Below are positions 1 through 59,053 of a stretch of DNA of 59,053 bases, piece by piece. A model generated the notes under the pieces. It saw only the letters and a program-made list of their open reading frames with translations, was not told the DNA's origin and did no database searches. Origin of the DNA: Saccoglossus kowalevskii (taxonomy: Eukaryota > Hemichordata > Enteropneusta > Harrimaniidae); contig NW_003128867.1 in NCBI RefSeq assembly GCF_000003605.2, positions 9,151 through 68,203 on the forward strand, given 5' to 3'. The translations under genes were made by a program, and so were the position numbers. How positions within the stretch are numbered: the stretch's first letter is position 1; each line of letters opens with the position of its first letter.

Positions 1-850
1 GGTGATATCAGGGTCATAATCGTGACATCAGGGACATGGTGGTGATATCAGGGTCATAATCATGGCATCAGGAACATAGTGGTGGCATCAGGGACATGGT
101 GGTGGCATCAGGGTCATAATCGTGGCATCAGGGACATGGTGGTGGTATCAGGGTCATAATCGTGACATCAGGGACATGGTGGTGATATCAGGGTCATAAT
201 CATGGCATCAGGAACATAGTGGTGGCATCAGGGACATGGTGGTGGCATCAGGGTCATAATCGTGGCATCAGGGACATGGTGGTGGTATCAGGGTCATAAT
301 CGTGACATCAGGGACATGGTGGTGATATCAGGGTCATAATCATGGCATCAGGAACATAGTGGTGGCATCTGGGACACAGTGGTGGTATCAGGGTCATAAT
401 CGTGACATCAGGGACATGGTGGTGATATCAGGGTCATAATCATGGCATCAGGAACATAGTGGTGGCATCTGAGACACAGTGGTGGCATCAGGGTCATAAT
501 TGTGACATCAGGGACATGATGGTGATATCAGGGTCATAATCCTGACATCAGGGACATGGTGGTGATATCAGGGTCATAATCATGGCATCAAGAACATAGT
601 GGTGGTATCTGGGACACAGTGGTGTTATTAGGTCCATAATCATGGCATCAGGGACATACAGTAGTGGTGGTATTAGGGCCATAATCATGGCATCAGGGAC
701 ATAGTGGTGGTATTAGGGCCATAATCATGGCATCATGGACATAGTGGTGGTATTAGGGCCATAATCATGGCATCAGGATCATGGCGGTAGCATCAGTGAC
801 ATAGTGGCATTAGGTACATTACTGTGGCATTGAAACATAATGGTGGCATC
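1..850. repeat. 20-bp minisatellite with 140-bp higher-order period
   Basis: This is a tandem array of 20-bp monomers of the type GGTGGCATCAGGGACATGGT, kept in exact 20-base register from 1 to about 640. Successive monomers differ in a fixed order, so identical seven-monomer blocks recur (21, 161 and 301), giving a 140-bp higher-order repeat; the next block restarts after 100 bp. From about 640 the units become longer and diverged. It lies in the intron 3' of the last exon seen. Confidence 0.95.
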
Positions 851-1020
851 GGGACAAACTGAAGGGCCATAGAGGTGGTATAGTGCCATCATTAAGGCAG
901 AGTAGAGGTGTGGTGGAACAATGGTAGTATTTTCATTAATACCAATCATTGTAGCACACTATATAATTTGTTGTTTAAACTTACGGCATGACAAATTGTT
1001 TGAGAAAATCTTAGACTTAC

Positions 1021-1171
1021 CTCCAAATCATCAAAGACATCCGGAGACACTTTAATAACCGTATAAATAGCATGCGCCACTGAAAATGCATGCGTCCAAT
1101 TGTGATATGGAACTGTGCGATAGTTCTTTCTCACAGTCAATGTAAATCGACACACTTCCTCATAATCAAAC
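1021..1171 (-). CDS. PDE10A: PDE10A-like exon, catalytic domain with YHNW motif
   Basis: This 151-nt exon (acceptor CTATTTCAG, donor GTAAGTCTAAG) encodes [20 protein letters not shown], then [13 protein letters not shown] and VFDDLE (524-574). In class I phosphodiesterases the His of YHNW is the general acid at the active site, and it is present. The VPYHNW-HA-x-VAH pattern and VFDDLE fit PDE10A better than PDE5 or PDE11. It ends at a codon boundary. The next exon, with HDLDHRG-type metal ligands, must lie left of the window or beyond the repeat at 1-850. Confidence 0.96.
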
Positions 1172-4100
1172 CTGAAATAGTCACAAAATAAATACACAAA
1201 AACGTTTTTCAGTTTGATGTCCTAGAATATGGGCCTGATGACTATAAAAAACAAATACTTGGATATTCATATTTGATTACATTTCAGATTTGTCAAACTT
1301 CAAATGTGAAAACTATAAATAGATTTGTAAGAAGGGAGATGGCTGCCAGTCAGCCATTTTTTATTAGATTGAATAATACATTCTTAATGCCTAATAGAAT
1401 ATTTCACATCAGAACTATGATGTCAATTATCACATATTTCTTATTTATTAAATTAATAAATCTCTTGAGTTTGAATAGAATATGCAAATTATAATTGTTT
1501 GATTGAAATTTTTGTGTTTACATAGCACACAAAGGGAAGAAAATTTGACATACTTTTGCTGATCATACACATTGAAAATCCTTCATAGATTGTATGTGTA
1601 CACTTACTTTGTAAGGCCGAATAAATCTTTAAACATACACAACACATAAAGTGGCTTGGCTTCTTCCTCTAAATCCCATGGTGAAAAGTCAAACCTGAAA
1701 TAAAGAGAGACAATTTAATGTGAAGACGGAAAAAAAAAATTGAACCAGCGTCCTTTTATTCAATTGTCAACTTGTGTTGAGTCCTGAAGAAATTTTAATA
1801 TGTTCAGCTGCTGGAGCTTTTGTTTTATAATTGATGTTGGCAATCTTTGACTATCTGTGGAGATGTTCAGCAACTGATGTCTCAATCTACATTTTCAGCA
1901 AATATTGATAGCTAAATCAAACTTGGGAAAAATTGTATTCTGGTTTCTTCAAACCAAATCAAAGTGTGAAAGTCTCTGATTTATTTTTTACCACAAGAAA
2001 AAGTTTACAGAGACGATTACACAATATAAAATTCACACAACTTACAATACAGGCAATATATATAGATCTATAGATCACTGCACTGTGATTTAATTTGTTT
2101 ACATTTTTGCCAAGCAGCTTGCAAATGTCCGATAACAAATTTCGCTCACTGCTACTAAGACAATATTACCCATTGGTTGTTTTATCAACAGGGACACATA
2201 TATTTAATAATAGTACCGTAAAATCTGTATTAGAAGCAGCATCTCTAATAGAAGTCGTACCCATTCTTTTTGAATAATTGAGAACCATAAATTCATCATT
2301 TCTCATATATGTAGATGCTCTAATAGAAGCTGCATCCCCTCTGTTGCATTGTACCATTTCAATAGAAGTCGCGGCTTTTAATACAGATTTAGTAGTAATA
2401 GTAGCAGCAAACAATGCAGACGACCAGTTCTTGCCAACAAGTGGCAAATTAATATCAAGGGAAACTATGACATGTCATGCCGTAACCGCACACGATAAAG
2501 TCAATAATGTCAAACTGTTAACGAAAATAATGTACCTGCTCAATTCTGGCATTGCCACGGGTAGCGGTTTCATTCGTAACGCTTCAAACTCGCTTTCTGT
2601 ACACTGGCTATGATAAGACAAGACCTCGACCGCCACACGATATTTCTGTTCCGACCTACGTATTTTGTCGTACAGCTGCAACGAAAGAGATTAAGTGCTA
2701 AGTGCAAATAGAGTGCAAGCAATTGCAAAGTATGGAAACAATGTGCATGTCAGGAAAACAAGGCTTTTAACGAAAGAGTTTATTAATTAGATTGAAAAGA
2801 TCAGTAAAATTAGAAAAAAATATATTACAAAACTACAAATAATTTATCCCAACGAATTATTATTATTACTGGAAAAGCAGTAAATTTAATATTTTTTGAA
2901 CATACACATTTTTCATAAAATATCCTATTAATAAACACAGTTATTGTTTATTATTTACGTATAAAAATGGTAAATAATCTAATATGTAAATAAGGGAGTC
3001 CTCATTTTTAAACTTGGGAGCGTGATGATTTGGAAGGGAAGATTGGAAAAATCTGGCAGACTAAGAATTCAAAAAATTCAGTTTCAGGATACCCAGATTT
3101 ATGAGGTTGAGAGGCTAATCAGTGCATACAATTTAAGTCATGTGATAATCTGTTGTAAGGAACCCCGATTTTGCCATCAACCAGCATTATTTGTGTAAAC
3201 TTTGAAAGTCAGAATCACTTTTTGTGTGCAATGATGTATTTGCTAGTTTTGAGGGTTTAGAGTGGTCTATGGGTCAGAGGTTCTTCAACATTTTGCATTT
3301 CAAAAGTGTATAAACATATTACATTAATAGAGTAATACACAAAAGAGAGGTGCGTTGATTAAATATTCTCTCATTATAGAAATACTACTATAAACACTAC
3401 AGTGTCAGTATTATAGCAAGCATGAAGATGAACTTGGTTGTCATGGTAATGCCCAAGACTCCTTACATACAAGAAGCATTAACTCAAACAAGTGATCTGT
3501 GCTTATTTGAGGTTTTTATAAAACTGTGCAAAAAAAAGAAAAGGAAAACCTAGAGATTTTTAAAATGTGTGAATGTCCATATAAATATAGACAGTTCTCA
3601 AATTAACAATCTCTTGTTTTAAAAAAAACAAACATTTCAACTACTTTTAATGTAGTTGTTATATAGTCTCTCGCAGCACAAAAACACAATATGAAGGAGA
3701 TTGTATGTGCACTGTTAATACACATAGGGAAAAATTGGGGTAAGGTGAAATTTGGTGTGCCAATGAAACTGAATTTCTAAAAAGTCAATAATGAAATGAA
3801 TAATGAAATGTGCCCAGTGCATTGTGGGAAGGAAACATTATCAGAGAAATAGACAGCAGACCATGCCGCAGTGACTTGAACATTGTTTTTGAATTGATGT
3901 GGGAATATGAAATGAACTGCTCTCACTAGCACCATAGCAACCAAGTACACTTTTGTGCAAGAGGCAGATTTGCCTAGCGATAAGTATCATCCCAGTTACT
4001 CAGAATATTATAATGCGCTCATTAATTTGAATATCTAGCATGAACACAGTGCCCATAAATCTGAATAGTTACCATACAGTGCCCATAAAACTGAACAGTT

Positions 4101-7100
4101 AACATACAGTGCCCATAAATCTGAATATTTAACACACAGAAGCCATTAACCTGAATAGTTAATAAACAGAAGCCATAAACCTGAATAGTTAATATACAGT
4201 GCCCATGAATCTGAATATTTAGTGCAATAGTTAGCCTCATCTTGCAGTATATACAGTAATTCACAGATGGAAACAAAAATGATCAAAAGAAAAAAATAAA
4301 TCATGCATATCTAAAATAACATGCAGGGAAAATATGAAATAATGAAAGTAGACAATGAATGGAATGGAACAAACTTTAAGATGTTTAATCTTGTCAAAGC
4401 AGGGCAATTTCCCAACATTTTAATTGGTTATGCTGATAAGAAGAAACCGATCTAAATCTTCACTAATTTTCAAACCAAAAAATTCAGTTTATTTCGGATT
4501 TCAGTTCATTCTGGCATCAAACTTTGGTAAACTTTTGGTAATCTTAATTTCAATGTTGTTTTGAATGAATGTACTCAGTATTAATATACTATAATGTTAA
4601 AATAAATTTTAAACTTCATATAAACAATTTGAGATTGCTAAACAACAACACTGTTTGGAAATAAATGTGGTATGACAAGATTTGGTATTGGATGAAGTAC
4701 AGGAATGGCATATCATTATTTGTCTTTGTGCGGGGACAGACTCCATGGTAACGCATGCAGTACTGCTGCGGCAGGGCACTACAACACAACACAGAACAAA
4801 TTTACAGCGACAAAAAAAAAAATGGCAAAACATGTAGTACCTTTGCATGATGCAATGCCAAACCGCAGTAGATTGCAAAAGTTTCAAACGACTCTTCATC
4901 AGACTTTGTAAATTTTCCATTTTTCTTGTTCACCATTTGCACCACACCAATAATACTGTAGAAACAAAAAACAACATTTAATAAGGTTGCCATGGTAATG
5001 CTAAAAATGATGATGACTTATACAAGCAGGCTGTTTTAATTCCTTTCAGCTGTAAAAAAAAAAAAGCTTTACAAATCTTACTTTTTTACAGAAAACCTTT
5101 TTAATTATTACAATATTAATGTCATGCTAAAATTCATTTCAAACATTTAGATTTTTTTAAACAGGGCTTTTTGAGAATTTTTTTTTTAGATTACTGTTCG
5201 AATTTGAATATTGTCACTAAGGATGTTTGGTACAGTTTCATTTTTGCAATGTTTAAAAAAAAAATTACAATGTTTTTGTTTTTTTATTTAAAAGGATTTG
5301 TTTCACTTTTTGCTCATAGAACCTGTGTAATATAAACATACAATTTTCTCAAAAATAAGGTTAATGACCCCAATTTATTATTGCTAATAGTTGATATCAG
5401 AATTATCTCCCAGTGTTCGAAAAATGAGAAAATTCTAAATGTTTCTGTGAAACTGTACCAAACATTCTTAAAAAAAATTCTAAATAAAAATTCAAGTTTG
5501 TCAAGAAAGAAAAAAAAAAGAATTATGTAGGCAATAGAACACCACACAAGGGCGCTATAACACCACATGGCGCTATAACATCATGCGAGGGCGCTGTAAC
5601 ACCACTTAGGGCGTCCTATTCAAGTTTTGATCACTGTTCAAAAAAACCCCATTGCGTATTGCGTTTGCCATTGTATTTCTTTAAAGAATACATTTGCCAT
5701 TTGAGCAAGGAAAGAATCAATGCACTTACAGAGCTTGTATGTTTGTCACACTGTCAACACAAAATTGGAATCCATAATTTGAATAAATGACATGGACTCA
5801 CTGAAATTGTGATAGAAATATTTGGCAAGTCATGACAGTCATGGCCTTTGTAAGTTTCGAGTCCTTAAGTTGATAAAATTATCTGCTCCATGGAGCTCTG
5901 CAACGTTGCATTTTTCCTCACCTTTGAACTATGACCCAATCCAATGGGGTCAAGCATTTTTTTTTTTTAAACCTAAAAATATGTTAATATTTACGACTGG
6001 CATCACATGCTTGCATTCTCTGTTTTAGAATTAAGATAAAATGCATTAACACATGCACGTTTCCATGTCAAGGGCAGATAAAAAAAAGGATCAAGAAGAC
6101 AAAGATCTTCCGAAATTCCAAATATCGTGGTTACATAAATCAGTGGACGCAATAGTGACAAGTCACATGCGTGGTTGTCTCGCATACAGAAATCTCAGCG
6201 ACCATTTGTGTTCAAGGCAAAAGATGCCAATTTTACATGATCAATGCTGGCACATTCTTCAAATAATAGCGTATTATAGAAAATACAGACCTTTGCCTTT
6301 GTCCACCCTTACTGCTATTCTGCACCGAGCAACATTTATATTTTACCATGCATAGCGTACACATGCTAATTTCTCCAAAATAGATCAATAATGGTGCCTG
6401 TATTACGGACAGTCCCCAGTACTGAACCAGAATAATTGAACTACAGTACTGGTCCATAAGATTTGTCTCCAGTACCAGACTGTTGTGGAGGACAAGCATT
6501 ATGGTCCAGTACTGGAGATCTGGCGTACGGAACCATTTAATATGGAGGGCAGTCATTATGGTCTAGTGCTTTACTTTTACAGAGGAACTATTTTAAGAAT
6601 GTACATTATTAATTCATGCTCATTTTTCCCCTAAAAGAATCATTAAATCTTTTACAATCTTGTGTGGCAGTTTTTATATTCTTGCGAAACAATGTTTTTT
6701 TTATCCAAATTTACCATTTTGGCCTTTTTCCTCATAAGTAAGTTTTACCTATTTAATTAATCCAGCCATGCATCATTACTGAATGAAATCAAAATTATAA
6801 TGCCCACCATCTCCTCGTCCATTGGAATTGTGGGTAATCATGATGCTTCACCATAAAAGAAAACATGCACTGATCCAATACTGATCAAGTTCTGGCTAAT
6901 AGTAACAATGCTTTCCAGTGACAGATGGAGCTGAGCATGGTTGACATCCATAACATATTGTACCAGCACTGCACCATAAATTTGTTGAGTTTAGAGAAAT
7001 TTGCGTGTGTACAGTACTGAATTAAACATAACTGTTGTATTAAAGTGATGTAATTTGGCAAGACAGAAACATCCAGGAAATTTTGTAGAGGTGAATAGTT

Positions 7101-10032
7101 CTCAAAACAATCATTAAAATGAATCAGGTCATGGTTAGACATTAATTTTTTGACTAGCATTTTTCACTTTCAATGCTCACAAATATGTCCTATTAACCTC
7201 CTTATCTGGTAACACTGGTAGAAATTGGTAAAAAATTTACAAAAAAGAATTTTGAATTCTAATTTTGTTATTCAAAATTTAAATTCAAACTGATGTTGAA
7301 AAGAATAACAAACTGTATATCATCATATGCTTACCTTCTACATAATGGGAAGCAAATCAATAAAATAAAATAAAAAAGAAATTACAGAGAGACATAGGTG
7401 AGGGTCTCCTACGTCACATGATATATTCAACTACAGAAAGTTAGTGGAGGAAATAAATAGAAAACAAATAATAATAATAGAGGATGCATTGTGATTGTGT
7501 ACGTGTATCTACTTTAACTCGAATGTGCTGTTGGGTGGACAAAATAAAAAACCATGTAAATTACGGTAGCTGAGTTTATGAGAATATATGTAGTATTTAG
7601 GAAAAGATTGGTGGAATTGCATTGTGGGATAGATTAATTAAAATAGATACATCCCATGACTCACTAGAGTCATAGATGGAAAACCTTGAGTACAATGATG
7701 GATAATAGGTGAGTACACTGGGAATCCATGGTACAAAACTCTAGAGTTGATTATGAGGAATCCTAGTGTTAGAACACTAGAGTCAATGGTAGAGTCATTA
7801 GAGTCAATGGTAGAGTCATTAGAGTCAATGGTGGATAATACTATAATTAGGTGCAAAACATTGGGAATCCATGGTAGAAAACACCAGAGTTGGTGGTGAG
7901 GAATACTAGTGTTAGAACACTCCAGTCTATGGCAGAGAACACTAGAGTCAATGGTGGAGTCATTAGAGTCAATAGTGGATAATATTAGCATTAGCTGAAG
8001 AACACAGGGAATCCATGGTAGAAACACTAGAGTTGATGGTGAGGAATACTAGTGTTAAAGCACTGCAGTCAATGGCAGAGAACACTAGAGTCAATGGTGG
8101 AGTCATTAGAGTAAATGGTGGAGTCATTAGAGTCAACGGTGGATAATACTAGTATATCAGGTGAAAAATACTAGAGTCAATGATAGAGAACACTAGAGTC
8201 AATGGTGGAGTCATTAGAGTAAATGGTGGAGTCATTAGAGTCAACGGTGGATAATACTAGTATATCAGGAGAGAAATACTAGAGTCAATGATAGAGAACA
8301 CTTGAGTCAATGATGCAGAATGCTAGAGTCAATGATGGTGAACGCTAGAGTCAATGTTGGAGAATGCTAGAGTCAATGATGGAGATTGCTAGAGTCAATT
8401 TTGAATACTAGTAATACCTGAAGGACAGTAAAGTCAATTGCTGTACCAGAGGTACATGTGGCTAACATTAGAGTCAGGTGAACACTAGATTTCAAGGAAT
8501 CATGGATATTGTTATAGATGGCGCTAGAAAGGATAATTTTCTGGTTAATAGGTTGAAATAAAAATTGATAATGGATAGTTGTGGAGAATAGTTACAGCAG
8601 GAATTGGAATTAGGGTTACGGTTAGTTAACTTATCCGTCAAGCAATTTTTCCAATATCAGGTAACATTACTGACAGTTAAAAAACACTCCACCAAGAGAA
8701 AGTAAGAACCCAACAGCACTACATGGAGCCAAAGAACAACAAACTTTCAAACACTAAAAATTTGATATTGCCAAACCATTAGTGCAAAAATGAATGTTTT
8801 AAAAAGTGCCAACTCATGCAAATAAACAATGTGCGCAAGCAAAAAAAATAGATAATAAAAAAAGTTTTATCTGACACAGTTGAGAAAAGATGCAGAAAAC
8901 AAACAAACAAACATCAGAAAGATAGAGAACAAATCTGTAGGAATCCATACTTACTTTCCTCTAATGTAAATAGGCATGCAAAGTATCGTCTTCGTAACGT
9001 AACCTGTCTGGATATCAACATCCCTATAATAATAGAATGAGTTTGAAGCAGTTATGAGAATAATGTTGACATTTAACCCCTGTATATTTGTTGACCTTTA
9101 ACCTTACATAGTTTATAGAAATATCACTCCTATCCTGGAATCATCCAGGATAGTTGTTGACCCATTTACAAAAAGAATGTTTAGGGTATAAAAGATGTAT
9201 TTTGGATTTTTTTTTTTTTAAAAAACTTCCAAAATTTCTAAAACTTGTGCATTGATGTCAGTTAATTTTTGTTTCAGGATAATTTGTATTCATTTGATCA
9301 AACATTAAAATGAAATGCAAAAATAAATGATTGGCTGAGACACAGTCTCTCTAAGGACTTTGGCTTAGAGCCACGAAAATGAACTGAATCATTGTAGTGC
9401 CTGCAGACAAAACCTATCTTCTGTTATGATGCCATCAGTACATGACAACCTATTGACAATTAGTAAGCATGTAATAAAAAAAATACATATTTTGTCTTTC
9501 ATAGATTATTTAGGTCCAAGAGAGTAAAATCTATAAAATTTACCGATATTTAAAATTTTTTCTATCCCAGTACTTGCCTGTTAAATCGCTCATCCAGATA
9601 TGCGTCTGGTATATTTAGTGTACTTCCTGTAGAGGCCACATGTCCTGCTATCCCTTTCTCCATAGGAAACCTGAATTAGGTGAAAATAAAGAAGTCATGA
9701 CCTGATAAAGTCTCTGTACATTTGTAGCGTAAGTTATCTCTGAGTGCATGTGCATATATGTCTCCCATGATAAACAAGGCATGTAAACAGCATTAGTTAA
9801 AACACAAAGGCCACCAGTGACCATTATTAATTAGATTTGAAAAACAAAGTGACGTACATACATCAAGATTACATAATATCCAATGTATGTCTTTACACGA
9901 CTGAGATATGGTTCAAAATGAAAAAAAATGCTTGATTTAGAGAAATTTTTTGAATCAAAATGGCCGCCATATTGAATCTTAAATCAGATGTTAAAACAAA
10001 ATTAATATACATACATACCCACAAGATGAAGG

Positions 10033-10071
<39 letters not shown>

Positions 10072-13000
10072 GAGTTTGAACATTTTTAATTCAAAAATGT
10101 TGTGATACAGGCATGGATGCACAGAGGTAAATTGTAAATCAGCGTTTTCAGACTTGTGTATACCTTGTTAGGTATCAAGAATTCCAACAAGAACCTGACA
10201 GAAACTATTGTCTGTTTATTGCTGTTCCACCAAAACTTAATATTTAAGTTTTTACCTTATCTCTTTCTGTTTTGTTGTAGGTTGCGGTCCTTCACCGTTT
10301 CCAACATCAAATATTCTTGCATAAAGTTCATTTGTTTTCGTATCACACAGAAATAAAGACGCCCTGTCTGCGTTTACTAATTTCTGTGCATAGTTCTGTC
10401 GAATAAAGAAACAACAAAATGATTTCAATGAAAAATGGTTCACAGATATAAGATTGACAGTGTTCGAGAAAGTTTCACTGAAGAGGTCAAGAAGTATCTA
10501 AAAAAAAACAATTAATTTGAAAGTGAATTTCACACAATTTCATAATTTGCTCAATTTGAAGAAAAAGTCCACAGATATAAGAAAGTTTGTGTCAAGAAAG
10601 TTCCACTAGGAAGATCAAGGAATATCTAAAAAAAAAACAATCAAAGTGAATTTCATAATTTGCTCGATTTGAAGAAAAAGTCCACAGATATAAGAAAGTT
10701 TGTGTCAAGAAAGTTCCACTAGGAAGATCAAGGAATATCTAAAAAAAAACAATCAAAGTGAATTTCATAATTTGCTCGATTTGAAAAAAAAGTCCACAGA
10801 TATAAGAAAGTTTGTGTTAAGAAAGTTCCACTAGGAAGATCAAGGAATATCTAAAAAAAAACAATCGAAGTGAATTTCATAATTTGCTCAATTTGAAGAT
10901 TTTCATGATCCTTATTAGAACCATTTATAGTTATTTTTAAATTGTTCAAAGGTTCCATCTCACAAAATAAACTTAATAGAAAAATCATGTCCATTTGGTT
11001 CAAAATTAACAAAGAAATTATAAAAATAACACAAAAATAGGCAAAAATTGGTGAAGAAAAATAGATTAACAAATTTGATGTTAAAAATACGTACCATAAT
11101 TTTCATTATCACAGTATCCATGCTGACAATGTCTTGAAATATGGATCTAAAAAAAACACAATATTTTCATAATGTCATAATAAAACAACAAACTGCAATA
11201 TATGAACTGAAGAAAAAGCAGAAAAAGTGTAGAAAAATTTGGGCGAGAAATTCTGGTGGCGAAAAGGCTAAGTTTTCTGTGAGTTTCCTAAAAAGTTTTA
11301 TGAAACTGTTTTATAAGTTTTTTGTTATTATAAGACAGGCCCAGGTGGATCCAACAATTTATTTACTACATATTTGCGAATCATAGATGTTGTTTGTTGA
11401 CTTACTTTGTGACAGCTAAGAGAAATTCATTGAGTTTCCGCTGTCTCTGCATATTTTGATACATCTAAAGAAAACACGTCAGGAAGTAAAAACACAAAAA
11501 TAAACCAAGGTTCGAGGTATAATAAAAGTTAATTATTATAATTACTATCATTAATTTGCTACGAGTTATTTTCAAGTTAATAGGCTCAGTAAATTCTTGG
11601 CAAATTTTGTTGATCATAAACAACAACGAGACAACAGATAAATGTTGTTCATATCTGAAATGTTGAGTTGATAAATGTTGTTTGCTGTCTCAGCTGTAAT
11701 TTGTTGATGCATGTTGAAAGAATATAGTTTCAATATCACCATATGGTTATTGTACATGTCACACCAACATCATTTCAAAAATATTTGTTATTACCCCAAC
11801 TAAAAAATTCCATAATTTGACACCTATCCATTCAATAAAACTTGCCAAGTTGATAGGAATTTTTACTTTATGCAAAAGCGAAAGTAAGCTAATGCTATGC
11901 TTAATGCACATGCAACATTTCTCGCAATCAACATGCATGCTCATTCTATTGTAAATACCATGTGACATATCACATGATAACATGTTGTCATGTGACACGT
12001 CACCTAGTTTTAATATTTTCTGGTCATGATTACCTCCAAGTTAACGGTTCAATTTCTAGATCTAATTCAAGTAGAATGATCTAATTCTAGCACAGATTTG
12101 TTCGTAGGAAACTTATTTATTGGAGTAAAGTTATGGCAATAGTGAAAACACACATATTTGAGTTGTGACCACAATATGTTACTTGTGATAACAAAAATAT
12201 TCAATGACAACCAATTTAAAAAACTTGTTTTTCACATCTTTATCTGATTTAATAGTCCATTTTTTTGCACATGCTTCATAGATTACGAGCAACATTTAAC
12301 AAATTATTGTAAAAAAAAACATAATTGTAGTTCTCGTCATCCAAACATCACTCATATCCCAGCATGCAATGTGGCACACACACATAATTGTTTTCAAGAC
12401 AAATTTGAACATAGTGCACATCATACAGTTCTAAATTACCCATCAGGCATTTCAAAGTCACGTGATTGGTTTTAACCAATCATTGCTTCAGACTTATTTC
12501 CCATGATGCATTTTAACCAATCACAGTTAACTTGCTAGCATGCTTGATACCCAGGGCTCAAAAACTGCATCAAAGTATTCCAAACTCTGATGTGAGATTT
12601 TTTTAAAAGTTTTTTCCTCTAATAGATTGCCACTTTGTTCTGAGCTGATGTCACACTATATTCTTCAATCAGGCATAACTAAATCCATGCAGACAAAATG
12701 CAAAGTTACATCTACTCAGAAACAGCAAAACTGTTAAATGAATTGTTAGTAGCAAAATAAAAAAAAAAAAATTGTAAAGAACATCTGTAATTTTGAAAAC
12801 AAAGACGGCACAATGAAACAAAAACAGGACGAATGGTTGAGAAGGAGCAAATGAAACATTATTTGGGTCCCTTGGGTAGCTTGTTAGTATAAATGGTGGG
12901 ATGAACGAATGCAAATGGAACAGCAGTTACCCTTGCATGAAATTATGGGGAGGGGGGAGGCAAAAGTTAATGGAACAGCCTAGAACCTTTACGATCAGAG

Positions 13001-16000
13001 TGGGCAAGTTAGTATGAGAATAAGGTTAGGAAATTAAATGATAAAAAATCTGAGGATTGTGGGATGAACAACAGCAAATGGAACACCACAGGATTTGTTG
13101 ATGCAAAGTTGGCTGACTGTTAGTAAATGAAACAGCATGGACAGATGAATATTTCACTTAGCTGTCCGTAGGATGGGGTGGGTGGCGGATAATGGAACAG
13201 CATAAGCTTGTCAGGTTAAAACTATGCAATGTGTAAACAGATAAAATAATTTATACAAATCAGATTCCTAAAAAACATATATTATTAATGTTTTACCTGT
13301 GAACGTTTATCAACATTAATAAATTTATATCTAACGTGTTTTTTTTTAATGTAGACACTTTCTCTGACAATATTCTAAATGGATTAGAGTTATAAGGTCA
13401 ACCAACATTATTATTATTTTACAATAAAAAAAAATTAAAATTGTTAGTAAAAATATATATAATTTCAATGTGTTCTTTGTTTAGTTAGCTTTCATTCAAT
13501 AAGTTAAAAAGGCATACAAATTTATTCTCTTAAACTGAAATGATGGTACTTAATGAAAGTGTTCTTAACCCTCTTTGTTTTGATTGCATTACCCGAAATG
13601 CAGAAGATTTGAAAACAAACAGATTTCAATGAAAATACTGGTTTTACAAGATATATGATGACAACCACATCAACGTAACTCATGAACACTCTTCAGACGG
13701 GTTCCAAGGCCTCTAATAAGTATGAGCTAATTAGCATAATTTCTAAATAACAAAGTTCAGATTTAATAAGTTCTCCAGGAGTTACTTATATCACCAAAAG
13801 ATGATATAGATAATTATAGAATATTTTTAATCGGGAATCGCTCAATCCCATTGATTGCACCATATGCTCATGGGTAATTAACTCCGCCTCTGCCCACTAA
13901 GTAAATGAATGCCTATTATGATCGCTTACTCAAACTGTGATTGACAGGCTTTTTGCATACATTAGTTGCCATTTTAAACTCATGATTTTTACTTGGTGCG
14001 GCAGGTTTCGACCGAAAACAACAACTTTTATACATCAGAAGCCCAACCAGACGAGTGTAATCGCTAGTGTACATATTCATGCCTCCGTAGAAATGTATTT
14101 GGAATCACAGCTTGATCTCTAAACATGGTAAATGGCATATTTCACGGAGCTCCCACCACGATGTGAGCGACTTGGTTCGGATTAGCATACTAATTGCGGT
14201 GGCCATCTTGCCCCTATTTTTAGTATCGGCTTCCCTTTAATCAATTTATATCACCCTGACATTTCACAGATGAATGCTAACAACGCTAATTTTACTACCG
14301 GTACTTTTTGAAAATTTAGAAGAAAAAAATGGTTTCCTTGAATTCATTTTACCTAGAGCTCAAATCAGTCTAAAGATCTCAACTTTTTTTATACCATTGC
14401 AAATAAAAGATCACAAAATTGCTGTCACCATGGAAACAAGCATCCCAACCTACGTTTTTTATTTGCTTTTTAACCACATACTTGATGTAAATAAAATAAC
14501 ACATTTTGAAGTTTTATTGTTCAGTTATTTCTTTTTTTATACCTTTAAGCCTTTAATGTTAAATTTCCATAGTATCTATTGCATAGGTTTGTATGCTAAA
14601 ACTACTTCTTCATCCTCATAGTTTAGCAACGTGATTGTCACTGATTTGAATCCTAAAATTGTGAAATACTGACATTTGGGTTTTTATCATGATATTTTTC
14701 TGTTATATCCAATCAATCTCCCATAATGCATTGCATACACGATGCTACATTAGAATTTTTGTTATTCATCGCGTCATTGTTAGTTTTTGATTCTCTTTAA
14801 GATACACTAGTTTTGAAAGTCATGGAATCATATTATTTTTTTTAGAATTTCACACACAATGCAGAATGGCATTAAACATAGATTAATTTACGCAGGCAAA
14901 TACAGGGTTGCAGTTTTAGTGAAAGAAGATAACAAGAAAAATCGGTTAGCAAGGTTACAAAAAAAATAAAGCAAAAAAAAAAAATGTTTTGTTGTATTGG
15001 GTAAAATTGGGCATCAAGCATGCAAGCATTTAGGCCAGAATACAGCAACATGCATTCCTGAGTTCTGAGATTTGCTTTGTGATAATGAGTTGGAAGGGTA
15101 ATCCTCTAGCCTGAAAAATATTAAAAACAAAAGTTTTGAAGATTTCAGACTATAGAGGGCTCCATTGCATAAAATGAAATCTGCTTCTTTGCGCTTATCA
15201 TATTAAAAACAAGAGTTTTGAAATTGTCAGACTATAGAGGGCTCCATTGCATAGAATGAAATCTGCTTCTTCGCTCTTATCATGCTCTTTTTAGCACATC
15301 CACTGACACCATTTTTCTCATCTTCATTTTAGCTATTCATGGAGGCTTTATGCGGGAGATATGTTCACAATAAAGCAATTCTCAAAACATCTTATCAAAA
15401 ATCTTTTTTTTTTCTTTTGCTAAGAACTACCCGAAGACAAAAAAGAGGTGCAAACACAAACCTCTCTGTCCAATAGTTTGCCATTACAATGCTACATTCA
15501 TAGTTGATAACATGCAGGAAGATAAGGAGTGCAGAGGAGAAAAACATTGATTAGTTAGGGTGCCTTAGGTTATTAACATACATCATTACAAATTTGACAT
15601 ATGACCCTTCCAGTGCCAAAATTACAATTTTTAAAATTAAAAAAACATGTCAAAAGGTAGATGGCACCTAAGGATGGATTATGATATTGTGTGAAAATAG
15701 GTTATCAGATTTATTATACAGATAATCACATTTATGCCAATTTAATTATGAACATATTAACACATTCTTGCAATAACTTGTTTTATATTCTAAAAAAAAA
15801 CATCAATTATAGTACTGTGGAATACTTTATTTTCGCTGGAATTAATTTTCGCTGAAAAGGCTTTTTAAGCGTTTTGTATGGAATTTATTTTCACTGATTT
15901 TTGGTGAGTTTAATGTGAAATATAGGAAAAGTATATTCGCTGGATTTTATTTTCACGAAATCATCCCTTCAGCGAAAATAGCGAAAATAAATTCCAAGCG

Positions 16001-19000
16001 AAAATAAAGTATTCTACAGTATTAAAATATGATCAGTTATGATTAAATTGTTTTCAAAGAGGTCAAAAGTCAAACAGAAATATAAAATGGTTGACAGAAT
16101 CCAGATTTGTTTTCAAGAATATATTTGCTCTCAGAATTTTTTTTAAATTTTTTTTTTCAAATTATTTAATATGATTAAGATTCTTAATTTGTTCCACAAT
16201 TCATAAAATATTACCAATAGATACCATCTATTTGACTTGTAAATAAAGAAGCTATTATCATCAGTAAATTAAAACATTGTGTATGTCACTAAAACTTGGT
16301 GCAATCGGAATTTTGACCCTCAAAACACTTTTTTCATAAATTTCCAACAAACATGTTTCATTTATTGAAACCTTATGATGAAATTGAATAAAGAAAAAAA
16401 GTAAGGTTTTTTAAACTATTTGAAAGCAACTTTAATTAATTTGCTTGTACTTGTATCACCAAGTACACCATTATATGGACAAGGAAGGGATAAACAAGTA
16501 AGGACCGAACCATTAAATTTTAGAGAGGGATAGCTAGGTAACGATCACACCATTACATTTTAGGAAGGGATAGCCAAGTAAGGATCAAACCATTATATTT
16601 TAGAAAGGGATAGATAAGTATGGATTGAACCATTATATTTTAGGGAGGAACAGCCAAGTAAGGATCGAACCGTATATTTTAGGGAAGGATAGCCAAGTAA
16701 AAATCAAACCATTATATTTTATGAAGAGATAGCCAAGTAAGGATCGGACCATTATATTTTAGGGAAGGATAGCCAAGTAAGGATCGAACCATTATATTTT
16801 AGGGAAGGATAGCCAAGTAAAAATCAAACCATTATATTTTATGAAGGGATAGCCAAGTAAGGATCGAACCATTATATTTTAGGGAAGGATAGCCAAGTAA
16901 AAATCAAACCATTATATTTTATGAAGGGATAGCCAAGTAAGGATCGGACCATTATATTTTAGGGAAGGATAGCCAAGTAAAAATCAAACCATTATATTTT
17001 ATGAAGGGATAGCCAAGTAAGGATCGAACCATTATATTTTAGGGAAGGATAGCCAAGTAAAAATCAAACCATTATATTTTATGAAGAGATAGCCAAGTAA
17101 GAATCGGACCATTATATTTTAGGAAACAATAACCAAGTAAGGCTCAAACCATTATATTTTAGAGAATAGAAAAAACATCAATTGACAAATTCAGCTTTCA
17201 AACTTTTCTCCCAAGCTGCTTATTTTTGTAATTTCTAAAATTTTCACTCGATGTGAAATACAAGCATATCAAGTTATATACCTGGTATAATTTTTGATTT
17301 CTGAAAAAATAATTACTCCTGAATTTATAGATCATATTAAAAAATATTTGTGTTTTGAGGGTCATATAAAAACTTGCCTCAGATGATACCAGTTCCCGAA
17401 CAGAGGCCTGCAAAAGGGGTGGTTGTTTTGAAACAAATAAATACACACATTAAGTACAACGTGGAAACCAAAATATCAACGTAGAAATGAAATAACACAT
17501 ATAACAGGGTTACCATGGGAATTGGCACTGCAAAGGTAACAATAATTAGAAAAAGAAAAACACTCTGCAAAAAGATGATTTTTAGAATGCACACACAAAA
17601 AACAAAAACTGGCATATGATGACCTTTAACCTTTAGTTAAGCTGATGGAAGATGACAATACAACAATCAGAAATACAGTATGCTTTGCATGAAATCCGAT
17701 TGGCCGATGAGATATTGCATACCTGCTTAGTACACCAATAGCAATATGAATATGTAAATTAGTATGAACTATGACCTCAATATAGATGAGAATAAATTAT
17801 AATTCTAAAAATCAAACAAAATCCTATTTTTTTTTCGTGTTAATTCCTCTACCAAAATTATCTAATGAGTTATCAATTCCCCAACCCATTTGATTTGAAT
17901 TTGAAAGAGACATAGACAAAGACACACAGCTGTAAACCCTATGAGTATGATAGTTGATACCATGGCAACAGATCACATGATACATATATAGAACAACATA
18001 TATAATGTTGACGATATTACCTCGGCATAGTAGAGAGCAATACCACCCCACACAAGGTAACTACTCGCAATCTGAAAACAAAAACACAAATGGGGAAATG
18101 AAATAACACCTCATAGTCGTATAACAGTTTGATGTCGGATCCATGCTATGTGCATAACTAAAACTCATAAAATAAATGTAGCAGTCATTTTATTTGAACT
18201 CTACATGTAAACACTATACCATCCCACACCACTAGAGGGCACTGTTTCAGTCTCATATACTTTGCAAACAATACATTGTGTGTACATATATACATAGACT
18301 GGCACAGTCGGGGCGATTAATTTGTTTTGTAATAAAAAAAATCGCCAAATGGAGGTTTATTCTGCAGGAAATTCATTGCTATTAAATATTCATGAGCACA
18401 TATTATAATGAAGTGGGCGCGGAAATACGTGCATAATGAGATCAACATAGTAAAGGTCACACTGCAGACCCAACATGGCGGCACGTTGAATTTCGAGTTT
18501 GTCGTAGTCGTCGTTTCTTATTCATCACAATGTAGAAATGAAACTCGTACTGTCGTAGAATTGAAAAAAAATCGGCTGCTACAATCAGCTGACGTCTTCT
18601 CGATCAGAGGTCAGTTGAAGAGACGTGATTGGCTTAGATGATTGTCAGTGAGAACACTCATTAACATAATAACCCGTTGCAGTGTCGATAGAGGGCCATG
18701 TAGAATAAACCAGTCGGGGTGATTTCGCAGTCACAGGGATTTCGCACTAACACCTCCATTTCGCGATTTTTTTTTATTTTATTTAAACTACAAAAACAAA
18801 TTACCCCGTAATCGCCCCGACTGCGCCAGTCTAAAATATACACTGTTAACACAAAATTCAAATATGTATTGCCATGACAACTTTAAAAATTAAATGCCAA
18901 TAAAACTGTTTGCATAAAAATAGACACATAATAGCGTGATGCCATGAAACTCAGCTCATTACCACATAATAGCGTGATGCCATGAAACTCAGCTCATTAC

Positions 19001-22000
19001 CACATACTGATTAAAAAGTGTATCTCAACTTTGTGATTTTTAACTAAGTTGCAGCATTGGGTATAAACCGTGGTACTAGTAAATAATAGCGTTTCATACC
19101 TCTTCATCTTCCTCGCCGAATGGATAGTTTCCTTCTGATCTGAAGAACTCCAGAACACCTGGAAACAAACATAGAGAAATGAGAAGCATTGCCCTAACTA
19201 TGGTTCATATATAAGTACCAATCATTACCATATATGGTGATTTTCTCTCTTAATATCAAATCATGATACTCCTGTTACCAACATTACCATGTATGGCAAT
19301 ATGTCTTAGCAATTCCTGTTTCGTCTGGCTTTGATATTACCGTATATGTTAATTTATTTAGTCAGTCACCATTATAAATATATATGGTAATACATGATTC
19401 TGTTATCATCATCATTACCAAATCTTCTTTTTCTTCAGTTTCCAACATTACCATAAATGGATGACTTACTTCTACATTTTATAATTAGTAATATTACCAT
19501 ATATGGTAATTTCATATTTATTAAGTCTTCAGCATTACCATATACATTGTATAACTGGTTATATTACCATATATGGTAATTTCATAGTTATTCAGTCTCC
19601 AACATTACCATAATATGGATAATTACCAATATATTGTATAACTGGTTATACATGTATTACCGTATATGGTAATTTCATAATTATTCAGTCTCTAACATTA
19701 GCATATATGGATAATTACCAATATATTGTATAACTAGTTATACATGTATTACCATATATGGTAATTTTATAATTATTCAGTCTCTAACATTACCATATAT
19801 GGATAATTACCAATATATTGTATAACTAGTTATACATGTATTACCATATATGGTAATTTTATAATTATTCAGTCTCTAACATTACCATATATGGATAATT
19901 ACCAATATATTGTATAACTAGTTATACATGTATTACCATATATGGTAATTTTATAATTATTCAGTCTCTAACATTACCATATATGGTTAATTACCAATAT
20001 ATTGTATAACTAGTTATACATGTATTACCATATATGGTAATTTTATAATTATTCAGTCTCTAACATTACCATATATGGATAATTACCAATATATTGTATA
20101 ACTAATTATACATGTATTACCATATATGGTAATTTTATAATTATTCAGTCTCTAACATTACCATATATGGTTAATTACCAATATATTGTATAACTAGTTA
20201 TACATGTATTACCGTATATGGTAAATTACCAATATAAGATAAGATAAGATAATTCTTTATTACAACCTTATAGAATGAATTACATATCTATTTTGGTTTA
20301 TGAAATGCAATAAAGGTGTTAAAATAAACATAACAAGTTAGATATCTAAAATCTACTACAATACAGTTACATGAAATAATGTAAAAAAAAAAAATATTAA
20401 TGACCCATTAGGTGGTTTTCTCTAATGGTATTTGCTGTTTTTATAAATTTGATATTTATATTGTATAACTGGTTATACATGNNNNNNNNNNNNNNNNNNN
20501 NNNNNNNNNNNNNNNNNNNNNNNNNNNNNNNNNNNNNNNNNNNNNNNNNNNNNNNNNNNNNNNNNNNNNNNNNNNNNNNNNNNNNNNNNNNNNNNNNNNN
20601 NNNNNNNNNNNNNNNNNNNNNNNNNNNNNNNNNNNNNNNNNNNNNNNNNNNNNNNNNNNNNNNNNNNNNNNNNNNNNNNNNNNNNNNNNNNNNNNNNNNN
20701 NNNNNNNNNNNNNNNNNNNNNNNNNNNNNNNNNNNNNNNNNNNNNNNNNNNNNNNNNNNNNNNNNNNNNNNNNNNNNNNNNNNNNNNNNNNNNNNNNNNN
20801 NNNNNNNNNNNNNNNNNNNNNNNNNNNNNNNNNNNNNNNNNNNNNNNNNNNNNNNNNNNNNNNNNNNNNNNNNNNNNNNNNNNNNNNNNNNNNNNNNNNN
20901 NNNNNNNNNNNNNNNNNNNNNNNNNNNNNNNNNNNNNNNNNNNNNNNNNNNNNNNNNNNNNNNNNNNNNNNNNNNNNNNNNNNNNNNNNNNNNNNNNNNN
21001 NNNNNNNNNNNNNNNNNNNNNNNNNNNNNNNNNNNNNNNNNNNNNNNNNNNNNNNNNNNNNNNNNNNNNNNNNNNNNNNNNNNNNNNNNNNNNNNNNNNN
21101 NNNNNNNNCTAACATTACCATATATGGTTAATTACCGATATATTGTATAACTAGTTATACATGTATTACCATATATGGTAAATTACCAATATATTGTATA
21201 ACTGGTTATACATGTATTACCATATATGGTAATTTTATAATTATTCAGTCTCTAACATTACCATATATGGTTAATTACCAATATATTGTATAACTAGTTA
21301 TACATGTATTACCATATATAGTAATTTTATAATTATTCAGTCTCTAACATTACCATATATGGTTAATTACCGATATATTGTATAACTAGTTATACATGTA
21401 TTACCATATATGGTAAATTACCAATATATTGTATAACTGGTTATACATGTATTACCATATATGGTAATTTTATAATTATTCAGTCTCTAACATTACCATA
21501 TATGGTTAATTACCAATATATTGTATAACTAGTTATACATGTATTACCATATATGGTAATTTTATAATTATTCAGCCTCTAACATTACCATATATGGTTA
21601 ATTACCAATATATTGTATAACTAGTTATACATGTATTACCATATATGGTAATTTTATAATTATTCAGTCTCCAGAATTACCATATATGGATGACTTACCT
21701 ATACATTCTCCATTTGATTGTATGATTGGTAATGCTAGTGCGGAAAATGTATTAGGTTCATCTATTGCCATTCCTACAGGATACCTTGCATCCTACAAAA
21801 TAAAAATACCCAGAATGCTTCAAGAAAATAAAGTAAATGTGAATTACCGGTACTGTAAAATACTTTTATTTTAGCTGGAATTAATTTTTGGTGAAAACAC
21901 TTTTTAGGCGTTTTGTATGGAATTTATTTTCACTGAACTTTGATGAGTTGAATGTAAAATATAGGAAAAAAGGTGTATTTGCTGGATTTTATTTTCACTG

Positions 22001-25000
22001 AAACACTCCTTCAGCGAAAATAGCGAAAATTAATTCCAAGCGAAAATAAAGTATTCTACAATATTCAAATTTATGCAAATATTCATATTTTGCCAATCAC
22101 ACTTTCCTTTCCAAAGAATCAAGTAGCTATAGGCTTTGAAGTGTTTAGCTTACTTAATTTGTGTTTTCTAGTTTTAGGAAAAGGAACTATAAAGGTTTTC
22201 TTACCCCTGTGAAATCTGTAGTGCATACTGTTTGTAACGAGTGGGCAGCAAATCCTGCAATTGTACTTCCTTTATCTATTTTCCATCTCACTGTATTGTC
22301 ACTGTAAACACAGTATTGAATAAGTAACATATTGCCATATTTGGTGTGTGTAATATTACCATATATGGTCATCTTGGTTCTCATATATTACCACATATGG
22401 TAATAATACAACATTAGCATATTTGGTTATTCAAAGTTCAAGTAATTCTCTATATGGTATTCTCTATGTTTTTGTATTATTACAAAAGTTTAATATTCAA
22501 TAAATAAATAAAAAAACACAATTCTTACATTAAATTGCTTGGTTTGTAGAGGTAAAGATCCTGAAAAAAATGGAATAATAATTTAGTGGAATGAATTTGG
22601 TACAATAGTTGAAAAAAGCCAATACTTCAACTGATCTTACATTTCCTAGTGATACCACTTGGTGGCGCTATACAACAATCAAAGGATGTACTGGTACTTT
22701 TTCGAATAAGTTTGATACAATGTTTCAAAATAGAGTGGTGGTCATGACCTCATTCCATACTATGCATAGCAACATATACCACGGCTGAGATGACCACAGT
22801 TATTGAATTATCATTATTTTGGGCAAAACATTAAAGTAAAATTTATTTGAAGGAATGATAAATAACTCACTGTTCTGTTTTCATCTACTAAATAAAGATG
22901 TGTGCCGTCTGCGCTGATGGCTGACGATATACATTCAGATAATTCATTTAACACTTGTGCTTTGTTGGGATGTTGATGGATATCTCTCGTCAGTTCTTGT
23001 AACATTTTCCTTTTGTCTTTGTGAACGCAAAACTGTAAAATACAAAATAAATCACTGATTACGACAATATGAACAATAGACGAGTAGTGAGTTCCATGGT
23101 TGCTTTGTTGCCATGCGCGGGACAATGTCAATCTTGTAAGTAAAGGTGGGTTTGATAAACAGTTTTAGACAGATGTTTTCTTATACCATTTTCAGTTTTT
23201 TGTTGATTTTATATTTTATATATCCAGGTTGTATTTTAAAGTTTTTGAGATGTTCATAAAATTTGAAAACATATATACAGACATTAAAGCGGGGGAGTCG
23301 TCACCTTCGCATGCTTCAGATGGCCATAGCGTGTCAATGTTTACAAACAAGCGTCCATATGCGAAATATTATTTACGACTTTTTGATATCTGTACGTACA
23401 TTGTAAGATACCTTCAAAGGTCAAGAAACAAAGACATGTATTCAATTTGCATAAAAATGACACACATGATCTCAACATAATTCTGTCACATGCTCTTTAA
23501 CGTACTGACTAGAGATAACAAAGTACAAAAGCATACTAATAGTAACTAGGGGGGAACTAGTATAGCGCCCCCTAGAGTGTGTCTGCTTAGTTCTTTTGTT
23601 TAAATTTGCCATTTCATGGTAAAACCAACATATGAAATAGAAATCAGTAAGCTCAATAAAGAATTGATATTTCAAGGTTTACTGAAAACTTAATACATTT
23701 TTCTTTGATTGAATCGATCATGACCTATTATAAATTCTAAAAACATGTTTTTAAAGAAAAAATAACAAACATATTTTTTTGCAGAGTTCACTTAATAGAA
23801 ATGTCATAATAGTAGAGTAGAATAAATTAAACATTGATTCGGCTATGGCGCGGCACAGTTGATCCAAAATAATAAAGAAATGACTCAGCAGGAAATTGTA
23901 TTATGAATGATTTAGAACCGAATTGTGAGAAATATCAAAATAGAGATTTAAGTGAAATTCAGCAAAATCTTTGACAGTGATAATAAGTGTAAATACAAAT
24001 GTATATCTCTATAATGAGAAATGGAGAGACAAAAGAGACAACAAATTGGCTTCCAACATTATCATTAACTTCAATACTTGAACAGTGGAAAACTATATAA
24101 TATTCACGATGGGGGTCCCAAACTCAGTTATCAAGGTAACGGAAGCCAGCTGTGAAAAGGTGTCATGTTATATCAAGGGCAGATCAAAATAAGGGTACCT
24201 GACGTCCATACACATGTACACATACACATCTCACTGAAATCACATGATGTGAGCTCATACAAGTTATTTTTTTAGCATCATTTGAGATACAATTTTGCTT
24301 ATGATTTGAATGCACGAGTTTCATTGAGATCTCATGTCATAATTACAAACCCTTTGTTTAATATGCCCTTGTTTATAACTTATTTTGATTTATATTTTTC
24401 AAAAGCAACAAAATATCAGGAATGACATTTTGTATCTTTTTTTTCCAGTAATTTTCATTCCAAACAAAAAAATATAATTTGTTAACGCTGAGTGTCGAAG
24501 TCATTATTTACGAATTTTTGACCTACATAATTTTTTCATAATTTTTCCAAAATTTTGATCAAGGCTTGTAGCCGATATGAAATTATGATTATTTGGTTCA
24601 AAATTATTAAAATAAATATAGAAAAATACATAAAAACAGAAAATGTTGCACCGATATTTTTCTGAGAAAAATGATGACATTCAAAGGATTAAGATGATTG
24701 CACATCTGAAGATCATCAACCATTTCAATGTCATAAAACTTCCCGCCAAATTTTTGCATAGTTTTTGTTTTTATCAAAATTATTTTGCTAATTTTCAACT
24801 AAATTGATATCATTTTTAATGTTTTGATCAAATATTTTATAAAAATATATGTAAAAAATTAATTCAGATCTGTATATTTTGTGAAAAGTTGATTTTGGTT
24901 TTCAAAGTTAATAAATGATTTAATTTAATAAATAATATTAATTATTTAATATTAATATTTCATGAACACTTAGGCGAGGGAGAAGTAAAAGAGACTATAA

Positions 25001-28000
25001 TAATGTGATTTGATGAAAAATAAAATCTTCACATGATATAATAATGTTATTATATGCGTGCAACAAGGCATCCAGCGGGAGTTGATGAACATGAAAGAAG
25101 TTATTATGTCTGTCATGTCATTATGCACGGAACACCAAACACATCAGAGGTATTATAGAGTTAAGTGAAGAGTGATAACAAGAAAAGCGGTGATTATAAT
25201 CAGAGGAGGACGAGTTTAATGATGCGAATGAAGAGAGTGAATATTATGAGTATAAAGAAATCGAAGCGTGTGAACTTTAAGATAAAATTTGATGCTAGTT
25301 GACGCCGACATAATGGGTGCCAAATGTGATGCGATTTTGTTTCTCAAAAAGTAAACAGTATGTGGTTGAATAATTGGAGAATGTGATGCAGATACATTAG
25401 TGGGTAAGAGGGAGTAAAAACGATGGTTGGGAAGGCAGAGGTTTAACTGACAAGTAGGAGAAATTGAATTTGTTGATCCTAAAGTCATTGTTCGCAAAAC
25501 AGACTTTCAGATTTTTTGCCATATTTTTTTTTTAAAATTTGAGCAAGACTTGAAGGAAATGGAAAATTATGTTCATTTAGTTTAAAAATCAACAACAAAA
25601 TTATAGAATTATTGAAATATGCATAATATTGCATAAATTGCTTGTAGGAAAAATTATAGCATTCAACAAGAGGAGAGATATTATGCATCTGATGGAGACA
25701 TGGACAAAAAAAAGATTCATTGATGTAGAGATAGAGTGATGGAGACATAGAGTTGATTAAAAGATAATGATTGGAAAAAGTCAACCATGCTAATAAGCGA
25801 TCAGTGAAGATAACGAAAAGTAGGTCTCCCTTGACGCACGCAGGTACGCGTAGGTGTCATTCTTGATTTTCACACCATTGGCTATTAATAAAACTGTTCA
25901 CACATTTTGAACAGAGGAACTGTTTCATTGAGAAATAAAAAAGTCTTCCCTCTTATTCTAGTCTTAGCATCCCCATTATCAGATACTGCCCTCTCTCCCA
26001 CACACACATGAAGCTAACTTACTGTAAAGGGGTTAATTATTCACTGGGTTTTAATTTTGCTTATTTCGCTGACTAGAAAATGCGCTAAATTAAAACCCAG
26101 TGAATATGTAAAATTTAGCATGGAACACATTATCTAAATGACAAAACCGTGAATTGACAACCCACTGAATATGCCTGAAATGGTAAATTAGCGAAATTTA
26201 AACCCAGTGAAAATTAGTCATTTAACAGTATGTTTTTTTAAATATGAACTCTCAGGAGAATTTTGTACCAAAGTCTGCCTTGTAATGAAACCCATTTAAT
26301 AGACAGACTAGAAAAACATAAACCAAATACTAATAGTTGCAAAAGTCTTGCTCATGTTAGTCTGCCCTCTAGAGGCCAATCCAGTTGTGAATAATGAATG
26401 ACCAATATTTCTAATTTCATCAACATAATTTCAAATGATGCAAAATATCAGAACAGTGTATGAAAATATATGTATGAGTGAATATATCATTGCAAAACTT
26501 TACAACATAAAAGCACTTTTAAGCCGCATAAATTTGAAATTTTGTGGCAGAGAATGTTTTGCTGGAGTTCTAAAGACACAGATTCTGATCCACTTTCATC
26601 AAATGTCACGAAATTCAAAATTTGAGAATATAGATCTTTGTTTTTAATAATGGTTACTGGTCGTGAGATATTGACTAAATTATTTATGTACATTTGTTTA
26701 TCTAACAAATAAACATCACTGTCAGGTGAGCAAACACGGTTGAGACCATGTTTACGTAAATATAAAAAAAAAAACGGTTCGTGACCAGAAAAAATGCTGA
26801 CACTCACAATGAAATATACACGAATAAACAAACTTAAATTCACATATATGCTTTTGTCAAATTGTTCAAAAAATCAACTGCTTTGACATGTGTCAAATAT
26901 ATTAAACAAGCTACTACAAAACTAAATGTAGTTTATAACCAACGTGTATTTGTTCGATACTTCGTATCTGAGTGATGTTGAGATATGTCAAGAGGAGGGA
27001 GGCTGGGGCGGAGACTGAAAACCACCTGGCAAATTAATTGTAAAATACGTCTGTCTATTTAAAAAATTACATAAAGGTTGATAAGAAGTAGAATGCTTGA
27101 CTAAATTTCTTACATAATCGAGAGTTCATTCAAATTAACACTCGATCCATGACAACGTGACAGAGATTTAAGCTATGTTGTTTGTTCAGGCTTTAGGTCA
27201 GTCTTCATTTGTGATCATACTCAAGAGTTCACCAGAAGGCTTAAAACTAACTCTGTCCAAATATACATAAATTAGTGGTGCTAAACAACTATCAGAGTCG
27301 GCTAAAGTATGCGAAGAAGTTGTTTCAAGAGATGGCGTCAATAACAGAATTAAACGTAGTATCAATCATTGTCTTTTGTGCATGTGGAACAGAAGGGGTG
27401 TCTGAATATTTTTTTTTCCATCATTTAAAAAACTATAAACTATTTACTATCAATTTCGTAACTACAGTTCACTGCAATGTTTTCTGCCAGAAACCACCCA
27501 ATTTTGAGCAGCGTTTATTTATTTATAAACTACTATTACAATTTTGAGCGATACGTGTATACTGTAGAATACTTTTTTTTTCTTGGAATTTATTTCAGCT
27601 ATTTTTGCTGAAAACATGAATCGGTGAAAATAAAATCCAGCGAATATTTCCTTTTTTCCTAAATATTTTACATTCAACTCATCAAAAATCAGTGAAAATA
27701 TATTCCATACAAAACAACTAAATATTCTTTTCAGAAAAAATGTATTCCAGCTAAAAAATTTACAGTATATAAATTGCCATCAAGGATGCTTCCTCCAAGG
27801 TTTCACATTCTGAATAGACCACCATTGATATCCATTCCCCAAATACAGATAAATAAAAATAAACCTTTTCTAAAACAATATTTACAGATAATAGTTATTA
27901 GGTAAACCTAGCATACCAACAATTGTAATCTAGACCCCTAGCATACTTTAAATAGTTATTTGGACCCCCTAGCATATTTTCAATAGATTTCTAGACACCC

Positions 28001-31000
28001 TAGCATACTTTCACTAGTTATCTGGACACCCTAGTACACTGACAATAATTATATTGATACCCTGGAACACCACCAATATAGAGACCCTCGCATAATTATA
28101 ATACTTATCCAGACATATAGGATGATTAGGCCAATCAGCAATCAATACTGCTACCTAAAATATGTAATATTCATGAAATCAACATAATTAGCATAAATTT
28201 GCATACCTTCCATCTTGAAAGCCTCCTTGGAGAATTTTCACCTAAGATGAGAACAAAAAAAAGTATAAAAATCATGAAAATTTTTTTTAATCGTCAACAA
28301 ATAAACAAAATGTACATGCTGCGAAAGAAAATAGTACAAAAATGTACGATGTTTTAGGTTTTAAGGAAAAAGAAGCTCAAGATAAAAATGTTCATCTTTG
28401 AGTATATGAAATACTAATGTGTGCTGTATGATGAATGTGATGCTTTAATGAGCCTTATATGAGTTTCAAAGTCATGTGATGTGTCTGAGTATATCATCAA
28501 ATCCACCATTTTGTTCAGTCATGGTTATAAATCACAAAAACTGTTGTTATGGCCACCATATCACAACTTGTCAGGTCATACTTTTACTGTTTGTTTCTCT
28601 CACCCCTGAAAAATGAGCCTACATGGTAATGTTGTACTCTTGAGAACATTCATAGAGTTATTTTGGGACTATTAAGTAAAATATTTGATGCATTAAAATT
28701 GCATGAATTGTGAAGAATATATAATAAATGTTCAAATTGTTTTGCTTTTCAGCGTGTTCGAACACTGACATTCATTTTGGTGCCAATCTGAGCGTACTTT
28801 TTAATTTTGATGCTGACATCTTTTAATTAAATGTTTGAAATTACTGAGATTCACAGAAAAGTAGAAACATTGCAAAACCTCATTTTCCCCACAATGCATC
28901 ACAGTGAGATCATCAAATATTTCAAACAATAATCCCAAGACTCCAAAGCTTTATGACGGTTTTAAGAATATAGAATACATGTACTTTTATCACATGCACT
29001 AGAAACCCATATATGGTTAATCACATCACGAATACATCAGAGTAAGACAACAAACTTTAACCTCGGCAAGCTCGAGCAAACACAAGAAAAATTGTTCATA
29101 CATGTATATTCCAAAAAGTTATAAAAAGCAGTTACATTTTTGTGCAAAAAATATACATATTTTCGGGCACCCATGCTTTGGTAGCACTAAAAAAAAAACT
29201 GCCCAAAGAAACAAGACTTACAATGCTTTCCTTTTCTCATGTAGACTAGAAAAGGAAAATTAATATTAATTATTATGTATATAAAATCATATTTAATTAA
29301 AATTAAAAATTAAATTTTGGTAAATTTTTGTTTTTCAAATGTAGCATGAAATCAACAAACACAAATGTTGTATTTTCATTTATTTTTCATTACTTTTCAA
29401 ATTATAGATCAGAAAACTCACAACTTATTTTATTGATGGGGATTGATGTGTGGGAAAATGGGAATAATATCATATGGTTTGATCAACTATAACCTAGTTG
29501 AACATAAAATGGTTTCCTAGGTGATGTGTATTAAACATTTAAAAGCTATTGTATCAAAGCAATGACCAATTTCACACTTTGTGTGAGAGTATTATCAATA
29601 TCCAACTTTTCTTCTAAACACTGATTTATAAACCTATTAATAATAGATTTAATAAAGAAGATTTCAATTAAAAACAATTATTAAATATTCATAAATATTA
29701 TTAGTACATGACCTCCATTATTTTGGCGACAGACATGAACTATAAAATTTTACTCATCATCATTAAATTATCATTATGGCTTGATTCAAATGGTTGCTAT
29801 GGAAACAATAAAACTGATGAGGCATGTGGAGTTTTTATAATATATGAGCAAAAACGAAAGAAGTACATGTGTGGATTTGACACATATCTTCATATTTTCC
29901 ATTATTATGGCAACCACCCGAATACACATCTCATTTATGATCGAAAAAATCAACAGCATGGTGTGGTACTGTAGAATACTTTATTTTTGCTTGGAATTTA
30001 TACTTTACAGCGAATATACTTTTTTCCCTATATTTCATATTCAACTCGTCAAAAATCAGGGAAAACACCCAAAATGCCTTTTCAGCGAAAATTAATTCCA
30101 GCTAAAATAAAGTATTTCACAGTATTTGATTTTATAAAAAGATTTTTTTTTTTTACGGAACTTGTAGCCATCATACAACATTGATTTCTGTGATAGACAA
30201 CATGTACCAGTACTACATTGTACATGCACAGAAATCAGCTTCACATTATGATTGTAAAAAGCAGCCTTAGAACCCCCAGCAAAATTGCGTTCATAACCCT
30301 TTAATAGAACAGCCAAAATGCCTTTTCCCATCGCCATAGCTCCCAAGTGGAACAGCTAAAATGCTGCTTTTGTGACATATTAGCAGTACATGACTCCCTA
30401 GGCATAGTAATATTTTCATGTGACATGTATATGACCCCCTAGCAGAGCAGAAAATAGTGTTATTTTCATGAGATGAACAGTACTGTGAAATACTTTATTT
30501 TAGCTGGAATTAATTTTTGCAGAAAAGATATTTTGAATGTGTTGTATGGAATTTTCACTGATTTTTGACGAGTTGAATGCGAAATATACAGAAAAAAGTA
30601 TATTCACTGGATTTTATTTTCACGGATTCATCCTTACAGCGAAAATAGTGAAAATAAATTCCAAGCGAAAATAAAGTATTCTACAGTATATGAACCCACC
30701 AGAACAACAACAAAGTGTTATTAATATGAAATTATATGATATAAAGTTCCCTTCATGCATAAAATTCTACTTACTTCTTTCTGTATTTGGAAATAAAACA
30801 AAGAAAGCAGAGAAGAAAGAGAGAATCCTCAATTGAAATAAAACAGAAATATTCAGAAAATAAGAAGTTTTATCAAAAGAAAATTTTACCATAAAAACAT
30901 CTAAAAATCATTTTAAGAAGTATCAATATTTCTATCTTTTTTGGTGAAAAATCCTTGATGTAAAAGTATCATCACAACTTATAACTATAAGCTATGCAAG

Positions 31001-34000
31001 TAATATGAGGTTATTACAAGGATACCGAAAAGTATGCACAAAGACAGTACAGCGGGAGTATTGACAGATGTGCAGCGGAAGATGATGCGACCCGGTACTG
31101 TCTGAGTGCATACTTTTTGGTATCCTTGTGATAACCTAATTATTATACATCTTCTCCTTCCAAGGATACATCATGGGGATTCCGAAATCCCAAAAGTTTA
31201 GAACAGAATCAGCAAACTTCTTTGTGTGGAGTCCGGTCAAACCCTGGTGGCAGCCATATTTGTTTTTATTATTAGAGGACGCTAACATGCGTAATTTTTC
31301 AATATTTGGAATTTGCATTTCCTAATATGGTAGGATGAAAATACCCTGTAAAATACCGCGTGGCGTTACTCTATGTTTATAGGTGATTTTCCATTCAACT
31401 ACGAATAGTTATTGAATATGTATAATAAGTATGCAAATCATAATGTTGATTACCCATTTGTCAAGTCTAGAACAAAGCAACTGCCAAAAATACTTTGAAA
31501 ACTTGCGAGTCAACTTGTAAATTGACTGTCCGAATAATTCTAAAAATCGCTATAATAATGCATTTTGCTACTACATTGGATTAGGATTTCTCACAAACTT
31601 AAAAATATGTTTGATTTTTCTTCATTCGCATTGTACATTATTTTTAAGTTCAGCATGAATCAATATCCAATGTATTCATCAACATTACAGATTGCATAAT
31701 CTCTCCCATAGCCTTAAGTACAACATCTGTAATTTGTTAATACTAACTTTTTTTTTCATCGGCTTTTATATTAGACGCATACTTTAATAGAGCATTATTA
31801 TTTGTTGGAATATTCCTTGTTTAATATTTAAAATTTGACTTCGTATACACACAATTTCAACGATTGTGGGATGAAAAATGTTGTTTTGACAAGGTTGTGG
31901 TATTATTTATACAAATAATTCTGATAGCGCTTAATGGCATAATTGTGAACATTCTATCCTCGTCAAAAAATTAATATGACATTACTTACTATTAATTCTC
32001 CCAGCATCCTTTGCATTTGACAATCTCTGCGCCCGCCGAATCATCCATCTTTCTAAGTCTTCTTGATTGACGTTATTTAAAATGTAGTCTTCTAAAAACG
32101 CTGGATTGTCATTAAGAAATGATTTCACCTGTTCCGGATATATATGTTCTGCAAAATATAATCAGTTTTTCTGTCATTTTCAGTTAAAATCTATTTATTT
32201 TCTTAAAATTACAGTAATAAGCTTTCTTAATCGAATTCTGCGTAAAATCGTAATGTAATCTGGACTGGAACACTTGCCTAAAGCATGATAGCAACAATGT
32301 ATTACAGTTAGTAATTTTATGAATATAATTATGAATTTAAAATGTAATTCCGCTGTGAAAATAATAGTTTATCTTAAAGGCTTATTCTATAATGTTGCCT
32401 AGATACTGGATAGTTGTTGCCATGGTGACCTACAGCAAATATACAAATATGTGTTTTTGGAATGTAGACAGGAAGAAATCACCAAATATGCAATAACATA
32501 AAAATTAATATGGCTTTTTTTTTTCAAGATTTACATCGGTGAATTTATATGCCTGAACTTTGATCTATCTTGTGTGGATGGGTGTGACATTTAGTTATTT
32601 TATTTCACATTTTCGTAATGAAAATTAAAACAAAATTTCAGGCCACAAAAGATAATTCTTATGTTCTCTTTACTGTGCATATTAATTTTTCAGAAAAATA
32701 ATGCTGATCCATGACAGAGTTTGAATTTCCATGAAATTATGTACCAGCGCCTTGTAACTACTTTCTAAGATTATTTATTCCAAATTTCTACATACAAATG
32801 TACATTTATCCAACTCAAATACTGTAAAATACTTTATTTTAACTGGAATTAAAGTTCGTTGAAAAGAAATTTTGGCTATTTTGTGGGAAGTTTTGTGGGA
32901 AAATGCACTAAATTAAAACCCAGTGAATAAATGCTAAAATTTAGCATAGAACACATTATCTAAATGATAAAACCATGAATTTAAAACCCACTGAATATGC
33001 CTGTAATGGTAAATCAGTGAAATTTAAACCCAGTGAAAATTAGTCATTTTACAGTACGTAAAAAAAAAGTAAACCGTAAGTGTTGTGTACATTAAATGAC
33101 CAGTAACGTCACGTAAGGTCACAAATAAAAACATAATTCATAGTTACGAACTATTAACCGTATGCACCATCTGTCAAAACAAAAAAATTTTCATTGTGTA
33201 ACATTTCACAAAGGTGAGGAATAAAAAAGACATGTTAGTACATTACAGCCTGTATCCATAGCAACTAAGTGTTCCTATTTCATGATATTATTAGTTTTCC
33301 GTTATGAAGAGAAATGACGATACTTATGTAATTCAGGATTTTACTCGTACAGCAAATGACGGAAGTGTAACTTTTTAGACGTAAAAACTATTAATCATAA
33401 AGCAACAATGTTACACTATAGGTTCAATGAAGCAGATATTCATACAATTCCTGTTTGATAGTGGATAGTCCCATCATTTATTTAGCAATTTTTCCTACTA
33501 AACATGTTTCTTTTTTAATTTTCATAATTATTTTTTGCCAAATTCAATATTTTTGCACTAAGTTATTGATTGGAAATTTCAAATTTTATAAGCGAAAATA
33601 AGCAAATAGTAACATGATTTGTGGAGTAAAAAAAAGATGTTAAATAGTTATCTAGACTTTAATCAAACGTGTAATAAAGCCGACTAAAAGGTTATAGCGC
33701 CACCTGTGTCCGCAAATGACTGAATGAAACCCTAAAGGTGGAGTAACAGAAAATGCCACATAATAGTACATGTGATGTTCAAAGAGCTTGGAAACTATTT
33801 CATGAGTGAATGCAGTATGTTCTGCAGCCTTATTTTCACAGGAAAGTACAGAATGCATATACTGCGTCACGAGTAAAAATAACTTCCATGCTCTTTGAGC
33901 GTCACATCAGAGAAAGGCCATGAAGTTCCATTATTAATACGTGTTTCAGATTTAGAGAAAGTTATAATCACATCATCCAAGACGTTTGTATGAGTGCATT

Positions 34001-37000
34001 CAACAGCAATGATCTATTCAGTCTAATGATTGGTTAGCCCTGTGTTCTATTTTATTCATATGCAAATGTCAACAGAAACGGGTTTGAGTTGGCAACTTGA
34101 TCTATTAAAGTTTGAATAGAGAGACAGAAACGAAAATCAGCATGTGTCAAGATTGGCTGCCGGAACACTAAGCAAGTTCAAAAATCACATTTCCCATGGG
34201 TGAATTTGAGAGAACATATACTTAATCGTATGACGTGATGATAGTGGGAAATGCAGCTAGATCATCAAGAAATATACGGTTGCATGATAGTTTGATAATT
34301 GGCAAACTGACAATAAAGTAAAGTGCCTATCAAATAGAGTGTGAGAAGCATCCTGTGTTTTCATCAAGTATATTTGCACAAAAACAATCATCACTTCCGC
34401 ATTTTTTTTTTAGAGAAAAACAAACTCCTTCAGTTCTCGCTTTGTGAATTTGAAAAACAAAACTAGAAAAACAATGTGCTCTCCATCCTGATTGATTGAG
34501 CTAAGCTAACTTTGAAGAAAACGTTTGTCATTCGTATTTATTCTTCAAATAAATTGTATAAGATAAACTGTAAAAGCAACAAGATCTAGCTTCATTACTT
34601 GGAAATAAATACAGGTTTTCAATTCCACACTTTAATTCAATGGTTATACTCGCACAATTCAATCATCAGTCTACATAAACGATGACGGTAATGTAATTTC
34701 TTAAAAAAAAATCATGATGACAATTAAGTTTGTATGATGAAGAACCTCCAGCAGTGTTGTTGCTTAGCAACCATAAAATATAATTCCTCATTATTAACTT
34801 TATTACTACAAGTACCATCTGAGGGTACTGAATGGCAAAAAAATAATATGGAAGCCATCTTCATCATCGTTATAATTATTGTAAAATTATAATACCATTT
34901 TTTTAATTTTCAACCAAATTCTGTTAGTATAAGACTGCTTTAACTTCAGGAGAGACAAGGTATCACGAATCACAAATAACGTTGTGACAGTGAACATTGA
35001 ACATGAAATTTGTTGTCATCATTCACACAGAAAATCCATATCATTTTCAAAATTTTTTTAACAAGATTCGTAGCCAAAAAATAAATAAAAGTGCGCAGAA
35101 CACTTATGTGGGAAATATGTAAGACAACAGGCCAAATCATGAGTGTGAATACGAACATCGTACATCATAGAGGTACGGTAATAATGTAAAATATGGTAAT
35201 TAGTACAAGATTTACGTAAACATTATAAGAAAAGTTTGGTTTATGACGCAGAACAGAGAATTAAAAACCTGAGTCATCTGTGTAAGTATGTCAGTAACGT
35301 GACACTGCGGAGATAAGCACGTACATGCACAATATGCTTGCAATGATGAATATAATCCAATATGATGAAAATGAAATCACTATCATTCACACAATGACCA
35401 ATCGTGATAACACCACAACCATAACTCTATGGTGCCTCATCAGGCTTTATAGTTGTTAACAATTACCCCCCTTCGGCAGCCTGACAAGAGAATTCAGTTA
35501 TTTTTTTTGGATCAGGATTTACTAGATAATTTAAAAGCTGCTTTAGTTGACTTCTTATAGCATTTCATCTAACAGGGTTGGATAATTTTGACACGCAACA
35601 ATTCTTACAAAAACTAGGTTGGGTATTAAAATTTGAGCAGATTTCAAAAGGAAGTGCGCCCAGGACATTTAAATTCGTCTTTAGGATCAATGGTTGCTAT
35701 GTCATCTTTATTCTTATTAAAATATTAGATTGAATTTGCATTTTTTGATGGAGAGCTTAAGTTAGTAAACATTATATGCAATCTGAATTTGTGAGTCATT
35801 CTCCAATTCAAAATGGCTGCCAGAGTGTCAACTACTGTTTCCATGGAAACAAGCACAGGTACAGCATTTTGCTCAGTATAAATGAAATTTGTTAAATCTC
35901 TGTATTTTCCACCATATTGGTTTGTATGGCCTCACCAAATAAAAAAATATTTGTGGTTCTAAATATACCGTACCTCAAATTTACTGCCTACTCTAAATCT
36001 TTTTTTGTCCAAATATGTTTAACATAGTTAAACTATACATGGCTTCCAGCATGGGATTTTTTTTCTCTCCATCTTGCACTTGCAATAGCTGGATAAATGG
36101 TCTACTACTACAACATGAAGTTTCCCAATAGACACTACATACACTTTAAAAACAAAACTACAATTTTTGGAAAATCAACTCCAAAATCTATACAGCTCAA
36201 CTAGGTTAACCATAAAATAAGTTTGATATCGATTGACATATGCGGAAAGAAAAGACAAAATCACAAAATTTTAATGAGACATGACTTGACTCAAAAATGT
36301 TGACCAAATTTGGATAACTTCACTGTAAACATCTTTACTTACACAAGGATTTTTTTAATTAATCATCAAGGTTAAAATGATATCTGTTGAAGGTTAAAAA
36401 AATAAAATAAAATCTACTCTATCTGTTTTTAACGTGCATGTTATTTAATTTAATATTTAATATTTTGTTTTGTCTTAAAAGTAACACAGAGACCAGTCTC
36501 AGGTTAAACATGTAAAATGTTACCATAATTATTTTATAATTATTATTATTCAAGAATTACAGTCAAAAACATTACCACATAGAAATAACGATTATATATA
36601 TTTTTTTGCCTAGCAACTACATTTACATGTACCTAAGTTGCTATGGGAGACAGAAAACTTGAACTCGATGATCTCCGACATCATCCCCGGTACAATTCAA
36701 TTTCACTAAATAATATATATCATAATTTAATCAATCAAAAAATGCAATCGGGCAGATTGTACTTCTCATACGTACAAAGAGTTTTTTTCACAGTGTATGC
36801 ATTTTATTCACAGCGTAGTAATCTTCATTAACGACACCCTGTTTGCTTATTTGGAAGATTCCAATTAAATTACGCCTCTTTTGTGTAAAAGAAGATGCTT
36901 GAATTCAAGGTTGTACACTTCCAATCAAGACCTATCTTCACTGGAAATATAATCTGCTCTCACTTTAAACTTGTCTTGGAGCAATAAGCGTGATGACTAT

Positions 37001-40000
37001 GTAACATCGCACTTTGTGTGTTTACAGTCAGACTGAAATTCGATTAAAATCGTCAACTTCTCAGATCAACTTTTATTCTATCAGTTATTTGATATCTGTC
37101 TAGTTTATCCAATCAAATTAGATTGGTCTAAGTATACTGGAATCTATCCAGCATACAGCCTTGAAGATATATTGTGCCTGCTCAGGTAGCATGCCGCTGG
37201 GCTTAATCAATTCTCAAGAACTGATTGGCTGAATGACATCCTTACTGTACAAAGTAAGTGTACATCAAAACTGCATGAATGTTTAACCCTTTCAATACCA
37301 GACTTTCTCGCCTGAATTTTTCCACTCTTTTTTCTCAAAAAAAAAAAAAAAATATGTTCTTCAATATTTCTGGAAATAAACCCCTAAATTTGGAGGCAAC
37401 AAACAAAGTTTGAGTCAATTTTCAGCTTTTACTCAAAATATTTGGCTATTTTTGTCCAAGTTTTCTGAAGGAAAGTGCAGACTATAAATTATAAGGACTA
37501 ATGTGAATTTATGATGAAAAAAAAACTGGTAGTGAAAAATAATCATACACATCACCTCCTTACCAAAGATATCCTTCTCAATTTTTCAATTTTTCACTTA
37601 AAATTTAATGGATGTTTTAATTTAAAATGTCTAAATACAGTATTTCTTATAGATGTTATTCCAAAAAATTTGAAATTCTGGTAAACATCTTTTACAGAAA
37701 TGGCACTATTTTGTAGAAGTTTGCAAAAGTTGGTAAAGTTGTGAAGAGACTAATAGGTTAACATTCAAAATAGTAGCCTAGCTACAGAACTGAGAGAAAA
37801 ATATTCTATTGAAAATCTACTTTTATTATTTTTGAAATTAAAATCATCTCATTAGTACCAGTATTCTAAGTGCATTTGAAAATAAGTTGTTAGTCATCTA
37901 AATAAAAATTGCAAAAAAATATTATAATAGTAATTGTGATATGAGTACATTATTATAATATACAGAACTAAATAAATAAAAACTAGTGCGAATACATTTC
38001 TAAAATAGCATAATTATTTTTATTTTTGTGTATTTAGATTGTAGATATTTTTTGTCTGTGAAATGGTACTTGTAGATTAATAAAGTTAATTTTAAATTTC
38101 AACAAAGTCGACTTTTGTCAATAAAACAGTAAAACTTGTAAGTATGATTTTCACTATCTTCAAAACCATGCTACGTATAAGACCTTTTTTACTTTTACAT
38201 TGTGTTTGTGCACTAGAGATTGTAATTGTGGTGTAAGACCTATATATTTGTGTGGGTGATGCAGACAAGTGACTGCCAGTCCATTAATTGACAATAGATT
38301 AAATGCATTTGTCATCAACCCTTTGAGCAGCAAATTATTTTCCCCAGTTAAATTTGTTCACATTTTTCGTAATTTTCACTGAATTCATTTTAATTTTCAA
38401 CAAAACCGACAAAATATGACATTATTTCTGGTTTTTGATCAAAAAATTTGAAATTTTCGTAACATCTCAGACAATAAATGGAACAATTTTGTGGACTTGG
38501 AGCTTAAATGGTTAAACTAATTGAAAAAGAAAATGCTGCAATATGCCTGCAAACTCTAGGATGACATGCAGTTTTATTGCGTGAGAATATCAGTAACACA
38601 AATTACAAAGATAATGCACGAGATGAGATGATGACAGATCATGAAAAAAACTACATTAGCTACCTTCATAAAAGTGAAAGATAAGGAAAGATAATAGACA
38701 AAATTATTCATCAGTTACGATTGACTTAAAAGAATCAATCAAAGATGACATTAAGATTGTCACCTAGCTTAGTATTGATCATAGACTGGGTTTGATAAAG
38801 GTCAATTTAGATGCCATTATTCATCATGCTGCGGGGTTAACAAACCTTTATTGTTTTCGTTCTGACATACGATGACAGAAAAGAACAATATACAGCATTG
38901 AAATCACAAAAACTGATCAAATTTACTCAACAATGATCGTCATGGTTGTTTCTGCATGAGTTTGCGAAATGAAATTAAATACACCACGATTGAAAATAAA
39001 GGTCAAAATTAAAAGGGCACAGATCGATATATCATACCCAAGTGATGTCAGCTTGGCATGCACGTCTAAATATTTGACACAAAACACACCAATTCATTTG
39101 ATATATTACAATTATATAGCAATCAAAGTGGATGAAGTCTGGAGGATTTGACCTTCGACAAATGCATAATGTTTCCACCTAACGTGACATCTTTCGTACT
39201 CAATGCGAGTGCTACAAAGATACATCACACTAGGTAACATTGATATGTTACTTTTACATGATTCTGATAACTATAACAAAAATAAAGTTGAAACAAAAAT
39301 GGTTATTAAAATAATTTTAATGATATTAATTTTAAATAAAAATAGTGTTATAATTGTCTTTTCATGTACATCTGAATGGTCTCAGAGTTCCAAAAACGGA
39401 AAGATTTTTGTAGAAAAAGTTTTCTTTTGTAGAATTTTTCCACTTTGTAGCTTTTAAGTTTTATGTAAATATTCACATTGTATTGATTTATCTGGTACAT
39501 GTGAATGGCGCTCACGTGCCGTTCAATTACATACTATCTGAGGCTTCTACAGTACATTTTTAAAATTCTATTAGGTATTTTTCTGTTGTTTCTTTATCAG
39601 TTTAATAAAAAGTTTATAAAATTTTTAAAAAGTTTGAACAATATATATTTTGTGAAAGGTAACATAAGTTGACTTTGGCATCAAACACCTTTTCACCACT
39701 AGACTTTCTTGCCCAAATCGTTCTGTACTTTTTTCTTATATTCGTCAATATTTCTTGAAATGAACGCTAATTTTGGAGCCAACAGTGAAAATTTGAGTCA
39801 ATTTTCAGTTTTTACTCAAAAAAATTTCGCTATTTTTGATCCAATCTTCTGAAGGAAAGTGCAGACTATAAACAGGACTTTGTGAATTTGTAATGAACTG
39901 GTGGTAAAAACAAATTAATTGTCGAAATTGTTTTTTCCCATTCACAGCTAGATGTAACCATGGAGGCTTTCAGTACAAGATGTATTAAGTGCATGTAATT

Positions 40001-41861
40001 TTAAATAGAATATTTACGGTGCATTAAGTTGGAATCAGATACAGATAATAGTATTACTTAAAAGTGACATTAACTCTTTTACTCAACGACATTACATCAT
40101 ATTAAATATATCTAAACGATAAAAATTAACTGTAATCTTAACACCATATTATAGCTACTGATTCGGAAGCAGATTAGGTTAAAAGCTATTAGTTATTTTT
40201 TAATATCGCAATCATTCAAACAAATCCAACATATATAATAATTGTCACGCTCAGCAAACGATGATTCATTTCCAGTAATCAAATTTTCTCCAGAATTTTT
40301 CAATGTTTTTTCTGATATTGTGCTGATATAGCAGGATTTAATCACCATCATTTAATATTTTTAATGACAAATTTGCAGTAATCAGATGCATACTTTCGAA
40401 AACGATGGAAATGTCATTTTAAATTTCTTCTCGGTCGAGATAGAAATATTAAGTCATCTTAGGATTAACAGATGTACCTCACATTAATTCAATAAAAAAT
40501 AAAACAATTTTTCTGTACAGGGTAGATCATTAGAAACTCGGGAGGGGAGGCACTTAATTTTGAAGGAAAAAAAAATTGCACAAATTTTGGTAAAAAACAT
40601 TTGATAGAGAAAAACCAATGGTTTGCAACATGATCAAGATATAAATATCTACCTTAACCCATGATAACAGAGTCTGACAGTGTACTATGCACTATTTACT
40701 CATGGCTTGCATAAATTAAAAGTATATCGTCCAATCATAATGAAGTATTCATGGCATTGGACATAACCTGATGGATTCCATGATGGATGGACAGTTTGGA
40801 AAAAGGGAAAGTCGCTTTAAGGCAAAATAGTAAGCCAAACCAGTATAGTGGACTAACATCTGTAATGGTTCGCTTGTCCCACAAATTTCTATTTATAGAA
40901 TCAGCTTTTAGATCTTCTTGAGAATTTTCATTCAAGAACACTAACATAATGGGCTCGATTTAATGTTTTTCTATGACCATGAAGTTCACTTCCAATAATG
41001 CTGAAATGCAAAATACCGAATACCATATGGAAAATCAATGAATACATAGAGTATAGGAGTCAACCATTATAATATTATAACACATCACTCGTTAATACAA
41101 TACTGTACTGTAATTGGTCAAAACAGGATCACGTGTTATCGGCTAAATTATCATAGTAACGCCAGGGAAATTACTAGTTCCCTAGGGAGACTAGTACATC
41201 AACTAGTGCCCGGGGATGACGTCACTCGTCACCTGATCGTGTGATTTCCAATATGTCGTCTGCTAGTTTGGTTGCTGATATCGATGGTCCGCCTCGAAAG
41301 ACTGGACGATTTAGCTTCAGTTCAGAAGAAGAACTTGACACACTAGTAGAAAATATAGATGCACCGAAGACGAAGGACGCAATCAGGTTTTCTAGAAGCG
41401 TCTTTACATCGTTTTGTGAAGAAATCGGGACACCGCTAGCAGACGTCGAGAAGAAGATGGCAGATGATCTATGCACGTTGCAATATGTGTTTAATAGGGC
41501 CGAAAGGATGGAAAAACACTGATACATTAACACTGCCCTCACTAATCCCTCCAGATGGAACAAACCATTTTAATATAGGGGTAAAGGTATTATAACAATG
41601 CTAAGCATAACATAATGACTCTCAAAAAACTCTTATAAGACTCTGATAAGATATTGAATGGGTAGACACTGAGAAATGTCACGATCCACACTAGCCTCTT
41701 TTTGAAGGCTGAATTATATAGTGCCCTCAACTTGTCAAATGACACAAACTTAAAGACAGAAAGATGAATACCTGGTGATCCATCCAGAGAGTCTCCACCA
41801 AAATGGCTTCCCTTTCCATGGTGTATCCGTGACGACCCATTTGATAAGGGTGTAGATTGAC
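1021..41861 (-). CDS. PDE10A: PDE10A-like dual-GAF cyclic nucleotide phosphodiesterase, partial gene (20 coding pieces)
   Basis: This is the span of a spliced gene on the minus strand. Twenty coding pieces totalling 1721 nt join in frame across every junction and give about 574 residues. Fragment layout: variable N-terminus 1-31; conserved N-terminal helix region 32-83; basic linker 84-97; GAF-A about 105-265; connecting helix 263-292; GAF-B about 293-448; linker helix 449-495; start of the catalytic domain 496-574 with [12 protein letters not shown]. The best family match from memory is PDE10A, on four points: [11 protein letters not shown] and [13 protein letters not shown] in [13 protein letters not shown], the KIRRSE-YR linker, and VPYHNW followed by VAH in the catalytic domain. 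PDE11 and PDE5 fit less well. PDE10 enzymes hydrolyse cAMP and cGMP, and their GAF-B binds cAMP. The window lacks the 5' start exon (the first piece needs one preceding nucleotide) and the catalytic metal-binding HD motifs, which lie beyond the left edge. Orthology is inferred from motif recall, not from an alignment or tree. Confidence 0.9.
1172..1607 (-). other. Intron between the last two PDE10A-like exons seen
   Basis: This is a 436-bp intron with canonical GT-AG ends. It is AT-rich, with no repeat or ORF that I recognise. Confidence 0.9.
1608..1694 (-). CDS. PDE10A: PDE10A-like exon, catalytic domain N-terminal helices
   Basis: This 87-nt exon (acceptor TTTATTTCAG, donor GTAAGTG) encodes [20 protein letters not shown] and FKDLFGLT (496-523). 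It follows the PDE10A arrangement FHFDIGPFEN--PGIFVYM. It links in phase to both neighbours. Confidence 0.92.
1695..2535 (-). other. PDE10A-like intron with one inverted-repeat insert
   Basis: This is an 841-bp GT-AG intron. Besides AT-rich filler it holds the GTAAAATCTG-ended element at 2218-2391. Confidence 0.9.
2218..2391. mobile_element. Small inverted-repeat element, family B
   Basis: The left end is GTAAAATCTGTATTAGAAG and the right end CTTTTAATACAGATTTA, which is close to its reverse complement. The interior repeats TAGAAG-containing blocks. A second copy at 57561-57701 shares both ends and internal blocks (such as GAAGTCGCACCCATT), so this is a dispersed non-coding family of 140-175 bp. 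Weaker relatives (TTAGAAGCGCATC) occur near 45615 and 56095. Confidence 0.75.
2536..2675 (-). CDS. PDE10A: PDE10A-like exon, linker helix before catalytic domain
   Basis: This 140-nt exon (acceptor CTTTCGTTGCAG, donor GTACATTATT) encodes [20 protein letters not shown], then [10 protein letters not shown] and LPVAMPELS, with Arg495 split (residues 449-495). It matches PDE10A [30 protein letters not shown]. This segment is the signalling helix linking GAF-B to the catalytic domain and the first catalytic-domain helix. Confidence 0.95.
2676..4840 (-). other. PDE10A-like intron
   Basis: This is a 2.2-kb GT-AG intron. It contains the 30-bp tandem repeat at 4021-4227 and otherwise AT-rich DNA with no recognisable gene. 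Confidence 0.85.
4021..4227. repeat. 30-bp tandem repeat, about 6-7 copies
   Basis: Units of exactly 30 bp (for example GCCCATAAATCTGAATAGTT plus ten bases) start at 4051, 4081, 4111, 4141, 4171 and 4201, with a diverged unit before. Because 30 is a multiple of three, the repeat makes a spurious open frame on the minus strand. Confidence 0.93.
4841..4955 (-). CDS. PDE10A: PDE10A-like exon, end of GAF-B with NKFDE motif
   Basis: This 115-nt exon (acceptor GTTTCTACAG, donor GTACTACATG) encodes residues 411-448: [20 protein letters not shown], then [13 protein letters not shown]. The NK-x4-F-x3-DE GAF signature is complete (N419, K420, F425, D429, E430), as expected of a nucleotide-binding GAF-B. 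It ends at a codon boundary. Confidence 0.95.
4956..8954 (-). other. PDE10A-like intron, 4.0 kb
   Basis: GT-AG intron. It holds a short degenerate repeat of GGCGCTATAACACCAC units (about 5536-5612), a low-complexity stretch with recurring CAGTACTG motifs (about 6410-6560), and the minisatellite at 7660-8420. No gene is recognised. Confidence 0.85.
7660..8420. repeat. AGAGTCAATGG-type minisatellite
   Basis: Dozens of degenerate copies of a short unit around TAGAGTCAATGGTGGAGAA are interleaved with GAATACTAGTGTTAGAACAC blocks. A larger block of roughly 100 bp is repeated (8095-8160 resembles 8200-8265). Open frames here on the minus strand are translations of the repeat. Confidence 0.9.
8955..9023 (-). 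CDS. PDE10A: PDE10A-like exon, GAF-B
   Basis: This 69-nt exon (acceptor ATTATTATAG, donor GTAAGTATG) encodes [20 protein letters not shown] (388-407) and then RG. It matches PDE10A EVDLYTGYTTRNILCMPIV. Its opening G completes Arg387, and its closing AA joins the T of the next exon to give Asn410. Confidence 0.95.
9024..9577 (-). other. PDE10A-like GC-AG intron
   Basis: This 554-bp intron begins GCAAGTACTG on the minus strand and ends ATTATTATAG. It is AT-rich with no repeat identified. Confidence 0.88.
9578..9670 (-). CDS. PDE10A: PDE10A-like exon, GAF-B pocket; GC donor
   Basis: This 93-nt exon (acceptor CCTAATTCAG) encodes [15 protein letters not shown], then LNIPDAY and DERFN, with Arg387 split (residues 356-387). 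This is the most conserved GAF segment: PDE10A has [26 protein letters not shown]. The donor is AACAG|GCAAGT, a GC-AG intron. The alternative GT three bases on would run into an in-frame TGA early in the next exon, so the frame argues strongly for GC. Confidence 0.93.
9671..10255 (-). other. PDE10A-like intron with (AC)n(AT)n microsatellite
   Basis: This is a 585-bp GT-AG intron. A dinucleotide tract of AC followed by about 14 AT units occupies 10032-10068. Nothing else is recognised. Confidence 0.9.
10256..10395 (-). CDS. PDE10A: PDE10A-like exon, GAF-B core
   Basis: This 140-nt exon (acceptor TTTATTCGACAG, donor GTAAAAAC) encodes residues 310-355 plus 2 nt of Arg356. It contains [28 protein letters not shown] and KQKEI. 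These align closely with PDE10A YAKNLVNADRCALFQVD, KELYSDLFDIG and KTKEIR. The GAF-B of PDE10 is the cAMP-binding one, and this is its strand 1-2 region. Confidence 0.95.
10396..11094 (-). other. PDE10A-like intron largely made of a tandem repeat
   Basis: This is a 699-bp GT-AG intron whose first two thirds are the 113-bp tandem repeat at 10440-10900. The rest is AT-rich. Confidence 0.9.
10440..10900. repeat. 112-113-bp tandem repeat, about four copies
   Basis: The unit contains CACAGATATAAGAAAGTTTG and GTTCCACTAGGAAGATCAAG, followed by an A-run. ACAGATATAAG recurs at 10442, 10571, 10684 and 10796, so the last three copies are 112-113 bp apart and nearly identical, while the first is diverged and 129 bp away. 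Confidence 0.93.
11095..11146 (-). CDS. PDE10A: PDE10A-like exon, GAF-B first helix
   Basis: This 52-nt exon (acceptor GTTTTTTTTAG, donor GTACGTATT) encodes [17 protein letters not shown] (293-309) after completing Lys292. It corresponds to the PDE10A stretch FDNIVAIDSLLEHIM and ends at a codon boundary. Confidence 0.92.
11211..11272 (-). mobile_element. Fragment of TTAA-ended element (family D)
   Basis: About 60 bp matches one terminus of the family D copies at 37-56 kb (AAATTTGGGCGAGAAA, then CTGGTGGCGAAAAGG). Only the end is present, so it is a truncated copy within the 259-bp intron 11147-11405. Confidence 0.6.
11406..11464 (-). CDS. PDE10A: PDE10A-like exon, helix between GAF-A and GAF-B
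   Basis: This 59-nt exon (acceptor TTTTCTTTAG, donor GTAAGTCAAC) encodes [19 protein letters not shown] plus 2 nt of Lys292. The [10 protein letters not shown] segment matches PDE10A LNDFLLDVSK at the start of GAF-B. A 5.9-kb intron separates it from the 30-nt exon. Confidence 0.92.
15119..15283. repeat. 83-bp direct duplication
   Basis: Two adjacent copies begin ATTAAAAACAA at 15119 and 15202, sharing GACTATAGAGGGCTCCATTG and GAAATCTGCTTCTT with few differences. Confidence 0.92.
15813..16021. mobile_element. Family A inverted-repeat element (TA-flanked)
   Basis: This 209-bp element runs from TACTGTGGAATACTTTATTT to AAATAAAGTATTCTACAGTA. The termini are inverted repeats of about 25-40 bp, and the outer TA could be the target duplication, as in Tc1/mariner-type MITEs. 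The interior repeats TTTTCGCTG-type blocks and has no ORF. Further copies lie at 21851, 27560, 29967, 30481 and 55844, with a chimeric one at 32820. Confidence 0.88.
16450..17166. repeat. 40-bp minisatellite with 80-bp dimer structure
   Basis: Units of 40 bp follow the pattern GATAGCCAAGTAA-GGATCGAACC-ATTATATTTT. From about 16681 they keep exact 40-base register and alternate between two variants: AGGGAAGGAT with AAAATCAAACC, and ATGAAGGGAT with GGATCGAACC. The alternation implies that dimers were the amplified unit. Confidence 0.95.
17378..17407 (-). CDS. PDE10A: PDE10A-like 30-nt exon with GC donor
   Basis: This ten-codon exon encodes [10 protein letters not shown] (263-272) at the start of the helix connecting GAF-A and GAF-B. 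The acceptor is CCCCTTTTGCAG. The donor is GAG|GCAAGT, a GC-AG intron with the remaining donor bases perfect. Using the GT four bases further on would shift the frame against the next exon, so the GC site is preferred. It is phase 0 on both sides. Confidence 0.82.
17408..18020 (-). other. PDE10A-like intron
   Basis: This 613-bp GT-AG intron separates the 51-nt and 30-nt exons. It is AT-rich and no repeat is recognised. Confidence 0.88.
18021..18071 (-). CDS. PDE10A: PDE10A-like exon, GAF-A C-terminal helix
   Basis: This 51-nt exon is 17 whole codons (acceptor TTGTTTTCAG, donor GTAATATC). It encodes [17 protein letters not shown] (246-262), matching the terminal helix of PDE10A GAF-A (VATANLAWASVAIHQ). 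It is phase 0 at both ends, so skipping would remove 17 residues without a frameshift. Confidence 0.9.
18296..18832. mobile_element. 537-bp terminal-inverted-repeat element with CpG-containing core
   Basis: The left end AGACTGGCACAGTCGGGGCG is the near-perfect reverse complement of the right end CGCCCCGACTGCGCCAGTCT. The similarity continues through AAAATCGC and AATGGAGGT for roughly 60 bp allowing indels. The core (about 18400-18640) is richer in CpG than the surroundings and includes CCAACATGGCGGCACG, a YY1-like motif. No transposase ORF is present, so it is non-autonomous. The target duplication is not clear by eye. Confidence 0.82.
18925..19006. repeat. 38-bp tandem duplication
   Basis: Two perfect adjacent copies of a 38-bp unit containing AGCGTGATGCCATGAAACTC begin at 18925 and 18963. 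The first bases of a third follow. Confidence 0.9.
19100..19158 (-). CDS. PDE10A: PDE10A-like exon, GAF-A
   Basis: This 59-nt exon (acceptor TTGTTTCCAG, donor GTATGAAAC) completes Gly226 and encodes [19 protein letters not shown] (227-245). In a signalling GAF domain this is where an NKxnFxxxDE motif would sit. Here F-GEE-DE remains but Asn-Lys is replaced by Arg-Ser, as in vertebrate PDE10A GAF-A, where the motif is also degenerate. Confidence 0.92.
19220..20234. repeat. 92-bp satellite with paired palindromic CCATATATGG sites (left block)
   Basis: ATTACCATATATGGTAATTT recurs at 19751, 19843, 19935, 20027 and 20119, an exact 92-bp spacing. Each unit carries two CCATATATGG cores (one followed by GTAATTTTATAATTATTCAG, one by ATAATTACCAATATATTG) plus TATAACTAGTTATACATG, another palindrome-like block. 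The left part (19220-19600) consists of older diverged units such as ACCATGTATGGCAAT. CCATATATGG matches the CC(A/T)6GG CArG-box consensus of SRF/MADS factors. Confidence 0.95.
20235..20456 (-). mobile_element. Truncated non-LTR-like retroelement 3' end inserted in the satellite
   Basis: The satellite unit is interrupted after CCAATAT and resumes at ATTGTATAACTGG. The insert starts AAGATAAGATAAGATAATTC on the plus strand, so on the minus strand it ends in a (TTATC)n-type tail, as the 3' ends of many LINE/SINE elements do. It contains an internal A-run. No reading frame is visible. Class is inferred from the tail only. Confidence 0.6.
20482..21108. other. Assembly gap (627 N)
   Basis: This run of unknown bases lies inside the 92-bp satellite. 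Both edges are satellite sequence, so the missing DNA is probably more repeat units and the true length is unknown. Open frames crossing it are artefacts. Confidence 0.99.
21109..21690. repeat. 92-bp satellite with CCATATATGG sites (right block)
   Basis: This is the continuation of the same array after the gap, with units of the same composition and some shorter ones lacking the ATTATTCAGTCTCTAAC part. It ends with ATTACCATATATGGATGACTTAC, where the last bases already belong to the splice donor of the exon at 21699-21792. Confidence 0.95.
21699..21792 (-). CDS. PDE10A: PDE10A-like exon, GAF-A
   Basis: This 94-nt exon (acceptor TATTTTGTAG, donor GTAAGTCATCC) encodes residues 195-225 plus one nucleotide of Gly226. 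[12 protein letters not shown] and then [16 protein letters not shown] correspond to the PDE10A segment [28 protein letters not shown]. The CCATATATGG satellite begins only about 10 bases into the following intron, so this donor abuts the array. Confidence 0.93.
21793..22204 (-). other. PDE10A-like intron with family A element
   Basis: This is a 412-bp GT-AG intron. More than half of it is the inverted-repeat element at 21851-22063. Confidence 0.9.
21851..22063. mobile_element. Family A inverted-repeat element
   Basis: This 213-bp copy runs from TACTGTAAAATACTTTTATT to GCGAAAATAAAGTATTCTAC and the following AATA. It is in the same orientation and has the same internal blocks as the copy at 15813. 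The right terminus is slightly mutated (ACAATA for ACAGTA). Confidence 0.85.
22205..22301 (-). CDS. PDE10A: PDE10A-like exon, GAF-A
   Basis: This 97-nt exon (acceptor TGTTTACAG, donor GTAAGAAAA) encodes residues 163-194. The segment [16 protein letters not shown] corresponds to the GAF pocket helix, where PDE10A has GTTVSAYVAKSRKTLLVED. It ends with DFTG at a codon boundary. A copy of the CCATATATGG motif lies about 65 bp upstream of its acceptor on the plus-strand right side. Confidence 0.92.
22302..22528 (-). other. PDE10A-like intron with stray CCATATATGG-like motifs
   Basis: In this 227-bp intron, ATTACCATATATGGTCAT (near 22365), ATTACCACATATGGTAAT (near 22388) and other partial motifs lie outside the main array, at unequal spacing. 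They look like remnants of, or seeds for, the satellite in the neighbouring introns. Confidence 0.8.
22529..22560 (-). CDS. PDE10A: PDE10A-like exon, GAF-A strand (32 nt)
   Basis: This very short exon encodes [10 protein letters not shown] and 2 nt of an Ile codon (residues 152-162), continuing the GAF-A sheet. The acceptor is TTTTTTTCAG and the donor GTAAGAATT. The phase matches both neighbours: phase 0 in, and 2 nt out completed by the T opening the next exon. It is too short to be found by ORF length, so support comes from splice sites and frame continuity. Confidence 0.85.
22561..22870 (-). other. PDE10A-like intron
   Basis: This is a 310-bp GT-AG intron. No repeat or other feature is recognised. 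Confidence 0.85.
22871..23032 (-). CDS. PDE10A: PDE10A-like exon, start of GAF-A
   Basis: This 162-nt exon is exactly 54 codons, phase 0 at both ends (acceptor ATTTTACAG, donor GTGAGT). It encodes residues 98-151, from [18 protein letters not shown] through [20 protein letters not shown] to VDENRT. The LxELxxxIxxAxxADGxxLY pattern is the first helix and first strand of GAF-A. PDE10A has the counterpart [21 protein letters not shown]. Confidence 0.93.
26020..26230. mobile_element. Family C inverted-repeat element
   Basis: The 211-bp element begins TACTGTAAAGGGGTTAATTA and ends AATTAGTCATTTAACAGTA. TTCACTGGGTTTTAATTT near the left end is answered by AAATTTAAACCCAGTGAAAA near the right. It shares only the outermost TACTGTA with family A. 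There is no ORF. A related but diverged copy lies at 49040-49260, and the right part of the chimera at 32820 matches it closely. Confidence 0.82.
27560..27766. mobile_element. Family A inverted-repeat element, reverse orientation
   Basis: This copy begins TACTGTAGAATACTTTTTTT and ends AATTTACAGTA. The interior CATTCAACTCATCAAAAATC is the reverse complement of the GATTTTTGATGAGTT block of the 15813-type copies. It is more diverged than the others. Confidence 0.8.
27895..28115. repeat. Degenerate ACCCCCTAGCATACTTTCAATAG-type repeat
   Basis: About five imperfect units of roughly 40 bp share CCCTAGCATACTTT and TTATCTGGACACC blocks. Confidence 0.75.
28207..28241 (-). CDS. PDE10A: PDE10A-like exon, basic linker with RRLS site
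   Basis: This 35-nt exon has acceptor CTCATCTTAG and donor GTATGC. It completes a Ser codon and then encodes [11 protein letters not shown] (residues 87-97), directly before GAF-A. RRLS fits the RRxS consensus for PKA, which is suggestive in a cAMP-hydrolysing enzyme but unproven. It joins in phase to the exon at 31990-32148 directly or through the 6-nt microexon, and in phase 0 to the next exon. Confidence 0.8.
29967..30124. mobile_element. Family A inverted-repeat element, reverse orientation, internally deleted
   Basis: This 158-bp copy begins TACTGTAGAATACTTTATTT and ends AAATAAAGTATTTCACAGTA. It lacks about 50 bp of interior relative to the copy at 15813 but has intact termini. Confidence 0.85.
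30481..30688. mobile_element. Family A inverted-repeat element, forward orientation
   Basis: This 208-bp copy begins TACTGTGAAATACTTTATTT and ends AAAGTATTCTACAGTA. It lies 356 bp from, and opposite in orientation to, the copy at 29967, so the two could pair in the transcript. Its right end is 86 bp from the candidate microexon. Confidence 0.87.
30775..30780 (-). CDS. PDE10A: Candidate 6-nt microexon (AAAGAA) of the PDE10A-like gene
   Basis: On the minus strand the six bases AAAGAA lie between a strong acceptor (a long pyrimidine tract ending CCAAATACAG) and a perfect GTAAGT donor. The intron phase on both sides is 1, so inclusion keeps the frame: residues N-S become N-K-R-S just before the ENSPRRLSR segment. 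Skipping is equally in frame. This is predicted from splice signals only. No longer exon ending at this donor keeps both phase and a usable acceptor: the next upstream AG gives 53 nt and breaks the frame. Confidence 0.5.
30781..31989 (-). other. PDE10A-like intron upstream of the candidate microexon
   Basis: This 1.2-kb intron ends with a long pyrimidine tract (30785-30830 in reverse complement). It holds the foldback at 31008-31137 and a slightly GC-richer unique stretch at about 31140-31290. No coding sequence is recognised. Confidence 0.8.
31008..31137. repeat. 130-bp foldback with 43-bp near-perfect arms
   Basis: The left arm runs from AGGTTATTACAAGGATACCG through AAAAGTATGCAC to GACAGTAC (31008-31050). 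The right arm runs from GTACTGTC through GTGCATACTTTTTGGTATCC to TTGTGATAACCT (31095-31137). The arms pair with about four mismatches around a 44-bp loop. It could be a small palindromic transposon relic or a stable RNA hairpin. Confidence 0.9.
31990..32148 (-). CDS. PDE10A: PDE10A-like exon, conserved N-terminal helical region
   Basis: This 159-nt exon encodes residues 32-83. It contains [19 protein letters not shown] and then [13 protein letters not shown]. This is the short N-terminal region shared by PDE10 and PDE11 (their counterparts read VKAYL--HPQVLDEF and VETFLDRHPELFEDYL, followed by V-KWL-R). The acceptor is ATTTTGCAG and the donor GTAAGTAATG. It leaves one nucleotide (A), which is in phase either with the 35-nt exon or with the candidate 6-nt microexon. 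Confidence 0.92.
32820..33056. mobile_element. Chimeric inverted-repeat element: family A left end, family C right part
   Basis: The left 60 bp (TACTGTAAAATACTTTATTT, then GGAATTAAAGTTCGTTGAAA) belongs to family A. From about 32904 the sequence (GCACTAAATTAAAACCCAGT through AATTAGTCATTTTACAGTA) follows family C at 26085-26230 closely. The outermost TACTGTA/TACAGTA ends still form an inverted pair. Confidence 0.82.
37283..37542 (+). mobile_element. TTAA-ended inverted-repeat element, family D copy 1
   Basis: It begins TTAACCCTTTCAATACCAGA and ends CTGGTAGTGAAAAATAA. The interior has TTCAATATTTCTGGAAAT, AGTCAATTTTCAGTTTTTAC-like and AAGGAAAGTGCAGACTATAA blocks shared by all copies. The full family termini are TTAACCTTTTCACCACCAG and its complement, with TTAA as the likely target site, as for piggyBac-type elements. 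There is no transposase. Confidence 0.82.
38313..38517. mobile_element. Family F element
   Basis: It begins TCAACCCTTTGAGCAGCAAA and ends near AGCTTAAATGGTTAA, a degenerate inverted pair. The interior (TTCACATTTTTCGTAATTTT, ACATTATTTCTGGTTTTTGA) is similar to 47335-47575, which heads the 93-bp tandem array. Confidence 0.6.
39685..39917 (+). mobile_element. Family D copy 2
   Basis: It begins CACCTTTTCACCACTAGACT and ends CTGGTGGTAAAAACAAATTAA. It carries the full set of internal blocks. It follows a GTTGACTTTGGCATCAAA segment typical of family F ends, so it may have inserted beside or into one. Confidence 0.8.
41100..41252 (+). promoter_or_regulatory. Possible promoter-like segment before the KIAA1958-like ORF
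   Basis: Within 140 bp of the ORF are ATTGG (an inverted CCAAT box, 41113-41117), CACGTG (an E-box, 41130-41135) and a perfect CRE TGACGTCA (41217-41224). Three ACTAGT motifs and CCCTAGGG also occur. Such clustering in otherwise AT-rich DNA resembles a TATA-less promoter, but it is motif evidence only. Confidence 0.35.
41253..41522 (+). pseudogene. KIAA1958/QRICH1-like N-terminal domain ORF, probably truncated
   Basis: The ORF has 89 codons from ATG to TGA and is clearly richer in GC than its surroundings. It reads [10 protein letters not shown], later [33 protein letters not shown] and [11 protein letters not shown]. The order (phenylalanine plus acidic helix, then a T-K-A-x-F helix, then a Leu-Cys helix) resembles the N-terminal helical domain of KIAA1958- and QRICH1/ZMYM-like proteins, which derive from Crypton tyrosine-recombinase transposons and are abundant in marine invertebrate genomes. 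Those proteins continue for hundreds of residues, whereas here coding character stops at about residue 78 and a stop follows. It may be a truncated copy, a solo domain, or the first exon of a nested gene. The assignment rests on remembered pattern. Confidence 0.45.
41772..41861 (-). CDS. PDE10A: PDE10A-like exon, N-terminal variable region (first exon found)
   Basis: This 90-nt exon has an acceptor at its right end (TTTTTTGTTCAG) and a GTATTC donor at its left. It encodes fragment residues 1-31, a Gly/Ser/His-rich stretch beginning [10 protein letters not shown] and ending DSLDGSP. It enters with 2 nt of a split codon and leaves with 1 nt, which pairs with the AA opening the next exon to make Glu. 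There is no in-frame methionine, so at least one upstream exon is missing. The region is poorly conserved in the family, so support is mainly the clean splice sites and the phase match. Confidence 0.75.
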
Positions 41862-42104
41862 CTGAACAAAAAAGAAAAAAATTTAAGTTAATAAAAATTT
41901 GAAATTATTTCATACAAGTACAACTGATATGTTGACAAAAGTGACTACATTTGGTGACTACAAAGATGGCAGCTGAAATGTTTGTACAATGCAAAGCCCA
42001 ATCAAATACACACCTTACCAACAATTAATGAATTAATTTTGTTAATTACTAAAAAGATTTACATGAAATTTACAAAATAATGCTTGTTGATTCTTGTCTG
42101 ATAT

Positions 42105-42690
42105 AATCCAGTTCTGATTGGAGGTAGCCTAATCATAATCTATTACTCTAATCTGACTAATAATCTACAGGTGTTTCTGAGCTAATCTAGTTCTGACTCA
42201 TCTGGTCATTTAATTCTGGTCTTTCTAGCGTAATCCTGCTTTGACTGGTCCTATCCAGTTCTGACCAGTAATCTTCTGATCTTTCTGGCCTAATCCAGTT
42301 CTGACTCATCAAATTCAGTTCAGACCGGTAACTTTCTGGTCTTTCTAGCCTAATCTGTTTCTCTGACTGACACAACCCAGCTCTGACTGGCCCAATCCAG
42401 TTTGGACTGATAAACTTCTGATCTTTCTGGCCTAATCCAGTTCTGACTCATCTAATCCAGTTCTGACTGGTAACTTTCTGGTCTTTCTAGCCTAATATGT
42501 CTCTGACTGGCCCAATCCAGCTCTGACTGGCCTAATCCAGTACTAATTGACACAATCCAGTTTTGACTGGTGATATTTATGTTTAAATTATATTCATTCC
42601 TTAAACTACATGTACGCATAAATGGCAATCTTCATGTCCATCTAGCCTAAACCAGTTCTGTCTGGTCATACTTGACACAACCTGGTTCTG
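42105..42690. repeat. TAATCCAGTTCTGACTGG-type minisatellite
   Basis: There are many imperfect copies of a 20-bp-scale unit (CTAATCCAGTTCTGACTGG) interspersed with TTTCTGGTCTTTCTAGC, forming a larger composite period of about 130 bp (similar composites near 42265 and 42410). Open frames on the minus strand come from the repeat. Confidence 0.9.
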
Positions 42691-43973
42691 GTATAATCCG
42701 TTTAATAAGTGACAACAAGACTTAGACATCACTAATCCAGAATGTTGATTTATATCACTTAAATTCATCATAGACATGTAATCAATACATATCAAATGAT
42801 TAGACACTCATTGCTGTGCAGTTGATTGTAAATAACAGCCCCAGATGTATACAAATGGCATGCAGGATTCAAGATCGTCTTTTCAATTACAAGATTAAAG
42901 TTCAAGATATGACAAATGCCATTGCACTATAATGTAACTATCAGAGAGTCTCACGAACATATCTCAACGCTATTTTTATCAGTTTTTCTTCCATGAAACA
43001 ATTACTACCAAAATCATAAACAATTGATGAATGCGGTTGATCTGGTATAAAGATGTAAGGATAGCACTGACGTGGGAATTCCACAATTCATTCAAAGCGA
43101 ATAGACATATATACAACTATACAGGACAAATAAGGAATTGTCCGCGCTATTGTTAGTCTTCACAAACTGATTGTAATCGGCTAAAAGGCTTAAAGGAACT
43201 TTAAACTAACTTGAGTTTTAAAAGAACATGTTTGTATACATCCACAAAAGTCATGGTTTTTAAGCAATTTTGTTTCCCATGGTTGTGGATTGATTTGACC
43301 AACCATGTTCTTCTATTTTCCAGTTATAGCAACTTATTCCTTAACGTCACTTTTTTGTTTGTGTCTTGCATGTTTGTTTTTTCCATGGCAACTCCCGTAC
43401 AATTGAATCGGGAAAGGGCAGTACCTACAGTACATTGCCCTGTATCACTCTTTTTTTATGTCTCTAACAACATTTAAAATGAACGCCATACTCTGCTGTA
43501 AAGGTAGTCACAAAAATTAAACTGTGTTCAATTTTTTTTATGTTACATTATACCATGATCACTGGATAGAAAAAAACGTAAATAAAGTATTTAACACATT
43601 GTTTTCTAATTTTTTTTCGCACTCATTTTTGTATGGTTGTGAAGGCTTTCAGTCGGCAGACTATATTTGTATATTATATTTTTCTCACATTTTTGAATAC
43701 AATATATGCTGAAACTGCTGTACATATATTCTAAACATTCCAAAAGCAATGATTTTCTAGCATACCTGAATTTTCGGTAACTACCTCAACTTTCCATTGG
43801 ATTAGTTGTTCAAATTTGATTGGCTATAACTTTCGTTTTGTTTTTGTTTCAAATTGTTTTGATGCATAATCGCCCTTATCCAAGATTAGTATTGTTGGTA
43901 TCCAATTTTCCAAACAAAATTGTCCCAAAACACCAATAAACCTTAAAATCATCGACTCAGATAACAGCAATTC

Positions 43974-44226
43974 TTAAAACTTTACACCACAAATTTCCTC
44001 TTTTCATCAGAAATTCACAAAATACTCCATTTATATAGTCAGCACTTTCCTTCAGAAGATTGAGACAAAAATAGCCAAAATTGTTTGAGTAAAAACTGAA
44101 AATTCACTCAAATTGGTCTGTTAAATTAGCTAAAAAATTACTGTTCATTTCCAGAAATATTGAAGAATGTGAAAAAAAAAGTGCAGAAAAATTTGGGGGA
44201 GAAAATCTGGTGGGGAAAAAGTCAAA
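43974..44226 (-). mobile_element. Family D copy 3
   Basis: This is a reverse-oriented copy with TTTCCAGAAATATTGAAGAA, AAAATTTGGGGGAGAAAATC and CTGGTGGGGAAAAAG at the right end. The left terminus is diverged (TTAAAACTTTACACCAC). Confidence 0.8.
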
Positions 44227-45056
44227 AACAATTTAGAAATCTAGAGTGAGAGTAGTTTCAATTAATTTGATAGATAGAGATAGATAGAGAGTAATTTGAT
44301 AGATTTCCCAGTTTCTCTAACTACACAAATTCAAAGAAGTCATATTTACACTGATGACAATTTATAATGTTTGTCTTTTATCGGATTCAACTCATCACCA
44401 AATCTCCTGTGCTATTTTTAACACCAAGACAAAAACAAATCTATAAGCTTCATTAAATTCATGCGTTCCCTTCAACTCGATCTATAACTTAATGCAGATT
44501 TCTTGTTAACTAGCACAATGCATCGAGCAGGATAGATTATTAACACTGTACATATGGTTTAAAGCAAGTATTGTGGCTTTTATTATATCATTTGACAACC
44601 AGCATCAATTAACGCTCCAGCAATTCACTTCAAGACAAACTAGATGAAACTAAATTTAATTCAAAATAAAGTGAATTAAATTAAAATGAATTGGATCAAA
44701 GAATGTATTGACAGTGTCTACGTTTTTCATTATGTAATCTGCCATTTATATATGATACAAGCTAGTGGCATGTTTTATTTTAAATTGGAGGGGGGGAGGG
44801 TTATGTAATGAGGGAATGCTTCTTTTTTTGAACAAAATCTGTTCAAGAAACAAGAAATCCATTCATTACTATGAAAAACATATTTATTATCCTCCAACTT
44901 CTTACTTTTGGTTTATTTACATAGTTGCTATGACAACACCTCAACATGATAAATGTACTAACATTATTTGTTTTTTAAAGCAACAATTGTGGTCAGGAGT
45001 CAAATTTATACGTTATCGTATATTTTATGTACTGTAGCATTTTCTCTACTAGGTCA

Positions 45057-45091
45057 ATTCTATTCTATTCTATTCTATTCTATTCTATTCT
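45057..45091. repeat. (TATTC)n microsatellite
   Basis: About seven perfect pentanucleotide units. Confidence 0.95.
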
Positions 45092-46636
45092 GATTTCAAA
45101 TTTGTGATGACTAGATTTCATACCTCAAATATCAATTAAAAATAAAAATCATCTAAATATTAGCCTTATTCATAAATGCATGTTACCATGGCAACAATTC
45201 ACAATTTTCCAGTTTATCAAAAAAAGCCATATTGAACAGTTTTTATCTCATCGTCATAGCAACCAGTAAACATCTTTCAAAACTACTTATATATGACCTT
45301 GCTTGTTAGGTAAGCGAAGCACAATAAATTTAATAAAACACCTTTCAGTTCCTATATTTCAATTTTCATATTTAACACACCATTATACTTATCGATGTCA
45401 ATGATCCCTAGGGCGTCATTTCCGTAAAGATCTATTGATCTAATGATATATTCACTCAAATTTCCTCACCTGTCTGTTCAGTGAGAAGTCGCCAGTTTAA
45501 GAGTAAATAGCTGCATTTTTTTGTTCTTGATTTGATACTTTTTGTCAATATACAACGAGTAAAATGTTAGGACAGCCACATATGAAGAAAAAAACTGTTA
45601 TCATATTCACTCTATTAGAAGCGCATCACGAACAGAAGCACACATAAACCAAAAATTACTTTTATTGCATGCAAAATCATTAAAAAATGAGCAAATATAA
45701 TAATTTTGGTTTTTAATTTTTGTTACGTTACAGTGATTTGGGTTCTTAACAAAAATCAAAAAACACAAATTATAGAAAATATATAAGCAAACTCAGAATT
45801 AGTGACCACCATAATAAACATGGATTTTAATTTTCCACATTTAGCATCAATCCGATTTTTTCTTACTTTCTACAATTTCCAGTATGATAATTTTCCTATT
45901 TTTTGCAAAATCTTTGATTCGCCAGTAATTATAAAAAAATACATGAAATAATGCAAGATATTGATCGGAAAAATGATGAACGGTCAAAGGACTGGTGCTG
46001 TTATAAAAGCTCCGTGTGAGATCATCACGCCGCAAAGGTCTTTTCTTTATTAATGACTTCAATTTTGTGTTCTGCGTTGATTCTCACACTTGGGAGGTTC
46101 ACCCCACAAAGATGACATCGACTTATATAAATTTAGATAATTAGAAGAAATAAAATTTCATATTGTACTCTTTCTATGCCACAAATATTTTCAACTAAAT
46201 TATATTTTTTTTCCCTTGCTGATTCTAAAATAAATCTAGCCCTTATCCAAACTGTTGCAAGCTAGACATAATGATAATGTTTGTTTGTATGCAAGTTACT
46301 CCACTGAAGTTTATATATACCGATACTTCACAAGTAGCAGATTTAAGAAATTTAAAAAAACAATCATCAGAAAATTTGCATAACCTCATAACTGGCTATT
46401 TTATCAAGATGAATGTATAGGTTATTTTGTTAGGTGAATTTTATAGCTTAATAGTCTAGATTTGATTCAATTTGATTTGATTCATTAATTTACAATACAA
46501 TTAAGGCAATGAACAGTGTGCAAAACAGTCAGGGTGCTCAGACAAGTAGAACATTGCTGTATTATTTTGTCGCCTCTTTATTATGCCAAATTCTAGTTTA
46601 CCTTTCATGGATAATTGATCAGATTACGATGCCATT

Positions 46637-46882
46637 TCGAAGATTGGGACAAAAATAGCCAAATTTGTTTGTCTATGAGTAAAAACAGAAAATTGACCAA
46701 TAGTCTGTACTTTCCTTCTGAAAATTGGAACAAAAATAACCAAATTTTTTGAGTAAAAATTAAAAATTCACTCAAATTTTGTCTGTTGGCTCCAAAACTA
46801 GGGTTCATTTCCAGAAATATTGAAGAATGTGAGAAAAAAGTGCAGAAAAATTTGGGCGAGAAAGTTTGATGGTGAATAGGGC
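46637..46882 (-). mobile_element. Family D copy 4, with partial internal duplication
   Basis: This is a reverse-oriented copy. The GAAGATTGGGACAAAAATAG block occurs twice (46637 and about 46717 in diverged form), so either a partial second copy or an internal duplication is present. The right end is GTTTGATGGTGAATAGGG, a mutated terminus. Confidence 0.75.
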
Positions 46883-47334
46883 TATTGGTGCTTTCAAGTA
46901 CGATATGATTGAACAAATGAACTGCAGTAAACTTTAAATGTCACTTCTCAGTCACAAAGGAAACAACATACAATCCCAATCCCAATCAAGGTGAATTCTC
47001 AAGTTCAAGTCTTAAAGCTCAAAAAGTTCAAACACACCCCTATTCAAGTCCCCACATAAACACAATAATGCACACAAAAAACAAGATTTTTTGTTCAAAA
47101 CACGTTATTTCAAAGTCATTGTATAGTTTCCACAAAACGTTTGCTTTTCTGATAAAAGAGATAACTACATGGTGAAGTTTAATGAGTTGGTAACCATAGT
47201 AACCTGAATGAAAATAAAGGATTGATAATTCAATATTACATTCAAAAGTTGTTGATATATAGATGTCTAAAAATCACTAAATTAATAAAAGCAATTATTT
47301 TTACATATATTTTTTTTTCTAGTGAAGTGGGTGG

Positions 47335-48478
47335 TTTAACTGTTTGCCCACCAAATTCTTTTCCTAGTTTAAATTTGAATAAATTGTTTCACATTTTCTG
47401 TAACTTCCACCGAATTCAATTTTAATTTTTGATCAAACAGACAAACTGTGACATTACTTCTAGTTTTGATAAAAAATGTGACATTTTCAAAACACTACAC
47501 CTGGAAGAGAGCAGACTTTGAATGGAACTATTTCATGGATGGTTGTGAAGTTGACTTTGGCACTCAAAGGGTTAATGATATGTAAATTACCTAATTAATA
47601 TGCACATACGATATATAGAACTATTTTGTGAATGGTGACAAAAGTTGACTTTGGCACTCAAAGGGTTAATGATATGTAAATTACCTAATTAATATGCACA
47701 TACGGTATATAGAACTATTTTGTGAATGGTGACAAAAGTTGACTTTGGTACTCAAAAGGTTAATGATATGCAAATTACCTAATTAATATGCACAGATGGT
47801 ATATAGAACTATTTCATGGATGGTTGTGAAGTTGACTTTGGCACTCAAAGGGTTAATGATATGCAAATTACCTAATTAATATGCACATACGGTATATAGA
47901 ACTATTTTGTGAATGGTGACAAAAGTTGACTTTGGTACTCAAAAGGTTAATGATGCAAATTACGTAATTAATATGCACAGATGGTATATAGAACTATTTT
48001 GTGAATGGTAACAAAAGTTGACTTTGGTACTCAAAGGTTAATGATATGCAAATTACGTACTTAATATGCACAGATGGTATATAGAACTATTTTGTGAATG
48101 GTGACAAAAGTTGACTTTGGTACTCAAAGGGTTAATGATATGCAAATTACGTAATTAATATGCACAGATGGTATATAGAACTATTTCATGGATGATTGTG
48201 AAGTTGACTTTGGTGCTCAAAAGGTTAATGATATGCAAATTACCTAATTAATATGCACAGACGGTATATAGAACTATTTTGTGAATGGTGACAAAAGTTG
48301 ACTTTGGTACTCAAAGGGTTAATGATATGCAAATTACCTAATTAATATGCACAGATGGTATATAGAACTATTTCATGGATGGTTGTGAAGTTGACTTTGG
48401 TGCTCAAAGGGTTAATGATATGCAAATTATCTAATTAATATGCACAGACGGTATATAGAACTATTTCATGGATGGTTG
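47335..48478. repeat. 93-bp tandem array growing out of a family F element
   Basis: The first 240 bp resemble the family F element at 38313. Its terminal part (GTTGACTTTGGCACTCAAAG, then GGTTAATGATATGCAAATTA) is then repeated ten times at about 93-bp spacing (GGTTAATGAT at about 47573, 47666, 47758, 47851 and so on to 48408). Two unit variants alternate irregularly: TTTCATGGATGGTTGTGAAG and TTTTGTGAATGGTGACAAAA. Units 3-10 carry a perfect ATGCAAAT octamer, and all carry a TAATTAAT or similar homeodomain-like site. Confidence 0.92.
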
Positions 48479-49039
48479 ATGCCAGAAAAAATTGTCCATC
48501 CATCCAACTGCTACAATTTTGTAAAGACAAAATTTCTGGAGACAGTGAAAGTAATATATTCTTATGGCGATGAATATTCATCTAGGGTCCTTAGAAACAG
48601 AGTCGCAGTGACATTTACTAGGTTCTAATGATGCGGCATCACAGAGACTTTCACAAATTTTTGTTCTCATGAATGCATTAACTCATTGCATGCTGACGCC
48701 GTATTTTCCCATTCATTTCAACTATCCATGAAGGCATTCATCAAGCCATGTGTTAAAAGCCAAAATTCCCAGCAGTAAAAATAACAGTTACCAGTAGTGA
48801 GCAATCACACAAATTACATGCTACTCTGGAAAGAAAACAACCAATGTAACTTAAGAAAATAAATGCTATATAAAGTACTGCGTGAATAATGACTGGATAA
48901 AAAGACCCTTATTTCACTAAGAACATGAAAAGTGAATAAGCCAACTCAAAAAAGTAACACTGTGACAGTTTAACCGAATAATAGCAGGTTTTATTTCTTT
49001 GATTTATTTTCAAAGCTATCACCAAAATTATTATCTCAG

Positions 49040-49260
49040 TACTGTAAAAAAAAAATATTTTCACTGACATTTAATTTCACTAATTAGATGTTTTGAGTTA
49101 TTTCATTGGGTTTTAATTTCATAAACTTAGCAGGGAAGCAATCAGTTCTATTGTAGATCAATACTTACATGAATTTAACTTACTCGTAATAGCAAATTTT
49201 ACTTATCAGCACAAAAAAAGTGAAATTAGAACCCAGTTAATAATTAATGTATTTACGGTA
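49040..49260. mobile_element. Diverged family C-like element
   Basis: It begins TACTGTAAAAAAAAAATATT and ends AATTAATGTATTTACGGTA. Internal TTGGGTTTTAATTTC and GAAATTAGAACCCAGTTAAT are an inverted pair like that of the copy at 26020, but the remaining sequence is diverged. Confidence 0.6.
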
Positions 49261-50530
49261 TTACCATGTACATTGTATTGTAACATTGTCCATTCAAATC
49301 CCTCTATAGGTTGTTTTTGAAAAAACACTGTTTTTTTTTGTAGAAAATAAAAATTTGCAAGGCCAATGTACCGTGTCAAATGTTGTGGTAAACTCAATAA
49401 AGCACCCGCTCCTCCATCATAGATTCAAGTAGAAAGGGGATCAAAAACATTCGTCATTCAAACGCTCAGATTTAAAAGAGCAATTCAGAATGTGGACGTG
49501 TTCCTACGTCAATTGGAACGACTAACGTATTAATGATTTTCACCATTATCAAGAATTTATTGATACGTCAATTGTTGTGTTCAATTTGACACTTCAGTAC
49601 GCAACGTACATGTAAGGCCCACTTAACAACGTAGCAGACTCCTTTCGCTGCATTCACCATCAATTCAAAACTGACCAACTCTAGTAGTGAGCTAACAGAA
49701 GACTTTTTTTTCACAATTGAAGCCTACCTCTGCATTGTATACCATTGTGTAAAGTGTGGGAATTTATCATGTAGAGAGCGCTGATTTAAAAAGATTAAAA
49801 ATTACAAGAAAGTTACAACATTTTCTCACTGTAATACCACTGTAAATATTTTCTGCTTCTCTCTTGTAAATATGTGTTTTTTGGGTTTTTTTTGGTAAAT
49901 ATAGTTATTATGTAATGAACCCAGTATAATTCTTTTATCGAAATTTGCTCTCTGCAGAACCCCCCCCCCAGAGTTTCTAATAGAGTACCCTTAACTGTGC
50001 CCTGTATCATTTTTTTAATGCAAATTACTGCACTTGTACCTGTCACAAATTATTATGTTTAAAATGGAAAGTATATGAGATAGAAAACATTTTTTTATTC
50101 GTTATTTGTGTTTTGACAGGTTGGTAATTGGATTTGTTAGTTATAATGGAGCAGTTTTTCTAATGGTTCGTCCCACAGGCAGATGTTTGTATAATTATCA
50201 CCGTGACAACATAGTAGTTCATGATGTCATCCTGTATCCATGGCAATGTAAGTATCGCCAGTAGAGCAAAGATAAGGTAAGAAAAGTTCAGCACTATGTG
50301 AAAAGAGGGAATGGCAAATTAAACTAATATATACCCTCCCCCCAATAAAAGTTATGACTCAACAATTACAGAAAATGTATTACATATACATATACGTATC
50401 CTTAAAAAATAAGACAATCTTATAATATCCAACTCGCAAGAAAATACAAGAAAAATATAAGAAACAATTGAATTCCTTGTGAAGTATTTGAAGATAGATG
50501 TTGAATTATTTGTTTGTCACATAATATTTT

Positions 50531-50737
50531 TTTCTTATATTTTTCAGTATTTCTGGAAATAAACTCTAATTATGAGCCAACAGACAAAATTTGAGTCAAT
50601 ATTCAGTTTTTACTGAAAAAATTTGGCTATTTTTGTCCCAATTTTCTTAAGGAAAGTGCAGACTATATATAAACAGGACTACCCAGGTACTTTGTGAATT
50701 TTTGATGAAAAGAATGAACTGGTGGTGAAAAGGTTAA
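50531..50737 (+). mobile_element. Family D copy 5 (left end truncated)
   Basis: It contains TATTTCTGGAAATAAACTCT and AGGAAAGTGCAGACTATA and ends with the clean terminus CTGGTGGTGAAAAGGTTAA. The left inverted terminus is missing. Confidence 0.82.
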
Positions 50738-51381
50738 ATAACTTTATATATTAGTTCATCCATGCATCTAGGTAAGTTTTGAAAAGTGCTTTTCCATGTC
50801 CCCCCACCCCATGTTCCTAAATGGTCCATCCTTAGAATCAAATCAACTGATACTAAACTTGAACCTTGTTTCTTTTTGTCATTCTTATTTTTTTGATTAA
50901 AAAAAAAACTTTTATAATCTATCTGTAAAACAAATAATTTATCGACTTGGTTTTAATGGTATCTGACACAATACAGAACCATGACGTCAATTTCTTATCT
51001 AGTTCAATGATTCCTGGGACATAAATCATACTTCGTGAGAGAGCCTGATAATCCGTACTGAGCTACAACATTGACGCACACATACACTTACTCTGTCAAT
51101 CTCTGTGTGGTGAATTTCATGTACACAATAAACATTTGAAAGTTTGTATTTAAAAATTTTAACAAATGAATGACCTATAATATAATCCATTCAAGACAAT
51201 AATTTTTCCCACCAAAATTTTGATTCACATTATGCAAATAATTTTTGTATTTTTCAATAATTTAGTTGTAAATTTTTGACAAAATGTACTTAATTTCGCA
51301 TTTGTGATGCACCTTAATTAAAATTTTTAAAGACAAAATGACAGTCACCCTCTGTGCACACATGTTATTTTTTATAAAATG

Positions 51382-51606
51382 CACCTTTGCCCAGACTCGC
51401 CCAAATTTGTCTGCACTTTTTTCTTATGTATTCTTCAATATTTCTGGAAATGAATCCTAATTTTGGAGTCAACAGACAGAATTTGGGTAAACTGTCAGTT
51501 TTGACTAAAAAAATGTGGCTATTTTTGTTCCAATCTTCTGAAGAGATGTGTAGACTATACATTTGTGAATTTGTGATGAGAGAAGAACTGGTAGTAAAAA
51601 GGTTAA
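51382..51606 (+). mobile_element. Family D copy 6
   Basis: It begins CACCTTTGCCCAGACTCGCC and ends CTGGTAGTAAAAAGGTTAA. All internal blocks are present, including ATTTCTGGAAATGAATCCTA. Confidence 0.82.
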
Positions 51607-52946
51607 GCTATTGTCACATTTGAATCAAATCAAATGTTAGTAAATCAAATCAAATGTTAGTGAAAACATATGCATCAATGCAATATACTCCTGTATATTT
51701 TTATTGTCACAACCTGATAAAAAGTGTATGAAGAAGTATTTTAAATAGACATACATGTATCAAATACCTGCTTGGACAACAACTGGTGGTAGAATGTGAA
51801 AAATATTATAGTATCAGAGATCTTTGAATCTAGTATATCAACCGGAAAAACATTGACATATATTTTCTATATTCGATAAAGTTCTTCTTGATTGGAAAAA
51901 TCAAAAGAAATTGATAGTGGTTGTTTATATTGACAAAAAAAGTATAGTACATGTATAAATGTTTATAAAAAGACAAAAAAATATAAATGAATGTTCCACT
52001 CTGGCTTGTGATGTGGGCAACAGTTAATTTGCACTTAACGAAACATTACATCACATCAAGGTGCACCTTAAAGCTTTAGTCTGAGGGATTAACAACAAAT
52101 TTATCAACAGTTACTGGAATTTTATGTGACACAGCAAAAAGCATGAAGATCATTTTTTTTTATGCTATTCTGTATCAACAGTTAACACAAATCACTGCAG
52201 TCAGCACTATAATTTATTTGTATTGGTATTCACAAACAAAATCTTTGTGGTTCACAGATAGAACACAGTTCACAAGTGTCAATCTAAGTCCTAAGAATTG
52301 TGAATATTTAGTGGCACGAAACATTATTGTCTCAAGCTGTTATTATTACAGACTTCTCAATTTTTGAAATTTTTTTCAAACCATTACTTGCAGGAATATA
52401 TCCCCTAGTATGCAATTAAATGATAAACAGTTAATATGCACTATTATCAAATTCAGATTGAATTGTCACAGGCTACATATTGAAGCAGTCATGCAGAGAC
52501 AATCTACTGAAAACTAAATAATAGACGATGTGACAAATGTGATGTCGTTGAGGATGAGTTTATATATACATTTCATAACTAAATGCCAACTGTACATAAA
52601 TCAACGGGATCAATTACATTCCACGTTTCCACATGATAGTGAATTCCAGACAAGCTCAGGTGCATCATGGGTAATAATAACAACTAATGACTGGTACACT
52701 ATATATAGGCTGTTTTCAAAATTAGAAATAAACCGTTTCCAGCGTAGATCACTTAACACTTTTTTTTAAATTATTATTTTCATTTGTGTATTTTTTGTTG
52801 GAACATTATTGACCTTGAACCCACATATCTTGGTAACAATTTTCTCTAAGTCCACTCTAAGATTATGTAAATTATAAAAATATTGTTTACAGAATTTGCG
52901 ATTGGGTAATTTGACTGTTACAGAGACTAGTATATTTCACCAAAGA

Positions 52947-53122
52947 ACCACTGTGAAGGCCACTGTCTTCCTAGGACCACTGTGAAAGTCACTGACTCCC
53001 TAGAACCACTGTGAATGTCACTGACTCCCTAGGACTACTGTGAAAGTTAGCAACTCCCCAGGACCACTGTGAAAGTCACTGTCTAACTTGGACCACTGTG
53101 AAAGTCAGACTCTCTATGACCA
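52947..53122. repeat. ACCACTGTGAAAGTCACTG minisatellite
   Basis: Five to six units of roughly 33 bp carry ACCACTGTGAAAGTCACTG with CTCCCTAGG. Confidence 0.9.
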
Positions 53123-54505
53123 CAACTTCTGCAGAAAAAAATACAAACTATAAAATAATGCACTGTCAGTAAGGAGACATTCTTGGCATTCAAGTTTACA
53201 GTTTGGGTTAATAATTTTTCAAAAACAGTATAAAGTTTGTTATCAAGATAATGATAGCAAACTTTTTAATTTTTTCACATACAGGATCGGAAGACAGAAG
53301 CTGAAAAGTATAACACTGTAACCTCCTTATGAGACAAACATGCATATAAAATTTACACTTCTCCGTGTGCGGCAACAGCCATGTGACAATTATTTGACAA
53401 CAATGGCACAAATATAACCTCTTTGATAGCCTGACAACAATGATGACGTCCCTGTAATGCCAAAATACCTCATAACAATTATATGTCCCTTCTTTTCCTT
53501 CCACTCCAGTTAATGTGCAAGAAGAGATTATATTAAACGATATATGATATGAACGACCAATCAAGAAAAATACATGATAAGAATAACTCACATATTTTTT
53601 GGTTGATAGTAAAATTTGATCAGACCAGGGCTTATTTAAATTTAATTTGTCTATTTGATATTTGTCTTAATTTATAACTTATATCGACTGCTCCACAAAA
53701 AAATGCATGGTTGATTGAAATTTATACTGAAAAGTTGAAATGAAATAAAAGTTAATTCACACACAAACTTTGAAACGAGCAAATTGATATATGGAAAATT
53801 CAATTACACCCATCAATATCTAACCTAGAAATGTCAAATGAGCTCAAAATTGTTGGAAAAGAAAGAAAATCAATATAATTTACTAATACAGACAACTCAG
53901 AATCATCGTCCCATAGTTAGAAATAAATGATCAATCGAACTACGCAACCTTTGAGCAGGTACCTTGACATATATACATATATTAGACAAGCATAATTGGA
54001 GTGATGAAGACACATTCAAACAAACATCTGCATTCTGACCATGGGGGTGAACACATAAATCCTGGACATAATGTTTTATTATGCTACTATAATAAAAGAA
54101 GCATTTACACAAAAACGAACGACTGATGCGTTCAATGTGTCAGCACTGAAAGCGATGACAATATTTCATTCTATAAACTGTTTTATATTTCAAAATAAAT
54201 ATTTATTTGGGGGTGAAACAACAGAGGTTGAAATTATAAATCAAAGTTGTCTGTCCATTGGACAGGTTGAAGAATAAAAGTGCCTGTCCAAAACTGGTGA
54301 TTAAGCTGTTCCTAGCAAAATAACTTTAGATATAAATAGAAATAAAAATTACGATTACCACATTTGATTACTCAGAAAAAAATTTATATCTTTATTCACC
54401 TGTCCACAGGGACAGATAATTTTTACATTTACCTGTTGCAGCTAAAATATATCTAACAGGTGTGTTGGCCTTAATTTTAAATCCTAAGTGACATGTCAAA
54501 TTGTA

Positions 54506-54736
54506 ATCTTTTCTCTACCAGTTCCATCTTTTCATCACAAATTCACAAAGTTTATAGTCTGCCCTTTACTTCAGATGATTGGGACGAAAATGGCCAAATT
54601 TCTTGAGTAAAAACTGAAAATTTACTCAAATTTTTTCTGTTAACTCCAAAATTAGGGTTCATTTCCAGAAATATTGAAGAATATAAGAAAAGAGTGCAGA
54701 GAAATTTGGGCTTGAAAGTCTGGTGGTTGAAAAGAA
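54506..54736 (-). mobile_element. Family D copy 7
   Basis: This is a reverse-oriented copy with CATTTCCAGAAATATTGAAG and ending TCTGGTGGTTGAAAAG. Both termini are mutated but recognisable. Confidence 0.8.
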
Positions 54737-55570
54737 TCATAGTAAACATTAAGACCAGATTATAATAAATTATAATTGCAACTGCAAAAACCGTTAACAT
54801 GATAGGAAAGAACCATAACTACATGTATAATCAATGTCAACATTTTTATCACTATTATTTGATAAGCATTTAATCTCAAAATATCACCTGCATTGTTACT
54901 TTGATAAAGCTTATCGAAGGAATTTCAATTTTGACAACATAAATCCGAGCGATTACTCCCAAGGGTAGATCGACTCACCTGGGGTTGAACATAAAAAGGA
55001 TTTGTTACAAGTAGTACGTTTATTTTAACTGACAATCTACTTGACAATAAATTCTTATTTCGGTTGAACGGTTATAGATATACACACATGGCTGTAGTTC
55101 AGCATGAAGAAATACCGTTTAATCAGTTTTGAAATATAAAGCATTTTCATTTTAAAAAATTTCAAAGTTTTTGTTTAAACATATTAAGAATATGAAGAAG
55201 GAAAATATAAGAGATGATCTACAATTTTTCAACGACTTACATTATTCTTAAAGCCGAGGCACTTGAGACTACGTTCAATATGACATCTTCGTCTTAATAT
55301 GCCAACTTTTATTCGACACAATGCGACTCTAATATGTTGCTAGGATACCATCAAATATAACCGACCACACTTCTACTTTATTTTCGATTTATGTCAATCT
55401 GAAGTTGCAGTAGTAAAGTATCTGAGTTCAAATTCTGTCATTTCATTGTACAAGTGTTTTTTCGCGTGAAGGTGCACAAACCACCCTATCCAGGTCGTAC
55501 AATCACTCAGATTAGCTAAGCTTCGTTACAACACAAAATGAATCATTATATACTGGGTAATATACTTTTT

Positions 55571-55819
55571 TTAACCTTTTCACCATCGTTCCCTCTTTTC
55601 ATTACAAATTTACAAAATAGTCCCATTTATAGTCTGCATTTGCCTTCAGAAGATTGGGACAAATATAACCAAACTTTTTGAGTAAAAATTGAAAATTGAC
55701 TCAAATTTTGTCTGCTTGCTCCATGATTACGGTAGGGCTCATTTCCAAAAATATTGAAGAATATATGAGAAAAGTGCAGAAAAATTTGGGTGAGAAGGTC
55801 TGGTGTTGAAACCGTTATA
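55571..55819 (-). mobile_element. Family D copy 8
   Basis: This is a reverse-oriented copy, near full length. It begins TTAACCTTTTCACCATCG and ends TCTGGTGTTGAAACCGTTATAA. A family A element follows after only about 25 bp. Confidence 0.83.
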
Positions 55820-55843
55820 AAGAAATAATATGTGCATCTGACA

Positions 55844-56055
55844 TACTGTGGAATACTTTATTTTCGCTGGAATTAATTTTTGCTGAAAGGGCTTTTTGGG
55901 CGTTTTGCTTGGAAATTATTTTCACTGATTTTTGATGAGTTTAACGTGAAATATAGGAAAAAAAGTATATTCGCTGGATTTTATTTTCACGGAATCATCC
56001 CTTCAGCAAAAATAGCGAAAATAAATTCCAAGTGAAAATAAAGTATTCTACAGTA
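55844..56055. mobile_element. Family A inverted-repeat element
   Basis: This 212-bp copy runs from TACTGTGGAATACTTTATTT to AAATAAAGTATTCTACAGTA. It is very similar to the copy at 15813 along its whole length, so both are probably recent. Confidence 0.88.
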
Positions 56056-57560
56056 CTTTACAAGTTCAAAAACAGAAATACCATATTTTCGTTATTAGAA
56101 GCGCATCTCTTTTTAAAGCTCATATAGACCTAAAATCACTGTATAGTGAATCATGAAAATATTACTTATTTTGAAAATAGAAATATCTCTGTAATTTATG
56201 TAAGCACACTCACTATAAAAGAGCAAATATACTCACTTTAATAGCACTTTGAGATGCAAAGCAACAACGGCAAATATCATTTAATATAATTGAACATTTT
56301 CAAAGAAACATTTAATACAAAGTCATTTTGACACAAAATGTCTTGTATTTATCAGTTAAGGACTTGTTTTGATCATATGCTTCCTGATTTTTTTCGAAAA
56401 AAATTCCATGAGGCAGAAAAAAAAGCAGAACATTATAAATATATTTACACAATTTCTGAACTTTTCGCAAGGTGACGTTTATTCTGAATAAAGTTGACAG
56501 AATACGTCTTATCAAGATGACTTCATAAGATAAGATTATTGTGGGATTTCTATGACAATTGACAATGCCCATGAAACAATTAAAATCATGTTACAGGAAT
56601 ATTTTCTGTGGATAAATAGTTTTTGAAATTTACCTTTGCTGTAAGTTGCCATTATAAAAACGATTTCAGAAAAAAAATGTTAATACCGGATTAAACTGTA
56701 TTTGTACAACAGACATGTGACAGCATTCTCCTTCAGGTTACCCGTGGATATTGCCGTGACCCTTGGCCTGACCACTCGTTAAAAAGCAAACAAAGCATTA
56801 TAACTAAAGAAGAAAATTGTGCACCGAGTTGTACAAGGTTTCTATATAATCGTACCTGAGTGTATAATACAGCTATGTTTTTTTAGAAAGATACCTATAC
56901 AGGAAGCATGGAAATGCAATTAAATGCTGACATTATCACGTGAACACATAAAAGTGTTGGAGTGGACCGAAAATGACCAGATTTTACTGGGGCCATGTGT
57001 TTCCAGTACTGAATTCTACATATTAATTTTCTATTACTACAAACAAGTGAAAAATTAAATCTCTTTCACAATCTCAAATACTGTGAGGTTGACTTACATA
57101 TGTAGTGTATACCTACGTAAATTTTCTTCACCAAGAATCCAACAATAAAGAACATTACCTTTTTTTTATTATTGTGGGGCTGGGGCTATTATTAAGTATT
57201 TTTAACAGGTGTCTTGTTTGTATACGTTAAAATGCCTATGATTTTGTATCTTAGCAAAGTGTTGCCCCTCCACATACACAAAACACTGCTTCCCTGCATC
57301 ACATCAATTTGAAATGTCATCAATATACAGTGTCAATTTTTTTTTTTAAGATTACCATAATTATCATTATGATCTTTTTTATATATAATCAGTGTTTTTA
57401 TTAAGAGCAGCAATTAATCTCAACCCATAATTGTCATGTTTTAAAAGTTACTAATTCTTCCAGAAGCTTATCCGACTTTAGTTAATTATTGAATTAGTTC
57501 GAAATATGGTTTATATTCATGGACATAATGGTGAATCAAGAATTGATAAGGATAAGTATC

Positions 57561-57701
57561 GTAAAATCTGTATTAGAAGCCACATCCTAAATAGAAGTCG
57601 CACCCATTATCTTTAAATAAATGAGAACCCAAAATTCATCATTTCTCATATGTGCATTGTACCATTTTAAGAGAAGCCGCTTTTTTTAACACAGATTTTA
57701 C
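57561..57701. mobile_element. Family B inverted-repeat element, second copy
   Basis: It begins GTAAAATCTGTATTAGAAGC and ends AACACAGATTTTAC, a near-perfect inverted pair. The interior shares AGAACC-AAATTCATCATTTCTCAT and CATTGTACCATTT with the copy at 2218 but lacks about 35 bp. Confidence 0.8.
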
Positions 57702-59053
57702 AGTAGTTTTGATATGTACGTACGATGATACATGTATGATGTTGAAGTTCGTACTCTGCATGCACATCAATCAGAAGCATTTCAATAGTGGAAAACAGTG
57801 GAATATATTATATACTTGCAGTGGAAAAGCATTGGAATATATAACATATTTGGAAAGGTGACATTATATGAGTGTCATATGAGCGGCATTTTCAAAAATA
57901 TAGAAGGCACGTAATACATGCTTTGTGAAAACACAAGGATGCTAGCGAAAACAGCCTGAGAGGAACGCAAACCATTTCTTTCACAGACTCACTCATTTTT
58001 GTTAATATTCCCATAAATGTGGGTTTTCATTACTGATTCTGTGATCATATCACATTTTGCGTCACTTCTTAAATTTGTGCAAAATCTTCATCTCATACCA
58101 AACTTTTACATATCATCATCTTTATACATGTGTGTAAATTCGTAACGAAATATAACATTCTGTTTCTATAGAAACAAGCACCCCCCCCCCCATCCACTAT
58201 ATTATTATTTTAGTATAAGTTCGAAAATAAGCTTCTGATAGAGCAAATATGGGGTACATTTGCATTACACGCATCAATTTACAAAACTTTAGACATTATG
58301 TTGCTACCCCATAATCTCTTGCTTTGTATTTACCAAGTGTGAATAGAATTATTCAGATGATTTGACATCACTGTCAAGTTCACAGACCGACAAACTATTC
58401 ATTTGGTTGACGAACAACATGAACGACCCCCCCCTGAACAATGCTTAAATTAACTCACAGCTCACTGGGTGGGAAGTGCCAAATTAATTGTTGCCATGGG
58501 GATAGTTGCTATGTGATACACACACTAACATAGTTTAAGTACACACAACTAATGTGGAAGTAAAACCAACACAATGAGGTGACGACTGAATTACTCAAGC
58601 TTCATCTTTTCATTCTCACTGCAGTGTGATGTATTCCTGTGTATATTTCAGTTTTGCCTAACACATTAAGTGCAATATGGATGTTAACATGTAATTTTTA
58701 GTATTGTTTAGTATCGTATGTTTATTAGAATCTGAAAAAGCTGTTCTCGTAGCTATTTTTGTGAATTCGTTCAACAAAACAATGACATTGTCTAATACGC
58801 TCTTGCACTGGTTGTTCTGGTACGTACGTACATACAAGCGGTTTTATTATTTTTGTGTCTCGTGAGTACTGTTTTGTGACATTTTAGTTTATGATAAATC
58901 AGATTTTGAGTTGGTCCACTGTATGAAATATCGAACATCAATATTAAAATGTATATATTTTCATCCATACCTTTAATGCTTTCATTTTTATTAGAATAAT
59001 GTGAACGCAGTTGAAATATTTTTGCTATGAATAGTATTGGATATTCAGAGATG

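Follow-up and report, generated by a model that had tools for sequence, protein, structure and literature searches.

Microexons regulated in neurons are described for vertebrates and flies in the literature that we found, and exons of only 3–6 nt are easily missed by annotation. In the passages of that literature drawn on here, eMIC-dependent exons are characterized by a long AG-free zone, a UGC near the acceptor, a UCUC-rich tract and a weak acceptor; in flies they have strong branch points, especially downstream, follow an exon with a strong donor and themselves end in a weak one, whereas the donors of mammalian eMIC exons are strong (PMC8797185). Targets of SRRM3/4 are reported, in part of a second study, to have weaker tracts (PMC10551640), and excerpts from a third describe most SRRM4-dependent microexons, above all those with weaker acceptors, as splicing their downstream intron first (PMC10250204). 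Alternative micro-exons of the human brain, according to sections of a further paper, are preceded by less T close to the AG and by more T farther than 20 nt from it, and carry TGCATG as the only highly over-represented motif of the 3' flank; one of them, in a CACNA1 gene, is 6 nt long (PMC4317164). In zebrafish, neuronal microexons are tied to cAMP-PKA signalling in the portion of the report consulted, and a text search of it for pde10 gave no match (PMC13281805). Human PDE10A is described, in the part of the source used here, as giving rise to at least two isoforms from one gene (PMC3363252). Across the titles, abstract openings and selected passages searched, no PDE10A microexon is described.

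Here, we examine a candidate cassette microexon of six bases, AAAGAA, in a PDE10A-like gene on the minus strand of the window (the whole stretch of 59,053 nucleotides analysed, from Saccoglossus kowalevskii). We put the probability that AAAGAA is a genuine alternatively spliced microexon of this gene, as its sequence and flanks suggest, at roughly 0.6. By analogy with the exons described above it would most likely be neuron-enriched, and the probable effect of its inclusion would be a modest change to a basic linker before the GAF-A domain. A PDE10A-like case that carries most of the motif set suggests that cyclic-nucleotide breakdown may be under microexon control.

The host gene was assembled from 14 minus-strand exons, all of them bounded by splice sites and one having a GC donor; a human PDE10A sequence served only to guide the search. 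Exon 9670–9578 is followed by GCAAGT (9572–9577, minus strand) and thus borders a GC–AG intron. When ten consecutive placed exons are joined, they stay open as a single frame over 290 residues; among solved structures the closest relative of this frame is the GAF-B domain of human PDE10A (2zmf, E=1.4e-62), with PDE5 chains next (E=1.6e-57). Pfam searches detect the GAF family over two stretches (E=1.7e-25) and, in the open frame, the start of PDEase_I (E=1.1e-05), a match that falls below the curated cut-off when the exon is searched alone (E=0.00018). Because the GAF-B part matches PDE10A 2zmf, we regard the identity proposed by an earlier sequence-only reading as settled: judged by its predicted protein, with tandem GAF domains and a phosphodiesterase domain, the gene is PDE10A-like, an assignment limited to the GAF part because only the start of the catalytic domain could be read.

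Searches of the PDB and Pfam with the N-terminal part alone returned only weak matches to other families. With the GAF-B part as query against the 572-Mb assembly, and among the 10 candidates scored, five of eight matches were exons of this same gene and the other three, at 8.0e-9 or worse, were weaker loci on contigs C1465 and C1229, so that no second close copy appeared among those 10. Neither the window nor three outside stretches, two of them wholly and one partly masked, yielded the missing parts of GAF-A or the other catalytic exons. A run of 627 N occupies 20482–21108 within the gene, and part of GAF-A may lie there. On the opposite strand, 41220–41522 (plus) holds an open frame of 100 residues with no Pfam match up to E 0.1.

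The candidate lies at 30775–30780 (minus strand) in a 3.7-kb intron, 31989–28242. A long CU-rich tract ending TTTATTTCCAAATACAG precedes it and GTAAGTAGAA follows directly, the sequence on its 3' side reading, over a longer span, GTAAGTAGAATTTTATGCATG. The upstream coding exon (31990–32148, minus strand), which ends in GRIN, was located by tblastn with the human PDE10A sequence (E=0.003) and by its splice sites. Frame and splice sites place the downstream coding exon of 35 nt (28207–28241, minus strand), which is required, as it shifts the phase from 1 to 0 ahead of the following exon. The two exons join in phase 1, and four joins (skipping, adding 6 nt, adding 24 nt, and adding both) are all open. 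Inclusion of AAAGAA lengthens a junction stretch of 16 residues to 18 without introducing a stop, adding Lys-Arg five residues before RRLS, which we take to be a PKA-type motif; PDE5 also has a PKA/PKG site before its GAF-A. On the coordinates, the phase-1 to phase-1 setting, the indifference of the frame to inclusion or skipping, and the addition of Lys-Arg just before a basic RRLS linker, the sequence-only reading was therefore correct. Judged from sequence only, the six bases fall within the microexon range of 3–27 nt between usable splice sites, both sites scoring within the range of the 14 gene exons.

The two splice sites differ in quality. We scored them with position matrices that combine consensus values with the sites of the 14 gene exons, and since the matrices were partly trained on those exons, the scores of the gene's own sites are somewhat inflated. 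The acceptor TACAG (30781–30785, minus strand) has a moderate score of 6.0, below 13 of the 14 gene acceptors (2.9–17.4), since CCAAATA intervenes between tract and AG; it is not the textbook pyrimidine-rich acceptor that had been claimed. The GTAAGT donor (30769–30774, minus strand) is strong: its score of 9.8 is the best of the 11 donors in the intron that score at least 5.3, and the 14 gene donors span 6.7–13.0. The donor of the upstream exon, 32148–31990, scores 7.6, third lowest of those 14.

Around these sites lie most of the elements expected of a regulated microexon. The CU-rich tract (30789–30825, minus strand), set back 8 nt from the exon, contains UCUCUC/UCUUCUCU, presumably PTB-type motifs, and has 22 YYYY tetramers and six UCUC/CUCU matches, where the 14 gene acceptors have no more than 13 and 3, respectively. 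Among 2559 AG sites on the sense strand, none but the candidate combines 22 or more YYYY with an AG-free zone of 40 nt or longer. Its own AG-free zone measures 47 nt. A UGC at −29 to −27 (30807–30809, minus strand) may be called near the acceptor, at the outer edge of that term. On the downstream side, TGCATG, an RBFOX-type site, begins 16 nt into the proximal intron (30754–30759, minus strand). We looked for GCATG owing to the published regulation of micro-exons by RBFOX, and counted GCATG, TCTCTC and TCTTC beside TGCATG. Within 100 nt of donors scoring at least 6.7, TGCATG occurs at 2 of 86 on the sense strand (the AAAGAA donor and that of exon 4955–4841) and at 2 of 90 on the other strand.

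A branch-point consensus is missing. Neither CTAAY nor CTGAY occurs within 120 nt upstream of the acceptor at 30780 or of the acceptor at 28241, the nearest YTRAY being TTGAT at −96 of the former and TTGAC at −56 of the latter. Between −45 and −9 of the AAAGAA acceptor the only adenine is at −14, so that any branch point would have to be a distant one, at about −46 to −54 or still farther away.

How the candidate compares with described exons depends on the class. Mammalian PDE10A isoforms differ by alternative N-terminal first exons; the gene here belongs to the same family, but its candidate is an internal 6-nt cassette. Likened from genomic sequence alone to eMIC exons and to RBFOX/PTBP1 exons, AAAGAA shares with the former, as partially described for SRRM3/4 and fly Srrm234, its length, a multiple of three, the AG-free zone, the UGC, the UCUC tract and the weak acceptor (PMC8797185, PMC10551640). 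Unlike the fly eMIC exons of that description, it is without CUAAY branch points upstream and downstream and its upstream donor is not strong; its own donor is strong, as in mammals, and not weak, as in flies. Its tract is dense but set back, whereas the SRRM3/4 targets are reported in the excerpt used to have weaker tracts (PMC10551640). With human brain micro-exons that are enhanced by RBFOX and repressed by PTBP1 it has in common, by the sections consulted, the downstream TGCATG, the tract beyond 20 nt and a 6-nt precedent (PMC4317164). Micro-exon 4 of CPEB4, in the portion of the source used, is likewise a small insert tied to kinase motifs, PKA included, but comprises eight residues with motifs of its own, in contrast to two residues near an existing RRLS (PMC9978375).

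An alternative is that the arrangement is accidental, a CU-rich intron tract with an AG and a GTAAGT that are six bases from each other by coincidence and never used. We consider this unlikely, though it must be taken seriously, and the missing branch-point consensus is a point in its favour. Splice-site strength alone is not decisive for AAAGAA. Counting cassettes of 3–30 nt whose sites match or exceed its own gives two on the sense strand and one on the other, against an expectation of 0.4 from Markov sequence of two orders, each run 30 times. All three are multiples of three, for which 0.1–0.2 would be expected, and one of them lies on the control strand; because that strand also has a frame-keeping cassette, the Markov null is too lenient. 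When the cut-offs are lowered to the weakest sites of the gene, no excess of cassettes is seen (12 sense and 6 other, versus 14.4–18.5 expected), as chance would predict.

Once the regulatory layout is counted, AAAGAA exceeds chance, by tight cut-offs that are post hoc. A loose layout was defined by an AG-free zone of at least 40 nt, a UGC within 35 nt, at least one UCUC/CUCU, a donor at least as strong as the weakest gene donor, and a length that is a multiple of 3 up to 27; the 35-nt limit was chosen after the candidate was known, and the candidate would fail a limit of 25. This layout occurs twice on the sense strand and never on the other, with 0.36–0.55 expected, and 4.5–7.5% of shuffles also reach two, a result that still leaves room for accident. 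Any length of 3–27 nt gives three, versus 1.2–1.4 expected, and adding TGCATG within 100 nt leaves one, as happens in 1.8% of 1000 shuffles. No site passed a filter that required at least 80% pyrimidine in 50 nt, not even the candidate, at 72%.

The tight layout argues more strongly against accident. Defined like the loose one but with an AG-free zone of at least 45 nt, at least two CU matches and a donor of at least 9, cut-offs that were set with the candidate already known, it is found twice on the sense strand and not on the other, against a mean of 0.017 in local shuffles, none of 1000 of which reach two. Across three block sizes, with 200 shuffles each, the mean was 0.015–0.025 per strand and again 0 of 200 reached two; with TGCATG added, one match was observed and none of 1000 shuffles had any. 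Contig C1465 served as an outside control, sampled on both strands in 20 pieces of 10 kb, of whose 200,000 bases 58,618 (29%) were masked. There, 40 AG sites had the tight upstream layout, none with a frame-keeping cassette and one with a cassette of 4 nt, and the loose layout yielded three cassettes in frame and nine of any length over 400 kb-strand. In the window, by comparison, 2 of the 13 sense-strand AG sites with the tight upstream layout have a strong frame-keeping donor, versus about 0.004 per site. The microexon reading put forward from sequence gains from features that it had not mentioned (the AG-free zone of 47 nt, the UGC at −29, the UCUC tract set back from the AG and the TGCATG at +16), all of them described for regulated microexons (PMC8797185, PMC4317164), whereas its appeal to a textbook acceptor does not hold and splice strength does not decide the matter.

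Both layout matches lie in one gene and on one strand, which we consider the most interesting part of the analysis. The other match, identified by the layout scan and by reading, is a 3-nt candidate, AAG (7335–7337, minus strand), in the intron 8954–4956. It is flanked by two GAF-B exons, 8955–9023 upstream and 4841–4955 downstream (both minus strand), each recognized from its placement in the gene, its splice sites and its match to 2zmf. The acceptor scores 9.1 and the donor 11.8, with an AG-free zone of 68 nt, a UGC at −17 and four CU matches; no GCATG occurs within 300 nt on either side. Inclusion would turn RGNIIGVV into RGKSIIGVV. The human 2zmf chain aligns without gaps to the skipped form, and the insertion probably falls in a turn between strands. 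The evidence for AAG is of the same kind as for AAAGAA, but there is less of it. The sequence raises the tentative idea, which we would sooner doubt than accept, of a gene with two regulated microexons of the eMIC/RBFOX type, one of 6 nt before GAF-A and one of 3 nt within GAF-B. If true, neurons would adjust a single cAMP/cGMP-degrading enzyme in two places, by two added residues in one and one residue in the other.

For AAAGAA as a regulated microexon, the flanks suggest how its splicing might be controlled. By default the six bases would be skipped, through their tiny size, the weak acceptor and PTB-type repressors bound to the CU tract. In neurons, and perhaps in muscle, RBFOX at the downstream TGCATG and an eMIC/SRRM-type factor at the UGC could promote inclusion by helping U1 to engage the strong GTAAGT and U2AF to engage the set-back tract, and the strong donor would be recognized first. 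Going by the frame, inclusion would extend, by Lys-Arg, the linker that joins the N-terminal region to GAF-A. We infer that a more positive linker charge, tuning kinase recognition or binding and not catalysis, may be the likeliest effect, its size perhaps small.

The same acceptor could instead be used with a donor after 30700, producing an 81-nt poison exon (30700–30780, minus strand) that would lower PDE10A mRNA by decay in some cells. Such an exon shares its acceptor with AAAGAA, has a donor of 7.9 and runs into an in-frame stop after KRSK; yet the GTAAGT only six bases from the acceptor is stronger (9.8), and an 81-nt exon leaves its presence unexplained, which makes this reading very improbable. 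Recursive splicing, in which the intron would be removed in two pieces at a ratchet point or RS-exon and none of the six bases would reach the mRNA, is scarcely credible, for although recursive splice sites have the same general shape of an acceptor at once followed by a strong donor, they have a zero-length exon (AG-GT) in a very long intron, whereas here 6 nt lie between the sites, the intron is 3.7 kb and the layout is of the microexon type.

AAAGAA is not the sole frame-keeping candidate: besides the 3-nt AAG elsewhere, its own intron holds two open 24-nt pairs, both lesser candidates on the minus strand and weaker than AAAGAA. One open cassette (29222–29245) would encode IYMRKGKH, which is basic, and has a weak donor of 5.3 and neither UGC nor UCUC; the other (28582–28605) would encode RVRETNSK, with an acceptor of 9.6 and a donor of 6.1. 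Longer exons ending at the GTAAGT donor were rejected, one from an upstream AG at 30900 (126 nt, open by eye) on its acceptor score of −1.2, and those from acceptors at 30991 and 30984 on stops in frame.

A block of 151 nt around AAAGAA occurs at one place in the 572-Mb genome. In a viral contig set, a protein pattern from the upstream exon found 15 pattern stretches and no relative, and the exact block pattern found 0. A repeat origin for the block is ruled out by its single place in the genome and by the position of the nearest repeat copies, which start at about 30690, some 85 nt downstream. That repeat, of about 210 nt (30480–30690), lies downstream of the candidate within its intron and has a partial inverted copy at 30008–30124. 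Further copies, 83–86% alike, are found near 15811–16022, 55844–56055, 21850–22064 and 27558–27756, and the element resembles a small mobile element. Also within the intron, 31001–31145 is self-complementary (74% over 148 nt) and forms a long hairpin-like repeat.
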